NCBI RefSeq assembly: GCF_021134715.1
Contig: NC_060018.1
Coordinates: 3,737,501-3,801,500 of the forward strand
DNA: 64,000 nt
Direction of reading: 5' to 3'
DNA from: Daphnia pulex
Lineage: Eukaryota; Arthropoda; Branchiopoda; Diplostraca; Daphniidae
Below are positions 1 through 64,000 of this stretch, in pieces. Each line of letters starts with the position of its first letter. Positions within the stretch are counted from its first letter, which is position 1. The notes below the pieces were generated by a model, which made no database searches, had not been told where the DNA came from, and worked only from the letters and a program-made list of their open reading frames with translations. Made by a program: the position numbers and the translations under genes.

Positions 1-1005
1 GAAGAATTTCTCCAATCAAATGGAATGATGTTTATCTAGATTAATAAAAATTAAAAAAGGGTTACGAAAAATATTTACACAAACAACAAATAAGTAAAGA
101 AAAGTTAGAAATAAGATTATGGGTAAACCCAAATTTTTAAATAAACAGGGAGAGTTTGAGGTTTCCATGTAATACACTATATTTATGCAAGTTGTGCTTG
201 TGCATGTGCTTGTGCTTGTGTTGTGCATTACAATATCTAGCAGGTCACAGGAGTAAAAGTTACGAAAATCATTACCCAAGAATGATGCTAAGATTATTGC
301 TGATGACAGTGAATACAAGCACAAGCAAAACTGGCATATCTTGTGGTTATGATGGCTGGCTGTGACCTAGCTAATACCTGCACAAAGGAAAAGGTTACTT
401 AGTGCAAACAAACTGCCATACATAGACAAGGGCTTACATGATAAATGCTAAGGAACTCACAGTCAGATTTGTAACAGTTTCTCTTCTGTTTAAGCTCTCA
501 CAATCATTATATTTCACTAATTGTATTCTTAGTGTTATCGTGTTATTTACCTGTTAAACTGCATGGCGGATTGTGTTTTAGGCTATTCCATAGAGAGGCG
601 ACCAGAGTTGACACGACAACCACACTGAAAAATGTTTTTGTTGTGCTATTTTTCGTGCAGTCAGCCAGCCACGTTTCCCAAAAGTGATCATTCCGTTTTC
701 TTTGTAATCTTTAACTTTCGTCTCTTTTTTTAGACTGGACGACTGGTAAGGAAAAAGAAAGCAGACGACACTAATTTTCTACATTAGCCATATTTTAATA
801 AGATATCGATTATCGATGGAAATAGTTTGATCGACCCCTTCCCCCTTAAATCTAAATCGCTTTGAAAACGATAAAAGCGATTTTCTCACCACGTTCGACA
901 TCGGCTGAATAGATCGTGATTATTTTAGTATAGTATCTTATAAGTTCATCTCAGTTTCACTAGCCGTTAACACAGTCAAGATAAATGTAAAAATTTACAC
1001 GAAGC
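1..1005 (-). repeat. Inverted segmental duplication, copy 1 (promoter plus exon-like blocks)
   Basis: Read on the minus strand, this block resembles 27030-27812 read on the plus strand, with many substitutions and indels. Three exon-like blocks are conserved: a first exon ending in a GTAAAT donor near 549, a middle block (about 286-386) after a TTTGTGCAG acceptor and before a GGTAATG donor, and a third block after an AG near 40 that runs off the window edge. A TATCGAT-rich stretch near 804-816 resembles the DRE core-promoter element. No reading frame is conserved between the copies across these blocks, because single-base indels and stops intervene. They look like untranslated exons, a long noncoding RNA or a decayed gene. 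The duplication continues beyond base 1. Confidence 0.6.
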
Positions 1006-1041
1006 CGCCACAGGCCACAGTTACCTCCCTTGGAAAGCCGA

Positions 1042-1409
1042 ATGAATAAGTTCGATGCGGAAATTGCTGGTACATCCGCATTGGTTAGAAATAGTAAGCG
1101 AGGCCTTCGCTCTCAAGTCTCAATTTTAAAAAAAAACCACCGTGTTCGCAGTTTTCATATTTGCGAACACGGTGGGTTTTTTATGCGCTATGTGAAATAG
1201 AAGTAGAAAATTTGAATCGACCAGCAATTCATTTAACGCATATAATTAATGTTTCATTATTTCGTCTTCTAGCTGAAGGCACTGCAGGCAGGGTAACCAA
1301 ATTTTCTAAAGGTTATACAACACCGGAAATAAAAACCACTGAAATTGCGTTACCCGAGGCTGATGTCCTTTGCAAAAATATGTTGAAACTCAATTCCAAA
1401 AACGAATAA
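1042..1409 (+). CDS. Possible two-exon small gene, unknown function
   Basis: Exon 1 is 1042-1093 (starts MNKFDAEIAG) with a good GTAAGC donor in phase 1. Exon 2 is 1273-1409, after the acceptor CGTCTTCTAG. The junction keeps the frame and gives a 62-residue protein ending in TAA, rich in Lys, Thr and Glu at its C-terminus, without signal peptide or membrane segment. The start lies about 230 bp from the DRE-like motif of the minus-strand unit in the duplication, so a shared divergent promoter is possible. The intron contains a strong hairpin (1131-1182). I recognise no family. Without RNA evidence this could be a chance ORF pair; an unspliced 52-codon ORF from the same ATG also exists. Confidence 0.4.
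1131..1182. repeat. Near-perfect hairpin (about 20-bp arms)
   Basis: The left arm 1131-1150 reads AAAAAACCACCGTGTTCGCA. The right arm 1162-1182 is its reverse complement with one extra G, and the loop is about 11 nt. It lies in the putative intron of the 1042-1409 gene. It could be a small MITE remnant or an RNA hairpin. Its arms are a little shorter than a typical pre-miRNA stem. Confidence 0.7.
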
Positions 1410-1749
1410 AGCAACAATAATGGTTCGAACGTGACTAAGAGAAGGTAAGCTATGTGGCAGTGTGAAACGAATCGTGCTCGTCGGTGTCCACTTTTCTTCC
1501 ATTCCGTCAGTTATTTTTACTGTTCATAACAACTGCGATACTCAAACGAGATGAGATCACTTCATACCTAGCTGTGCAATGAACTCAGCAAATAACAACA
1601 CGTTCCTCCTTCGAACCCAATTATATATAGAAAAAGGACTGGCAATTTGATATAGAATAAGGCAATTATCAAACTTGTGTTAGCTAATTATTTGATCGTG
1701 AATAATTCACGCATGAAACAACTTGACAGAAATTGTTATTAAAGATTGG
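1410..1749. other. Intergenic, nothing recognised
   Basis: AT-rich spacer between the putative small gene and the 3' end of the cystatin gene. A minus-strand AATAAA poly(A) signal sits at 1750-1755, just downstream of the cystatin stop. Confidence 0.5.
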
Positions 1750-1794
1750 TTTATTACGGCACTCATTACTAGCTACACACTAATAATATTCAAT

Positions 1795-2181
1795 TCAAAA
1801 AATTTGTTTGCCCGTACAAACCGCCATGCAACTGGACTCGCGTAGTCGACGCGTGTTCGTCCACGGCTGGTCGAAAACAATGACGTCGCAGAGAATGACT
1901 CCGTCGTTGGCATTTTCCATCTCGAGAGTCAATTTATAATTCATCCCGGCCACAACTTGCTTTTCAGCTTTTACGATTCGGATCAGAGTCGAAGGTCCGG
2001 AGTTGCTTTTTGACGAAATGGCTCTTCTTGAGAAATCGGCCATCTCATTAACATCGATGTCGTGTACGTTGGCGGATGAATATCCTCCTACCAAGCCCGT
2101 CTGACGTTTATTGAGCGAAGCCGAAGTAGCCGCGTTCAATACCGACACGAGCACCAGGAAGAGGACCACAGTTTGTGCCAT
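1795..2181 (-). CDS. Secreted single-domain cystatin (cysteine protease inhibitor)
   Basis: A 128-residue cystatin: residues 1-21 form a signal peptide, and the mature chain has the three papain-binding elements. These are the N-terminal Gly pair (GG, 32-33), the first hairpin QVVAG (75-79) and the second hairpin PW (106-107). Cystatins of this family inhibit papain-like cysteine proteases such as cathepsins L and B. Of all cystatin units in the window this is the only one with a canonical Q-V-V-A-G plus PW set, so it is the most likely active inhibitor. I chose MAQTVV as start because the hydrophobic signal begins there; an upstream in-frame Met (2238) would put a polar stretch in front of it. 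Single exon. An AATAAA signal follows at 1750-1755 on the minus strand. It is the first unit of an array whose other members fuse the same domain to FAS1. Confidence 0.88.
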   Translation of the reverse strand: MAQTVVLFLVLVSVLNAATSASLNKRQTGLVGGYSSANVHDIDVNEMADFSRRAISSKSNSGPSTLIRIVKAEKQVVAGMNYKLTLEMENANDGVILCDVIVFDQPWTNTRRLRESSCMAVCTGKQIF

Positions 2182-2238
2182 TTTCCGCGTTTCAATCTGC
2201 CGCGAAGAAGAAGAAAAGAAATTAACATCCGATGCCAA

Positions 2239-2903
2239 GGATGTCTGCTGTCCAGACAGATATACTTACGATAAGGTCACGACGAGTCTTTTTATTACAG
2301 AAGTAGCTGGAAGCTTTTTCGATTGAGCGGAAGCCGTTTTTTTAAAAGATGTGCGAGGCTGAAGATCTGGTAGCCCACTGGCACGGACCTCAGCATCGAT
2401 CCCAGTTGGCCATCAGTGGACAACCGGGTATTCACCTTGAAACAAATTCAGTTTACCCTTGAACCTTCTTACCTGTAAATAATAGAAAGACGATTTCTTA
2501 CCTGTAGGCCCTATCTCGTTTTCCAAATCCCCCCCAAAAAACGTAGGTGAGATAAACTAAACTTTATTTCAGGTTTTAATTAATCCAGCGAACGGATCAG
2601 GCCTGCTGCTGTTTCTTTCAAATCTTGGCTCCGGCACGGAGCCAGCATAAGGTCAATAGACAGTCAATCTCGTGGGTTGGCCATTGGCGTGAAAGCCTTG
2701 AGCTGTTTAACTTTTTCTGTTTCCAATGTCAATGGGAACGAAAGCGAAGGACAAAGCTGCGTGCATCCTCGTAAGCTGGAACAGAAAAGGATTTCAACGA
2801 ATTTTGTTTTTACTCTTTTTTCATCCGGATATTAACAACACAATACGGATGCAGGTCTATTGCCAACGCTCGCAGTGATGGCATTTAGTTGACTGTATAA
2901 CTA
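2239..2903. other. Intergenic, nothing recognised
   Basis: Upstream region of the cystatin gene and spacer. No conserved coding sequence seen. Confidence 0.4.
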
Positions 2904-3083
2904 CTATATGTCGTCGGGGCTATCTAATATGACGTTAGAATAATCGTCCACGAAACCCAATAAACGTCGGATGAATGTTTCAGAGGCAGCTCCGTCGATG
3001 ATCGTTTTCAGTTGGAATAAGCGACGAATAAACGAAAAGAGAACCACGAGCAAGAGGAACGACGTTGTCAGTAAATGCGCCAT
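2904..3083 (-). CDS. Candidate small secreted peptide (59 aa)
   Basis: An ORF starting MAHLLTTSFLLLVVLFSF, a strong signal-peptide-like hydrophobic start, followed by about 40 residues ending in DSPDDI and a TAG stop. There are no cysteines and no family match I recognise. It lies between the cystatin gene and the first FAS1-Kunitz-cystatin gene on the same strand, which fits an array of secreted products. It could instead be the first exon of a longer gene or a relic of a duplicated signal exon. Confidence 0.3.
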   Translation of the reverse strand: MAHLLTTSFLLLVVLFSFIRRLFQLKTIIDGAASETFIRRLLGFVDDYSNVILDSPDDI

Positions 3084-3913
3084 GATGCTTCCAAGTTTGG
3101 AGTGTTACTGACACGATGTGAGAACTGATCACTACTTTGAAAATTGTCGAAATTGTCATAAAGGGCGACTCCCCCGTTGCAGATAGCTAAAACGTCTGAG
3201 CAAACAGCTGAGAACGTCGCTGTGTACGCACTATTGCTATCTATCTGCCTGGAAATATATCTGTTCGAAAATAGAAAGCTGATCGTCCCAGATAAATGTG
3301 GGAAGAACCCAATGACATCTGTTCAATAACTTTGTCTTGATTTGGAGGGGTAGGTTTGTACCTCGACACAAACACAGCCAAGTAGGTCAACATTTGAAAC
3401 ACAACAAAGCACAAGACCTTCAGGGTTCGCGTCCCTTCCGAAGGGTATAAGGGTATTGACCTTTCGCCTATCCTGATGAGTAAAAAGTGTAAGCCTGTTC
3501 CTCGAGTATGTAAAAACATAGCCCAAGACCTACCTCAACACATTCGAAGTTGTGCCGTTAACCTTAATCTAGATGCCCGTTTTCATGTCTCCTTGAACCT
3601 TTTAACTGCTGGCATCTCGTCAAAAAAGGAAGTCGAGTCAATAAGAAGCCCAACGGGCTTTTGTATTCATTTAAATTACTATGAGAGTATATTTTTTCTT
3701 TAAATAGTACTCCGTATAAGGCCATATATATAGTAGCCCTTTGTAAAGCTATACGCTGTGGCACCCAATACTAGCTAAAAAACAAACGAAGGGGGGTATA
3801 CAATCTTTTTGGGAATGATAATAAGCCAAGGGGAAATTCAAACAATTGAATGTTGGTCGACGATGTTAGCGACACCAAATCAAGACAAAGTAATTCGTGA
3901 TTTCGTTTCTGAT
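3084..3913. other. Intergenic, nothing firm
   Basis: Spacer with short overlapping ORFs in several frames, none with domain features. A CCAAATCAAGACAAAG-like string occurs near 3880 and, inverted, near 3330; this is too short to define a repeat family. Confidence 0.4.
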
Positions 3914-5366
3914 TTATTTGGTGGAAGAAGCGCTGCTACCGCCCAGAGGTGGATTGCATTTGAAGGAGCTAACTCGACAGGTCGACGAACAGGGTTGGTC
4001 AAAAATCACCACGTCGCACACAGTGGCACCAATTTCGTCGCTCCTCAGCTCCATTTTGAGTCGATAATTAATTCCGGCCAGGGTTTGCTTTTCAGCTTTG
4101 ACGACGCTGACCAATACGAGTGGAGACGCCATAGAGTGGGCACCTCGACTCAGTTCCTCTACAGCGAATTGGGCAATCTCCTGGACGTCGGCTTGGCTGG
4201 GCGAAACGTTGACGTAATCGACGAAAATCGGATTGATCGGATCGAGCGGAGTGGTGCGCAGCGGAATGTTGCGAGTGTGGCTGCTGCTGGTCTTATTCTC
4301 CGCCTCATCCGCCGGCGTTTTATCGCATGGCGAATACAAAGGGCCTTTCGGGCCAGTGGGAGGATATTTGCCGAGGATCTCGATGACTTCGTCTCCAGTC
4401 ATGAAGACGCGATCGACAACGAAGATGGTACAGAAATCGTGGACGAGTTCACTGCAAGCGCAGGCTTCAGTTAGGATTTCGGCTTTATTGATAAACGTCT
4501 TGACGGAATCTGCGGGAAATTTTTAAATGAAAGAAATTTTATCGTTCGGTAAAAATAGAGACGTAAAATATTATTCACTTACTGACTGCCGGTCCGCATT
4601 TGGATAAACAGTCGGCTTCCGTTTCGTATAGATTCTCTGTTTTATGACAGCCGCCGTAGACGTACTAAATGATAATAAAAATAAATACTAAACGATAAAA
4701 TAAATAAATAATAAATGGATAGGTATCTCCATTAGTTAATTAACCTGTTTGCACTTTCCCGATTTGGAGTCAAACGTCCATGACGGAAAGTAAGCCAAAC
4801 AAGTGGCGGTGTTCTGTTTGGCAACTGGTGGCAGATCGCAGGCTTCGACCGTGCTCTTCCTGGTGATGGCTGCCTCTGCGGAATCGGCCATGACGAGCTT
4901 GTCCAGTTTAATCAAATCGTCAGTCGAGATGTGCCGGCGAACAAAATGACGAACGAGGACCCTCAGTCGAAAATCGGCGTCAACCAGCGGATCGATGGCG
5001 TCTTGCGGAGTTTGCGTCACAAAGGCATTCGACGTCGGAGCGAAAAATGTGTAGTTGATTTTCGTCCCATCTGCTCGAAAATGGTTTAGTCAAATGAATA
5101 AGACATTGGGTTAATTGATATTTGCAAACCAAATATTTACCAGGGCTGACGAGGGGCAACGCTTTTGCCAGTTCTTCCCGGGAGGCGTTCAGGTAATTGG
5201 TGATCTTCCACATCTCCTCCCTTCTGTCGATGGATTGTAGAATTTCGGTCACGATATCGGTGCCATGATGGTAATTGGCGGCCGGCGACGGCTTTGACGA
5301 TGCCAGGCCGAATAGGACAGCTATTAAAAGAGCGATGGTCAACATGGCGATTGTACTTTGTTTCAT
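3914..5366 (-). CDS. Secreted FAS1 domain with nested Kunitz domain, fused to cystatin (409 aa)
   Basis: Exons 5141-5366, 4745-5070, 4583-4664 and 3914-4509 keep one frame (409 aa). Residues 1-24 are a signal peptide. FAS1 starts around residue 30; its H1 motif YTFFAPTSNAF is at 82-92. A Kunitz domain then interrupts the FAS1 fold: cysteines at 153, 166, 182, 190, 203 and 207 keep the family spacing (15, 7, 12, 3), except that the first loop has 12 residues instead of 8. The presumed P1 residue is Leu167. FAS1 resumes at 212 and closes with the H2 motif FVVDRVFM. A linker leads to a cystatin domain with QTLAG (353-357). The usual PW is PC (384-385), with an extra Cys389, so inhibition may be altered. 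Introns 1 and 3 are phase 1 and bracket modules. A TATA box lies about 100 bp upstream. Likely a secreted matrix-associated double protease inhibitor; the function is inferred. Confidence 0.88.
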
Positions 5367-5467
5367 TTGTTTGTTGTTAGCAGTTTCCTCGGCAGCTTGA
5401 GAACAGCAGCAGTCATCAACAGCCAGAGAAATGGGACTGGGGTGCACCCAAGAGAGGGTCAGCCTAT

Positions 5468-5475
5468 CTTATATA
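5468..5475 (-). promoter_or_regulatory. TATA box of the 409-aa FAS1-Kunitz-cystatin gene
   Basis: TATATAAG on the minus strand, about 100 bp upstream of the ATG. The other two units of the FAS1[Kunitz] and FAS1-cystatin type, and the FAS1-only unit, carry similar TATA boxes at a similar distance. Confidence 0.65.
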
Positions 5476-6277
5476 TCCACGGAAATATACTACACACGAC
5501 AACATTCGACTGGCCTATGGGAACTGTGTATATATGGAGAGACGTCAGTAGTATGTCGACCAGGCACGGCCCACTCTAGCTGGCCCAAGCTCAATAACCT
5601 TTAATTAGATACCGTTTTAACCTTGAACCTCACAGTTGAACCTTTAAGCAGATGCAGTTGAAATGAGTTCCCTCCTATGAGCATGTTGACGAAATCAATT
5701 CGTGTTCCAGTTCGACCGTATTTTGATTCGGTTAATGTAATTGAAGCGCTCTGGAAGTTGCGTGACATTCAAAGACGTTAGATGGGCACTAGATATTTCC
5801 TTAATAGCAGATGGTTCTGTTCCTATCCTACTGTTGTAGACTGTTGAGGTAGGTCCTTATAGAGTATACAACAATACACATATCAAGGCCACCAAAAGGA
5901 GAAACATTTTTAGCTATTTTAAATATTCCTTATACGGACCCTTTTATTAATCTAGAAATACTAACAAAGGCAAGACGCTCACCAGCAGCATAAAGGTTAA
6001 TTGCCACCACCTGTTGATTGAAGTAGTACTAGAAGCAACAAAGTAAAAGGGCTTCCAACACACATACGTTCATATTCTAATAAGAAACTAAAGCGAAAAA
6101 GATTTGCGAGCGATTTTTATTCAATGAAACCAGATCAGCCAATGCAGAGAGGTCAGCTGCCCCAAGTTGGACAGATAACTATAAAATAGATAATTCAGGA
6201 ACAACCGTTAAAACCAAGAATACATTATACGGGAAAAAAATTATATAACTTGAACTCCCTCCCAAATCAAACGAAGA
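5476..6277. other. Intergenic, nothing recognised
   Basis: Spacer between the two FAS1-Kunitz-cystatin genes. A minus-strand AATAAA at 6116-6121 can serve the next gene. No other feature seen. Confidence 0.5.
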
Positions 6278-7651
6278 TCAATTTGCTGATCCTTCGGCTG
6301 GTGGGATTGGAATAATCTCAATTCTTGGAGGAGCAGCAACGATGGGAGGATCGCATTCGGAGGACGTGATCTGACGAGTGGATGTCCAGGATTGGTCGTA
6401 AACGACTATAGTGCACGAAATGACGTTGGCGCTATCTGCATTTTCCTTCAATTCCACATGAAGTCGGTAATTCATACCGGACACGACCTGCTTTTCAGCC
6501 TTGACAACCTGAACCAAAACGAACGGAGACGCTTGGTTGGCATTCTGACTCAACGCGTGGGTGGCGAACTTGGCAATCTCCTGGACGTCTTCTTCGCTGG
6601 CAGATGCAGCGCTGTAACCGCCCAACAAGACCAATTGCGGTGGCGGAGCAAGCGGAGTGTTGCGGATATCGAGGGCTGGATCGTCAACAGTGGCATCGTC
6701 GTCAGCAGCAGTGGCTATCGGAGCATTCTCAGGTGTGCAAGGTAGGCCGAGGCAGAGGGCCGTATTGGGATTGCGCTTGAAATGCTCGCTGATGGCATTG
6801 TGCACTTCGTCGCCGTCCATAAACACACGATCAACCAAATAAACGACGCCGAAATCTTGCGAAAGTTGAATGGCTTCCGGCTGGATTTGTGCATCTTTAA
6901 TTGTTTTGGCCCTGGTATCTAAAAATAAATCACAAAGACAATGAACAATGGAAGACGGATATAAGATGACAAAAGTCATATGAGCACTTACTGACAGCTG
7001 GACCGCATTTGGCGAGACAGGCTTCTTCCGTGTCAAAAAGGTTTTCCGTTCCCAGACATCCGCCGTAGACGTAGTTGATGCATTTGCCCGACTTGAACGT
7101 CCATGAATGTTTGAGAGCATAACATTCGAATCCCTTGTTTTCGATCGGAGGCAAATCGCAGATTTCAATTCCGCTCTTGCCGCTGAGAACGACTTCCTGC
7201 GAGTCGGCCATGACGAGCTTGTCCAATTTGGCCAGATCGTCGGACGAGATGCTTTGGCGAGCGAAATGGCGAATCAGGACCTTGTTGCGGAGACTGGCGT
7301 CCACAAAGAGAGGGTCCACCGTGTCCTGGGGCGTTTGCATCGTGAAGGCAAACGACGTCGGGGCGAAGAAAGTGTAGCTCAACTTTGTTCCATCTATTTC
7401 AACATTCAAAATAGATTAGACGAACCGAAATCAGTTAAATTAATTTAAAAAATTTATTTACCTGGGCTGACGAGTGGCAATTCTTTTACCAGGTCGTCGC
7501 GGGATTCTTTCAGATAACTGGTGACTCTCCACATCTCATCGCGTCCGTCGATAGCCTTCAGAATTTCGGCGACAATGTCCGTTTCAGTCGTCGGCTTCGA
7601 AGACACCAGAGCCAAAAGGAGGGCCATGAACAAGCCAATGAAAGTCGACAT
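6278..7651 (-). CDS. Secreted FAS1 domain with nested Kunitz domain, fused to cystatin (410 aa)
   Basis: Paralogue of the 3914-5366 gene. Exons 7462-7651, 6992-7393 and 6278-6918 give 410 aa. The start MSTFIGLF was chosen because an upstream Met (7735) lies only about 10 bp from the TATA box at 7746-7753. Signal peptide about 1-20; FAS1 H1 YTFFAPTSFAF at 70-80; nested Kunitz with cysteines 142, 154, 168, 176, 189, 193. The third spacing is 13 rather than 15 residues and the presumed P1 is Tyr155, so the core is shortened and the specificity would be chymotrypsin-like if it is active. FAS1 resumes at 198 with H2 VVYLVDRVFM. The linker is rich in Asp, Ala and Pro. The C-terminal cystatin has QVVSG (341-345) and SW (374-375) in place of PW. 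Here the Kunitz domain is not split by an intron, unlike the neighbour. Tail rich in Pro and Ile. Confidence 0.88.
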
Positions 7652-7745
7652 GGTTGAAAGGTTTTTTGGCAGCAACTTGTTGGCAACAGCAGCCAGCAGC
7701 GGAGTCAACTGGCGACTGAGGATGAACAAGAACAAGTCGCCCCAA

Positions 7746-7753
7746 CTTATATA
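7746..7753 (-). promoter_or_regulatory. TATA box of the 410-aa FAS1-Kunitz-cystatin gene
   Basis: TATATAAG on the minus strand, about 95 bp upstream of the chosen ATG. The same octamer as in the neighbouring paralogue suggests co-duplicated promoters. Confidence 0.65.
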
Positions 7754-10033
7754 TGCAGTGAGATAGTTGGAACGAAATCGTGCCCGTCTGATTGCAGATG
7801 CATAAAAACCAGGTTGTTGCTTGTTGACAGACTGTTCAGGTTTTTACAGGGTGAAACGATGGGAATGTTTTTTTGTTTTTTGTTTTTTGTTTTTTTTTAC
7901 AGCGGGAATTGAAGAGGTGGAGGTCAGTTAACATTATGCGGGCATTGTGTGTGGTTCGTTCACTACAATTTTCTTGAAACGCTGTGATTATGTGGAGGAA
8001 AAAAAAGAGAATAGCTCTCATCCTATTATAAACAAGACACGATGGTGGTAGGGTAAGGGAGTCCACTGGCCGCGTAAATTATTGTTAAACGAGAAAAAGG
8101 ATATAATAAGAGCTGGAAGAAGACGAGTCATCAATTCATCAACCTGCACTTTTAACTGAAGGGCAACCGAAGGGCGAACTTCGTCACAAAGTCGTAAAGA
8201 TGATGATGGCCGTGGCCCGTTGTTAAGACTTCACGTCAGGCGTCAGGTGTTAAATATAATCGTCATCCGGTTACCATATAAAATGGCTAGTCAAGCCTGC
8301 AATCTGATCTTTTCTTTTTCTTTTTCTCGAATTTTGTTTTTGCTATTTTAATATTGCAACAGGCGATGAACGATTATGAAACTTATAAGAACACGAAGGA
8401 CGTATACCGCTTGTACACATCCTGGTGCTGTCGACGGAGGTTCAAGGATAATAGCCACCGCCCGCCTCCTTTTCATAAAACTGCGTGAAGAATTTCGTGA
8501 TTACGCTGCGTGCGGCTAGTGTCTTCTTGAAAGAAAAAATAAAATAAAAATTACGGCACTAATAAATTGAAATGCGAGCCCGCATGTCTTGAAAATATTC
8601 TAATTGCTTTATTGTATCATCACAATTATTTCAAAAATGAAGCGGATAAAATAAGACGGCGGCTGAGCACAATGGCGTGTGTGACGTCAGAAAGGAAGTA
8701 AAGGGCAAATTAATCTGCTTATAGACCTGCCGCCGCCGCAGCATCAGCCGTCCTTTATTTCTTTGTAACATCTAAGCGCCTCAAATCCATTCTTCACACA
8801 GTCCTTCAGCAGCAGCAGTCGGTGAATGCTGCGCACTTATTCAACGCGTACGCACCGCTTTCAATCAATGCGATCAAGGAAATCCAGCCGAGAGCCGACA
8901 CACGGGTGCTATAGCAGCGTCGAAGAAAAGCGTATCACTCGATTGCACTGCCACTTCCGCCTCTTGACACTGTGAAAAAAAGGCCGTTGCCTGAGTTTCT
9001 CTTGTGTGAAGGCACAATTGCACGGGCTGCGTGAGTTGGACGTGCTGATAAGAATAAGACGTGACAAAATAAACTTGGCTCCAGCTTAACAATCCAATAA
9101 AATGTACAAATCTCTCGAGTATTGATTTCCCCTTCGACTGCTGCGCTTCTCCGATTTTTAGATATTCAAAAGAGACTACGGGACACCAAATACTAAAAAA
9201 AAACTACGTACGTTTCTTTATTATTAGTCAAATTTGAAAATTGAAATCGAAGGGAGGGAAACGACAAAAACCAAATTTTTGTTCATTTTGTCGTTGTGGC
9301 AGACTTATAGTTTGGACCCATAGTACCCGGGGGTGGGGTAAGGTTATTATTTCGCAGAAATGTCCTTTTGTGTAGAATTCCCTTATTCAAATTCAGGATA
9401 TGGAAAATGGTAAAAATGACAAGGACACTTCGTTTCATCGTTTGTCACGTCCCAAATATCCAAGGGGTGGCAACTTAGTATTGCTTGTTTGCTCAGTTTT
9501 TTTCTCAGATTTACTTCCTTTAGTCTTTTTTTTAGGGGGAGTACGATGGAGAAAAATAAGGTTACCCTTCCCTTAATGTGATAAAAGGAAAAGGCTGCGG
9601 AAATTTTCCAAGAATTTAGTTGCCACTCCTTGAAAATAGCAAAAGGTATTAATTAGTTAAATTATGCAAACGCATGCAGAGCAGAATTATGTATTTTAAA
9701 TGTTGTTTCGTTTCTTTCAAATTACCAGTGGTGTTGAGTCAATTGTAATTTGATTTCAACCGCAAAGGAAAACACGGTATACTACCGGTATGAAGTATTA
9801 TCCTTATTCAAATGATATCAGTTATTTTATTCACTTTCATCAACAACGGGATATCCGTGTGTCGCATTATCAAGTGTAATTTTGAAAAAAAAAAGGCAAT
9901 TTGCTCCATTGTTGCGAATGTGATGGGGAGCAATGGACTGAAGCGACAGAGAGGAAACAATAAAAACGTGAACAATACAGTACGGCGGAGTGCTGGAGTA
10001 GTACGTAACGTACTTAATGAGAAATCTGATTGC
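7754..10033. other. 2.3-kb intergenic region, no gene supported
   Basis: AT-rich, with homopolymer T and A runs (for example 7866-7900). Several short ORFs exist, including a 72-residue minus-strand ORF at 8874-9092, but none has splice support or a recognisable domain. This gap is larger than others in the array, and a decayed unit could have lain here; I see no residual FAS1, Kunitz or cystatin motif. Confidence 0.45.
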
Positions 10034-10915
10034 TCATTGCCTAGGGAGGAATACGGGGGCATCGGGAGGTGGAGGCACGCCAAAAAGGCCGAAACCGGAA
10101 TTGGGATTTTTCACGGAATGGGCTCTGATGGCCTCGCCGACTTCCTCACCGGTCATAAACACTCGATCGACAAAATAGATGGTGCCCAAATTATTGGACA
10201 GCTGAATGGCTCCCGGCTGAATTTCCGCATTGTTGATCCGATTGGTTTTCGTGTCTACAATTGATTTTTCAAAAAATAGTGTCAGTTACTTCCAATGATT
10301 TTGGACATATCTCTTCTCAGAAAAGTAGCCATTGTGTAATTGTTTCTTTTACCAGCAGTGCGGGTGAGGGCAGCTTCTTTGGCATCGGCCATGACGAGTT
10401 TGTCCAATTTAGACAAATCGTCGGACGAGACACGTTGGCGTGCAAAGTGGCGAGTCAGGACCTTGTTACGGAGACTGACGTCCACGACGAGCGGATCGAC
10501 CGCGTCTAGTGGCATTTGCATCGTGAAGGCAAACGACGTCGGTGCAAAGAAAGTGTAACTCAATTTGCGGCCTAAATGCAACACGATAAAAAGTCAATTC
10601 ATTATGTGTAATTCACTACAATCAAAAAAATTATTTAGAATAGTTAAACAAGGTTAAAGAGGACTTGAGCTCAAATGCGAATCTATTTTTACCTGAACTT
10701 TCCAGAGGCAATTCTTTGGCCAATGCGTCACGAGACATTTCCAAGTACCTGGCGACGCTATCCATTTCATTTCGGCCTTTGATAGACGCAAGAATGACGG
10801 AGACGAGGTCCGCTCCAGTTTGAGTTGGCGTCGTCGCCGAGGAGACGGTAACGGCTAATAGAGAGGCCACCAACAGGCAAGACATTGATCCGATCATGGC
10901 TCTGGCTGTGCTCAA
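10034..10915 (-). CDS. Secreted single FAS1-domain protein (220 aa), lacking Kunitz and cystatin
   Basis: Exons 10693-10915, 10353-10571 and 10034-10254 give 220 aa. A hydrophobic signal (about 1-27, ending VTVSSA) is followed by the array-type FAS1: H1 YTFFAPTSFAF, the central helix block ending KLDKLVMAD, and H2 TIYFVDRVFM. After the ALTRTAG segment a phase-1 intron occurs exactly where the two larger paralogues carry the Kunitz insert, and the chain continues directly into the second FAS1 half. It ends with a short proline-rich tail (GVPPPPDAPV) at TGA, where the others continue into cystatin. This may be the simplest form of the family, or a truncated one that lost the cystatin. I find no cystatin remnant just downstream. 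Confidence 0.83.
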
Positions 10916-10986
10916 CTAAATTTTGAACCGAGAACAGTGGCCAGCAGTAGACTGGAGACTGGGATAACTGGCAAAGGGTATCCGTC

Positions 10987-10994
10987 CTTTTATA
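10987..10994 (-). promoter_or_regulatory. TATA box of the FAS1-only gene
   Basis: TATAAAAG on the minus strand, about 75 bp upstream of the ATG at 10915. Confidence 0.6.
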
Positions 10995-11845
10995 TTGCGT
11001 ACGTATAGTAGTGTTTACTGCGTGATCCGAATACGTTCGTATATGGCATCGCTATATAAAAGAAATACCCTAGCAACTAAAAAAGAAAAAACCCGGAGAG
11101 AAAGTTTGGCAAGGGCGACTAAAGGGCGCGATGAAGAGTATAATAAAGAGGCTATGTACACTTTTGTGAAGATGTGGCGTAGTAATTAATAAAAAACACT
11201 TTGTCATCGCTTCTCAAGGTTGTCTTGGCATCTGCCAAACGTTTTCTTATAAAAGGAAAAGCTCTGAATTAAAAATGTTATGAATGGCATTATTTTAATT
11301 TGGAATTGCATTATCTTCGTTCAGTCTTATTTTACTAATGGAAAATGGATGAATATTTTGCAATATAGCAGAAAAAGGCCCAAAATCAATAAATGAAAAA
11401 GGGAAGAAACTAACAAACCCTCCCAAAAGGGGGTTGCGATGCTGTTCGTTCGTAGTTGTTCCCACTCGCTCGAATGTGGTATCATTTACCTTGGCAACTA
11501 TACAACTATACAAGTTTAAAAGAGAAAACGACAACAAAATTTAATAAGAAGCTATAGTAAACCGCTTGACGGGGATTTTGGGCTAAAAGAGAAGGGTTAT
11601 AAAACAATTGCACGCTAGCTTCACATATAAATAAACCTAATGGATTTCCTGGTTTTCTCATATCGATGCGTCACTTATACCAACCCCCGAGTTTAGAATA
11701 TCAAGGCGATGGAATGAATTTGATGAATATTTTAAGCTCATTTGCATTTTAGTCATTTGCATATACAAGATTTCAAGTGTATTCGAGCGCAGACCCAGAA
11801 CCGTATTACATTATTATTATAAATATTTACAGTGCCATCGATCAG
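10995..11845. other. Intergenic, nothing recognised
   Basis: AT-rich spacer. TATAAAA-like strings on the plus strand (near 11250 and 11598) have no supported gene behind them. Confidence 0.4.
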
Positions 11846-12254
11846 CTAGTACCTAACATAGAAATCAAAGACCTCGGATTCGTAAGGGTCGGGTTCGACT
11901 CCGCACTCATGTTTCATACAATGGCTGACCCAGCTCTCCCAACCGTGTCCGAATCTCCAGTCCAGTTTGCATTGCTTTACGCAACTTTCCATATGTACAG
12001 CCTCAAGTTCTGCGACCACGTCAAGAAAAAAAGAGAATAAATTTCTAAAGTATTTGATATTGATATTGAAATAAAAACCTACCATCCGGCTTGTAGATGG
12101 GAATCGATCCAGACGCTTGAGCCGGTTTGTCGCTACTAGGCACATTTTTCAGGGGTACACCTCTTCCGGTGTCAGCCGGAGTTGGTTTCGATGACGCCAT
12201 AGCCCAAAAAGTGGCGGCCATCAACACACAATTGACGATAGTGTTATGCTTCAT
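11846..12254 (-). CDS. Small secreted four-cysteine peptide (111 aa) sharing the array signal exon
   Basis: Exons 12083-12254 and 11846-12009 give 111 aa. Exon 1 encodes a signal peptide ending AMASSKPTPAD, nearly the same boundary as in the FAS1 genes (VSSKPTTE, ASSKPSPA, VSSKPTVE), and ends in the same phase 1. Exon 2 has no FAS1 similarity. It encodes an acidic and aromatic peptide with cysteines 67, 71, 88 and 93 (pattern CX3C, 16 residues, CX4C), which could form a disulfide-linked helical hairpin. The likely reading is that a duplicated signal exon was joined to a new 3' exon. I recognise no family and assign no activity. A TATA-like TATAAAT (12345-12351) lies about 95 bp upstream. Confidence 0.65.
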
Positions 12255-12344
12255 GCTAGTAGTAATACTCTCGTTGTCGACACTTGAGTTTTCCGCATAC
12301 AACAGTCGATTGATGACTAAAAGAAAATGCGAAGAAGACCTTTG

Positions 12345-12351
12345 ATTTATA
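12345..12351 (-). promoter_or_regulatory. TATA-like box of the four-cysteine peptide gene
   Basis: TATAAAT on the minus strand, about 95 bp upstream of the ATG at 12254, the same spacing as in the neighbouring units. Confidence 0.5.
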
Positions 12352-12970
12352 CAAGAAAAACAACTTGGAACCCAGACGAGTGCATCGGTTGATATGACGA
12401 ACCGGGTGGAATTGCTTAAATCAAAACTAAACAAGAGAGAAACAAATACCGTAGCCTATAAAAGGTGCGGATTGTGTATGCAGCTGTGCTGGTTCAGCAG
12501 CAGTAAATTCCATTTTCAGGTTACGTGTACTTTAAATTCAAAATCCCGAGCAACTAAGTATAAGAAAAACTGGTAAAGAAGAAAGGAAAAAAAAGGGATG
12601 CACCGAAATGACGAGATAGCAACTGATGGGAATTGAGTCCCGAGATGTGCGATAAAACTGGTCGTCTCTTTTGTTTTTTGTTGCCCTGATGAAATGTCGA
12701 CATATTTGGGTTTTTGACCCTTTGACTGTGCGCGCTCGGTTAACGAAGTCACGGTTGCTCTCCATAGAATGCTCTATTTGCTCTACCGTTATTACACACC
12801 AAGAATATAATGAAAGAATACGCAATAACAATATAATAAGAGCTCATCAAATAATTTAATGAAGGGATAATGTTCCAAACGGTTCCAAATGCTATGAAAT
12901 ATTTTAAATTGATATCAGTCAGGGGATGTGAATACAATGGTTGTCGAATTTTGGGCGGGCGTCAGCATGG
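12352..12970. other. Intergenic, nothing recognised
   Basis: Short AT-rich spacer with overlapping chance ORFs on both strands. The 3' untranslated region of the FAS1-cystatin gene must end here. Confidence 0.45.
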
Positions 12971-14077
12971 TTAAGGGGTACATTGGAATGAGGTAATCTG
13001 ACGAGTCGCCGTCCATACTTGGTCGAAGACAGTCACTTGACAGTCGATGAAATGATTTTCCTCGCTTTCCAATTGTCCATTGAATTTTAATTGGAGTCGA
13101 TAATTGACGCCGGCAACCATTTGCTTTTCAGCCTTGACGACGCCGACCAAGACGAGCGGTGACGCCTTGTTGACACTCAACGCATTGGTGGCGAATCTAG
13201 CCATCTCTAGAACGACGGCGTCGTTAATTGAGACGCTGGTGAAACCACCCAAGATCGGGATGGACGGTGACGGAGCGGGTGGTGGTGCAATAACGGTAGC
13301 ACCACCTATGGACGAGCAGGGCCGGCCGAGACACAGAGCAGTGTTAGGATTTTTCTGGAAATGGGCGCTGATGGCGTTGCTCACTTCATCTCCGGTCATG
13401 AAAACTCGTTCGACTAGGTAGACGTTGCCCAAATTTTGCGACAACGCGATGGCTCCTGGTTGGATTTCCGCGTTGTCAATTGAAATCTTCCCGTCTAAGG
13501 AATGGACAACCAAAATAAAATAGTCGAATAAAATTTAAAAGACATATGATTTGCATACCAGCTGTTCGAGTTATAACGGCCTCTCTAGAGTCGGCCATGA
13601 CGAGCTTGTCCAATTTGGCCAGCTGGTCGGACGAAATGCTTTGGCGAGCGAAATGGCGAATCAGGACCTTGTTACGGAGACTGGCGTCCACGAAGAGCGG
13701 GTCCACCGTGTCCTGGGGCGTTTGCATCGTGAAGGCAAACGACGTTGGAGCGAAGAAAGTGTAGCTCAACTTTGTCCCATCTATTTCAACATTCATAATA
13801 GATTAGACTAGAACTAATGAATATCGTATTAAACATTTTGTTAATTTTTACTTGAACTAAGGAGGGGCAGCTGTTTCGCCAGGTCGTCACGTGAGGCGTT
13901 CAGGTAACCTGCGACTCTCTGCATATCTTGGCGTCCATCGATGGCCCGCAGAATTTCGACGACCACGTCCGTCCCGACTTCCACTGTCGGCTTCGACGAC
14001 ACCACAGCCAAAAATGCGACCATCCACATAACATAGATGACGTACATAACATAAACGACGACGTTCATTTGCTTCAT
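12971..14077 (-). CDS. Secreted FAS1-cystatin fusion without Kunitz domain (323 aa)
   Basis: Exons 13852-14077, 13559-13780 and 12971-13494 give 323 aa. Unusually long hydrophobic signal (about 1-28, rich in Val, Tyr and Met, ending AVVSS). FAS1 H1 YTFFAPTSFAF is nearly identical to that of the 410-aa paralogue, and exon 2 is strikingly conserved with it at DNA level, pointing to recent duplication or gene conversion. After the VITRTAG segment a phase-1 intron takes the place of the Kunitz domain, and the FAS1 continues to H2 NVYLVERVFM. A Pro/Ala-rich linker follows, then cystatin with an LGG N-terminal glycine pair, QMVAG (274-278) and VW (309-310) instead of PW. This is the intermediate architecture of the array. 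TATA box at 14166-14172. Confidence 0.86.
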
Positions 14078-14165
14078 GTTTGAACCCAAACTTCTAGCGA
14101 CCATCAAAGACTGGCGACTGGGGAATAATTTGGAGGCAACTAGCGTTGGTTATCCTGCGGGTTGG

Positions 14166-14172
14166 TTATATA
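14166..14172 (-). promoter_or_regulatory. TATA box of the FAS1-cystatin gene
   Basis: TATATAA on the minus strand, about 90 bp upstream of the ATG at 14077. Confidence 0.6.
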
Positions 14173-14849
14173 CCGGTAGCGGGTAGCTGCATTGGAAATT
14201 CCAGTACGGTTTCCTGCCAGGTGAAACGAGCCATTAGTTGGTGAATGGTGGCGCTATGGATTGCTGTGATTCGCTCGCGCCACCGCCTTGATTAGACTAG
14301 AGAGACCCTCACATGTCATTGCATTAAGCAATTAGTCTAGAGACCCTCAGACGTCATTGTATAAGGAAATTAATGCAAGAACTCGTTAGAAAACTTGTGC
14401 GATCGCTGTAGTAGAAAGGAAAGTGAAACACACAAGGGCAACGTATCGGATCAAAAGCGAAGAATGAGACCACTATACATAAGTAATGACGTTTTTGTGA
14501 GTTGTAAAAAAAACAAACAAACACGACAAACTTTTTTATTACGAGTTTCAAAGTAGTTTAGTAGATCAAGACTACTTTCGGCTGCACAAAAAAAAATAAC
14601 TCGTTTTCAGCGAAGAAAGTAGTTTCCACCTACCGGAAACTGCGAATCACTGATACAGCACGACTGACTGGCCAGCGGATGTTGCACGATTTAAGGAAGT
14701 CTCAACTAGCTGGGACAACTTCTAAGGGGATTTCCACACTAATTAATGCACACACTTGAATACTGCTGCACAATTAAACCATCCATTAGCTGGTGATGCG
14801 AACCATTCATCCAGATTATTACATTACACATTCGATCACTCAACCACAA
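14173..14849. other. Intergenic with a short imperfect tandem repeat
   Basis: An approximately 39-bp unit is repeated twice at 14292-14369 (both copies contain AGAGACCCTCA, then GTCATTG). No gene is supported here. Confidence 0.5.
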
Positions 14850-14921
14850 GCATCTGTAGTGTAGTGGTTATCACGATTGCCTCACACGCAATAGGTCCTC
14901 AGTTCGAACCTGGGCAGTTGC
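14850..14921 (+). tRNA. tRNA-Val (anticodon CAC)
   Basis: 72 nt that fold as a cloverleaf. The A-box region TAGTGTAGTGGTTATCAC matches eukaryotic tRNA-Val, the anticodon stem ATTGC/GCAAT encloses loop CTCACAC with anticodon CAC, and the T arm has the TTCGAAC loop. The acceptor stem GCATCTG pairs with CAGTTGC with one T-T mismatch at position 4. A TTTT run just downstream (from about 14930) can terminate RNA polymerase III. No intron; CCA not encoded, as expected. Confidence 0.88.
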
Positions 14922-16097
14922 AAAATTAATTTTATATCGAAAATAATACTTTAAAGACATGAGAATAATTCCCAGGAAACTATTAGAAAGTACATGAACA
15001 ATCTACACAACTTTGACTAGAGAAATCCTGAATTAGGAAAAAATGAACCAGGTGCGCACCAGTTGCATCTACTAAGGGCTGTCAACGTGTTTTCTATGAC
15101 ACCAAAATGGAAAAAAACACGCGCACGAAATAAATGTTCACTTTATATTCAGTCTGGTTTCCTTGAATCCGAGAAAAAATTTCATCGATACAACAAGTCT
15201 TACTTGCGATAATCAACTGAACGCAACAGAGAATGCCGCCCATCATGATCTCGCGCTTGTTGAGAGTTTCCAACAACAACTTTCCATTTCCATATGCTAA
15301 TGGCCTTTTATGGAAACTCTTTGAATGCAACCTGGAACAAAAAAACAACATCCAAAATCCAGTTCTATTTCCCCCAAATTATTCTTTCCTGTTTCATTTT
15401 CCCAAGGTCCCATCGGGTTGAACGCCGAATTTTTAACGGGTGCAGCAGCTACTCCGCCATTCAGCAGATGACTTATGAAAACGAATCAATTTTGCAGATA
15501 ATATATTTTTCATAATACAAAATGTAATAGGGTACAGTACTGAAATGGGGGGATACACAAAAAGGAAAATGGTTGAGGATGCGTCTCAGCACTCGGCAAT
15601 AGTTATAGTTATATACGCTGATTAGATTACATATACAATTATAGATACGTGGTGATGGGTATATAAAACGGTTTAAAAAAAAGGAGGTGCCTATATACTA
15701 TTATTATATATGTATATACGGTTTGTGTGTAATAAAATAAAAGGGAAAATAGTTGGAGGATATTATAGAAAACATTAGTGTGAACTGCTCAAAATAGAAT
15801 AGAATAAACACCAGTGGCTACTTGCACGAAATCGCCAGGTCGATGCAAAAAAAAAAAGGCAAATTGAACGATCGTCGCGTACGCCCATCAATCCCAACAT
15901 TTCTCATTTGTACATAAAAAATTAGCGCTTCTTTTTGTTTTCCTTTGTTTTGGGGCACTTTTGAAGGAAAAAAACTTGGTCGTTTCGATGGGGGCGACGA
16001 CTGGCAAAAATTGCAAATCAAAATGGCACTTGTTGTAGTGTGGATGGAGGGTATCAAATAATTACGTCATCATCGATTATTATTGTAACCTGTCTTC
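14922..16097. other. Intergenic and probable 3' untranslated region of the three-FAS1 gene
   Basis: AT-rich, no supported ORF. The half nearest 16098 is probably the 3' untranslated region of the three-FAS1 gene. The rest lies between that gene and the tRNA. Confidence 0.45.
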
Positions 16098-19000
16098 TCA
16101 TTCGCGAATGACGAGTTTGCCCGCCGTCGACTCGGTGGTCGTCAACTCAGCCAGCAGGTCGACAACCAGCGTCTGACTTTCTTCTGCTGCGTTATTGTGA
16201 GTCATCGCCGAAGAAGAAGAAGAAGAAGAAGAAGAAGGTGGTGCGCCATCTGTTCCGCTCAAACCGAACGAAGGGATGCGGTCGGCGTTCTTGGTCAGCA
16301 CCTGACTGATTCGCTCCTGACTTGCAAAGAGGACCCGGTCGATCACGAACACCGTCCCCAAATTGTAAATGAAAATGTCGGCCTCTTCGATGATGGCGTC
16401 GTTGATTTTCGTCACATCTGAATTGGCATCGTTAAAAAACCGTCAATTTAATCAAAATGCATCAGGAAAATTAGACTAGAATTGATCGTACTTGCAACGC
16501 GGGAGATGGTGGCCGTCTTGTTGCCGGCCATGGTGATGACGGCCCCGTCGACGAGGTCTCGATCGTGATACAACCGACGTCGCACGAAATGGTTGAGGAA
16601 GACGTCGCGCCGGAATTCGTCGTCAATGACGAACGGATCGGCCGTGTCTTGTGGCCACAAATTGAAAAAGGCCGAGTCTTTGGGGACGAAAAAGGTGTAG
16701 GTGATCATCTTCCAGTCGTCGTGACTGGGCAGGTCGTCCCTCAGCTGCGGCTGCGTCTGGTTGATGTAATCCAGAGCCAGACTGAAGGAAGGATGGCTGC
16801 TTCCGCTTCCGCTTCCGGAGACGATGCTGGGCGACTGCTGGCGAGTGCTGAGCTCCCGGTAGGTGTGCGAGAGGAACTGGGACGAGTACCAGGGCGATGT
16901 GACGAGCGGGGCCGATTCGACGTCGCGATGGCGGGCGTTCAACTCCCTGACGACCGTCGAGTTGACAAAGAGCAAATCGCCGACGAATTGAATGTTGCCC
17001 ATGGAGACGGGCGTGTCGCCGTCAAAGACTTCCAGATCGTTGACTATCAATTTGCCTGTCGCAGTTTCGAAAATGGTTTGAATGAAATTGAATGCGCGCC
17101 AAAAATGGGAAAATGAATTTTCGTTTTCAAATTATTGATTACCGATGGGCGAGAAAGAGAAAGTGAGCGTTTTGCCGCCGAGAGTCGTCAACTCGTCCCC
17201 GTCTTTGATTTCCTTTTGCTTGACTCGCCCGCGAACGAAATGGTTCATCATCGTCTCTTTGACGAAGGATTCCACGTCGAACGGATTGAATCCCCAATCG
17301 ATCGGGTACCACTGGGCGAACGAGTCGTCCATCGGGATAAACGCCGTGTACTCTTCATCTGCAGTACCACCGTAGAATGAATGATTTACTGTAGTTGGAT
17401 AAGATAATGGCGATGAAAGTATTATGTAATACCGTCCAAGAAGGAGCTGGAAATGTTGACTTGTTCCAGGTAGCGCAAGAAATCGGAAGTGCCGCTGCGT
17501 AGAAAGTTGAGCACTTCCACCAGCTCCTCGTAAAACGGCCGACTGACGTTGGTCGGGATCAACTTTTGGCGATCGATCAGGACCGATCCAACGGGTTCGT
17601 GTTTCACCGTTTCTCCCTCGTGTCCACCGCTGAAATTCAATCAAATTTAATTAATTAATCGCTCATTTTCTTTGACGATCATGTTGATCATACCTTTCGT
17701 CGTCGTGAGCGGTGCCCAATTCGATCATGGGAAAGTGATCGCTGCCGTCGGAGGCGGTCACCATGGGGATGGCGCTAAACAGCTGAGACTCGGATCCTTC
17801 CACATCGCCGTGATACTCGTCCATGAACAGGTAATCCTCCAAGACGATGATGACTCCGTTGGGTGGCACTCGCACCTCTTTGCCAACGATCCTGACGCCA
17901 TTGACGACCGCTGTCCCATCTGATTCGCCCAAACAATTTTTGAAATGTTTAATTTAAAATGACGTCATAGAGGGCAGTGGTGATGTGAAATTTACCTTTT
18001 CTGGTTTTGAAATGAAGTTGCCTGCCGCCCAAGGTGGTGACAGTCAGCGTTTTCTTGTTGTTGAGGCTGTTGTCTTTGTACCAGGGCGGGCTGAGTGAGG
18101 AGGACAGGTCGGATGAGATGTTGACGGCCCGTCCCAGGACGATGTGATTGAGCAGCAACTGGCGGACTCGATCCTTGTCGTCCGCAGTGGGTGACGGCCT
18201 CATGGGGGCGCTATTGCTGGGCGCCAGGATGGTGAACTCTTTGTCTGCGTTAGATTCGGGTACAAATGAAATTGATTTTGATTATAAATCTATAGACCTG
18301 TTTTTGCCAAATGATTCTTTCCATCAGAAAAGGAAATTGATTATGGTAAAGATGCGCCGATTTCTCCCGCGTGGCCTCGCCAAATTTAGCTGAGCCAGAG
18401 TGACTGGCCCTTTCAATATATTGGCAAATGTCAATGCCATCACACGGCGCATGTGGCTGCTGTTGCTGCTGCCCATCTGCCCACTTGCTGAGATTGGGTG
18501 ATGTGTGCCCTTGCGGCCTTTGCCTCATTCGCTTTCGTTGCCTTTCCCAGCACTTGTCTCTCTCTCTCTCTCTCTTTTTTACCTTCCATTCCAGAGACAT
18601 CATTATCCGCAGCCCATCTTTCTCTTTTTCTGTTGTTGTTCCATTCTCTTCTTCTTCTTCTTCTTTTTGAAATTTCGAAAATGGGAGAAATGCGCGAGAA
18701 ACCCAAAAAGTTGTGACGTCACCCCGTCCCTTTTTTTTCTCCGATCCCCGCCAGTGATGATTGCCATGAGTTGTTGATTTATTTTTATATTGCTATAGGG
18801 GCTATAAAGGGAAACGTGAGTTGTTGTTGTTGTTGCTGTCGTCGCCTTGGGTGACGTGAATCAACTGCACTACAAAAAGAAGAAGAAGAAGAAGAAATGG
18901 GACTCGAACTGACCTGAGGTGAAGACGTCGTCGTCGAGGAAGACGAACCACAAGGAGAAGAATCCGTCGACGGATAGTTGTTCCGTCAAATCGCCCGGAA

Positions 19001-19250
19001 TGAAAGCCGTGTTGGGGAATTCAATGCCTCCATCGTCGGCTGGCTTCTGCCGGCTCTGACTGCCCATGAACGACGACGCGTCGTCGGCCAACAACTGGTC
19101 GGCCAGCAGGAGCGACGATGCCGATGAACTCGTTCCTTCGACTTTGGTGGTGACTTCCACCAGGGCCGACTCGGACGTCCACTGGTCGACGGGCAGGGCG
19201 TGGGCGGCGCCAACAACAATCAGCAACAGGTGGACGAGTGCCGTCGACAT
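16098..19250 (-). CDS. Secreted protein with three FAS1 (fasciclin) domains (702 aa)
   Basis: Seven exons (18914-19250, 17996-18244, 17694-17919, 17433-17629, 17143-17358, 16492-17055, 16098-16417) give 702 aa in one frame. A signal peptide (LVHLLLIVVGAAHA) starts the protein. FAS1-1 (about 100-250) has FTILAPSNSAP and VIIVLEDYLF; FAS1-2 (about 290-440) has YTAFIPMDDSF; FAS1-3 (about 480-630) has YTFFVPKDSAF and FVIDRVLF. A poly-Ser stretch encoded by a GAA/AGA repeat (16210-16237) precedes the C-terminus, which lacks a hydrophobic GPI signal, so the protein is probably secreted extracellular matrix, as in the TGFBI/periostin/fasciclin superfamily. FAS1-3 is closest to the array FAS1 (PQDTADPFV versus PQDTVDPLF, then HFVR/HFAR), and both have a phase-1 intron at the same point. 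Start chosen at the signal peptide; longer upstream in-frame sequence is polar. Confidence 0.85.
16210..16237. repeat. (GAA)n trinucleotide repeat in coding exon
   Basis: Uninterrupted AAG/GAA run, encoding poly-Ser on the minus strand in the last exon of the three-FAS1 gene. Confidence 0.85.
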
Positions 19251-19724
19251 GTCGTCAACGTGCCGGGGTACGATCGCACCCGTTTTGTTTTTGTTTCTAA
19301 ACTTGACGGAATTTCTTTCGGCTTTCACTTGTTTCGCCCAGCTTCCAACGTCTCTTCTTTCTGACAGTTGTGCTACTGTTGTTGTTGTTGTTGTTGTCAC
19401 ACCGTTTGTTTTTTTGCGATTGGGCGCCGATGGACGGGATTCACTTTCCACCACGCGCTTGGCTGTCCGTGAATACTGGGCGTTGAATGAATCAAGAAGA
19501 AAGACGGGAAATGGTTTTTTGGGTTGAAAAATGAAAATAATCGACACACACACACACAACGACGAAAAAGAACGTGAAAGAGAGAGAGCCGAGAGAGATA
19601 AAATGAAAAGAGATGTAATGGGAGAGAGAGAGAGAACGAAAACAAAAATTAAGGTAAAAAAAAAAGAGAGAGGGGGATTTTGTGTGTGTGTGTTGTTGTC
19701 GGTTGCTGCTGCTGTACGTGTACA

Positions 19725-19752
19725 GGAGAGAGAGAGAGAGAGAGAGAGAGAG
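19725..19752. repeat. (GA)n dinucleotide repeat
   Basis: Uninterrupted GA run between the TATA box and ATG of the three-FAS1 gene. The 5' untranslated region around it (19550-19700) is also rich in GA and GT tracts. Confidence 0.85.
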
Positions 19753-19801
19753 CCTGAGCAGTTTGACTGTGACTGCGTTGACCAGATGTGGGACGGACCC
19801 G

Positions 19802-19809
19802 CTTTTATA
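19802..19809 (-). promoter_or_regulatory. TATA box of the three-FAS1 gene
   Basis: TATAAAAG on the minus strand. If used, it gives a 5' untranslated region of about 500 nt rich in simple repeats. Confidence 0.5.
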
Positions 19810-22800
19810 CTCCAGTCTCCATCACATGGTGGACCAAAAGGTGGTGGTGGTGGTGCTGCTCTCCGTCGCCTCCCAGCCGCCCTCCCATTTCTTTGGTCCC
19901 ATCCAGCGGCAGAGAGACTCTCGGGTGTATTATATTATTCTATCTCTCTCTCTTCCATCAACAACAACAACAACAACAAATAACGACATACAAGTTTCTG
20001 CTTCCTCCCACCCCACCCTCAACTCTTTTCTCCTTATTGCAGCACATATCGAGTGCTGTTGTGGATCCATCGGTGGTGGGACTATCATGTAAATGCCATG
20101 GGAGAATGAGAGAGAGAACATAGAGGCATCGCGCCAGGGCCATGCAGCAGGGAATCAAGGAGACATTAGACGAATCGAATCAAGAAGAGGTCACCCTCAT
20201 CTTTTTTGGTTTTTGTTTTTTTGGGTTGTTTTGCGCTAGCTCAACACGGCCAGCAGCAGCGCAGAGAGATACAGGTGTATTTTGTGTTTTTGTTTTTTTG
20301 GGTGGGAATAAGAGTGAAAGAAATAGAAATATAACCCTGAAGGAGAGATAATAAGCTATTATTGCTAGACCCCCTTTTTCTTTCTTTCTTATACTCCTCA
20401 AGGTAAATTGCATCCCGGTACACAACATGTACAGCAGCAGCCAGCTAGCTCAGCTATCACCATGAGGGTGAAAGAAAAGAATCTCAGCAAAGAATCGAAA
20501 TGAATAATGAATCTCTCCGCTTTTTGCTGGGCTCGATTGATTGATTGACTGATTCAAACGGCAAATGGTTACATAAAAGATCGATGGACCGGTTAAATCA
20601 ATTGGTCAGTTCTCTTCTTTTGGGGGTCGAGCTGGAAAAAAAACAGAAAAGAAAAACAGCCACGTCCATGACAGTCAGACGTGGTGTGAAGCAAATTGAG
20701 TTTCTCGGAAAAATGTGTCCAAACAACAGTATATAAATGTATACATATATACGTGTAGATGAATGAATGAATGAATGATTTTTGATTGATTTGAAAGAAA
20801 GAAAAAAAAAGAAAAAAAAATTGAGTTTCGCCATATTTTTGGTTGGGCGATACCCCGGCGACTGGTTTGGCGTGAATATAAATAAATATCGCCGTCTCTC
20901 TTTTTCTTTTCAATTTGACTCATGCGCGCTGCGGAGAACTCTTTCTCTTTTAATGATACCAATCTCCAAATGATTCATTGGAAACTTGCAAGAAAATTAT
21001 TATTATGCGTTTTTTTTTTACAAGGATAGAAGTTGACACCACCACCGGCCCGGATATGGTACAACAACGTCGTCATACCTGCCGCGTGCTGCTCATCTTC
21101 CAAATGGATTTTTCACGAATAAAAAGTAGCAAGGAAGCAACCTTGTAATAGATTCTCAATGTCGAATGCTGTTGTTGTTGTTATTGCACAGCCCATCGGA
21201 ATAATTCACGTACGAACGTCGACCGGAGAGGACAAAGTGTAAAATGTGATGTAATGCGTCGTATAAGACCCCCATGTATACCAGCAGACAAATAACATAT
21301 TAGCAATTAAAGAAAAGATTCACTTTGTATCAAGAAAATGTTGGGGCAGATGTTTTCCAGGTCGAATTGAATTCAGAAAATTACCCGATGACTGTTGAGA
21401 AATTTACGAACCAAGGCACAGCAGCCGTGAGAGGTGAATCGGCCTCGACCCAGACCCAACAGAATTATAAACCCCGCCAGATCACAAAATATAGTTGACG
21501 TTATCATCGTCTTTCATGGAATTTCCAAAACGAAGGTACGAAATTTTTTTTAAATTAGTTTTTTTCAAATTATTGCCGATGGAGTTGCGTTTCAAGTCGA
21601 TTCTGCTTATGTAATTATCCGCACAATTGATCCATTTCATGCAGCCGCTTTTACGAGCAGTATAACAGAGTATATCCATCAATTGGGTAATTCGAACGGA
21701 AGGCGATTAACGGTTTAATTTATACGCGAGCAACCGCCCTCGCAAGATGGTAATTCCGACTATTACGAGAGAAATGGGACAGGTCCAAATGTGCAGCAAT
21801 TACGCAAAAGAGATAGCAATTCTATCATCCGTATTGTGACGCGATAATGTAATATAAATACATGCAGCCGCCGTTGGTTTTTTGACCGGAATCAAGTCTT
21901 TCTGATTTATTGGAGTTTTGTATTCGTTTTGTCTGTTGGGAAAAAAAAAACGAGCGGCGCATAAGTTCGACCGACCACCAGAAGCCAAAACGGACCCCAA
22001 AAGCCAAATAGCCCGAAAAAGGTAATTCGTTTTTCAAACACGGGAATATATAAGGAGAGAGGGAGGAGGAGGGCATTTCACTTTCACTTTCTCCCGACAA
22101 GCGACCGAACGACGACGGACTCTTATAGCACACACACAACATGTGATAGGACACGACGGCGGCTAGGCTGCCTTTCCTCTCTCTCTCTCCTTTTGATTTT
22201 TATTTTATTTTTCCATTTGGCCCCACGGGGCACAGCCGAAAAATAGACGGGCCAATGTCCAGTCTCTTCGTCTCCTGTTAATATCCAAGCAACTATAACT
22301 CTATCACTGCGCTAGCAATGTGCTCTCCCCCTCCAGACTATTGTAGACTCCTGACACACACTCGAAATGCACCGTCTAATCTGGGATCTATCATCCTCTT
22401 ATACGTAGATATGCCCTCCCACTTTCGTCTGCGGCCCAGTCTACTGCTCCTACACACAGTCCCTAATAAGCCCAGCAGTCACTGTGCATCAGTTTCCACT
22501 CTCTTGCTTCCTCTTCCTTGCCCACTTAATACTGGTGGCATTAGATAGTGAGAGACGATGATGCACATTTCCATGACGAGATATTAATAGGTTATGAATG
22601 AACCAGACAACCAGTCGCTGCGTCTCGTCTCTGGTCGTCAATTTGAATTTCCAAAATTATGTTTCCTGTCTGCAAGAGTGCAGCAGGACGACAATAGGGA
22701 CAGTCAGATCTATCCGCTATGCCGAGAACTGATCGTTCACGTAAATGTATTCGAACGGCGTTCATCAGATAAATGTCAAACTGGTCTAGTCGTGTTAACT

Positions 22801-25800
22801 GTAACAATGAATCAACAGTCGGTCGACTGCTTATTCAAGTCGATCAAGTCGGCTGCACGCAGTTTCGGGCTTATTCCGCGCGATGGATCCACGTAGACGG
22901 TGTCTACCTATACCAACACATCAGCCACCCAGCGCATTTCAAGCGAATTGATTCGAGTTGTCAGCTCTCCTGATTTCCAACGTAACCGGCTCCTGTTTTC
23001 TCACAACTCTCAAGTCCATTTTGCTGTGGGAATATTCATTTTTCCTGGTAGCATGGAAGCGAGAGAGAAGTGTTAGATATATCTTCTCTCGGATTATCTC
23101 GAGCGAAACATCGCGCGTCTATAGAGCTACCGAAAAAGAGCCCGCGAAATTCGAATTCATTAGCGACGCGCGGATGATTGAAAGGGAAAAGTTGACGGCG
23201 GCGTTTTAATCAGAGAGCCGAGGCTGTGTGTATGAGAAGAAGAAAGAAAGAAGAAAAAAAATGAAAACGCCATACAACTATAACTATTTAGTTTCTCTCT
23301 AGACCGCCGTTTGAGTTGACTCGACGATCTGGGATTTATTTAGTGAGAGTGAGAGTGAATTTGGTTCTTTTCTGCTTCTGTGGAAATAAGAGACTTGAAA
23401 AAAAAAGGAGAAGGGGAAGACGGCGGTCTGTTGTGTCTGCTGCCTACATCTTACCTGTAATAGTCGCATGCCCAGTTCGGGCAGCAGCACAAATCGCGAC
23501 CCATTCAACGCGCTCTCTAACTTCTTCTACACACACACACACACACATGGAGCTCGCCACTATACGGCTTGTGTGCATAGTATATATATTCTTGTCACCG
23601 CGAATGTGTGTCAAGGAGACGACGGCCCGCGCCAGCACCACCCAACCCACACCTGTAATATCCACCTTATAACCTAAACGTTGGATAGTATAGTACTACT
23701 ATTATACACCACCCAAAAAAAGCCTGAAATAAAACAAAAGACTCAACTAGATTTCTTTTTACCGGCTTCATTTCACTGTCATTTTCTATTTGGACTCGTG
23801 TAATTTGTCGTTTCACTTTTATCGGGGGTGACGTCATTATACACACTACAACACTCGGACGAAATTTTAGTTTTGGGTCGGCAAGTGCAGAGGCACCTTC
23901 TGGGTTACCAGGGCGCGTGAGTGGATGTCATAAAATTCCGGATAAAGAAAAATGGCAATCAAATTGATTCCGTTTTTGCACAATCTGTCTACAGCAATTT
24001 CGATTTCGCGAGTGGTCTACTTATTTATGATATGAAAGTGATTGTTTGCGTTGATTGTTTTTGCGCTTTGATTGCCGGCGTGACATTGACACCAACAACA
24101 ATTCGGATAAATTTTTATGGGTGTATAGACATTTCTGCACGATCATCAATGACCGGTGATGGTAAAGAGCAATTTAATAGTCTAAAAGTTTCACTGGAGT
24201 TGTTTGCCCTTGGCCGTGCCAGGTATTTTCAAACAGCGGGATATGATTGACCGTCAGCTCGTGACCTAAATGCTGTTATGCCAAAACATGTCGCTACTAT
24301 CCCACAACTTGAGTATTACGGACATGTGGTTTTCCCGGGCTGTGGCAACCATTTCATCATCCTATCCATTTTTTGAATTGCGCGCCTATCGGTTAGTTAA
24401 TAAAAGAAAAGGCAAATCAATGCCAGCATCCTTGAGAAGAAGAAGTTTCATCACTCACACATGTCCGGGTTCGTTGGTGATACACGTCCTAATGATTATA
24501 TTCTCCCACGGTCATAATAATTCGCCGGCTGAGCGACAATGATTACATCGCACACGCCGGAATGAATCGATTCGGACGGAGAATCGACCGAGTCATAATA
24601 AATAAATCAAACAATGCGGAACTGAACACTGTTAGTGCTGGATGAGAGTCAGTCCCCACATGATGCAGGATATACGTAAATACACACAATGACTGAAGGT
24701 CCAGCGATAATAATAATAATAATAACGTACAGCAGACGGAGAGAGAGAGAGAGAGAGAATCACATCCTGCTTCGCAAACAACAGGAATCGATGCTGTCAA
24801 CATAATAATCAATCGAATGGATTCGCCGAGGCAACCAGGATCCTCTTTCCTCCTCCTCCTCCCATGCGCCTGTGTTTACTTCTATCCATCCATCCATCCA
24901 CAATAGGATGCTGTGTGTATCATTATGAATTTTATGTAGGGAGACTGCAGAGTCACAGTAGATGGTATTGTGATGGAGGAATACAATATAAATGGCGCTC
25001 TCCATATTCTTCTGTGATTCTTTGCTGGTGCAGTCAAGGATGCGTGAGATATCTCCATTACGGCCATTAGTCTCTGCTGGATGCCTGCCTGTTCATCCAT
25101 CGACCGGCCATCCAGCACAGGGGGAGAACGGGGATTCAATTTGGTGGGAAATAAACTCGTAGGCTCAGATGGTTGGAGACGTGAGAAGAGAAACGGCGAA
25201 TCAAAAAGGATAGAAAAATCAGCGGGGGAGAAGAACGCGGACGTGAGCGGATGGCCGTGTGGATGAGAGAGAAATAGAAAATGTTGCGATACGTTCGTGC
25301 CGACCAATTTGCGATTAGATAAAAAAAGAAAAAAAAAAGAAACATCAAGCGAGCGGCCGTGATGATTATTCACGTCATCTCGTCACGAAGGTCCCGGCCA
25401 ACGAATGGGCGATCTTTTCTTCCATCGCCTCGATCGTCCCATCACTGGAATGGCAAAAGTGCAACAACAAAAGGAAAAATAACAACACATACTACAACAG
25501 AGTGTGCTGGCGACGGAGTAGTCATCGGAGAGGAATGTCGGTATGAAAAGTGGCTGGAATGCGATGAGATATGCCAAAGCCGCAAACGCCACAACCGGAC
25601 AGAGAAATGCTGTACAAAGTTTCATTCTCCCCGCATCGTGATGCGAGCGTCATCGATAAAAAACACCCGCGCCGCTTGGCTTGGCATCAAACTATCAAAG
25701 CTCATCCTCATCCTCATCGCGCTGATGTTGGGCTGATGCATTCGTGCGAGCTGTTATTCGTGTTCCCCACATCATCAGCTTCAGCTATTTGTTGATGCCG

Positions 25801-27029
25801 GCTGATTGATTGGTTTCATTCCTTTTTTGGCGAGGTGTTGTTTGCTAGATGATAATTATTTCGCAGCCGGACTGCCATGGCGCATAACGGTCAGGTGAGA
25901 CAGCCGAAGACGGTCGGACTGGCGACGCTATGTATAACCCATAAGACACTATAGGCGATTTACATTGGAAAGGGGGGAGAGCTATTGATGGATAGACAAC
26001 ACAAGCGCGCTGACATGTGTGTAGCATCCATCCATCTATCCCAGGCAGGCAGCATATTGCAGTGTATAATCTTCCATTGATCCAAGGCATTGACAGGAAC
26101 GCAGCATGAGCGGAATTAAAGCAAGAGAGAAGATTAGGCCGGACAGGCTGGCGCCTTCCTTTGTGTGATGAGACGTCTCAATAGATGAAGCATTTCATCG
26201 TCGTCGTCGTCAGAGGGTTGTTGTTCAATCAAGAGTTGTACAGCATACCTGTCTCTATTGGGGAATTGCTTTTGAATAATGGATATACAACTGCCTATTT
26301 TTAGAAATGGATCCACTATACGGACCTGTGCTGTGCTGTTGAACTTGACTTATTCAAGACATATTTCAGCCGCATTGAATGTAACCTTCGTCGAATAGAA
26401 TGCCTATATATCTGATGATGTGCCTATGTATGTATAGTAGGTCTATATTTCGTGTGATGGAATGGAACACGGATGTTATATGATTCCAGATGCTGGGGTA
26501 CGCATCGGATTAATTTTCTACTTATTTATAGTTATGACGCATATAACCAGACACGTATTAAATGTTGAAGTAGACATAGATTCACCTCCTAATGACCTAA
26601 TCCTTATGGTGACGCAGAGTTACTATACGGAATATCCGGAAGTTTCGAGAATATATATACGGTCCCATTTCTCTTTGTACCTTTAGAGTCCACACATAAA
26701 AAGGAATCCCCCAAGCAAAAGAGTAGAGGCAGAAAGGGGAGCTCCCAAAAGTGTAATGCGAGACTTATACCTTCGAGGGTATAATAATGAGACATTGAAC
26801 AGGCCCACAACAAATCAGAATCGAAGCAGCATGAACTTGAAATCATTAATTACATATACCTAATTACGTCGAGTTGCATCATGTGTTGGAAAGAGGTTCG
26901 GATGACTCATTAGTCATCTAATCCCTATGCACTACTACGACGTAGGCTATATATTTACTGTTTAGTATTTATGTGAGGACGTTTTCATTCCCTCTTTGCT
27001 TCCAAATGGCTCCTAGAGAGTCTTATTGT
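19810..27029. other. 7.2-kb gene-poor region, upstream of the three-FAS1 gene
   Basis: No gene supported. Contents: simple repeats ((GA)n near 24737, (ATA)n near 24705, CA runs near 23530), many short chance ORFs, and one protein-like open stretch without a good start at 21304-21498. It may hold distal regulatory DNA or noncoding transcripts that I cannot see. Confidence 0.45.
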
Positions 27030-27812
27030 GGAGGTTTCGGTCTAAAATTATCTACGGGTTTCGTGCAAATTTTTACTTTTATTTTGTCTGTGGTAGTACG
27101 GGACTCAGACGAACTATTAGGTACTCAATTAATACATCAGCGGGCTTAGAAGACCGCTTTTATCGCTTTTGAGCCGTTTAGATTTGGGGGGTCGATTTTA
27201 AATAATTTCTATCGATATCTTAAAATGGCTAATAAGAATATTGGTGTCGTCTGCTTTCGCTTTGTTTATCAGTTTCGAACAAAAGTGTGATCGTGGTATC
27301 GGCTCTGGTTGCGTCTCTTTACGGAATAATTTAATACACACTCCATGCTGTTCAGCAGGTAAATAAAACTAAGAATACAAATGGAATAATTATGAGAGCT
27401 TAAATGGAAATGATAAATGGGTTCAAAATGTGTGAAATGTCAGTTTCTGACTAGCATTTAACATGTAAGCCCCATGTTGATGCATGGAAGTTTGTTTGCA
27501 CTATGTAACTTTCTTCTTTGTGCAGGTATTAAGGCCACGCCAGCCATCATAACCACAAGATATGCAAGTTTTGCTTGTAATGGTATTGACCTGTCATCAG
27601 CAATTATCTTAGCATCATCGATTGGGTAAGGTTTTTTTGTCCCTTATATTCCTGTGACTTGCTAGATATTTTAATGATGACATGACATGCATACCTGCAG
27701 TGCATTATTACATGGTACTGTCTCATTTTCAACTTGTTTGTGTTAATACTTTCCGTAACCCATTTTAAATTTTTAATTTAGATAAACAGCATCTCTTTTG
27801 ATTGGATAAACT
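27030..27812 (+). repeat. Inverted segmental duplication, copy 2 (promoter plus exon-like blocks)
   Basis: Plus-strand counterpart of 1-1005. Shared blocks include the upstream AAAATTTGCACGAA-like string near 27070, the GTCGTCTGCTTTC segment near 27246, a first exon with donor GTAAATAA near 27359, the middle block 27527-27628 (acceptor TTTGTGCAG, donor GGTAAGG), and the third block after TTAATTTAG at 27782. Divergence is substantial, so the duplication is not recent. Frames are not conserved between copies. Confidence 0.6.
27210..27217 (+). promoter_or_regulatory. DRE motif TATCGATA
   Basis: A perfect DNA-replication-related element, as found in insect housekeeping core promoters, about 150 bp upstream of the conserved first donor of the duplicated unit. 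Copy 1 has a degenerate double version near 804-816. Confidence 0.55.
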
Positions 27813-30800
27813 ACCGATGGCGCTGTCGGTCGAGTTAGGGATCTCTTCTTCCCTTTTCTCGAAATTCCCTCTGCCCTCGTGTACACCCATATGTGTGTGG
27901 CTTTATTCTTCATTCACGAGGACGCGGGATGCCCTTTTTCCCATCCCGCCTGGTCGATTCAACTATTCTGCGGATGGAGCTCTTGTGGATGCCTGGCCGT
28001 ATTTCCCAGGCTTAAAAGTAGGAAACATTCATCTCTATTCTTCCTTTATGACTATTTAGTGGCATTGATTATAAATCATTACATAGTACGGCGCGGTACA
28101 GAGTACGATTACTCCTGAGCTAGGCGGTTGACTGGAACTGTTTTCTCTTGGCGCTTTTGTTTACTCAGTTGGGTTCATTCACTTCATTGAATAACCAATG
28201 AAAGTGGGAAACTTAAAATTTTAAATTTTAAAATTAACTTATTTGTAGAACTACTGCAGATTAGGCCCGGTTTTGTACCTCACAGCTTTGTCTGTTTGTA
28301 AATAATCAAATTCAAACATTTCAAAAAAACACTTCTAGAAAATGTTATGACCAAGTAGGACCTGCCGCCACACCGGCACCTCCTCGCTAAAGTTTGAATA
28401 TGATTGTCTTAAAATTTCGTGAAGGATCGAGTAGACCGTCCCCAACGAAAATGCAAAGTCCCTCTCGCGGGTCTTGTTATTTTTCGGGAGGAAAGGTGAG
28501 CGATCGCCTGGGTCAGGTGATTGACCAGCAGCGCCTGTAATACTAGTTATAGATACAATCTATAGATAGGAACGAATAAGAAGAAGAATGAAGAGGCCGT
28601 TGAAATCAAATCCATCTTTTTCTTTTGTATCGTGACAGCTCACAGCCAAACCAAAATCTGACCTGACAAGACGACCGGCCATCTTCCTCTTGTTTCTCGG
28701 TAACTTTTGACAGGCAGTTGGGCTCTGCTGTTACTCCTCCTGTCCCAAAACAAAACGGTGGGCTCCCACTACATAAAAGATGAACAAAAAGCCAAGGCCG
28801 GTCGGGCGTCCCGTAATATGCGTACCAAGTGTAGAAGAATCTTCCCGTTGTCTTGTCTCGTTTCATCACGGACTGGCGCGTACGCCAGGACATTGGGCGT
28901 CGCGGCGCCAATAGTCCGTCACTCCCGAAGGCGTCCCAGAAGAACCCTTTGAGCACCGAGCCAACAATTAGGGGGGAAAAAATGTTTTTCTGTAGATGAA
29001 TCAATGGAGCAACCAACGCCAACTAAGAAACGAAGAAACGAAGAAACAAAAGAAGAAGAGAGATGCAATCAAAAATCAATATACCTACAGACTTTTGGGA
29101 GCTGCAGGATTTGCGAGCTAGACAAGAGAGAAATGATACGCCAGCAGCCCAGATGGGAAATGGAATGGGGGGAACAATCAGCACCCTCCTTATTATTTCC
29201 CTCCTTCTTTCGTTGCACCCTCTTGAATCTCTCTCGCTATAATAATTCTCTTCATTTTTTTTGTTTTGTTTTACGAATAAAGAGAAGAAATTCTATCGAT
29301 CAAAATCTTTGCTTTCATGGCTACAATGGTATAGCCGGCCAGACGGACTGACAGAGTCGTTTATATGGTTTACAGTCTATATGCACTATCAAATAAGTTA
29401 TGTATATCAAAACTACAATACAGATTCACGTAAGAAGAAGAAGTGGGGGGTAATAAATGACCGCGGGAAACGATTGCGCAGCAGGTGCACCAGAAGGGCT
29501 CGCTGCTTTCGTCTCTATATAAGAGAAAAGATATAGGAGGCAATCATTAGAAGAATGTCTTCGACTTTCTTCGCTACTGGGCTGTGCGCTGAACTTAACT
29601 GCTGGCACGTGCCATTGATTTAGACAGGCGGATCAGACATTCGCAGAGCGAAAATTAGCATCAGCTTTATTTCACTGTAGAACGTGAGCGTCATTTTGCA
29701 CTGCCGAGGGAATTAATCATCATTCTCCTCCCATTATTATAATCGTTTGTTGTTGGGAGTGAGACTGGCTATGAGTATTGGACTCAATTTTCTCCCAAAA
29801 TTCTCCACCGGTTTCTTCCACTGAAAAAGCTCAAGGCAATAGACTGACGGATGAGATGCTCTTTGTTTACACAACCAGGAAAAAAAAATAATGTAGAAGA
29901 AACAAAAGCTCAAATGGCTCCAATCACCAGGCTGTTAGCGAGGAGGTGCGTGTAAGTAAAAGAAAAAAGAAAAGAAAAGAAGAAGGTGCCAGGGCGTCAC
30001 GGCGCCGCGTCTATTTTTCCCTTGATAAGATTTTGGATTGGATTGAATATAAAGAGGCGGAGAAATCGGCAGGCGCTTTTCATTTTATTAGAATTCTTTT
30101 CTTTTTCGTCGTGTCTCTGGAACGCGTGCGTGGAATACAATCCCCCCTCCTAGGCTCCCGCTTTATCATATCAAACAAACACCAGCAAAGTGTATGCGCG
30201 TCCAGTATCTTCTGGCACCGGTGATGGGGCAGCGCGGCTCAACCCAACAACACCAGCAACAACTGATGCTATACAGCAAACAACAACACAAACTGCATTC
30301 CGGGACGTTGAGGCGCCGCCTGCAATGGCATGCCAATCACACACTCAACAAAAGTATAACCCGAAACGCGTGTGTCCCGTGCGTGAAGAGAACAAGGCAG
30401 CAGCAAAACGTTGAACTCGCAACTCTCTGACGGACGGCCTCGACACAACTATTTTTTTTTTTTTTTTTTGTTTTTATTATTATTGGATTTTTCTTCTTCT
30501 CTTTGTGCTGGAGGTCATCATCTACAAGTCGGCCAGGCGCCCCGCCTAATTTTTAATTTTCAAAAAATGTTGTTTGCTATTTCTTTGCCAATTCAAACAA
30601 CTGTTATGGGACAGATGAACTGTTGTATTAATAACTTGATAATAATATCACATTCACAGAGTATTTTGCAACCGGCTGAGACATTAACAGGTTAATCATA
30701 TGGTAATTTACTGCTGAGACTATTGATGGAGCTAGGAATAAGAACAAAGAAGAAATTGGAAAATTTCGAATAGAAAATAATAATTTAAGAAAAAAGAAAT

Positions 30801-31759
30801 GAAATCCTTGGAGCGGATCTGCATAATCATCCGTCATATTCGTCTGGCCCTAGTTAAGGGACAAGGAAGACTGGAGACGAGGCGCCAGTAGAGTTGGATT
30901 ATTCATCCGATTACAGCAACTTGCGCAAGTCACGATGATTTCCCCCCATCACCTAAATTTCCAAAATATAAGGGCCATGGACAATTCAAAATTTCTTCTC
31001 GGTAGTACGCGTCTCTGCTGGCTGGATGACATAATCTTAAATAAGAATTCCAATTTTTGATTTTCATTTTGCTAAGGCACTACCTTGGATCGATCGCCAA
31101 TTGCGTTAGTACCTTCATTTACAATTAGGGGGCCAACATCAAACAGTAGCCGCTGGCGGCCAATAACTCATCAGCACATATCTCTGCTCATATCCGATGG
31201 ATATCCATTTGTTAATCAAACAGGAATTAGCAAAATTATGCGCACAATAAATGCGTGTTGCAAAGTTCCCCGTTGGACTCGACAATTACACTGTCGACTG
31301 ACTCTAATCAACTCTCTCTCTCTCTCTCGCTACTTTGTTTTTGAAAGCTAAACATATACTGTAGCTTGTAGCACTAGGCACTACTGCTACTAAATGGACT
31401 CTTTCCACCTAGATAGAGATAGAAACAGCGCCAGCAGCACAGGCACTATAAACGCCATTAGATTCCATCAACTCTCTCTCATCCCAACGTTCTTTTATCG
31501 ACTGATAAAACTCGTTAGGAAGGACCAAAACGGCTACGGTGTAACAGAAAAAAGAGTCGAACAATGGAGAGAGAAAATAATTCGTTATTATTGCAAGGAG
31601 AGAGAAAAGGAATAATAACAACAATCGACGTGTAATCCAGAGGGAGACATTATTAGTTTTTCCATAAAAATGAATTGGCTTCAAATGGCATTTGTTCCTA
31701 TTGGCTTGGCTTTTACTGCACTTAAAAAAAGAAACACACACAACAACGAAACGACAGAA
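27813..31759. other. 3.9-kb region, no firm gene
   Basis: Contains an exon-like ORF at 28400-28495 ending in a GTGAGC donor and a second open stretch from about 28993. Joined in frame they give a short basic peptide without recognisable domain (see findings). Otherwise simple repeats, including a T run near 30450, and chance ORFs. Confidence 0.35.
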
Positions 31760-32856
31760 TTATTGCTGAGGTGCACCGTTGCACTGAGGAGTTGACGTTG
31801 GTATCGAATGGATGGGGGCCGTCATCGGTGGGAGGAAATGGGCTCGAAGTTCGTCGCTTAATCGCCCGACTTCCCCGTCCTCCTTCTCCAGCGAACGGAC
31901 CAATTGAAGAAACTGCGCTGCACCTGCCACAAAAAGAAGAAGAAACGCAAACAAATGTCGACATCAACTCTCAAAAGTCATCAATAACAAATCACAACTG
32001 ACAACAAGAGCGCCGATCGATTGCGTCACATTAGATCAAGTCAAGCCGAAAAAACACATGTCGTTGAATTGAATTTACATAACTAACATAAGTCGGCATG
32101 ATTGTCGGGCTGAGCAAAGAAGAACTGCAAAAGGTAAAAGATATGAGAGGCAAACATCTGCTATGCACAAACATCCATTAAGCCACCATAAAGGACTGAT
32201 GATGCTAAGGAATGAGAGCATAGCACATAGCAAAGTTGGATGGTCCTTCCCAAAACTGGTGCTAACCTTCAACTTTTCAACTTCTCAGTTATTCAAAATC
32301 CAAAGTATGTTTCTGTTGGTACTAATATAAAACTTTTACCCATCTATGATTCTGAGCATTCAAAGTTCATGTCCTGACCTGCATGACTTATTTTCATTTA
32401 ACAAAGATTTAACATTCAGCAATATCGTGACTGCTGAGATACTGAAAGTTTGTTTTTACCTTCACCATCTCCAGGAAACCCAAAACGTTGAATAACCTAA
32501 AAAGACAAGTTGAAATCAGAGTGCTTACAAATGTGAAGAAAAATATAAAAGTTTTTAAAAAGGCCAAATGAAAGGAGAACACAGTACCTCTAGCTGGATC
32601 TGGGTAACTATGGGGAAAACCTCCCTCATGACTTTAACCATGTCGGTGCCAGCAAGCTCTCTAGCCCGGGCCAATCTCTCTGCATTTCCTGGTTGGCTCA
32701 AGGCTGCCAATATATCAGTGCATGCCTCTGTTTCAAGTTCATTGGGTTTGAAATGTCATCATAGAGATGCCTCATTGACGAAAATGGTATGATACCAAAA
32801 GCACAAAACATACCTCTAGCCTTTTCGGCGTCGAATCTTAGGACACAGTCATTCAT
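31760..32856 (-). CDS. Protein C10 (C12orf57/GRCC10) homologue, 127 aa
   Basis: Four exons (32814-32856, 32588-32727, 32460-32496, 31760-31923) with GT-AG borders give 127 aa, against 126 in human. The start is the first in-frame ATG after an upstream stop. The protein matches vertebrate Protein C10 along its length: an N-terminal helix with an AEKAR segment, then the block TDMVKVMREVFPIVTQIQ, IQRFGFPGDGEG, LVRSLEKED and the hallmark LFLPP-like LRAHFLPPMT. The family is small, soluble and helical, widely conserved in animals, and linked in humans to Temtamy syndrome; its molecular role is poorly known. No signal peptide or membrane segment. It stands alone in a gene-poor stretch. Confidence 0.88.
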
Positions 32857-35800
32857 TTTGCTTTGGTTGAGTCTTTTGATCTGGTTGTTAGTTATCCTAT
32901 TGAAACTTCAAAGTAAACTATGTAATCACGTGCATATACAGAGAGAAGATGAAAACAGGGACTTCAGAGTCTTTGAACAAAACATATACAACTCGCACAT
33001 TAATCCACTATGGCGTTCTGTCAAAACAAATGGCTTCAAACGTAGTCTGCTAAAATTTCATTTTGATTTGCCGACTCCGGGGATCTGGGATTCCGGAATT
33101 CAGCATTTTCTTGGAGGAGTATATTCAATTTTCTGTTAAGTGGGAAGTCATGATTTAACATTTGAAATGGAATTGTAATTGAGTAAGCAAACGTATTACG
33201 AGAAACATTTAAACGATATTAACTTCTGAAGATTTAATCGATGGATGGATTTTTTTAAATTTTGTTACATTTTTGTTGACGAATGAACTCTAGATTGATC
33301 CCAAATGAAAACTTACATTGATTAGTTTTCTCTTTTCTATTTTAATTTTCTTTTTACCAAATTCTCTTAAAAAATTCTTTTTGCAAAATACGACCAACCG
33401 CTAGATGGTACTGGTTTGAAACAAATCCGTGCAACGCCTGTGAGTTTCCCTCTTGAATTGATAGCCAGCTTCAAATTTTTTAATTTTAATTAAAAAATTG
33501 GAATGAAACCTGTTTTCAATTTTTTTTTTTATATTTAATTTGGATTTGCGGAAAGGTACGGAATTTAGATTCTCATTTTTAGGGTACGGCGCATTTATGG
33601 GAAATAATAATGACAATAATGATCGATATTCATTAATTCATTACGGTCTAATACTAAACTATGGACCATTATATATCTCACTTCCAAACTAACCCCCTGA
33701 TTTATTCGATGCCCTGTTGCAGCAAAAGGCATCCATCATAAAAATCGCAACCCATAAAACTCGGCTACATCGGCTTTGATCTTATACGCTCCGAAGTTGA
33801 CTTCTCAGAGTCGTTGGCCAGTTCGCCTACTATTACCGATTACTTAATGCTGTGCAAAGCGCTCCAATGGCAATGCAATTTACCACTCCAAAATACCGTC
33901 CCTTTTGTCTATATTTCAATACATTTTCTCATTGAACAACTCTAACTTATTCTTATCCCAACTGGGTCTCTAATTACATTCAAGTGGGAAAACGGCTTTA
34001 TAGCCATCGTCTTTTCTACAAAATCGTATGAATTTGCGTATCATAAATAAAAAGGGTTATTTAAAAACGTCTAAAATAAAAAAAATGAAGATCCTTCGAT
34101 TTCTCCCTATCATTCTGAGAGGATAGCGCCGTCTTCTCGAATAGTGGGGGGCAGCTTCGTCTCGGTTAGAATTCCAATCGGCGAATCGGGAATCACGGGA
34201 TCAAATTTTACGATGTCATAAAATGCGGCCTTGGCACGTCGATTTGTTTCGCATGATTGCAAGCAATAAATTCCCATTCAATAATTCCAAGCGATTGTTG
34301 TGAATGTTTGGCACAATGTGACCGTCATCACGTCATCCACAGTGTCAGGTGTATGGAGGGAAAAAAGCCAAATATAGGCGCCAGTGACGTCAGATCGTTT
34401 TTCTTTTTCTTTCTTTTCTTTTTCACAAGAAAAAGTTCAGCCATCCATGTGCCTTCTTTTATTCAAGATCGTGAACATTGTCGACGACGAAGGAAACTGG
34501 AAAAGTTCAATTTTTCACTACAGGATACGTTCCTAGCCTTTTCGGCATTATATTATTTGTTCTCTCTTCATCCACTATATATACTGTGCCCGCGAGCTGC
34601 TGATCGGCTCTTCCACTCGGCCGAATATCCTCTCTCTCTCTCAGTCCATCTCCATTCCATCAATTATTACACGATTCAATCCGAATGAAATGACCCACAA
34701 CAATCAAATGATTGGATGCATAGTTCATGTTTTCGATTCAGCGCGCCCTCGCCCCTGTTTTATGCACGTCTGATCTCCCATTCCAATCGGGAAAACACAA
34801 ATCGACCCAAACGTTGAAAAGTCATGGATTAATAAAGCGCCCAGCATGCTCTGTCGTTCTCAATGTTTAACTATGCCACGTGTGCACGTGTGCGCGCAAT
34901 TATTAACCGAGCGATAACTGTTGTACATTTCTTCTGAGCCCGTTTATTTCCTCATTTATTGTATACAAGTTTGACGGCTTTGCTCTGCTCTAATTACAAA
35001 TTATGATAGTTGCGGTGGCGATCCACAAGGGCGCATCCTTTGATAATAGCGCCGGAATATGTGATATGTGAGGGCTTTGTGTTTTCTTTTTTTTAATAGA
35101 GGACTCAACAACCAAGCAACCATGCAATCAGGATCTGTGCCGAGCCAGGAATGATTCCAAAGTCTTTAATTAAAGGGGGAAAATCTTTCGTTGTGAGCGA
35201 CGACGTTGAGGAAACGCGCGGAGCTGCAACTTTGACGCATTCGTCAGCAGCGACATTTGATACCACATTCCGGTATGATACCACGAACGATTTTATTTAC
35301 CGAATATTTCTCGACAATAAACATGCGTATGTGTGTGTGTGTGTGTGTGTGTGTTTGTGGGAGGTTTTGTGGTAATGGTGAGATAGTTTGGACTAACGAG
35401 CAACTCTCGAAGCAGCCAGCAGAAGGATCAAAGACACAGACGATCAAATAACAAGAGTCGCACATTTACCACATTGTTAATGATGGTGTATAGTATACAA
35501 GCTCTTGTGGGACATCAACAACTTATCTTCTTACAATGTTTCACGCGCTAGAAATTACGCCAAGAAGAATTCGTCATCCAACAGCCTAGATTCAAATAAC
35601 TAAACTCATGTTAATTACTGGTGAAAATATGAAGACGCATTTTTTTAAATTGAATTCTTATGGGGGGCGTATATCGATTGAGAACAGTGGTAGATCCTTG
35701 AAACTGTTTTTGGGGATGAGTGCGTTTCCTGCTACCTTGGGTTTAGTTTGTTCAAAGTATTGTCCAAGTTTTCTTTTTCAAACCCTTTCTCCTATTATTT

Positions 35801-37190
35801 TATCTTTCGTTATTGACTATTCCAGGCTTTTCCTTTCGTTATTGCGTAGTAGCGAAGTAGTCTGTCTCGTTGTCAAGTGTTCAGCTGAATTTCTCCGACC
35901 GATTTTGATCCTGGCGTGAATTTTTTTAAATGTGTTTTCAAGTGTCAGTGACTGTGTTTATCGGTGTTCTCCTTCATCTGTTGAACAGAGTGACTGTCAA
36001 TCAGGAACCAGTTTCTTCCAAATATCTGGAAGGTTTAAATTTTTCGGTAAGTCCTGCTTGATTTACTTATTCAGTATGCTCGTGCCGTCAGTATGCTCAG
36101 ATACCCCCAAATAGTTCCTGCATACGTTGAGAGAGGAAAGTTACTTCCCACTCAAAACTTTAATTTCCAAATCGCGTGGCGTTATTCCTTAATAAGGCCA
36201 AAAAATTGTGTCGTGAATAACGTGCAGTCTAAAAGTGTGGATTTATTTCACTAGCAGACTTCCATTCTCAGCCGGAGGAAAACTTTTTTTTTTAGTTTAG
36301 CCCCAAATAGAATAGTTGTTGTTGTTGTTGTTGTTTCATTTGAAATTCGGTGGAGACTGGCCGAGGTCAAGAGGTACTATCCATGTCGTACTATTCCTAG
36401 GATTGGATTTTAATAGAAGAGCGAGTGCTCTACTGCTAAAAGGACTTTCTCTCGCTCGTTCAAAGGGAGTGCGTAGATTGAATAAAACATTGTACACACA
36501 ACAGCCAGGAAATAAGGGGCCACGAATTTCTGTTAGCTTTGCCTTTCGGCCTGTCTGTCATCCTCTGCAGGTCCAGCGACAATGTGCACCGCACCCAACA
36601 ATCGAAACTGGAGCTTCTCTCTCATGTGAACTGCATGGGCGAGTGCACAAGGGATGAGTTATAAAGTGCTGCTGCCAGGAGGCGCCGTTAGGAGCGTGAA
36701 GAGAATCTATTTTCAAACTCTTTAACGTTTAGCGCTAAATGATGGAAGGGCAGCAGTCAGCCAGGGGGTAGAAATGTGTGTTCTCATCTTTAATGGAACA
36801 GCTGATTGAAAAGGTGTTGCGCAGCAGAGTCGCCTGCACTTTGGTGACGCATTAAAGAATCACTAGAACAAAAACAAAAAGGGTGCTCCCCCGTAATCTG
36901 TCGCATGACGCAATGGCGCTCGTGCCGATGATTCAATAATAATAACGGAAGCCAACGTGATATGATCGATGTATTTATAGACGGTCGTGTCAGAGGGAGC
37001 CCAGCTGCAGACGGTATACACATTCATATAGAGGGGGACAAAAAAACAAGCAGATAGATGAGGAAGAAGAAGAAGAAGAAATGGACAGCAAATGATGGCT
37101 GTTCTTATTTAAATTGAGAAAGGGGATATGTTTGAAATTTTTTGGAAACAAATTTTGAAAGCGAATTTTCTTCGGGCTGTTTTTTTTTTC
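32857..37190. other. 4.3-kb intergenic region, nothing firm
   Basis: AT-rich. A plus-strand ORF of 103 codons at 35608-35919, with a T-biased composition, is followed by a 43-codon ORF beginning near 35933; neither resembles a known family. A (GT)n repeat lies at 35329-35354 and a (TTG)n run near 36315. Confidence 0.4.
35329..35354. repeat. (GT)n dinucleotide repeat
   Basis: Uninterrupted GT run in intergenic DNA. Confidence 0.85.
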
Positions 37191-37422
37191 TCACAGAACG
37201 TGAAGATCCTCGCAGGATCTCGATTTGTTCCTGTGATAATATTCAGCGCAGGTCCAAACGGCTTTGCCCAACATCCGGCGGACCCGTAGACTTGCCGATC
37301 GTCGATTAGTTGATGATGTTATCCGATATCCACCGGTAGCGACTCCTGCTGCTGACGTGCTGATGCAACAGGATCCTTCACCCTCTCCAGCACCTGCTGA
37401 ACCACCCTGATAATTAACTCTG

Positions 37423-37454
<32 letters not shown>

Positions 37455-40400
37455 ACGTCGGCGTCCACTCCTCTTTCGGAACAAACTCCTGGACGATGAG
37501 GAGGTGGACGACGAAGAATTTGGCGATGATAGAAGCAACTGCATTTGCTGTTCCGTCTTTTGTATTTTCAGCCGGATCTGCTTGAGGATTCCGACTAGCA
37601 GTTCGTCGACGTTGTGCTGCATTCCGCTCGACGTCTCGATGTATTTGCAGTCGAAAGATGTCGCTAAAGATTTGCCCGCTGCCAACCCCCAAAACAAAAA
37701 AAAATGAATATCAATTTTCTAGTCTTCTTTTATTCTATTAGCGTCATATTTGTTTGAGACCCAATTGTTCTGTTTCTGACGGGCTATACACTTCAATCTT
37801 TTTAGACTGGATTTTATTGACATTTTGGGCGTTTCTGGCTGTCGCCAGCAACGCTATTAGGAAATGTCCAGTAGTTCAATTTAGACCAGGCCAAACTTTT
37901 GACTTTGATGCCGTTCTGATCCACTCTGGCGTCGACTTTCTCTCCCACTAAAGTTGTATTGACGTGTCAACAACATCTATATAGACTGCTGCACCTTGTT
38001 CCGCGTAAAGCTCTTTAGGCGGAAATGTTTTTTGGAAAGGTGGGGGGGGGGGTCTAAATTCAATCAGCCAACGGTCGACGAGTTCTTCATCATCAACAAA
38101 GTCGGCAAGAACTTCAAAAAGGAACTGTACTTGCTACTTTGCGGAAGCGGAAGACATTTGCGAAAACTTTGGTTGCCTTTGAACAGCGGGGGGTAATTCA
38201 AAACAACTTCACGTAGGCAATTTTCCGCTTCCGGTACGAAAATAAAAATGGTGGAATCTGGAATCGAATCTCTCGGTACAGGAAAAATTAGCAAACCAAC
38301 CGTGGGTCACTATATGTATGGCCAGGAGCGCTTTCCCCGCTGGTCTATATTATCAGGGGTATAACATTTTATTCTCGGAAAAATTCCGGACCTTGGCGTT
38401 TAATAATTCCGGGCGTGAACAAATATCGGGAGCGTGTGTGTGGGCGCGGACTTTTCCTTTGGCTTGGACGGAAAACAAAAAATCCCGCAATATAGATGTA
38501 GATTACATATTGGATTTGGAGATGAGGAGCGAAAGACCGCGCAGATAATAGCCACCTCGGAAAACATTAGCATTTCATTCTCATTCCACCCGCTGGGGAA
38601 TCTTTTTCGCCCATTCTCTTTTCATCAAAAGAAAAAGACGAAGCTTTTCCTGATGACTGTCACGTTCTCATTCAGCTCCTTTTGCCTAGCCATCGTGATG
38701 TGTACAACACACCGCCGCAATGGCTGCCTCTAGCTTTCTATTGTTTCTTTCCATTTCCTGACTTCCCCCGCCCCCACCCCACCCTCGCTCATCTATATTG
38801 GGGAATGATTTTCTAGATCCGATAATATCGATTTCCCTTCCACCCACCCCCTTGTTCCGTTTTTTTGTTTTGTCCTTCCGGTTCCCGTTCCAACAGAAGC
38901 AGATGATGGAGCGATTCTTTTCTTCTTCGCGCATATTCCCACCGGAGCTATTTCTTCTCTCTCTATAAAAGATTTCTGGCGATATTGATTCAACAATTTC
39001 ATCTTCATCTGCATATTATTCAGCTATCTCACCCTTTTTTTATTTATTATCTAGTTGTATAGCAGCCGTTATTATGTTATTGAAAAATGAAAAGAATAGA
39101 GGGTGCCGTAGTACGGTAGTGGTACCAGTACACTTTGCCATTTTTCTTTCGTTCTTTTGTTTCCCGTTTCCGGCTGCTCGTCTCCGTTCATCATTACATT
39201 CATTAAAGATTTCTGAGAGAGACGTGGGCGCCAATGCGTTTTTCGGTTGCTGCTGCTGCTGCTGTTAATGAGAAAATCTTTCACATTTCTTTGACTGCCT
39301 CTTTTGTCATTTTGCTCGTCCTTGTTCCTCGGGGGCTTTAGGGCTGTTGTTTATTAGGACTAGAACTTTTTTGATTTCCTCAATTTAATTTCTGCTCGAT
39401 ATTGTTCCTCTCATCACGGCTGTTTTGTTTTTTTTCCAAATATTTTTATTCATTAAATATTTCACTGGAAATGCTATTCTGATCCTTTTAAACTCCCATT
39501 TGCGTCATCCTTTTTCCTATTAGCATCACAGACGGACCGTTTCCGCCTCGTTTAATTCTCAAGGCCCATGCCGCAGTCCAGTTCGCTCGATGGTTTTTAG
39601 TCTCAAATTCGGGGTTTGGAATTTGATATCAAGTTGTAAAAGACCCTTGAAGCTCTGCGACAGTAAATGGATGACGGATATGCTGACCGACCACCGAGTG
39701 CCGCAAGCCCGGGAAAAACAAAAAGGAAACGAGAGAAAAATTCGGTTGACAGTCATTTGGCAGCAGTTGCGACGTCCTGTTATTTTCTTGCCATCTAATG
39801 GAATTTGGTCAAAAACAAAAAAAAAAAGAACAGACGATCCGCACAGCCTATAACTGATCTACGGGCCTCTTTTATATCCATGTTTTTTAAAAAAGAAAGG
39901 GTTTCTTATACTATTTCTCTTTTAATGGACATATATGGGCAAGCTGTAATATTGAGCCAAGAGGTTTTTCCCTACTCTTAATCACCATCAGTTTGTTTGG
40001 CTGCAACATAACTTTTTCCCCCCTGTACTAGATTATTCCCTTATTGATTGCATCACACGCCCCAGCCACTCTCCCTACTGACCGTAATAACAGTTCTGCC
40101 CATATACTACACGGCCTATATGAGCCATGGATAGCAGCTGGAGGGGCACTACAGCCATTTCTATTATATTGGTCTGTATGGCCGCCGCCATCCATTGGCT
40201 GGTTCTTTTCCTATATTGATCTTTTTTCTCTCGGCCCTCTATATATATTGATGGTATTGGTTTATCCGTCTATATGAGGGACACAATTGAGCATAGGGAA
40301 GACTCTCTCATTCTATAGATAATTGGTTTGGCCGAAATGCGCTCCTACAGCAGTCTAGACTCCGGCGAATTTTTTTACTCTGCTGCACCACCTGTGTCCT

Positions 40401-43400
40401 CCTCCCCCTATGGATGGCCCCCCATTATAATCCGGCCCAGCTTTATACTCTCGACTGCCCGTTTCTTTTTTCTTTTTTCCATCTCAAATGATTTTCATTC
40501 GCCTTTCTGAGACGCGGTGCTGCCAGTCGATACAGCAGCAGCAGCAGTTAATGTCGTCATCAGTTCACAAGCATCTGTTGGAATCATGCAGCCGTCGCCT
40601 GTTTTAGAAGGAACAATCCCCAAGTTGCATGGGAGCCCGGGGTACGATTTGCTCGAATAATTCCAGTTGAATTCAAAATCCCCGGCATATTCTCTCTCTC
40701 TCTCCGTTATAATACCCCCCAAAAAAGAAATAAAAATGGAGCCGAGTTGTACACAGCAGCAGCAGCAGCTCGGTTCATTGTCTAAAAAATATTAGAAAGC
40801 ACAGAGAGATCTCCAGGGCGATCCTCCGCCCTCGTACCGATCGATATGGCTATAGGGGGCGAGCAAAATGGATGGCGGCTACAGCGGCAGCAGCAGCTTG
40901 TGTACGGTGATATAGAACAGCAGTTTCTTGCTGTCACGATCCTTTTCACTCCCGCGATTAAATTCTTTTTCTTTTTCTTCCTTTTAGACAAATCGATCCT
41001 TCAACATCCTACACACTCCTCCTCTTGTATACTGTATAGCGCGCCCTTTTAGAAAAAAAGACTATGGAGTCCCGATACGATTTGAAATCGCCTCTTTTTG
41101 AGTTCTGATTTTGTCTTGTTTGAAGACACGCGACTTACGTACCTTGCGGAGAAATGATTCGGCAGCGGACCAAGTCGATTTTATTGGCCACCAGGATGAC
41201 GGTGGGTGGCGGGAGCATTTGAAACGGTGACGTCCGGCTGTTGTTGCTGTTGCTGGGTGTCAGGGAATCGTCGACAGGTAAACTGATTGTGTTGTGACGC
41301 TGACGGCAGTAGGAGGACGACGACGTTGAGCTGTTGCTGTTGTTGGTCAGCGAGTGACGCCACAGAAAGTGGAGGATCTCTTCCACTTCGCGGAGACTTT
41401 CGGCGTCGACGACGCTGTTGAAAACATGGGGGAATTTTAAAAACCAAATTATTAGTTGGGAAGATTCGATTGGGTTATTTCGGTCGTTATTTCACCTGTA
41501 GACGATGACGTAGGCGTGCGGATTATACGTCGCTATGCAATTCTCCACCTGACAGGTAATCAAATATTTAATTGACGTTAATGCGATTTCAAGGTAATAT
41601 GGAGATTTCCCCGAAATGAAATTCATTAAGCAACTCCTCGTCGCTGCGTGAATCTTAAAAGATTAATGAGATTCTTTTTTGATCCGCCCCGTAATAATAA
41701 TGACGGAACACAAATATCCTTTTACGTATCCGCCCCTGTAGATTTCAGCCACCACTTTGATCTGACAGTGCAACTAATGGAGATTGTAGCCATCTCAAGT
41801 GAAATGCCATGCGGATGCTGCGGATGCTGTTGCCAGCCGTTGGGTGTCGGTCGCGGGGCAGTTGCGTGTTCCGCTGAACTGCTCGGCAGTGTACTTGGAG
41901 TGTGTCCTCTTTGACCCTGCGGATGCAGGATCGTCTCTGGGACTCGCCGTTGGGTCTGCTAGACGTGAGACATCTTTGACGTTGCAGGAACTACTTGAAG
42001 GACTTTTTATTTCTCTCTCTTTTTCCACTCTTGTTCCTTGATCTTTGCCTCGGTCCACGCCCAACCACTTTGCCATTCCTCATCATATTTCCCTTTGATC
42101 TTTTTCTTCTGCGACTCTCCGCTTTCATTTTTCATTAAATATGGCGCACGAAATAGTCGGGAAACGGAAAAAGCGATAGGAATCGAATCGAGAATTGCAT
42201 ATGCTCAGTTGCCTACTGAACTTAGTCGTCTTGTATTTATATCTAAATCTTTTCGTGTTGTCGCGGCAATATATTGACATGTGTATGCGACTTTTGGGTT
42301 CTGTGTATAGCGTCGATTGCAAACTTTCCCCCCTACCCGTCAACTTTTATGTCGTTGGGCACACGACGCACTCACCGACGGTTCAATACAACAAGAAATG
42401 TAACGCAATATATAACATTTCCTGAGCTCTGCAACTTTTGAATTTGCTCGGCTCTTGTGCGTCTTCTTCTTGTTTTGTGTATCAAATTTCAAACCTCCCG
42501 CCAGCAGCGGCTGGGTGGGTGGGTTGGGGGAGTACAATATATTAAGCCCCGGCCTGCACGGAATGTTCCGTAACTTTGGCGATGAACACTGAGAGAATCT
42601 AAAAGAATAATAACAAACGCAGAGCGAGTACATATATATTCTAACAGTCGAGAGAGAGGATGTTAAACTGGTGTAATACCTGCCCGGAGGCCCGGAGGGG
42701 TATTATGGGAAAAAGTTCCACATGTTGTGTATACGCTCTGTTTACTGCCGACTGATTCAGAATGGGAAATAAGGCACGCAGGCGGGATGACCGTGTCTGT
42801 ATAGTCTAAACACGACATGTTTGGCTCACTCTTTTTTTTTAGTCTGTGACATTTGCGATGCAGACAAGCTTGCATGCTGCTGCTGCTGGTTTGAATATTG
42901 CAGCATCGCAATGAGACGCGGTTGAATGCGTATCATTTCAAATAGATGCGTCCGCCACAACAGTATACGTATATGCTTTTAGAGCGAAAGGGGTTTATTA
43001 TTAGTGAGACGGCAACTTTTTCCTTGTTCATTCGGTAGAGTTTCCATCAGTTCTTTCCATCTATTTTTAAGTGCGCGTGCGACATCTCAAATTTAATTTG
43101 AGTTCTCCATTTTTTTTTAACTTTTACCGGGAAGCCCAAGCGAATAACGCCGAGTCACCATCGAATTTGTGAGAGAGCAAAATCCAATTGTGAACTTTCA
43201 GCCAACGAATATTTCCTAGCTGCTGTTATTACGCAGTGGGAAAAATCAAATCTTACAGTGACGTTTGCGACGAAATTCCGTTATGATTGGGATCAAGTTT
43301 CTCAACAGTAGATACTATATCTTCGTCTCAAAAGTTGTACACACCTCGGCTCTATCTGAGTGGGTGGGATTGTAGTAGGTATATTATATCAATGTTACGC

Positions 43401-46400
43401 GTCTCTATAAAGTTGTTGGACGCGGTATTTAATTATGAATAGAAGGATGGCCAATAATAGCGAGGATATTGGAAGCTCACCGATATTTCGCCGTGCGGGT
43501 GATCGATGAAAATCAATTGAGATTCCTCGCCGTCTAGGAGAACCGAAACGGAACGGTCGCAGGCGTCCTCGTCTGTAAAAACAAAAGACATTCGTCGTCG
43601 TTGGATCATTTCACAGTCGACCCCGGCCATAATAATTAAATGAATTGATTCGATTTCGAATTGAACTTATTGAACTATTGCGTGTTTACCTAATGAAGCT
43701 TCGTACGTGTTGAGGTATTCAGACGTCATGAATTGGGCCGTCAGGGCTGTTTTGCCAACGCCGGAAGCTCCGAGCATCAGAACTCTGAACGGTTCAGCTG
43801 TGGCGGCCCCCAACGAATAAGGGCCCGATGGCGGCGACGGGCCAGCTGTTAGATATTGTTGTTGATCAGCTCCGACCATCAGCAGAGATAACGAGGCTCG
43901 TCTGCTGCTGGATGATGACAGCGGCACGGCCGGATGCTGTTGAACTTGATCCATGGACGAGTAGTGCTGATAGGGCCCAGACGAGTAGTATTGACCCTGT
44001 TGTTGCTGGTAGTGTTGTGGCTGGTATTGATACTGCTGGTGAGGTTGTTGGATCGGCGGCGGTGATCCGGCAACATTTTCCGTACTTGATTAGTAAAGAG
44101 AGAAAAGCCAATTGCATTTGATCAAGTTTGATGTGAGCAGACGAATCTAAATAAATCAATAGTGTCAAGACGCCTATCGGGAGACGACAGGGTGCTCAAT
44201 GTCGTCGGGTGTTTATTAGATAGTGCCCACCTACGCAGGTAAAGTGCCGCTTTATCAATTCCTTTTAGGTGGTGTATAGAGAGGCGAGTAATTCTATTTA
44301 TAGGCCGGAATCTACGCAGTGTAGTATATAGTCTACCGGTGCGTCAATTGCATAGTCTGTAAATGCAATTGACCAAGGACCGAAATGCAATTAAGAGTGT
44401 TGGCTATTTCGGGACTGCTGTGTTTGCTGCATCCAATGCAGATAACCAAACTTTTACAATTGCATTTGCGGAGATGGGGGTGGAGGGATTAGAGAGAATG
44501 ACAGCTTGTTATATACAAGTATTCGGAGCTAGTTCTTCTGCGTGCTTATTTCTCTGTCGAAAGAAGAAAGCAAATAACAATTGAGCAATGAAGTAGAACT
44601 ATCCAGCAGCAATCAATCACTCTATTTCTCAGTCTTATTTTGTTTATTCTGATGGCCAACTATGTAGGCCAATGTGGATCTCATCCGCGCTGATTATTTC
44701 GAACTTTATTTCGGTGAAATGATTTGCAAAGCAAAAAAGGATCATTGTGTTTATAATCGGATGGCGCTCAGCCACAAAGGGCTATATCTTCTTTGATTTC
44801 ATGGGATGACAATCTAAGCCTGTCGTGTGTGTGTACAAATAAATAGACAAGGGCTCGAGTGCATCACCACCCTATGCTAGTGTATAATAATAACAACAAC
44901 ACAAAGAAGATTAGTGTACCTAATTGGCCCCGACTGTTTTTTCAAAGGGGAGGAAATCCTGCGGCGTCTATACGCAGTATAAATCTATGGCTATTGTGAT
45001 GGCAGATAATGTCAAATAAATAGCAACAAACAGCCGTGGCTCTGCTGGCATGTTTTGTTCAAAAGCATTTTCAGATTCGCTGTGATCCCCCCGCCCATTT
45101 CAACGTGATTCCTCATTTATTATTTACCGATGCTCCGTCAGTTTCCGTGTAAACCCACAGCCAATCGGCACAGGCTTGAGTGCATCCTGTGTTGAACATG
45201 GAAAAGGGGATCACCGACGCGGGTCTTGAACCTTTCTCCAAAATGGAAACGTTCCGTGCATCAATATTATTCTATTCAAAACATTCTCATCATTTTTAAT
45301 AGGCCCTCGTCGGAATTTTATTAGGTCAAATAGGGGAGGAGGATAATAACGTGAATAGCTATAACCGATAGTCTCGCGATTGAATAAATACGTTGATTTT
45401 CCCACAGTGGCGGGGCGGGAGCGGTTGATATAATACACACGCGATCCGAGTATCGACGTCGATTTCCCTATAGATTGCCGCCGCCGCCGTCTGCCATCAC
45501 GCCATCGGCTGCATTTGGTGGTGCTCCTATTCACTCGTTGCCTACGGGCCGCACGGCCGCACCACCGCCGCCATAGAAAAAATTCATAATTGATATTCCA
45601 CCTAGCAGCAGCAAGTTTGTGTATTTATACATCTGGGAAATGATGGTGTATTTATAGACCCGTCGTCATCCTCCGCCTATACATAGATAATAAGGCCGTG
45701 TACTTTCCTTAACTTTTTCTTTTTCCCCGGCCCTTGCGGGATCAGCTTGAGTCTGCGGACAGGTTTTGATTTTGTAGTGCGTCAGCAGCACCCCAACAAC
45801 AACAACCGACAGTCTATGCGCGCATTCATGTAGCGCTTCATTGCCTGGCAATTTTCTTATCCAAATTGCCGTTTTATATCCATGCGCAATTTGCTATTCT
45901 TTTTCTTACACACCATATTCCTTTATTTGGCCACCCTTGTATACTTTGATATGTCTGCTCTATTTAGAGACGCTGGATTCGCCCCTTTTTTTCCCCGACT
46001 CGAATTTGTACCTCGGGGAAAAACCCGGAGAATATATAACCCGTCGCCACGCAACAGCACCTCCTCCTCCCCTTTAAACAACACACACGTAATGTTTTCG
46101 GCTCCCGAACGCGTTGCCTGGCGCTTTCGCTTCGCTATATTATAGTACACAATTTAATGCGCGCCAGTTGAGTTACGATGGAGAGTTCTATATTTTTGAC
46201 TCGCTCCTTTTTTGTTATATGTACACTATATAGATCGGAGAGAAAGTAAAAGTTCATCAAGTTGTCCGGTTGCTGCGTGTGTGTGTGTAGTGTATATAGA
46301 CTGCTGCGTATGTAGAATGAGTGTATGATGCGTGTGACACGCATCTCACGAGACGCTACCAACAAAAGAGACTTTTTTATTCACGTACACTACGGGTGGA

Positions 46401-49085
46401 ATAACAGTGACTTTTGAGGCTGCTCCGGGAAACTGAGCCGCGTGTGCAACTGGCACTTCATTTCCAAACGTGAGTGGATGTCGTCCACAACGATAGCGAG
46501 CCTCGTCAAGTTTGGTTTTTTTCAGTCGTATGCCCATTTTTGTGTGTGGGTCTATTCGTGACCGCGGTATTGTGTAGCTGTCCTCGTTTTAATTCATGCG
46601 GGTGTTTGAACTAGTATAGATGACGAGCGCTGCAATAATTCACGCACGGACTTTTTTGCGTCTTTCCAAATGCGTGGGGAAGTATTTATACATTAGCCCA
46701 GGTTAGTCGGGAAAAGTTTGACTTGGTATGAACTGTATAAGCCCATTAGAGATGGCGACGGAGCATGGCTGAACAAACAACAACAACGTGCGCATCTCTC
46801 CAGTCCGGCAGCAAGTCACTGGACCTACTACGTATAAGACTCTGATGTGGACGATCGTAAAATAACGTCTATAGCTGCAACCCCCCTTCTCTGCTCTTGT
46901 TTGGACGATCTATATAGCCTTTCGCCTATAAAAGAAACCTATAAAACTTACTTGTGCACACAGACACATGGTAAATATACACGGACAAACAGGAGCAGCA
47001 GGAGCGTGGAGCGAGAGCGTCTGGTTGAAATTGTTTACTAAATAAATGTGTGTGTGTGTGTAGGATAGACGGCGATTTTTAGTGTTGCACGACGAGGCTA
47101 TTTTCGTTCAGGGTTGATTGTTTTAAATAGGAAATTTGTGAAAGTATATATATAAGCTGATCCTGCTGGGTGGGGGGGTCACATGAAAAGCGCAGAGCTT
47201 ATATAACCTTTGCTCGCATATTCACTATGTTATACTGTATAGCCGCTCGTCGCTTTTATGCCGTCAGACGATCTATAAAAACCTTTTTTGCAATTGAACC
47301 GGCGTTCACCGGGGTCCATCGGGACATCTATAAACGTGAGTCCCAGCACCATCAATATAACTAGTACACACAGTCGTCGTCGTCATGATAATAACACGAC
47401 AAAGTGGGGCTGGATGCGATATGCCTAGCTGTGCAGCCGAAATGGCCAATTCAGCAGCAGCAGCAGCATCTCGGGAATATAAGACGCAAACTCGTGCGTG
47501 TTTTGATGACTCACTTTGTTTCTCCCCCCCGTCCGTTTTGTTTTGTTATTGTTTGTTTTATTTTGTTGCGTGACATCAAACAAGAAGGAAATTGAAATGT
47601 TGATATGATCATGTACCTGATGCTGGATGTGCTGGAATGTTGGCTGATGGCGCCGCCGCTCTGCTGTTGTTGCTGCTTGTGGGATCGCAAGGATCGACGG
47701 AAGGAATCGCCTCGGTTGACGACTTTGTTACTTTTGCCGTGTACGATAAAATGCCTCAACAGGTAATAATCGGCTTCATCACCTTCGCCTCCTACCGTCT
47801 GCTGATTGTTGCCGTAATAATGTTGTTGCTGTTGTTGCTGTTCCTCTGCGTTGATTGCGGTCGTCGGGGGATCGACCCAGTTGGTTCCCGGCAAACTGGT
47901 CCCTCGAGGACGGACCTTGATGGATTGCTGATGCTGCTGGACACTGTTGTAGTCGGCCAACAACTTTGGCTGATTGATTGAACTGCTGATGTTGTTGTTT
48001 CGGTTGCTTGTTGTTGTTGTAGTTGTAGTTGTACTGCGGGGAGCCACACGGACCGATTGCGAGCGAACGTGATGATGTTGCGACGTCGACGACGGACGAT
48101 GATGACGCAGCGATTCCTTATTACTCGTCTGCCCGGCCGACGATTCCAAACTCGGATTGGACGGCCGATGATGATGCAACTCGCTGGCTGTTCCGCCGAA
48201 ACTGTTGTTCTGCTGGAGTCGGCGGCCGGGAGCGGCCAGCGAGCTGAGGGCTCCCGACGGTGATTTATTCCTCATAGGCGATGCCGGAACTAATTCCAGA
48301 CGCTCGATCGAGACATTGTTTCGCCCGCTGCTGGCCGTCTTGTTCTTCTTCTTCCCAGAACTGTCGGCAGCACCTGGCACGTTCAACCAATTACCACCGA
48401 CGTTATTATTGATTGCTCCTGCTGGACGTGCCGACGAGGTGGCCGATTGATTCCGCGGCGGCTGCTGTTGCTGCTCCTCTTCAATTCGACAACGTCTTGT
48501 CGGTGCCGATCTCTCGCGGACCAGGCCACGTCCGAGCACGGACGTCCCGCCCTGATAGACGTCCGTGAACACGTTGGACGGCGACACGGTTAATGACATG
48601 GGCACGGCGCCGGCCGACGAATGCCGACGACTCAAACGAGAGGCCCTGACCAGAGCGTCTTGCTCCTCTTCATGTTCCTCTTCTTCGTCGTCCTCGTCGT
48701 CATCTTCGCCGTCGGAATAATGACAACCCTTATCGGCCGGCGAATGACGCTGCTGGACCGTCCCCGTGTCGTCGCTCTGCTGATGACCACCGGCACTGAT
48801 TATCACGTCGAGATGTTGCGCTCCCGACGCCGACGGACTCTGAAGGGTTGGCTCATCTTCAAAATGCTGATGGTCATCAGTGTCGTCGGTCATTCGGCCG
48901 TCGACGGCCACCAATGGAGACGACGAGGAAGAAAGTTGACGGGCGAAATCATCAGAAAGGGACGACATCATCAGCACGTCCTGTTGTTGTTGTTGTTGTT
49001 GGTGGTGACGTTTGCCGACGTTGTTGGGCGTCAGGATCGTCACTTCGGCCATGATTGGCGCTGGATGATTGTCACCGCAATTCAT
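37191..49085 (-). CDS. RGK-family (Rad/Gem/Rem) small GTPase with long N-terminal extension, about 922 aa
   Basis: Six exons (47617-49085, 43690-44084, 43481-43572, 41496-41548, 41143-41414, 37191-37678) keep one frame. Residues 1-590 are low complexity (poly-Gln, Ser, acidic runs), with a basic RGDSFRRSLRSHK motif. The G domain follows: P-loop GASGVGKT (595-602); a G3 region DHPHGE (645-650) in place of the canonical DxxG, typical of RGK proteins; NKID (747-750); ETSS (775-778). The C-terminus ends CEDLHVL, the RGK signature, without a CAAX box. RGK proteins bind calmodulin and inhibit voltage-gated calcium channels through the beta subunit. Odd: an insert of about 45 Ser/Asn-rich residues precedes the strand with VILVANKID. 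Introns reach about 3.5 kb. The first exon was linked by matching phase 2. The start could also be Met at 49052. Confidence 0.85.
37679..41142. other. RGK intron (3.5 kb)
   Basis: Nothing recognised except simple repeats and an A/T-rich interior. No antisense gene supported. Confidence 0.5.
41549..43480. other. RGK intron (1.9 kb)
   Basis: Nothing recognised beyond short repeats. Confidence 0.5.
44085..47616. other. RGK intron (3.5 kb)
   Basis: Separates the N-terminal low-complexity exon from the GTPase exons. Alternative promoters in this intron are possible, since the GTPase part has its own in-frame Met at 43954. No other gene seen. Confidence 0.5.
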
Positions 49086-49387
49086 TCTTGATAGAAAAAC
49101 CACCCAATTCAAACACTCTTCTCCGTTGGAATTGCCACACTCGAAAGGAATGAATTCGTACCGGCCATGAATGCGTTCCGTCTGGCAGCTTTTGTCACGT
49201 TCGCGTTGGTTTCGGACAAAGTTGAATTTTGGACGACTAAACCAAACACAAAAGTGGGAACGAATAGCAAATAGAGACTCGGGGATATATGTTGTGTCAA
49301 GTTCTTGACTGCTGCTGCTGCTGCTCACATTCGATCCCGACGGACTGTTGGCCGCAACAGAACCGAGTCACTCCTGCGCGCGTGCCG

Positions 49388-49394
49388 TTTTATA
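49388..49394 (-). promoter_or_regulatory. TATA box of the RGK gene
   Basis: TATAAAA on the minus strand, about 300 bp upstream of the chosen ATG. The ribosomal gene starts divergently about 0.7 kb away. Confidence 0.5.
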
Positions 49395-50089
49395 GTCACT
49401 CGGTTGGTATACACACACACATTTGAAGTTGCCTCATGTATAGAAGAGACCGTGGACGCGCATGACCAAATCCACCACCACCGGGTAAAAGAAAGAAAGA
49501 AAAAAAGTTTCCGCTCGTTGCAGGATCCTCCCCGCCGGATAGTTCATCATATCAACGAAAGTATCGTCACCACTCGAAACTGTTTAGTACTACTACTACT
49601 ACTACGGGACTCTGAGATGTGTGTGCTATACATATTGCATTTTCCTCGAGACCAACGCAATATATAATATCAGCCCGTCACTCGGCTTCGATCCTTCCAT
49701 ATCAATTTATTTATGCCCATAGGGGATTATTGACTATTTATTGCCTAAGGACTTTTACTCAGTTTCCTGTACTGGGCTAGGAATTGATTGAAGAGAAACG
49801 TAAAACAATTATGTTATATAATTGATTAATTTCTGGAAAATGTTGTTTTAAGATAAACAATTCATTTTAATTAAAATATCTACATCATTTTGTATTGTAT
49901 CCCACATTTTGAATTGCTTTTTCTCATTTGTTAATAAGGAAAACATATTTTCATAACGAATGTGTGTGTTTAGGGAAAATCCAAGTTGGTTGGTACACGT
50001 GCGGACTTCCAACTGATTGACCTGCCACCTGGTGAGCAAGTTCTCTTCGTAACAAACGCTACTCAAAGTTCCGTCTGTTAAAATTTTAG
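49395..50089. other. Divergent intergenic region between RGK and eS12 genes
   Basis: Holds the two head-to-head promoters. No further feature is supported; short ORFs look like chance. Confidence 0.5.
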
Positions 50090-50109
50090 TCCTTTCGGGC
50101 ATCGTCATC
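50090..50109 (+). promoter_or_regulatory. Probable TOP-type 5' end of eS12 mRNA
   Basis: CCTTTCGGGC begins a short first exon, with donor GTAAGT at 50110. A 5' terminal oligopyrimidine start is usual for ribosomal protein mRNAs. The next untranslated block starts at 50222, after TTGCAG. Confidence 0.55.
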
Positions 50110-50249
50110 GTAAGTTTTGATTCATCCAATTTTATCATCAGCATCCATTATATTGAAATAATGGCTTGCCTACCCGTTTTCCAAGCTTTTTCACTTTATT
50201 CGGTGTTTTTTCAAATTGCAGAAGGAGTTCCATTTCAGCAATTTAAATC

Positions 50250-50954
50250 ATGTCTGACATGGAAGGGTAAGTTTGGTGATCATTCCACCGGTTGTTTATA
50301 TTTCAATAACTTAAACTCAGTTGTATTTTTAAAACATTTGTTCAAACTATAATTTAGTCAAAATTGTAATCCCGAAATTTTAGTGTCGTATGTACATGTT
50401 AATTACTGATTGCTTTTAAAAGTCGAGTGTTGTCACATGTCCTGGGTGTCATAACTAAATTAATGGTAACCATTTTATTTGTTAAATACAGAGGTGATGT
50501 GTTGAGTGCCCCAGTTGCCGGTGGCCCAATGGATATCAACACAGCTACACAGGAGGTTCTGAAGAATGCCATGATCCATGATGGTTTGGCCCGTGGACTC
50601 CATGAGGCTGCCAAGGCTTTGGACAAGTAATGCTCATGGTTATTACATTTTCCTTCACATTTGACTAACAAGTTAAATTTGATGAATAGGCGCCAGGCTT
50701 TGCTCTGCGTGTTGGCTGACAACTGCAGTGAACCCATGTACAAGAAACTGGTCACCGCTCTCTGCCAAGAACACAACATCCCCTTGATGAAAGTTGACAA
50801 CAACAAGAAGCTTGGTGAATGGGCTGGCCTTTGCAAGATCGACAAGGAAGGCAAGGCCCGCAAGGTCGTTGGATGCTCCTGCGTCGCCGTCAAGGATTGG
50901 GGTGTTGAGACCGAGGCAACTGCTGTCGTTCTCGATTACCTGAAGAAGCAGTAA
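50250..50954 (+). CDS. RpS12: 40S ribosomal protein S12 (eS12)
   Basis: Three coding exons (50250-50266, 50492-50626, 50690-50954) encode 138 aa, a usual length for eS12. The sequence follows animal eS12 throughout: an acidic start (MSDMEGGDVL), then the block [20 protein letters not shown], then [17 protein letters not shown], a central [18 protein letters not shown] and a C-terminal DWGVE region ending LKKQ. It is a component of the small ribosomal subunit beak region. A separate 5' untranslated exon carries a TOP-like start, and a second untranslated piece directly precedes the ATG. I looked for C/D-box snoRNAs in the introns and found none convincing. Confidence 0.97.
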
Positions 50955-51538
50955 ATTTCAACGACTGACTTCGAACGAGTTTAACGGGATGTGTTTACCT
51001 GCTGCTCATGTATCATGTTGTGCATAAATATATCCTGATTGAAGTCGACTTTGTGATTCTTTATTGGAATTCGTTATTGAAATGATTTGGGGGTTGGTGG
51101 TTTTCGGAATTACGTTTGTTCAAAGTTCAAACGAGGTATTCTAGTGAAACACTATCATGGTTGAAATTTGAATTGAAATCTATTGTAATTCAGTCCAATT
51201 TTTTAAATTTTAATCTAAGCTAATATTTAAATTGTTTTTAATTTGTTTTACAAGATAACGGAAATGTGTATCGACGACATCTACCGGTAAAATGGAAAAC
51301 TGGGTCAGTCTGGCGTTTCCCTGCCCTTACGGACAATTTGTACACAACTGTAGAAAGAAGAAAGTTCCATCCGACGAGTTTTAGTTTTCACAACATATTC
51401 TTCTAAAAAGTTCCCCTGGATCTTTCAGCAATTTAGTGAAACCCGTCTATTGATCATCTGATGTGTTGGTTAACTTATTTTAGATAGCTGTGAAGCAGCT
51501 CTGTGCTTTGAGCTGTAGGCAATCCTCACTTTTCAGAC
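50955..51538. other. 3' end of eS12 and 5' region of the Kelch gene
   Basis: A TTTTAG|ATAGC acceptor-like site near 51480 suggests that the KLHL20-like gene has an upstream untranslated exon. Nothing else seen. Confidence 0.4.
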
Positions 51539-53896
51539 ATGTCCATGAAAGTCCCAGAAGAGGTGTGAAATTACATTGTTACATTATTTCATTCTCCAAA
51601 CCGATTTTACAAATCTAACCTTACCCTCGAATATAGTTGGGTGCCGTCACGATGAAAATGGATGGTGTCAAGTCAGTTAATCCACTTGTGGAGAGATCCC
51701 CGTCACCTGCCTGCCTAGCCTATACATCTGAAAAGCACCCTAGGGCCTGCCTTGCAGAAATTAATCTGCTTAGAAGTCACAGAGAGCTATGCGATGTTGT
51801 ATTAAATGTAGGCATCAGGAAGATCTTTGCTCATAGGTCAGTTTTGTGACAACATTATTTGAAATCATCTAATCTTTATTATTGTTACAGAGTTATACTG
51901 TCAGCGTGTAGCCCATATTTTAGAGCAATGTTTACTGGAGAGCTGGCTGAATCCAGGCAAACTGAAGTGACCATCCGTGACATTGATGAACAGGCCATGG
52001 AGTTATTAATAGATTTTTGCTACACTTCCTACATTCTGGTGGAGGAGACAAATGTGCAGACACTACTCCCTGCTGCCTGTTTGTTGCAGTTGCAAGAAAT
52101 ACAGGATGTGTGTTGTGAATTCCTCAAGAGGCAACTTGATCCCTCCAACTGCCTTGGTATCAGGGCCTTTGCAGACACCCATTCTTGCAGAGAACTGTTG
52201 AGGATTGCTGATAAATTTACTCAACACAATTTCCAAGAAGTATGTCAACATTCATTAAGACACTTTTGCTAAAAAACTGTAGCCCACATAAATCTACTTC
52301 ACTGATCAAAATTAGGTAACAGAAAGTGAGGAGTTTCTCCTTCTGCCTGTGAATCAGCTTATTGACATCATATCTAGTGATGAACTCAATGTCAGATCTG
52401 AGGAACAAGTCTTTAATGCAGTTCTTGCCTGGGTTAAATACAATGTCGCCGAACGAAGGGGTCATTTGCCCCAGGTATTTAATAATCCAAGAAATGTCAT
52501 TACATTTTCACAAAAATTTAATCGTTTTGTGGACTATTTAGGTTTTACAGCACGTCCGGTTGCCTCTTCTTAGTCCAAAATTCTTAGTGGGAACCGTGGG
52601 CTCTGATCTGCTTATTAAGAGCGACGAGGCTTGTAGAGACCTGGTAGACGAGGCCAAAAATTATCTGTTGTTACCACAAGAGCGACCATTGATGCAAGGC
52701 CCTAGAACGAGACCAAGGAAGCCCGTCCGAAGAGGCGAAGTCTTATTCGCTGGTAAGTTCTTTGCAGTTAAGAATCCTTTGACTCCATTAACCGAATTTG
52801 ATCTGTTTAGTTGGCGGCTGGTGCAGTGGAGACGCCATCGCCTCGGTCGAGCGTTACGATCCGCAGACGGGCGAGTGGAAGTTAGTTGCGCCAATGTCCA
52901 AGCGACGATGCGGTAAGCGTCGAAACCAATTCGATATACCTTTCCCACTCGTAAACCCAAAATATAATTATTTCTTATTTTTTCTTTAGGCGTTGGTGTT
53001 GCTGTTCTAAGCGACTTGCTTTACGCCGTTGGCGGTCATGACGGTCAGTCTTATCTGAATAGCATTGAACGCTACGATCCTCAGACCAACTTATGGTCGT
53101 CAGAGGTAGCGCCCACGTCTACATGCCGAACGAGTGTCGGTGTGGCTGTCCTCGATGGTTATCTGTATGCCGTTGGCGGCCAGGATGGCGTCAGTTGTCT
53201 CAATTATGTTGAACGCTACGATCCAAAAGAAAACAAATGGAGCAAAGTCGCCTCGATGAACACTCGCCGATTAGGTGTAGCTGTCGCTGTATTGGGCGGA
53301 TATTTGTACGCTGTTGGTGGATCGGACGGCCAGATGCCTCTTAACACCGGTAATAAATATCTTACTTTAGATTTTTTGGGAACAAATTAAATATTCAAGA
53401 ATGTTATTTACTTCCAGTTGAAAGATATGATCCACGCCAGAACAAGTGGACTTTGGTTGCCCCAATGTCAACAAGGAGAAAGCACTTGGGTTGCGCCGTG
53501 TACAATAATTGGATCTATGCTGTAGGTGGGCGAGACGACGCTACTGAGCTCTCGTCAGCTGAACGATACAATCCAAATACCAACACCTGGAGTCCAATAG
53601 TGGCAATGAGCTCAAGAAGGAGTGGCGTAAGTTGCTCTTTATTTATTCCCTTAAATGAATCGGATTAAAGATTTACTTATAAAATATGGACTGGTTTTCT
53701 ATAGGTTGGACTTGCCGTGGTCAATGGGCAACTATACGCTGTAGGCGGTTTTGACGGCTCGACTTACTTGAAGACGATCGAAGTCTACGATCCGGAGCAG
53801 AATCAATGGCGCCTGTGTGGCACCATGAACTATCGGCGGCTCGGCGGTGGTGTAGGCGTTGTCAAAATGCCTCAACACGAGACTCACTTGTGGTAA
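51539..53896 (+). CDS. dbo: Kelch-like 20 / diablo (BTB-BACK-Kelch E3 adaptor), 601 aa
   Basis: Nine exons (51539-51562, 51637-51836, 51891-52239, 52316-52474, 52542-52752, 52811-52912, 52990-53349, 53418-53626, 53705-53896) give 601 aa, close to human KLHL20. The BTB domain (about 45-155) includes [12 protein letters not shown] and [20 protein letters not shown]; the BACK domain covers about 160-265; six Kelch repeats with YAVGG and ERYDP signatures run from about 310 to the end, which closes with [15 protein letters not shown] like KLHL20. The protein is a substrate adaptor of Cullin-3 ubiquitin ligases. The first exon supplies only eight residues (MSMKVPEE) and joins in phase 0. Introns are 54-78 bp, typical of this genome. 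Full length with no missing repeat. Confidence 0.96.
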
Positions 53897-54494
53897 CAAG
53901 GGCCACAATCTGACTTTGGAAATTGTTGTTGGGACTCACACACACTTCATCCTGTCATAGATTATAATCGAAATTTTGTATGCGTTTCCTTCTTTCTCGT
54001 CGTACATGAAATATTGAAGCGCCTTGCGGAGTAGCAATGGAGTGGTACAATTTTTTTGTTTGTATGTTTTTTTTTTTCATCTTACATTTTCGTTGAAGAT
54101 TCTCAATTAAGACTTTTTCCCCGATAGTTCTTGTGCTGGACGCGCACGTGTCACGCACTCACGCATCTCTTACCAAAAAAAAAAGAATACACGTTTCTTG
54201 TAACCAAATAAATTAAGCCTGATTTTTTAACGATATTTTAAACTGAAAAATCTTGAAATTGATGTGGCAAACATTGTGTTTTTTACATTTCTGCCGTTTA
54301 ATTTTAATTCAATTACTAAAATACGTAGGGCTTCGTTGACGAAAGTAGTAGTTCTCTTTCTTTCACAACAATCGTCGTCTGCTAATGTTTTTGGCTAAAG
54401 TTCTTTTGTTCTCTTTTCTTGCTTCTTGGGACAGCTCGATAGTTGATCTTGTGCTACAAAATATCGCCACAAAAGATCTGTGCTAATAGTGAAA
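53897..54494. other. 3' untranslated region and spacer
   Basis: AATAAA (near 54208) follows the Kelch gene. The TCP11-like promoter lies in the last part. No gene seen. Confidence 0.5.
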
Positions 54495-56719
54495 ATGAGC
54501 GAAGAATGTAATGCAAATAAAGCAGCCAGTGAAGGTGATTTAAATCCTAATATGAAAGAAGTTTCAGAACCTGTGGATATTTCAAAACCTGGCTCTCTTC
54601 ATGCTAAGTATAAACTCTTTTACAAGAGAAATTTCCAGAATGTTCGTTAACAGTCAAAGGCAATTTGAAGGCTAAACTATTTTATAATTTGAAAAGGTCT
54701 GATGATCAAGCAGAATGTGGCCCTAGCAGTTCATCTGGGGAAGCAACTCCAAAAAGGTTAGATATTTTGCAGCATCTTTTAAATAGAATTTAGGAACTTA
54801 TTATTGTTTTTTTTCCAAACAGGATAAGAACTACTTCACAGTCTGCCCCTGCATTTATTTCTGCATCTCCTCCAGGATTTGTCAGTCTTGAAGAAATTAT
54901 GAAAGCGGCCAACAGTGTTTCAAAGATGGCACTAGCTCATGATATAGCTGTTGATGACGATTTCCATTTAGAAAAGGTGGATTTGCCAAATGGAAGGTAG
55001 TCTTTATAATCACATGTCACATTGCTTTAAAAAAGTAATGTTTTGTGTTTCAGTATTCAGAAAACAATTAAAGATATTGCACACAAAGCCTTTTGGGATT
55101 TGCTCAAAGAAGAGTTTGAAGAGGATCCTCCAAAATATGATAGAGCTCTTACACTGCTTGAAGAAATTAAAGAAGTACTTTTTCATGACATATTTTTTAG
55201 AATCTCTTGACCAAGTTCATAATATGCTAATAAACACCTTTTTTAGTGGTTGCTGTCATTGCTGTTACCCCATCAGACTAGAACTCAACAAGAAATCAAG
55301 GATAAGTTAGACACTGATCTGATAAGGCAACAGATTGAAGCTGAAACTCTGGATTTACATGTATGTGGGTCTACATTAATGATGTGGCTAAATTTTAAAG
55401 CAAATTGATTGCATTTTCTTTACAGAGCTATTCTCAATATATTATATCACTTATGGCAAAACTATGTGCTCCTGGACGTGATGAAAAAATCAGGGAATTA
55501 ACAGCCATGCGAGATATCGTCCCACTTTACAAAGGCATTTTCGAGGTAAATCGTCATTTTATCTTAATCATTGAAAGTCCCATGTAAGTAATTTTTTACC
55601 AGACATTGGAGTTGATGCGAATTGACATGGCGAATTTCACGATCCGCATGTCCCGTCCACACATCGCAGCCTGTAGTGTAGAATATGAAAGAAGTAAATT
55701 CGAAGATTATCTCAAGATAACCCCTGGTAGGAAATAGTTTTTATTTTGGTATAAATAATTTTAAACATTATATGTTTTCTTCTGTGTGGTACCAGATGGA
55801 TTACGACACACCCGAGAATGGCTTCATCGCAATCGAAAAGAAACTTCGCAGTCTTCAGCCAATCCCACAAGTGTCCAAATTATACCGTCTATTTTGGTCG
55901 ATGCCTTCATGGAATTGCTCTGCTGGGATGACAGCCATTCGTGGCCTGAAGTAAATTAACATTTTTCCTTTAATCTTTTACGATCATGTCCCATTTTAAA
56001 TTAAAAAAAGGTCAGTGAAAAAGCATCTTTTCGTTTTTTCCAGACTGTAGCGGTTGATGAACAGCGATTTTCAGAAATGCGGCAGAAACTAAAGGGCATT
56101 CAGGTGATGACGCCATTAAGTTCTCAAAAATTAGTAAAAAATATTTAACTATGTTTTGAAATCAAATAGATCTTGAGTTCAGTCATTCTGGTTTCATTGA
56201 ATCGCGATATCGGTTTGCAGCAAACGTCTCCAGAATTTCGCAACACTGTTAAAGAACATGCCGCTGTTGTGCTTGGCAATGCCAGATCTCCGACGGAGCT
56301 GGAGAATGTGTTACCTAATGTAGGTGCTCAGGTTGTGGAGGATATTAACAAAGCTCTGAAAAGTCAAGGAACTCCTGAACTTTCAGAAGACACAAAGAAA
56401 CTGATTAATGCTGAAATAATGGCCCTTCGTGATCCAGGGAATCGAGTGATGGAGATCATACGTAAGTAACAAAATATGATTTCTTATACTGGTCTGAATG
56501 ATCATTAGTTTTATGTTTGTTAAACTAGATTCTCGTATTATGGATTTCTTGAAACAAGTTATCAGCAATGAAGTGGCACGTCCTACCCAAATCCCGATGG
56601 GACTTTCTTTGTTCAAATCTGAGATTGCCGGGGTGGCTGGACGTTTTGCGCGTCTTGTGTCTCACAATCGTGCTGTCTTTGCCCAACATTACGCAAACTT
56701 AATTCAAGACCAGGCTTAA
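54495..56719 (+). CDS. T-complex protein 11-like 1 homologue, 507 aa
   Basis: Eleven exons (54495-54607, 54697-54756, 54823-54996, 55054-55174, 55247-55360, 55426-55545, 55603-55726, 55796-55950, 56044-56103, 56170-56461, 56529-56719) give 507 aa, close to vertebrate TCP11L1. After a polar N-terminus comes the TCP11 domain: SLEEIMKAANSVSKMALAHD, MAKLCAPGRDEKIREL, IVPLYKGIFETLELMRIDMA, VEYERSKFEDYLK and a C-terminal VSHNRAVFAQHYANLI. The family is soluble and helical; TCP11 in sperm and the paralogues in other tissues have poorly defined roles. Introns are 57-93 bp. The weakest junction is the acceptor of exon 2 (GAAAAG). Confidence 0.92.
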
Positions 56720-57566
56720 AATGGTTGGTCAAAGTGTTATCCCCCCTTCCCTTTGAGCAGAGAGGCCTTTTGAAATGAGACCGGAATCGGTAAATTCTTC
56801 CTAAAATTGTTGGACATGTTTTCCTTTTTCGTTTGTCATCGATCTAAAACCTAGGACTAACTCCCAAAATTCATTTATTAGTTTAGATAAATGTGACGTT
56901 AAGCGCCACGAATACGGTCTTTCTCTCGTCGGCTTTAGTCAAACTGCAACGATTAGTATGTCTAAATACCTTCCATAACAAAACTTTAATTTTAAAGAAC
57001 GAAGCAAATATTTTAACAGCTTCTTTCTCCTCAGTGTGTTGAAACGTGTGAGACATTTTAACATTGAAAATTTGGATTTATTTTTGCCAATAGCCCAATA
57101 CGATGAAATAATTTCTGGTGTAAGAATTAATGCCGCATGGACAGAGTTCTGTATTTAACAAATGTTTAAACGCAAAACAGTCGTTAATAAGAACATTTTG
57201 TACTTAACGATCGTGCCGCGTTTTATTCAGATGTGTTTTAAACAATGGCAAACAAAAGAAAACAATTGCATTATGGTTTTTACCGCACAGAAACGAAATA
57301 AACGAAAATGAAATTAAGAGGGAATACGTTTCAAAGAAGAGGGAGATTCATGCTGGTAAGCCAGGTGCAAACAAAAATATCACTTCCGCCTGTTAACGAT
57401 CCGTCTTCCCCTCTTCCTCCATTATGCCTTAACGGATAAAAACAAGTGGAGCGATCGATAAGTATATCATTTGTTGTCCAGTCGACAGTAAGATCCGCTG
57501 GTTAATGAAACATTTCGCCTAAAAAAGGATGTACAACTAACTCATCACGACTAGAAGAGTCTTGCG
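56720..57566. other. TCP11-like 3' region and bHLH promoter
   Basis: AT-rich. No other gene seen. Confidence 0.5.
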
Positions 57567-58455
57567 ATGTCCGATCAACAAGTTCTACCATATCCTACCT
57601 CGTCGTTCGTTACTGGTAAAAATTTTTTTCACTAACTTTCCACTTTACCTTGAATAAACTGCACCAAATAATTACTTTTCAGTACAAGAGGGAAACGCAT
57701 TTTCAATCACCTGGAATTCTGCGTCGCTGGGTACACAAGAAGAGAACTTCCGTCCGTACAGCAATGGATCATCTGTTACTCATTATTCGGATGATATTGG
57801 CGCCCACGGAACAGGAACGTAAGTTTCTGTAGCGTTTTAATAGCTATTAATGAATTAGGTAGCAATTTTGTGCAGGGGGAAAAAGTGTAACATTAAATCC
57901 AATTATCGCCATATTCCTCACATACCGCACAGCGTCCGTCCAGCGTTTCAAGTAGCTCGACGAAACGCACGAGAGAGACGTCGTGTTCAATCAGTAAGCG
58001 AATTATTTTTTTTAGATTTTCCGATTTCAAGCTAATAGTGTAGATACAATTTTAATGTATTCAATCGTAATTAAGTAAATTATGTGAATTTCAGGTCAAT
58101 GTTGCCTTTTCAAAACTTCACCAGGTTGTTCCAACTGACTTTGGGTAGTACACATTAACCACTTTGAATAAAACAAGATTCACTTTATTACTAATTTGTT
58201 TATCATAATTTTAGAGAAAGCGAAGGAAACACGATCGATAAAACCAGAGGTCCAGCTTACGAAGATGTAAGAGCTCGTCGTTCGAGTAAAGTTGCTATCT
58301 TGGTAAGGCTGTACATTTGACCCATTAAATTTTAACGACTTGAATCAATCTGTGTTTTTTTTTAGAGGAGAGCAATTGATTACATCAGACTTTTAGAAGA
58401 AGTTCTCCTCATTCAAAATCAAAGCGCTGTTATCTCCTACGTATCTGAAATCTAA
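57567..58455 (+). CDS. Achaete-scute-like bHLH transcription factor (176 aa), multi-exon
   Basis: Six exons (57567-57615, 57683-57818, 57876-57993, 58095-58144, 58215-58302, 58366-58455) give 176 aa. The bHLH domain lies at about 90-167: basic region VARRNARERRRVQSVN, helix 1 AFSKLHQVVP, a long loop (about 30 residues with TRGPAY), and helix 2 SSKVAILRRAIDYIRLLEEV. The ARRNARER plus SKVxxLRxAxxYIRxL combination and the long loop with an RGP element point to the arthropod achaete-scute class, which dimerises with Daughterless on E-boxes to specify neural or sensory precursors. Differences: it has RRRVQS instead of the usual NRVKQ, and introns cut the domain three times, whereas Drosophila achaete-scute genes have uninterrupted coding regions. 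It may be a divergent, ancient branch. The N-terminal 90 residues are unremarkable. Confidence 0.8.
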
Positions 58456-61290
58456 TGGTCATCCGTTCTACTAATTTTCGCTTAAGCATAGTTTTTAAGA
58501 CCGATAAGTCGTTGTCATTTCTGACAGAAATATGATAATCATGTGTTTGTTCATCTTTACAAAAACTGTTGGTTTAGAGTCTTCACATTATAAAAATTAA
58601 TATCCTTCAAATTTTTTGAGACTTTAAGGGCCGGGGCTCATAGATGGCCGCCTGTTATCAACCAAAGACAAACAATGTTACGAACCTTGCTTCATCTACA
58701 GTCATGTCGTCTATATTCGTGCGCACCATACAATTTCACAAGGTTACATTATCATTCACGCATTCCGCTCTACTTTTTGTTTTGATGAAGCTTATCAGCA
58801 TTCTTCCCTTTGTTGGACACTGCAGTCTATGGGATAGTATACACTTAGTCTATGTATGGAAAAAATAATTTGATTATTCTATTGACCATCCTCAAACAGT
58901 ATCGTAATTCCATCTATCTATTGTGAACGTGAATGTCAGGGCGTGTATAGAGTAGCGAAGCGTGACTGTTATCTGCATACTGACCTTCAGTGATCGGCGA
59001 AAAATATCCATATAAGGAGCGTTCTGTATAGCCAAGCGGAAGGAGGCCGAGACTTCGGGAGGATGAAGCCAACCACACTTACTCTTTAAGGAGCGCGTGC
59101 AACACGCAATCCAACTCTTTGCCTGCGTAAATTTATTCCCCACGAAAAAAAAATATTGCTGCTGGAGGAGAAAAGGTTACAGTAAAAACAAGAACTTGCC
59201 TTTTGGCTTCTGGCCTGTTGTTTGCCGCTTCCGTAAAAAAGGAGAAAACAAAAATGATTTGCGTGGGACCAAGTCAGCCTTGGGCGCTTCGTGAGTTGAG
59301 TTGCCCGTAGTAGACAAAAGAAGATTGTGAAGTCCGTAAAAGTTGTGTTGATTTTCGAGGAGGTTTTTGTCTATTTCTTTCTTGTATATTGAGTTATTGA
59401 CAGTGAAATTCGATTACCAATAGTTTTCACACACTATTACATCAGATGAAATCATCAAATTCTACAGGTAAGAACTTCTCCCCAGTGTGTAAGCGTTGTT
59501 TTGTTGATCTAGACGGCTTGACCGAATGGGTCACTCAACTGTCATTATTGTCTTTTTCTCCCAAATTGCTTTGAATCAGTTCATACTGGTTTTATCCTTT
59601 ATACAAGTTCATACTGAATGATATCTCAAATCCCAAGAGTTCTAGAAAGTGGTTCATTTCTTTCAAAGATGTTGCTGGTTGCTTCTTACCCGTTTCTATT
59701 GTTGAGACCAAACCCATCGTCAGAATAGTCTTTACTTGCAAATGTGGTGCTGGTCTCAAGACATATTCCAATTTCACAACACGCTGTGAATAATTTCACA
59801 TAGGTAGTAGGCTAGTAGCCGTTGCTCTGGAATATGTTTGGAATTGTCCTGTCGAAGTAATTATGTGAACGAGCTGTCAGCAGAAAACTGCAAGTATTGA
59901 GGGGTTGGTGGACCTAAGACAATGCAATGCACATAACCTTGCAAGTTTTGTCAGTCAGACAACAAGCAGACGTTTGGTTCATCGAATGCCAGCGGCTGGG
60001 TCTCCGGTTGTGCGCATTTGTTTGTCAGAACAGGGAGTGCGTGGTCTTTGAAATGTTACAGCACATTTGGCAGCAGCTTATTGAGACTCGTGTTTGAGGG
60101 GTGCGGGAGTTGTTAGGGGTGGGTGGGGTGTTATTATATAGAAGAAGGTCGAGTTTCGACACCTCTGCTGTCTCGTGAAATGGAATGCTGTCTCTGTGCG
60201 TATGTGTTCATGTGAAACTAAAGCGTCTAGGATAAAAAACGCCACCCGAATGGGAGGGGATCGATCGACAAAAACTGTGTCGTGTCTTGGTCGTCGATGA
60301 TTATCGTCTCAAAAAGAAAAAGGGAGGAGTGCGCTTTGTACTGTCGGGTGGGACGCACCAGAGTTTCGTGAAGGCGTGAGCCGGTCGTTTCGGGTTTATT
60401 TTGGAATCTCAGCCGCTCGCCGCTCGAATTGGAAAAAGGTAGGCGGAGTAGAAAAGGAGAAAACGAGAAGAAAGTAGTGGTTACTGTTTGTCTTGAGTGA
60501 GCGCGCGTTCACTAGATAAAAAAAAGGGAGGAAACAAAAACAGCGCGTTATTTACTGTCGACGTAGTCTTAGTGAAGAAAAACTCTCATGGATGAGGAAA
60601 CCCCAAAAAATCCCCAAACAATCGAATCGTCAAACGAGACAGACAACTTTTCCTTTCCATGTTTAGTGTGACGTTGTTGGGCTTGGTATTGTGACACGTT
60701 GAGCGATCAAAGTGGTGTAGAGTGATGATGGCGTTTGTCTAGTTATGCCCCCTGCTGCAGTCCTTGAATCAGGGCCTATTCAAATGGGTCGCACTTTTTA
60801 TTTTTTCTTCATCGTCGTCGTCCCTCACTTTTTTAACGCCTCCACCACCATCAAAGACGCCCTGTCGAGGACAGATTTAACCTCGAGCCTTGTCGGGATC
60901 CTATGTAGTAGTACCCTTTTTCTTTCTTTCCTTGCCTCTTTCTTCCGTTCTCTCCTTGACGTGTCTGTTTGGCCTTTGAAAAGGGGAAAAGAAAAGAAGA
61001 TGAAATTGGAATGGTGCCGGATCCCACATTCATAGAGCGTGAGTCGTCGGCCAGCGTCGTCTTAGCAAAACTTTCAGTTAATCGAATGGACTGACGACGA
61101 CGAGTTCCCTTGCTAGAAGACGTCGGCACGGAGAAGAGACTCGACGACGTCGTGAGTCTCTGCGATTAGTGGCCGTCCGACTTCTTATTCTTCTCTCTCT
61201 AGAGAGAGATTTGCCCATTGCGTGTGTGTGTGTGTGTTTTCGTCTGTTACGTATCTATATTGCTCCTTCGGTCGGATGATGACGGACTAA
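58456..61290. other. 2.8-kb region, promoter and likely 5' untranslated exon of FAK
   Basis: A donor-like CGAATTGGAAAAAG|GTAGGC near 60438 could end a first untranslated exon of the kinase gene. The 60100-61280 part is richer in G and C and in CpG than the surroundings. Short ORFs (for example 60745-61035) show no domain. Confidence 0.35.
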
Positions 61291-63978
61291 ATGACTATTG
61301 AGGCGGCCAAAATGGAGCGCGATTGGTCTTGGAGTGTGGCGTGTTTTGGTCAACAGAAAGACTATATGGATCTCCCTCCCCGTAGTTGGGGCGAAAAGGA
61401 AGCGCAGCAGCAGCAAGGGGAGGAGCCGGAATTGTGGACCAGCGGCGGTTATCAACCGGCTGTTGACTGCTGGTCGGCCAACAGTTGTGAAAAATTGCTC
61501 TCCAGCAGTCGAACTCGATTGGTGGGGGAGTCGACCGCCACCGACGTCATTTCGAACGGACAAGGAGATTCTTGGGGTCTTCGTCGCCGAAGTCGAAGTA
61601 GTAGCAACAGCAGACAACATCAAGTTGTCACTGATTATATTCCTGCTCCCAAAAACTTGACCAATTCTCCCAATTCGTCGGTCCAATTCCCACCTTTCTC
61701 ACCGCCAACAAGTTCTTTCCACCACGAATCTAGCCCGTCTCCTTCTTTGCGACGGTGGAAACAGTTGAAATACGCCGGACGCAATTGGCGGAGTTGGCGA
61801 CGCCTCTACAGCAGGTACCACAATACCTCCCCTTTGGCTCCGGCTCTGTACAGTATGACATTTACATCCGAAACATCAACCAGACGAGCAGTTGCTGCTT
61901 TCTTGTAACACATTTAGCCCATTGGTCGTAGTCTAATCGCGTAGTTTCCTCCATCTCAACCCGAGGCCGACTTGACTGTGTGTTTTTAGAATTACTAAAG
62001 TCTTGGCATTTTTTTTTTTGTTTTTGAATGTTTCAGTATTGAGGAATTGCGCACGCTCCCGTCAGCAGCAGCAGTCCCGTTCCATCAGCGCAGAATGAGC
62101 GTCAGCATGACCAAAGAGCAGCAACAACTGCACCAACAACAACAGCACCACCACCAGCATGGCAACGAATGGAGTCCGCTCCAGGTGGCCAGCAGCACAC
62201 GGCTTGGGCTAGCACCACAGATGGCCCGGCCGCTCCTCATCCAAAGCCACCACCACGTCGGCGGTGGCAACAGTAGTACTAGTAGTAGTCACAGTGATAT
62301 TCGGCCTCTGCTGAAACAGCAAATGTTGCCACCCGAACTGCCGCTGAGAAGGGGCGGATCGGTCGACCGGGTTCTCTTGCCCACGGAAAATTACAACACT
62401 AACACAACCAAATCATCTAATAGTGAGAAAAGACAAATGTTATAAGATTCTTATTACATTATTGCTAATGACCCTTGATATATTTTTAGGCGAAAGCGGA
62501 AGTTTATTCAATCCCAATAACAGCGTTCTCACTTTCAAAGTGTTTGGACCCAATCCCACCCAAGTGGTAAACATGGTAAAATGTTTGGAATCATCCACTG
62601 TCGAGGTATTGAACTTCTCAAAGATCGATGGGAATTATTGATTTACAAAAATACTTTGGTTCTTTTCAATAGGAAGCCATAGCTCAAGTGACGGAACGAT
62701 TATCGGCCGGTCCTCGTGCCTATCAGGCCCTTTACGGCTTTAGAATAGTCGAATCAAGCAATCCAAAGGGCCCCCATTATTGGTTAGACAACACCTCGAC
62801 ACTCTCACAAGTGCAAGAGCGTTTCGCATTAGAAATGGTCGGAGTATCTGACAGCAAGTGGCGAGTCGAATTGCGAATCCGTTGCGTGCCAAAAAATTTG
62901 CACGAACTTTACGAGAAAGACAAGTTCACATTTCTATTTTACTACGATCAAGTGAGTCATGCTGTGAAGGCCAATTACGTCATCCTACCATTCATTTACC
63001 ACCATCATTCTTCTTTGATTGAATTCTTGACAGACTCGTTTTGACTATTTGAGCCACGGATCTCTGACAGTCGACCCGGACCTTGCCGTGCATTTGTGCT
63101 GCCTGGAGATTCGACGAATCTTCAAGGACGTGTCCCCTTCGACGCTGGAAAAAAAGTCCAATTTGGAATACTTAGAAAAAGAATTCGGGTTGCGCAGTCT
63201 CTTGCCAGAGTGCGTCATTGCCAACGTCAAATCCAAAAATCTGAAGAAGATGATCCAACAGCAATCGAAAAAGTGTGTCCCGTTAGGTGAAGCAGCCTGC
63301 ATGTTCAAATTTCTCGAACTCCTTCGCACAGTTTACCGATACGATCGAGAAAAATTTCAGTGCGATTTAGGGGTAAATATAACACGAAACATCTGCCTGT
63401 TTTGCAGCTTATTATTTTTATGACTATTTTTCTTTGCTACAGACGGGTTGGTCCATTCCAGTTGAACTCATTATCGGTCCGGATGTTGGCATCTCCTACA
63501 CGGCTAGTCAAGCGGGCAGTCAGGTTTGTTTTCCGTTCAATTGTCGATTGAATTCTTCGCATATAAATGGTCCGCGTTTTCTCCACAGTTGATTTTAGTG
63601 GCAGATTTCAGTCACGTGTCCCAGGTGGAGACCCTAATGTCTGCCGACTGTGAGAGCCACAATAATGTACAGCGCATTGTTGGTGGGGTCAGCAGTAACA
63701 AGGCCGTCGTGCAAATCAAAGTTGCCGGCTCGCAGGAGCCTTTGCTCATTACTTGCAGTTCAATCGAGATGGCAGAAAACATTGCCGATCTAGTGGACCG
63801 TTATTGCCGTTTGGTCAACGGCACCAATCTCTCGTTGTGGAACAAACGAGGTAAAATTTTCGTCCTTTAATATTCTTTTATTCTTTCGTCATGTCGGAAA
63901 TGTTCATTAACCCTCTCTCTGTGCGCTAACTTTTACAAGCTTCTCAAATGACTTATTACGGATGCCCGTGCTATCACG
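61291..63978 (+). CDS. Fak: Focal adhesion kinase (FAK/PTK2), 5' part: N-terminal extension and FERM domain; continues beyond window
   Basis: Eight exons seen (61291-61814, 62037-62422, 62490-62605, 62673-62951, 63034-63372, 63443-63523, 63589-63850, 63940-63978), 675 codons so far, all junction phases compatible. From about residue 310 the chain matches the FAK FERM domain: F1 with ALYGFRIVES and WLDNTSTLSQVQERF, then WRVELRIRCVP; F2 with the LGCLEIRR-like HLCCLEIRRIF and LEKKSNLEYLEKEFGL; F3 with PVELIIGPDVGISY and IADLVDRYCRLVNGT. FAK is a cytoplasmic tyrosine kinase acting at integrin adhesions; its kinase and focal-adhesion-targeting parts must lie past 64000. The roughly 300-residue N-terminal extension (Ser/Gln/His-rich) is much longer than the short vertebrate leader. 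A shorter product from Met at 62095 is possible. Confidence 0.93.
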
Positions 63979-64000
63979 GTAATGTATTTCTTTTGAAAAT

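What the first reader, a model, noticed from the sequence alone, without database searches (positions are those of the whole stretch)
1795..14077. Tandem array of secreted FAS1 / Kunitz / cystatin mosaic genes
Six same-strand units within 12.3 kb combine three unrelated folds in different sets: cystatin; FAS1[Kunitz]-cystatin (two copies); FAS1; signal exon plus four-cysteine peptide; FAS1-cystatin. Seen directly: signal peptides, FAS1 H1/H2 motifs, the Kunitz six-cysteine pattern, cystatin QxVxG hairpins. Known: Kunitz domains inhibit serine proteases and cystatins inhibit papain-like proteases; FAS1 mediates adhesion in extracellular matrix. I know of no described family with this architecture. 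Inference: matrix-anchored dual-class protease inhibitors, perhaps protecting a secreted coat, gut lining or egg structure from host, food or microbial proteases.
Basis: partly seen in the sequence, partly recalled or inferred. Interest (0 to 1): 0.87.

Follow-up and report, generated by a model that had tools for sequence, protein, structure and literature searches.

The report
Water-flea FAS1–Kunitz–cystatin mosaic protein genes
A water flea carries a tandem family of secreted proteins that place one protease-inhibitor-type domain (Kunitz) inside an adhesion-type domain (FAS1) and attach a second inhibitor (cystatin), a combination found here only in Daphnia and predicted to guard an extracellular surface against papain-like proteases.

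Summary
On the minus strand of a Daphnia chromosome (pulex group; species inferred), window 1795-14077 holds six gene models: cystatin; FAS1[Kunitz]-cystatin twice; FAS1; a four-cysteine peptide; FAS1-cystatin. Pfam confirms the domains above cut-off. The Kunitz lies inside FAS1, at a phase-1 intron position. The array is part of a ~37-kb cystatin/FAS1 cluster; a further copy on another chromosome reads cystatin-cystatin-FAS1[Kunitz]-cystatin. Kunitz-bearing relatives turned up in D. magna, D. carinata and D. sinensis, Kunitz-less ones also in D. pulicaria; no other named genus appeared. Some relatives read straight through the splice points on 1-2 kb contigs, so the domains probably share one transcript. 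Trees and exon phases suggest exon shuffling: FAS1 from the neighbouring multi-FAS1 gene, Kunitz from a long-loop Kunitz clade. Function is inferred. The cystatin wedge is complete in 3 of the window's 4 copies. The Kunitz does not look like a trypsin inhibitor: 0 of 9 copies (three orthologous groups) have a basic P1, against 24 of 33 ordinary Kunitz domains, and its loop is 3-4 residues longer.

The parts
1795..2181 (-). U1: single-exon secreted cystatin, 128 aa (GGY / QVVAG / PW all present)
   Evidence: Open frame and model; Pfam Cystatin 32.2 bits, SQAPI 37.9 bits; motifs
3914..5366 (-). U2: FAS1[Kunitz]-cystatin, 409 aa, 4 exons (5366-5141, 5070-4745, 4664-4583, 4509-3914); Kunitz about 4837-4583, split by an extra intron; cystatin wedge altered (VDY / QTLAG / PC)
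   Evidence: D. magna orthologue P0008 (tree)
6278..7651 (-). U3: FAS1[Kunitz]-cystatin, 410 aa, 3 exons (7651-7462, 7393-6992, 6918-6278); Kunitz 7175-6993; cystatin core 6622-6410
   Evidence: orthologues P0001 (D. magna) and P0002 (D. carinata) (tree)
10034..10897 (-). U4: FAS1 alone, 214 aa, 3 exons (10897-10693, 10571-10353, 10254-10034)
   Evidence: 98% identical to D. pulicaria P0028
11846..12254 (-). U5: signal exon (12254-12083) plus a four-cysteine exon (12009-11846), 111 aa; part of exon 1 resembles the signal exons of U3 and U6
   Evidence: no Pfam match; only its own two exons matched in this genome
12971..14077 (-). U6: FAS1-cystatin without Kunitz, 323 aa, 3 exons (14077-13852, 13780-13559, 13494-12971)
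   Evidence: 97% identical to D. pulicaria P0007
16098..19250 (-). Neighbouring gene with three FAS1 domains, 702 aa, 7 exons; its last FAS1 domain is the closest FAS1 outside the mosaics and the C2-left gene, and has a phase-1 intron at the same place

Best explanation
A Daphnia-restricted family of secreted mosaic inhibitors made by exon shuffling. A FAS1 domain, copied from the adjacent multi-FAS1 gene, serves as the docking or scaffold part. A cystatin domain at the C-terminus inserts its three-part wedge (N-terminal Gly-Gly, QxVxG loop, Trp loop) into the active-site cleft of papain-like (C1A) cysteine proteases. In two window genes and the C3 gene, a long-loop Kunitz domain was inserted into FAS1 between its H1 and H2 motifs, where it displays a second loop whose P1 residue differs between orthologues. 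I think that loop binds a protease other than trypsin, or none. Shown: architecture, exon phases, kinship of the parts, conservation across Daphnia, separate promoter-like elements. Inferred: secretion, inhibition, docking, order of events.
For: Pfam above cut-off for all three folds in one chain in U2, U3 and C3. Relatives P0001 (D. magna) and P0002 (D. carinata) carry all three Pfam domains; P0003 does too in my scan (FAS1 23.0 bits, cut-off 22). Alignment A1: 9 Kunitz-bearing and 6 Kunitz-less members align on both sides of the insert. Phase-1 introns bound the FAS1 pieces, and U3's Kunitz ends Cys+4 residues+1 base before its donor, as one Kunitz exon on C6 (L044) does. The nested Kunitz domains fall in the long-loop clade, support 100/99. 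With U4 as query, the only FAS1 match outside the mosaics and the C2-left gene is the neighbouring gene. Cystatin wedge complete in U1, U3, U6 and the three cystatins of C3, and in 16 of 24 domains listed over 16 proteins of the family. Of 45 PDB profile hits most are cystatins and 7 are FAS1 chains.
Against: No assay, expression or localisation data exist here. U2 and its D. magna orthologue P0008 lack Gly-Gly and Trp in the wedge; the third cystatin of P0003-P0005 has Asn for Gln, P0011 has QIAAG, P0012 lacks Trp. U4 has no inhibitor at all, so FAS1 must have a use without one. P0008's FAS1 scores 20.2 bits, below the cut-off, and the precomputed domain lists of P0003-P0005 and P0008 lack FAS1. 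Pfam's SQAPI model scores higher than Cystatin in U1, U2, U6 and C3, so another protease class is not excluded by sequence. The FAS1 tree needs two changes for the Kunitz trait; one origin is not rejected (p-AU 0.354) but is not shown.
Confidence: 0.58

Rival explanations
1. One reading: a matrix-anchored dual-class inhibitor in which the Kunitz arm blocks serine proteases and the cystatin arm blocks cysteine proteases.
For: Six cysteines, the YGGC motif and P1' Ala are kept in 9 of 9 copies. P1 Tyr (U3), Leu (U2) and Met (P0008) could suit chymotrypsin-like enzymes. The best solved relative is SmCI, a chain with three Kunitz stretches.
Against: 0 of 9 have Lys/Arg at P1, and 6 of 9 have Glu; the C1-C2 loop is 11-12 residues against 8 in 33 ordinary Kunitz domains of this genome, all 33 of which have Gly at the position-12 equivalent. 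Some long-loop relatives outside the mosaics do have Lys/Arg (3 of 16).
Confidence: 0.22
2. Both heads act on cysteine proteases: the Kunitz loop has been turned to cathepsin-L-like enzymes, as reported for FhKT1 of Fasciola hepatica.
For: FhKT1, P1 Leu, inhibits cathepsin L-like proteases and not the serine proteases tested (PMC5016662, passages). U2 also has P1 Leu; the loop is non-canonical.
Against: Only 1 of 9 copies has P1 Leu; Glu at P1 has no such precedent in what I read; no biochemical data.
Confidence: 0.12
3. Mainly a structural or adhesive FAS1 family of an extracellular layer; the inhibitor folds are retained as stable binding modules without protease inhibition.
For: U4 is FAS1 alone; U2's cystatin has lost two of three wedge elements; 8 of 24 listed cystatin domains are not complete by my pattern (one of these, in P0005, only because the pattern missed its Trp); the Kunitz loop is non-canonical.
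Against: Wedge residues are complete in 16 of 24 cystatin domains listed, including the C3 gene's three.
Confidence: 0.18
4. Gene-model artefact: neighbouring single-domain genes wrongly joined.
For: Models were spliced by hand; no RNA reads were available.
Against: Same chains predicted in other Daphnia species; relatives P0003, P0011 and P0012 read on without a break at the places where the genes read here have introns, on contigs of 1.1-2.1 kb; each of U2-U6 has its own TATA element.
Confidence: 0.03

Closest known systems
Multicystatins of Daphnia pulex and other arthropods (MEROPS I25)
   Same: Secreted cystatin domains, often in tandem; D. pulex is known to have many (PMC3407033, section 6 and passages; PMC5673224, passages). 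The same cluster holds such genes.
   Different: The 2012 survey's cystatin section lists only three architectures: single cystatin, cystatin-only multimers, and multicystatin plus C1A peptidase. FAS1 and Kunitz are not mentioned in that section.
FAS1 proteins (TGFBI/ig-h3, periostin, MPT70, insect fasciclins)
   Same: FAS1 fold by profile; profile matches to MPT70, periostin and TGFBI chains in PDB.
   Different: I know of no Kunitz insert or cystatin in those proteins (recalled, not tested); here FAS1 is single per chain and interrupted.
SmCI and other Kunitz (I2) inhibitors
   Same: Six-cysteine Kunitz fold; SmCI (4bd9) is the best solved match to the U3 Kunitz, E 6.1e-18.
   Different: Loop between cysteines 1 and 2 is 11-12 residues instead of the usual 8; P1 is Tyr, Leu, Met or Glu; nested in another domain.
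FhKT1 of Fasciola hepatica
   Same: Kunitz with non-basic P1 (Leu, as in U2).
   Different: Stand-alone Kunitz (recalled); inhibits cathepsin L-like proteases by assay (PMC5016662, passages); nothing is assayed here.

Membership tests
Cystatin (I25) | Profile match above Pfam cut-off | tested here: met
   U1, U2, U3, U6 and C3 all above 22.2 bits
Cystatin (I25) | Inhibitory wedge: N-terminal Gly, QxVxG, Trp loop | tested here: met
   Complete in U1, U3, U6 (3 of 4 window copies); not met in U2, where Gly and Trp are lost and QxVxG reads QTLAG
Cystatin (I25) | Inhibits C1A proteases | not testable with these tools
   Needs assay
Kunitz (I2) | Six cysteines and profile match | tested here: met
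   U2 45.8, U3 36.4, C3 47.3 bits; cut-off 21
Kunitz (I2) | Canonical 8-residue C1-C2 loop with Gly-12 | tested here: not met
   11 or 12 residues in 9 of 9 copies; Gly at the counted position in 3 of 9 (shifted register), against 33 of 33 short-loop controls. That this defines canonical inhibitors is recalled
Kunitz trypsin inhibitor | Lys or Arg at P1 | tested here: not met
   0 of 9, against 24 of 33 short-loop domains
FAS1 | Profile match, continuous when the Kunitz is absent | tested here: met
   U4 profile 14-122, U6 9-122; in U2, U3 and C3 the match stops at 79-80 before the Kunitz; in P0001 at 88, and P0008 is below cut-off
FAS1 | Adhesion or matrix binding | not testable with these tools
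Multicystatin-C1A peptidase proteins | C1A peptidase domain in the chain | tested here: not met
   No C1A match in the 11 own-genome models scanned (8, 3)

The most novel reading that the evidence does not exclude
A two-headed inhibitor in which an adhesion domain was split by exon shuffling to hold out a fast-changing Kunitz loop, with the cystatin head fixed and the Kunitz P1 residue changing between orthologues (Tyr in the window's U3, Glu in its D. magna and D. carinata orthologues; Leu in U2, Met in its D. magna orthologue). It would be a surface-bound shield under arms-race selection against proteases of food organisms or parasites, its second head no longer aimed at trypsin.
Probability: 0.15. 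Interest if true: 0.75.

Novelty: new variant of a known kind. Interest (0 to 1): 0.52.

Why it matters
It looks like a clear animal case of a protease-inhibitor domain placed inside another folded domain by phase-1 exon shuffling, with likely donors still in the same genome: the FAS1 donor gene lies 2 kb from the array, and 12 of the 15 other members of the Kunitz clade lie on another chromosome, C6. If the proteins inhibit as predicted, they give Daphnia biology a named, testable set of genes for how filter feeders cope with foreign and own cysteine proteases.

Tried and rejected
Searches for expression or function: no paper in the library held 'Daphnia', 'Kunitz', 'cyanobacteria' and 'protease inhibitor' together, none held the five locus names or prefixes tried, none 'fasciclin domain', 'Kunitz domain' and 'domain architecture'. 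Several omics papers hold fasciclin, Kunitz and cystatin together (listing, one also); I saw them in the listing only and did not open them. A Fasciclin transcript up in sexual females of D. similoides (PMC5037449, tables) is named only by Pfam domain and cannot be tied to this family; I give it no weight. Upstream regions of the units show little alignable similarity: the best local scores hardly exceed 50 shuffles. Rejected: chance similarity, wrongly fused gene models (see rivals), and the idea that U5 is another inhibitor of this set: it shares only part of the signal exon with U3 and U6, not detectably with U2 or U4, and has no recognised domain.

Dropped before counts: Kunitz statistics use six-cysteine patterns found in one reading frame in the stretches that I fetched (49 non-FAS rows, some near copies of one another) against 70 Pfam places, so intron-split and unfetched ones are missing; of the 9 nested copies 3 are from this genome and 6 from homologues. 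P0025 dropped out of the FAS1 tree because my cutting rule did not find its end; that tree used 16 chosen homologues, of which 15 entered it, and two of the three domains of the neighbouring gene, one of which (d2) has a very long branch, so its root is unsure. The profile used (A3) left out P0015 and the proteins P0017-P0024. The cystatin motif count lists only domains that match my loose QxVxG pattern.
Full report
WHAT WAS CHECKED. The window is G000:C2:3737501-3801500 of a 133.19-Mb genome in 13 contigs. U4 and U6 are 98% and 97% identical to Daphnia pulicaria proteins. I read the DNA, spliced the six units by hand with GT-AG introns and scanned them with Pfam. All six units and all stated domains are there, on the minus strand, at 1795-14077.

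ANATOMY. U1 is a single-exon cystatin. U2 and U3 are FAS1-cystatin proteins of 409 and 410 aa with a Kunitz domain inside FAS1. U4 is FAS1 alone, U6 is FAS1-cystatin, and U5 is a signal exon joined to a four-cysteine exon. In U4 and U6 the Pfam FAS1 match runs to profile position 122 of 123; in U2, U3 and C3 it stops at 79-80 and the Kunitz follows. The alignment of 15 relatives shows the same: 9 with and 6 without the Kunitz align on both sides of the insert. The introns that bound the FAS1 pieces are all phase 1. U3 carries the Kunitz fused to FAS1 exon 2, with a phase-1 intron after it. In U2 an extra phase-0 intron (4665-4744) splits the Kunitz.

LARGER CLUSTER. Pfam searches of the genome find 64 FAS1, 25 cystatin and 70 Kunitz places (lower bounds by the tool's own note). 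Ten of the 25 cystatin places lie at C2:3722985-3750749. Left of the window stand cystatin-bearing frames of 227, 245, 609 and 907 codons, and two of 256 and 277 codons that look cystatin-related by eye only. The 907 and 609 frames have 5 and 3 SQAPI-type stretches. Further left is a FAS1-only gene at C2:3719562-3720511. Right of the array, window 16098-19250, is a 702-aa gene with three FAS1 domains. On contig C3 a 646-aa gene reads cystatin-cystatin-FAS1[Kunitz]-cystatin.

RELATIVES. A search of 5.8 billion proteins with U3 gave 16 hits at E <= 0.001, and a profile of 15 sequences gave 38. Each hit that bears an organism name is a Daphnia: magna, carinata, sinensis, pulicaria. The rest are unnamed. 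Both searches scored only about 8,000 candidates in a limited length range, so rarer or distant relatives may be missed. P0001 (D. magna) and P0002 (D. carinata) have all three Pfam domains in the database's own list; P0003-P0005 and P0008 are listed with Kunitz and cystatin only. In my scan P0003's FAS1 is just above the cut-off (23.0, cut-off 22) and P0008's just below (20.2); both align with FAS1 throughout. For D. pulicaria only the Kunitz-less U4 and U6 relatives were returned. The tree of FAS1 pieces pairs U2 with P0008, U3 with P0001 and P0002 (91/88), and C3 with P0003-P0005 (88/82). D. magna locus tags 008507, 008508 and 008509 are the U2, U3 and a U4-like gene, so the order seems kept (inference from tag numbers). 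P0003 (608 aa, contig 2061 bases), P0011 (342 aa, 1107 bases) and P0012 (321 aa, 1212 bases) read on without a break at the places where the genes read here have introns, as spliced RNA would. P0014, P0036 and P0037 carry what looks like intron read-through. The source label 'lgn' is not explained by the tool.

ORIGIN OF THE PARTS. With U4 as query, all 17 matches in the genome are in the cluster or on C3. Apart from the C2-left gene, the one outside the mosaic family is the last FAS1 domain of the neighbouring gene (33% identity, E 3.5e-10), which has a phase-1 intron at the same place. With the U3 Kunitz as query, the best matches outside the mosaics are on C6 (52%, E 4.5e-14). A tree of 58 Kunitz domains puts the 9 nested copies in a long-loop clade with 15 other domains of this genome (support 100/99) and closest to a subgroup on C6 and C1 (94/84) (only 54 columns, many forks open; the 9 do not form one branch in the best tree). 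One C6 Kunitz (L044) ends Cys+4 residues+1 base before GTAAGA, as U3's ends before GTAAGT; of the eight C6 domains shown this is the one with that exact boundary, and several others look like phase-1 ends at other lengths. I infer insertion of a phase-1 Kunitz exon into FAS1 intron 2, then loss of the intron before it. One origin is not rejected (p-AU 0.354) but the tree itself needs two changes. U3 and U6 share 95.3% of 193 aligned bases of exon 2, against 79.3% in exon 1 and 76.1% in exon 3, which suggests recent gene conversion.

TRANSCRIPTION UNITS. U2-U6 each have TATAWAW 95-109 bases before the ATG (5 of 6 units; U1 and the multi-FAS1 gene have none; background rate 0.048 per window of that size; the window was chosen after seeing the sites), and CAGTC or TTAGTC follows 31-50 bases downstream. 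I read this as separate promoters.

HOW IT MAY WORK. Cystatin: Gly-Gly, QxVxG and Trp loop are complete in U1, U3, U6 and in the three cystatins of C3; U2 has VDY, QTLAG and PC. Over the 16 family proteins with a listed cystatin, 16 of 24 domains are complete by my pattern; failures are U2, P0008, the third domains of P0003-P0005, P0011, P0012, and the second domain of P0005, where my pattern missed a Trp that is there by eye. Of 45 PDB profile hits most are cystatins. Inhibition of C1A proteases follows from the known family mechanism. Pfam's SQAPI model (aspartic proteinase inhibitor) scores higher than Cystatin in U1, U2, U6 and C3; it may only reflect family overlap. Kunitz: the first loop has 11-12 residues instead of 8, P1 is Glu in 6 copies and Leu, Tyr and Met in one each, and P1' is Ala in 9 of 9. 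The 9 copies are three orthologous groups, not nine independent cases. Ordinary short-loop domains of this genome have Lys/Arg at P1 in 24 of 33; the other long-loop domains in 3 of 16. Trypsin inhibition is therefore unlikely; a chymotrypsin-like, cysteine-protease or non-protease target is open. FhKT1 shows that a Kunitz with P1 Leu can inhibit cathepsin L-like enzymes and not the serine proteases tested (PMC5016662, passages seen). FAS1: no test was possible; docking to matrix or cell surface is inference from the family.

WHAT IS KNOWN. A 2012 survey (PMC3407033, section 6 and passages seen) lists three cystatin architectures in arthropods, none with FAS1 or Kunitz, and notes many cystatins in D. 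pulex. A 2017 survey (PMC5673224, passages seen) counts 10 cystatin and 22 Kunitz sequences in D. pulex, and its main text does not contain the word fasciclin. PMC3584848 was seen as one passage, PMC5037449 as one passage and its tables. Nine literature searches showed no paper on this architecture; two searches listed only 30 of 103 and 20 of 532 papers, and papers other than the five named with passages were seen in listings only. The library holds open-licence papers only, so absence there is weak evidence.

VERDICT. Real, conserved within Daphnia, not seen in other named genera in two searches, undescribed in what I could search, built of known domain families. The architecture is the surprise; the function is still a prediction.

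Noticed in passing
C2:3723932-3735561 (L026, L027), L028, L030, L031: Several multicystatin frames carry Lys-Arg pairs before or between cystatin domains (such as LTKRQIG, LSKRHIP, PNKRQVP), which may be cleavage sites releasing single cystatins from a precursor.
   Followed up: partly
L042, L044, L045, L050, L051, L058 (C6), L055, L056 (C10), L057 (C1): A long-loop Kunitz clade (10-13 residues between cysteines 1 and 2; P1 most often Ser, 7 of the 16 long-loop rows); on C6 the fetched stretches hold ordinary Kunitz domains too.
   Followed up: partly
7425-6992 against 13812-13559: U3 and U6 share a nearly identical intron-1 end and FAS1 part of exon 2, suggesting recent gene conversion (limits approximate).
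   Followed up: partly
11846-12254: U5 seems to have borrowed part of the array's signal exon for a four-cysteine exon found nowhere else in this genome; two partial relatives (P0040, P0041) exist in the protein collection.
   Followed up: partly
14850-14922: tRNA-Val (CAC) gene on the plus strand between U6 and the multi-FAS1 gene.
   Followed up: no
about 1130-1183: Near-perfect inverted repeat of about 20 bases per arm around a short spacer; possibly a small mobile-element remnant (seen by eye).
   Followed up: no
37194-37718: Frame ending in SRSCEDLHVL looks like the C-terminus of an RGK-type small GTPase (recognised from memory; frame).
   Followed up: no
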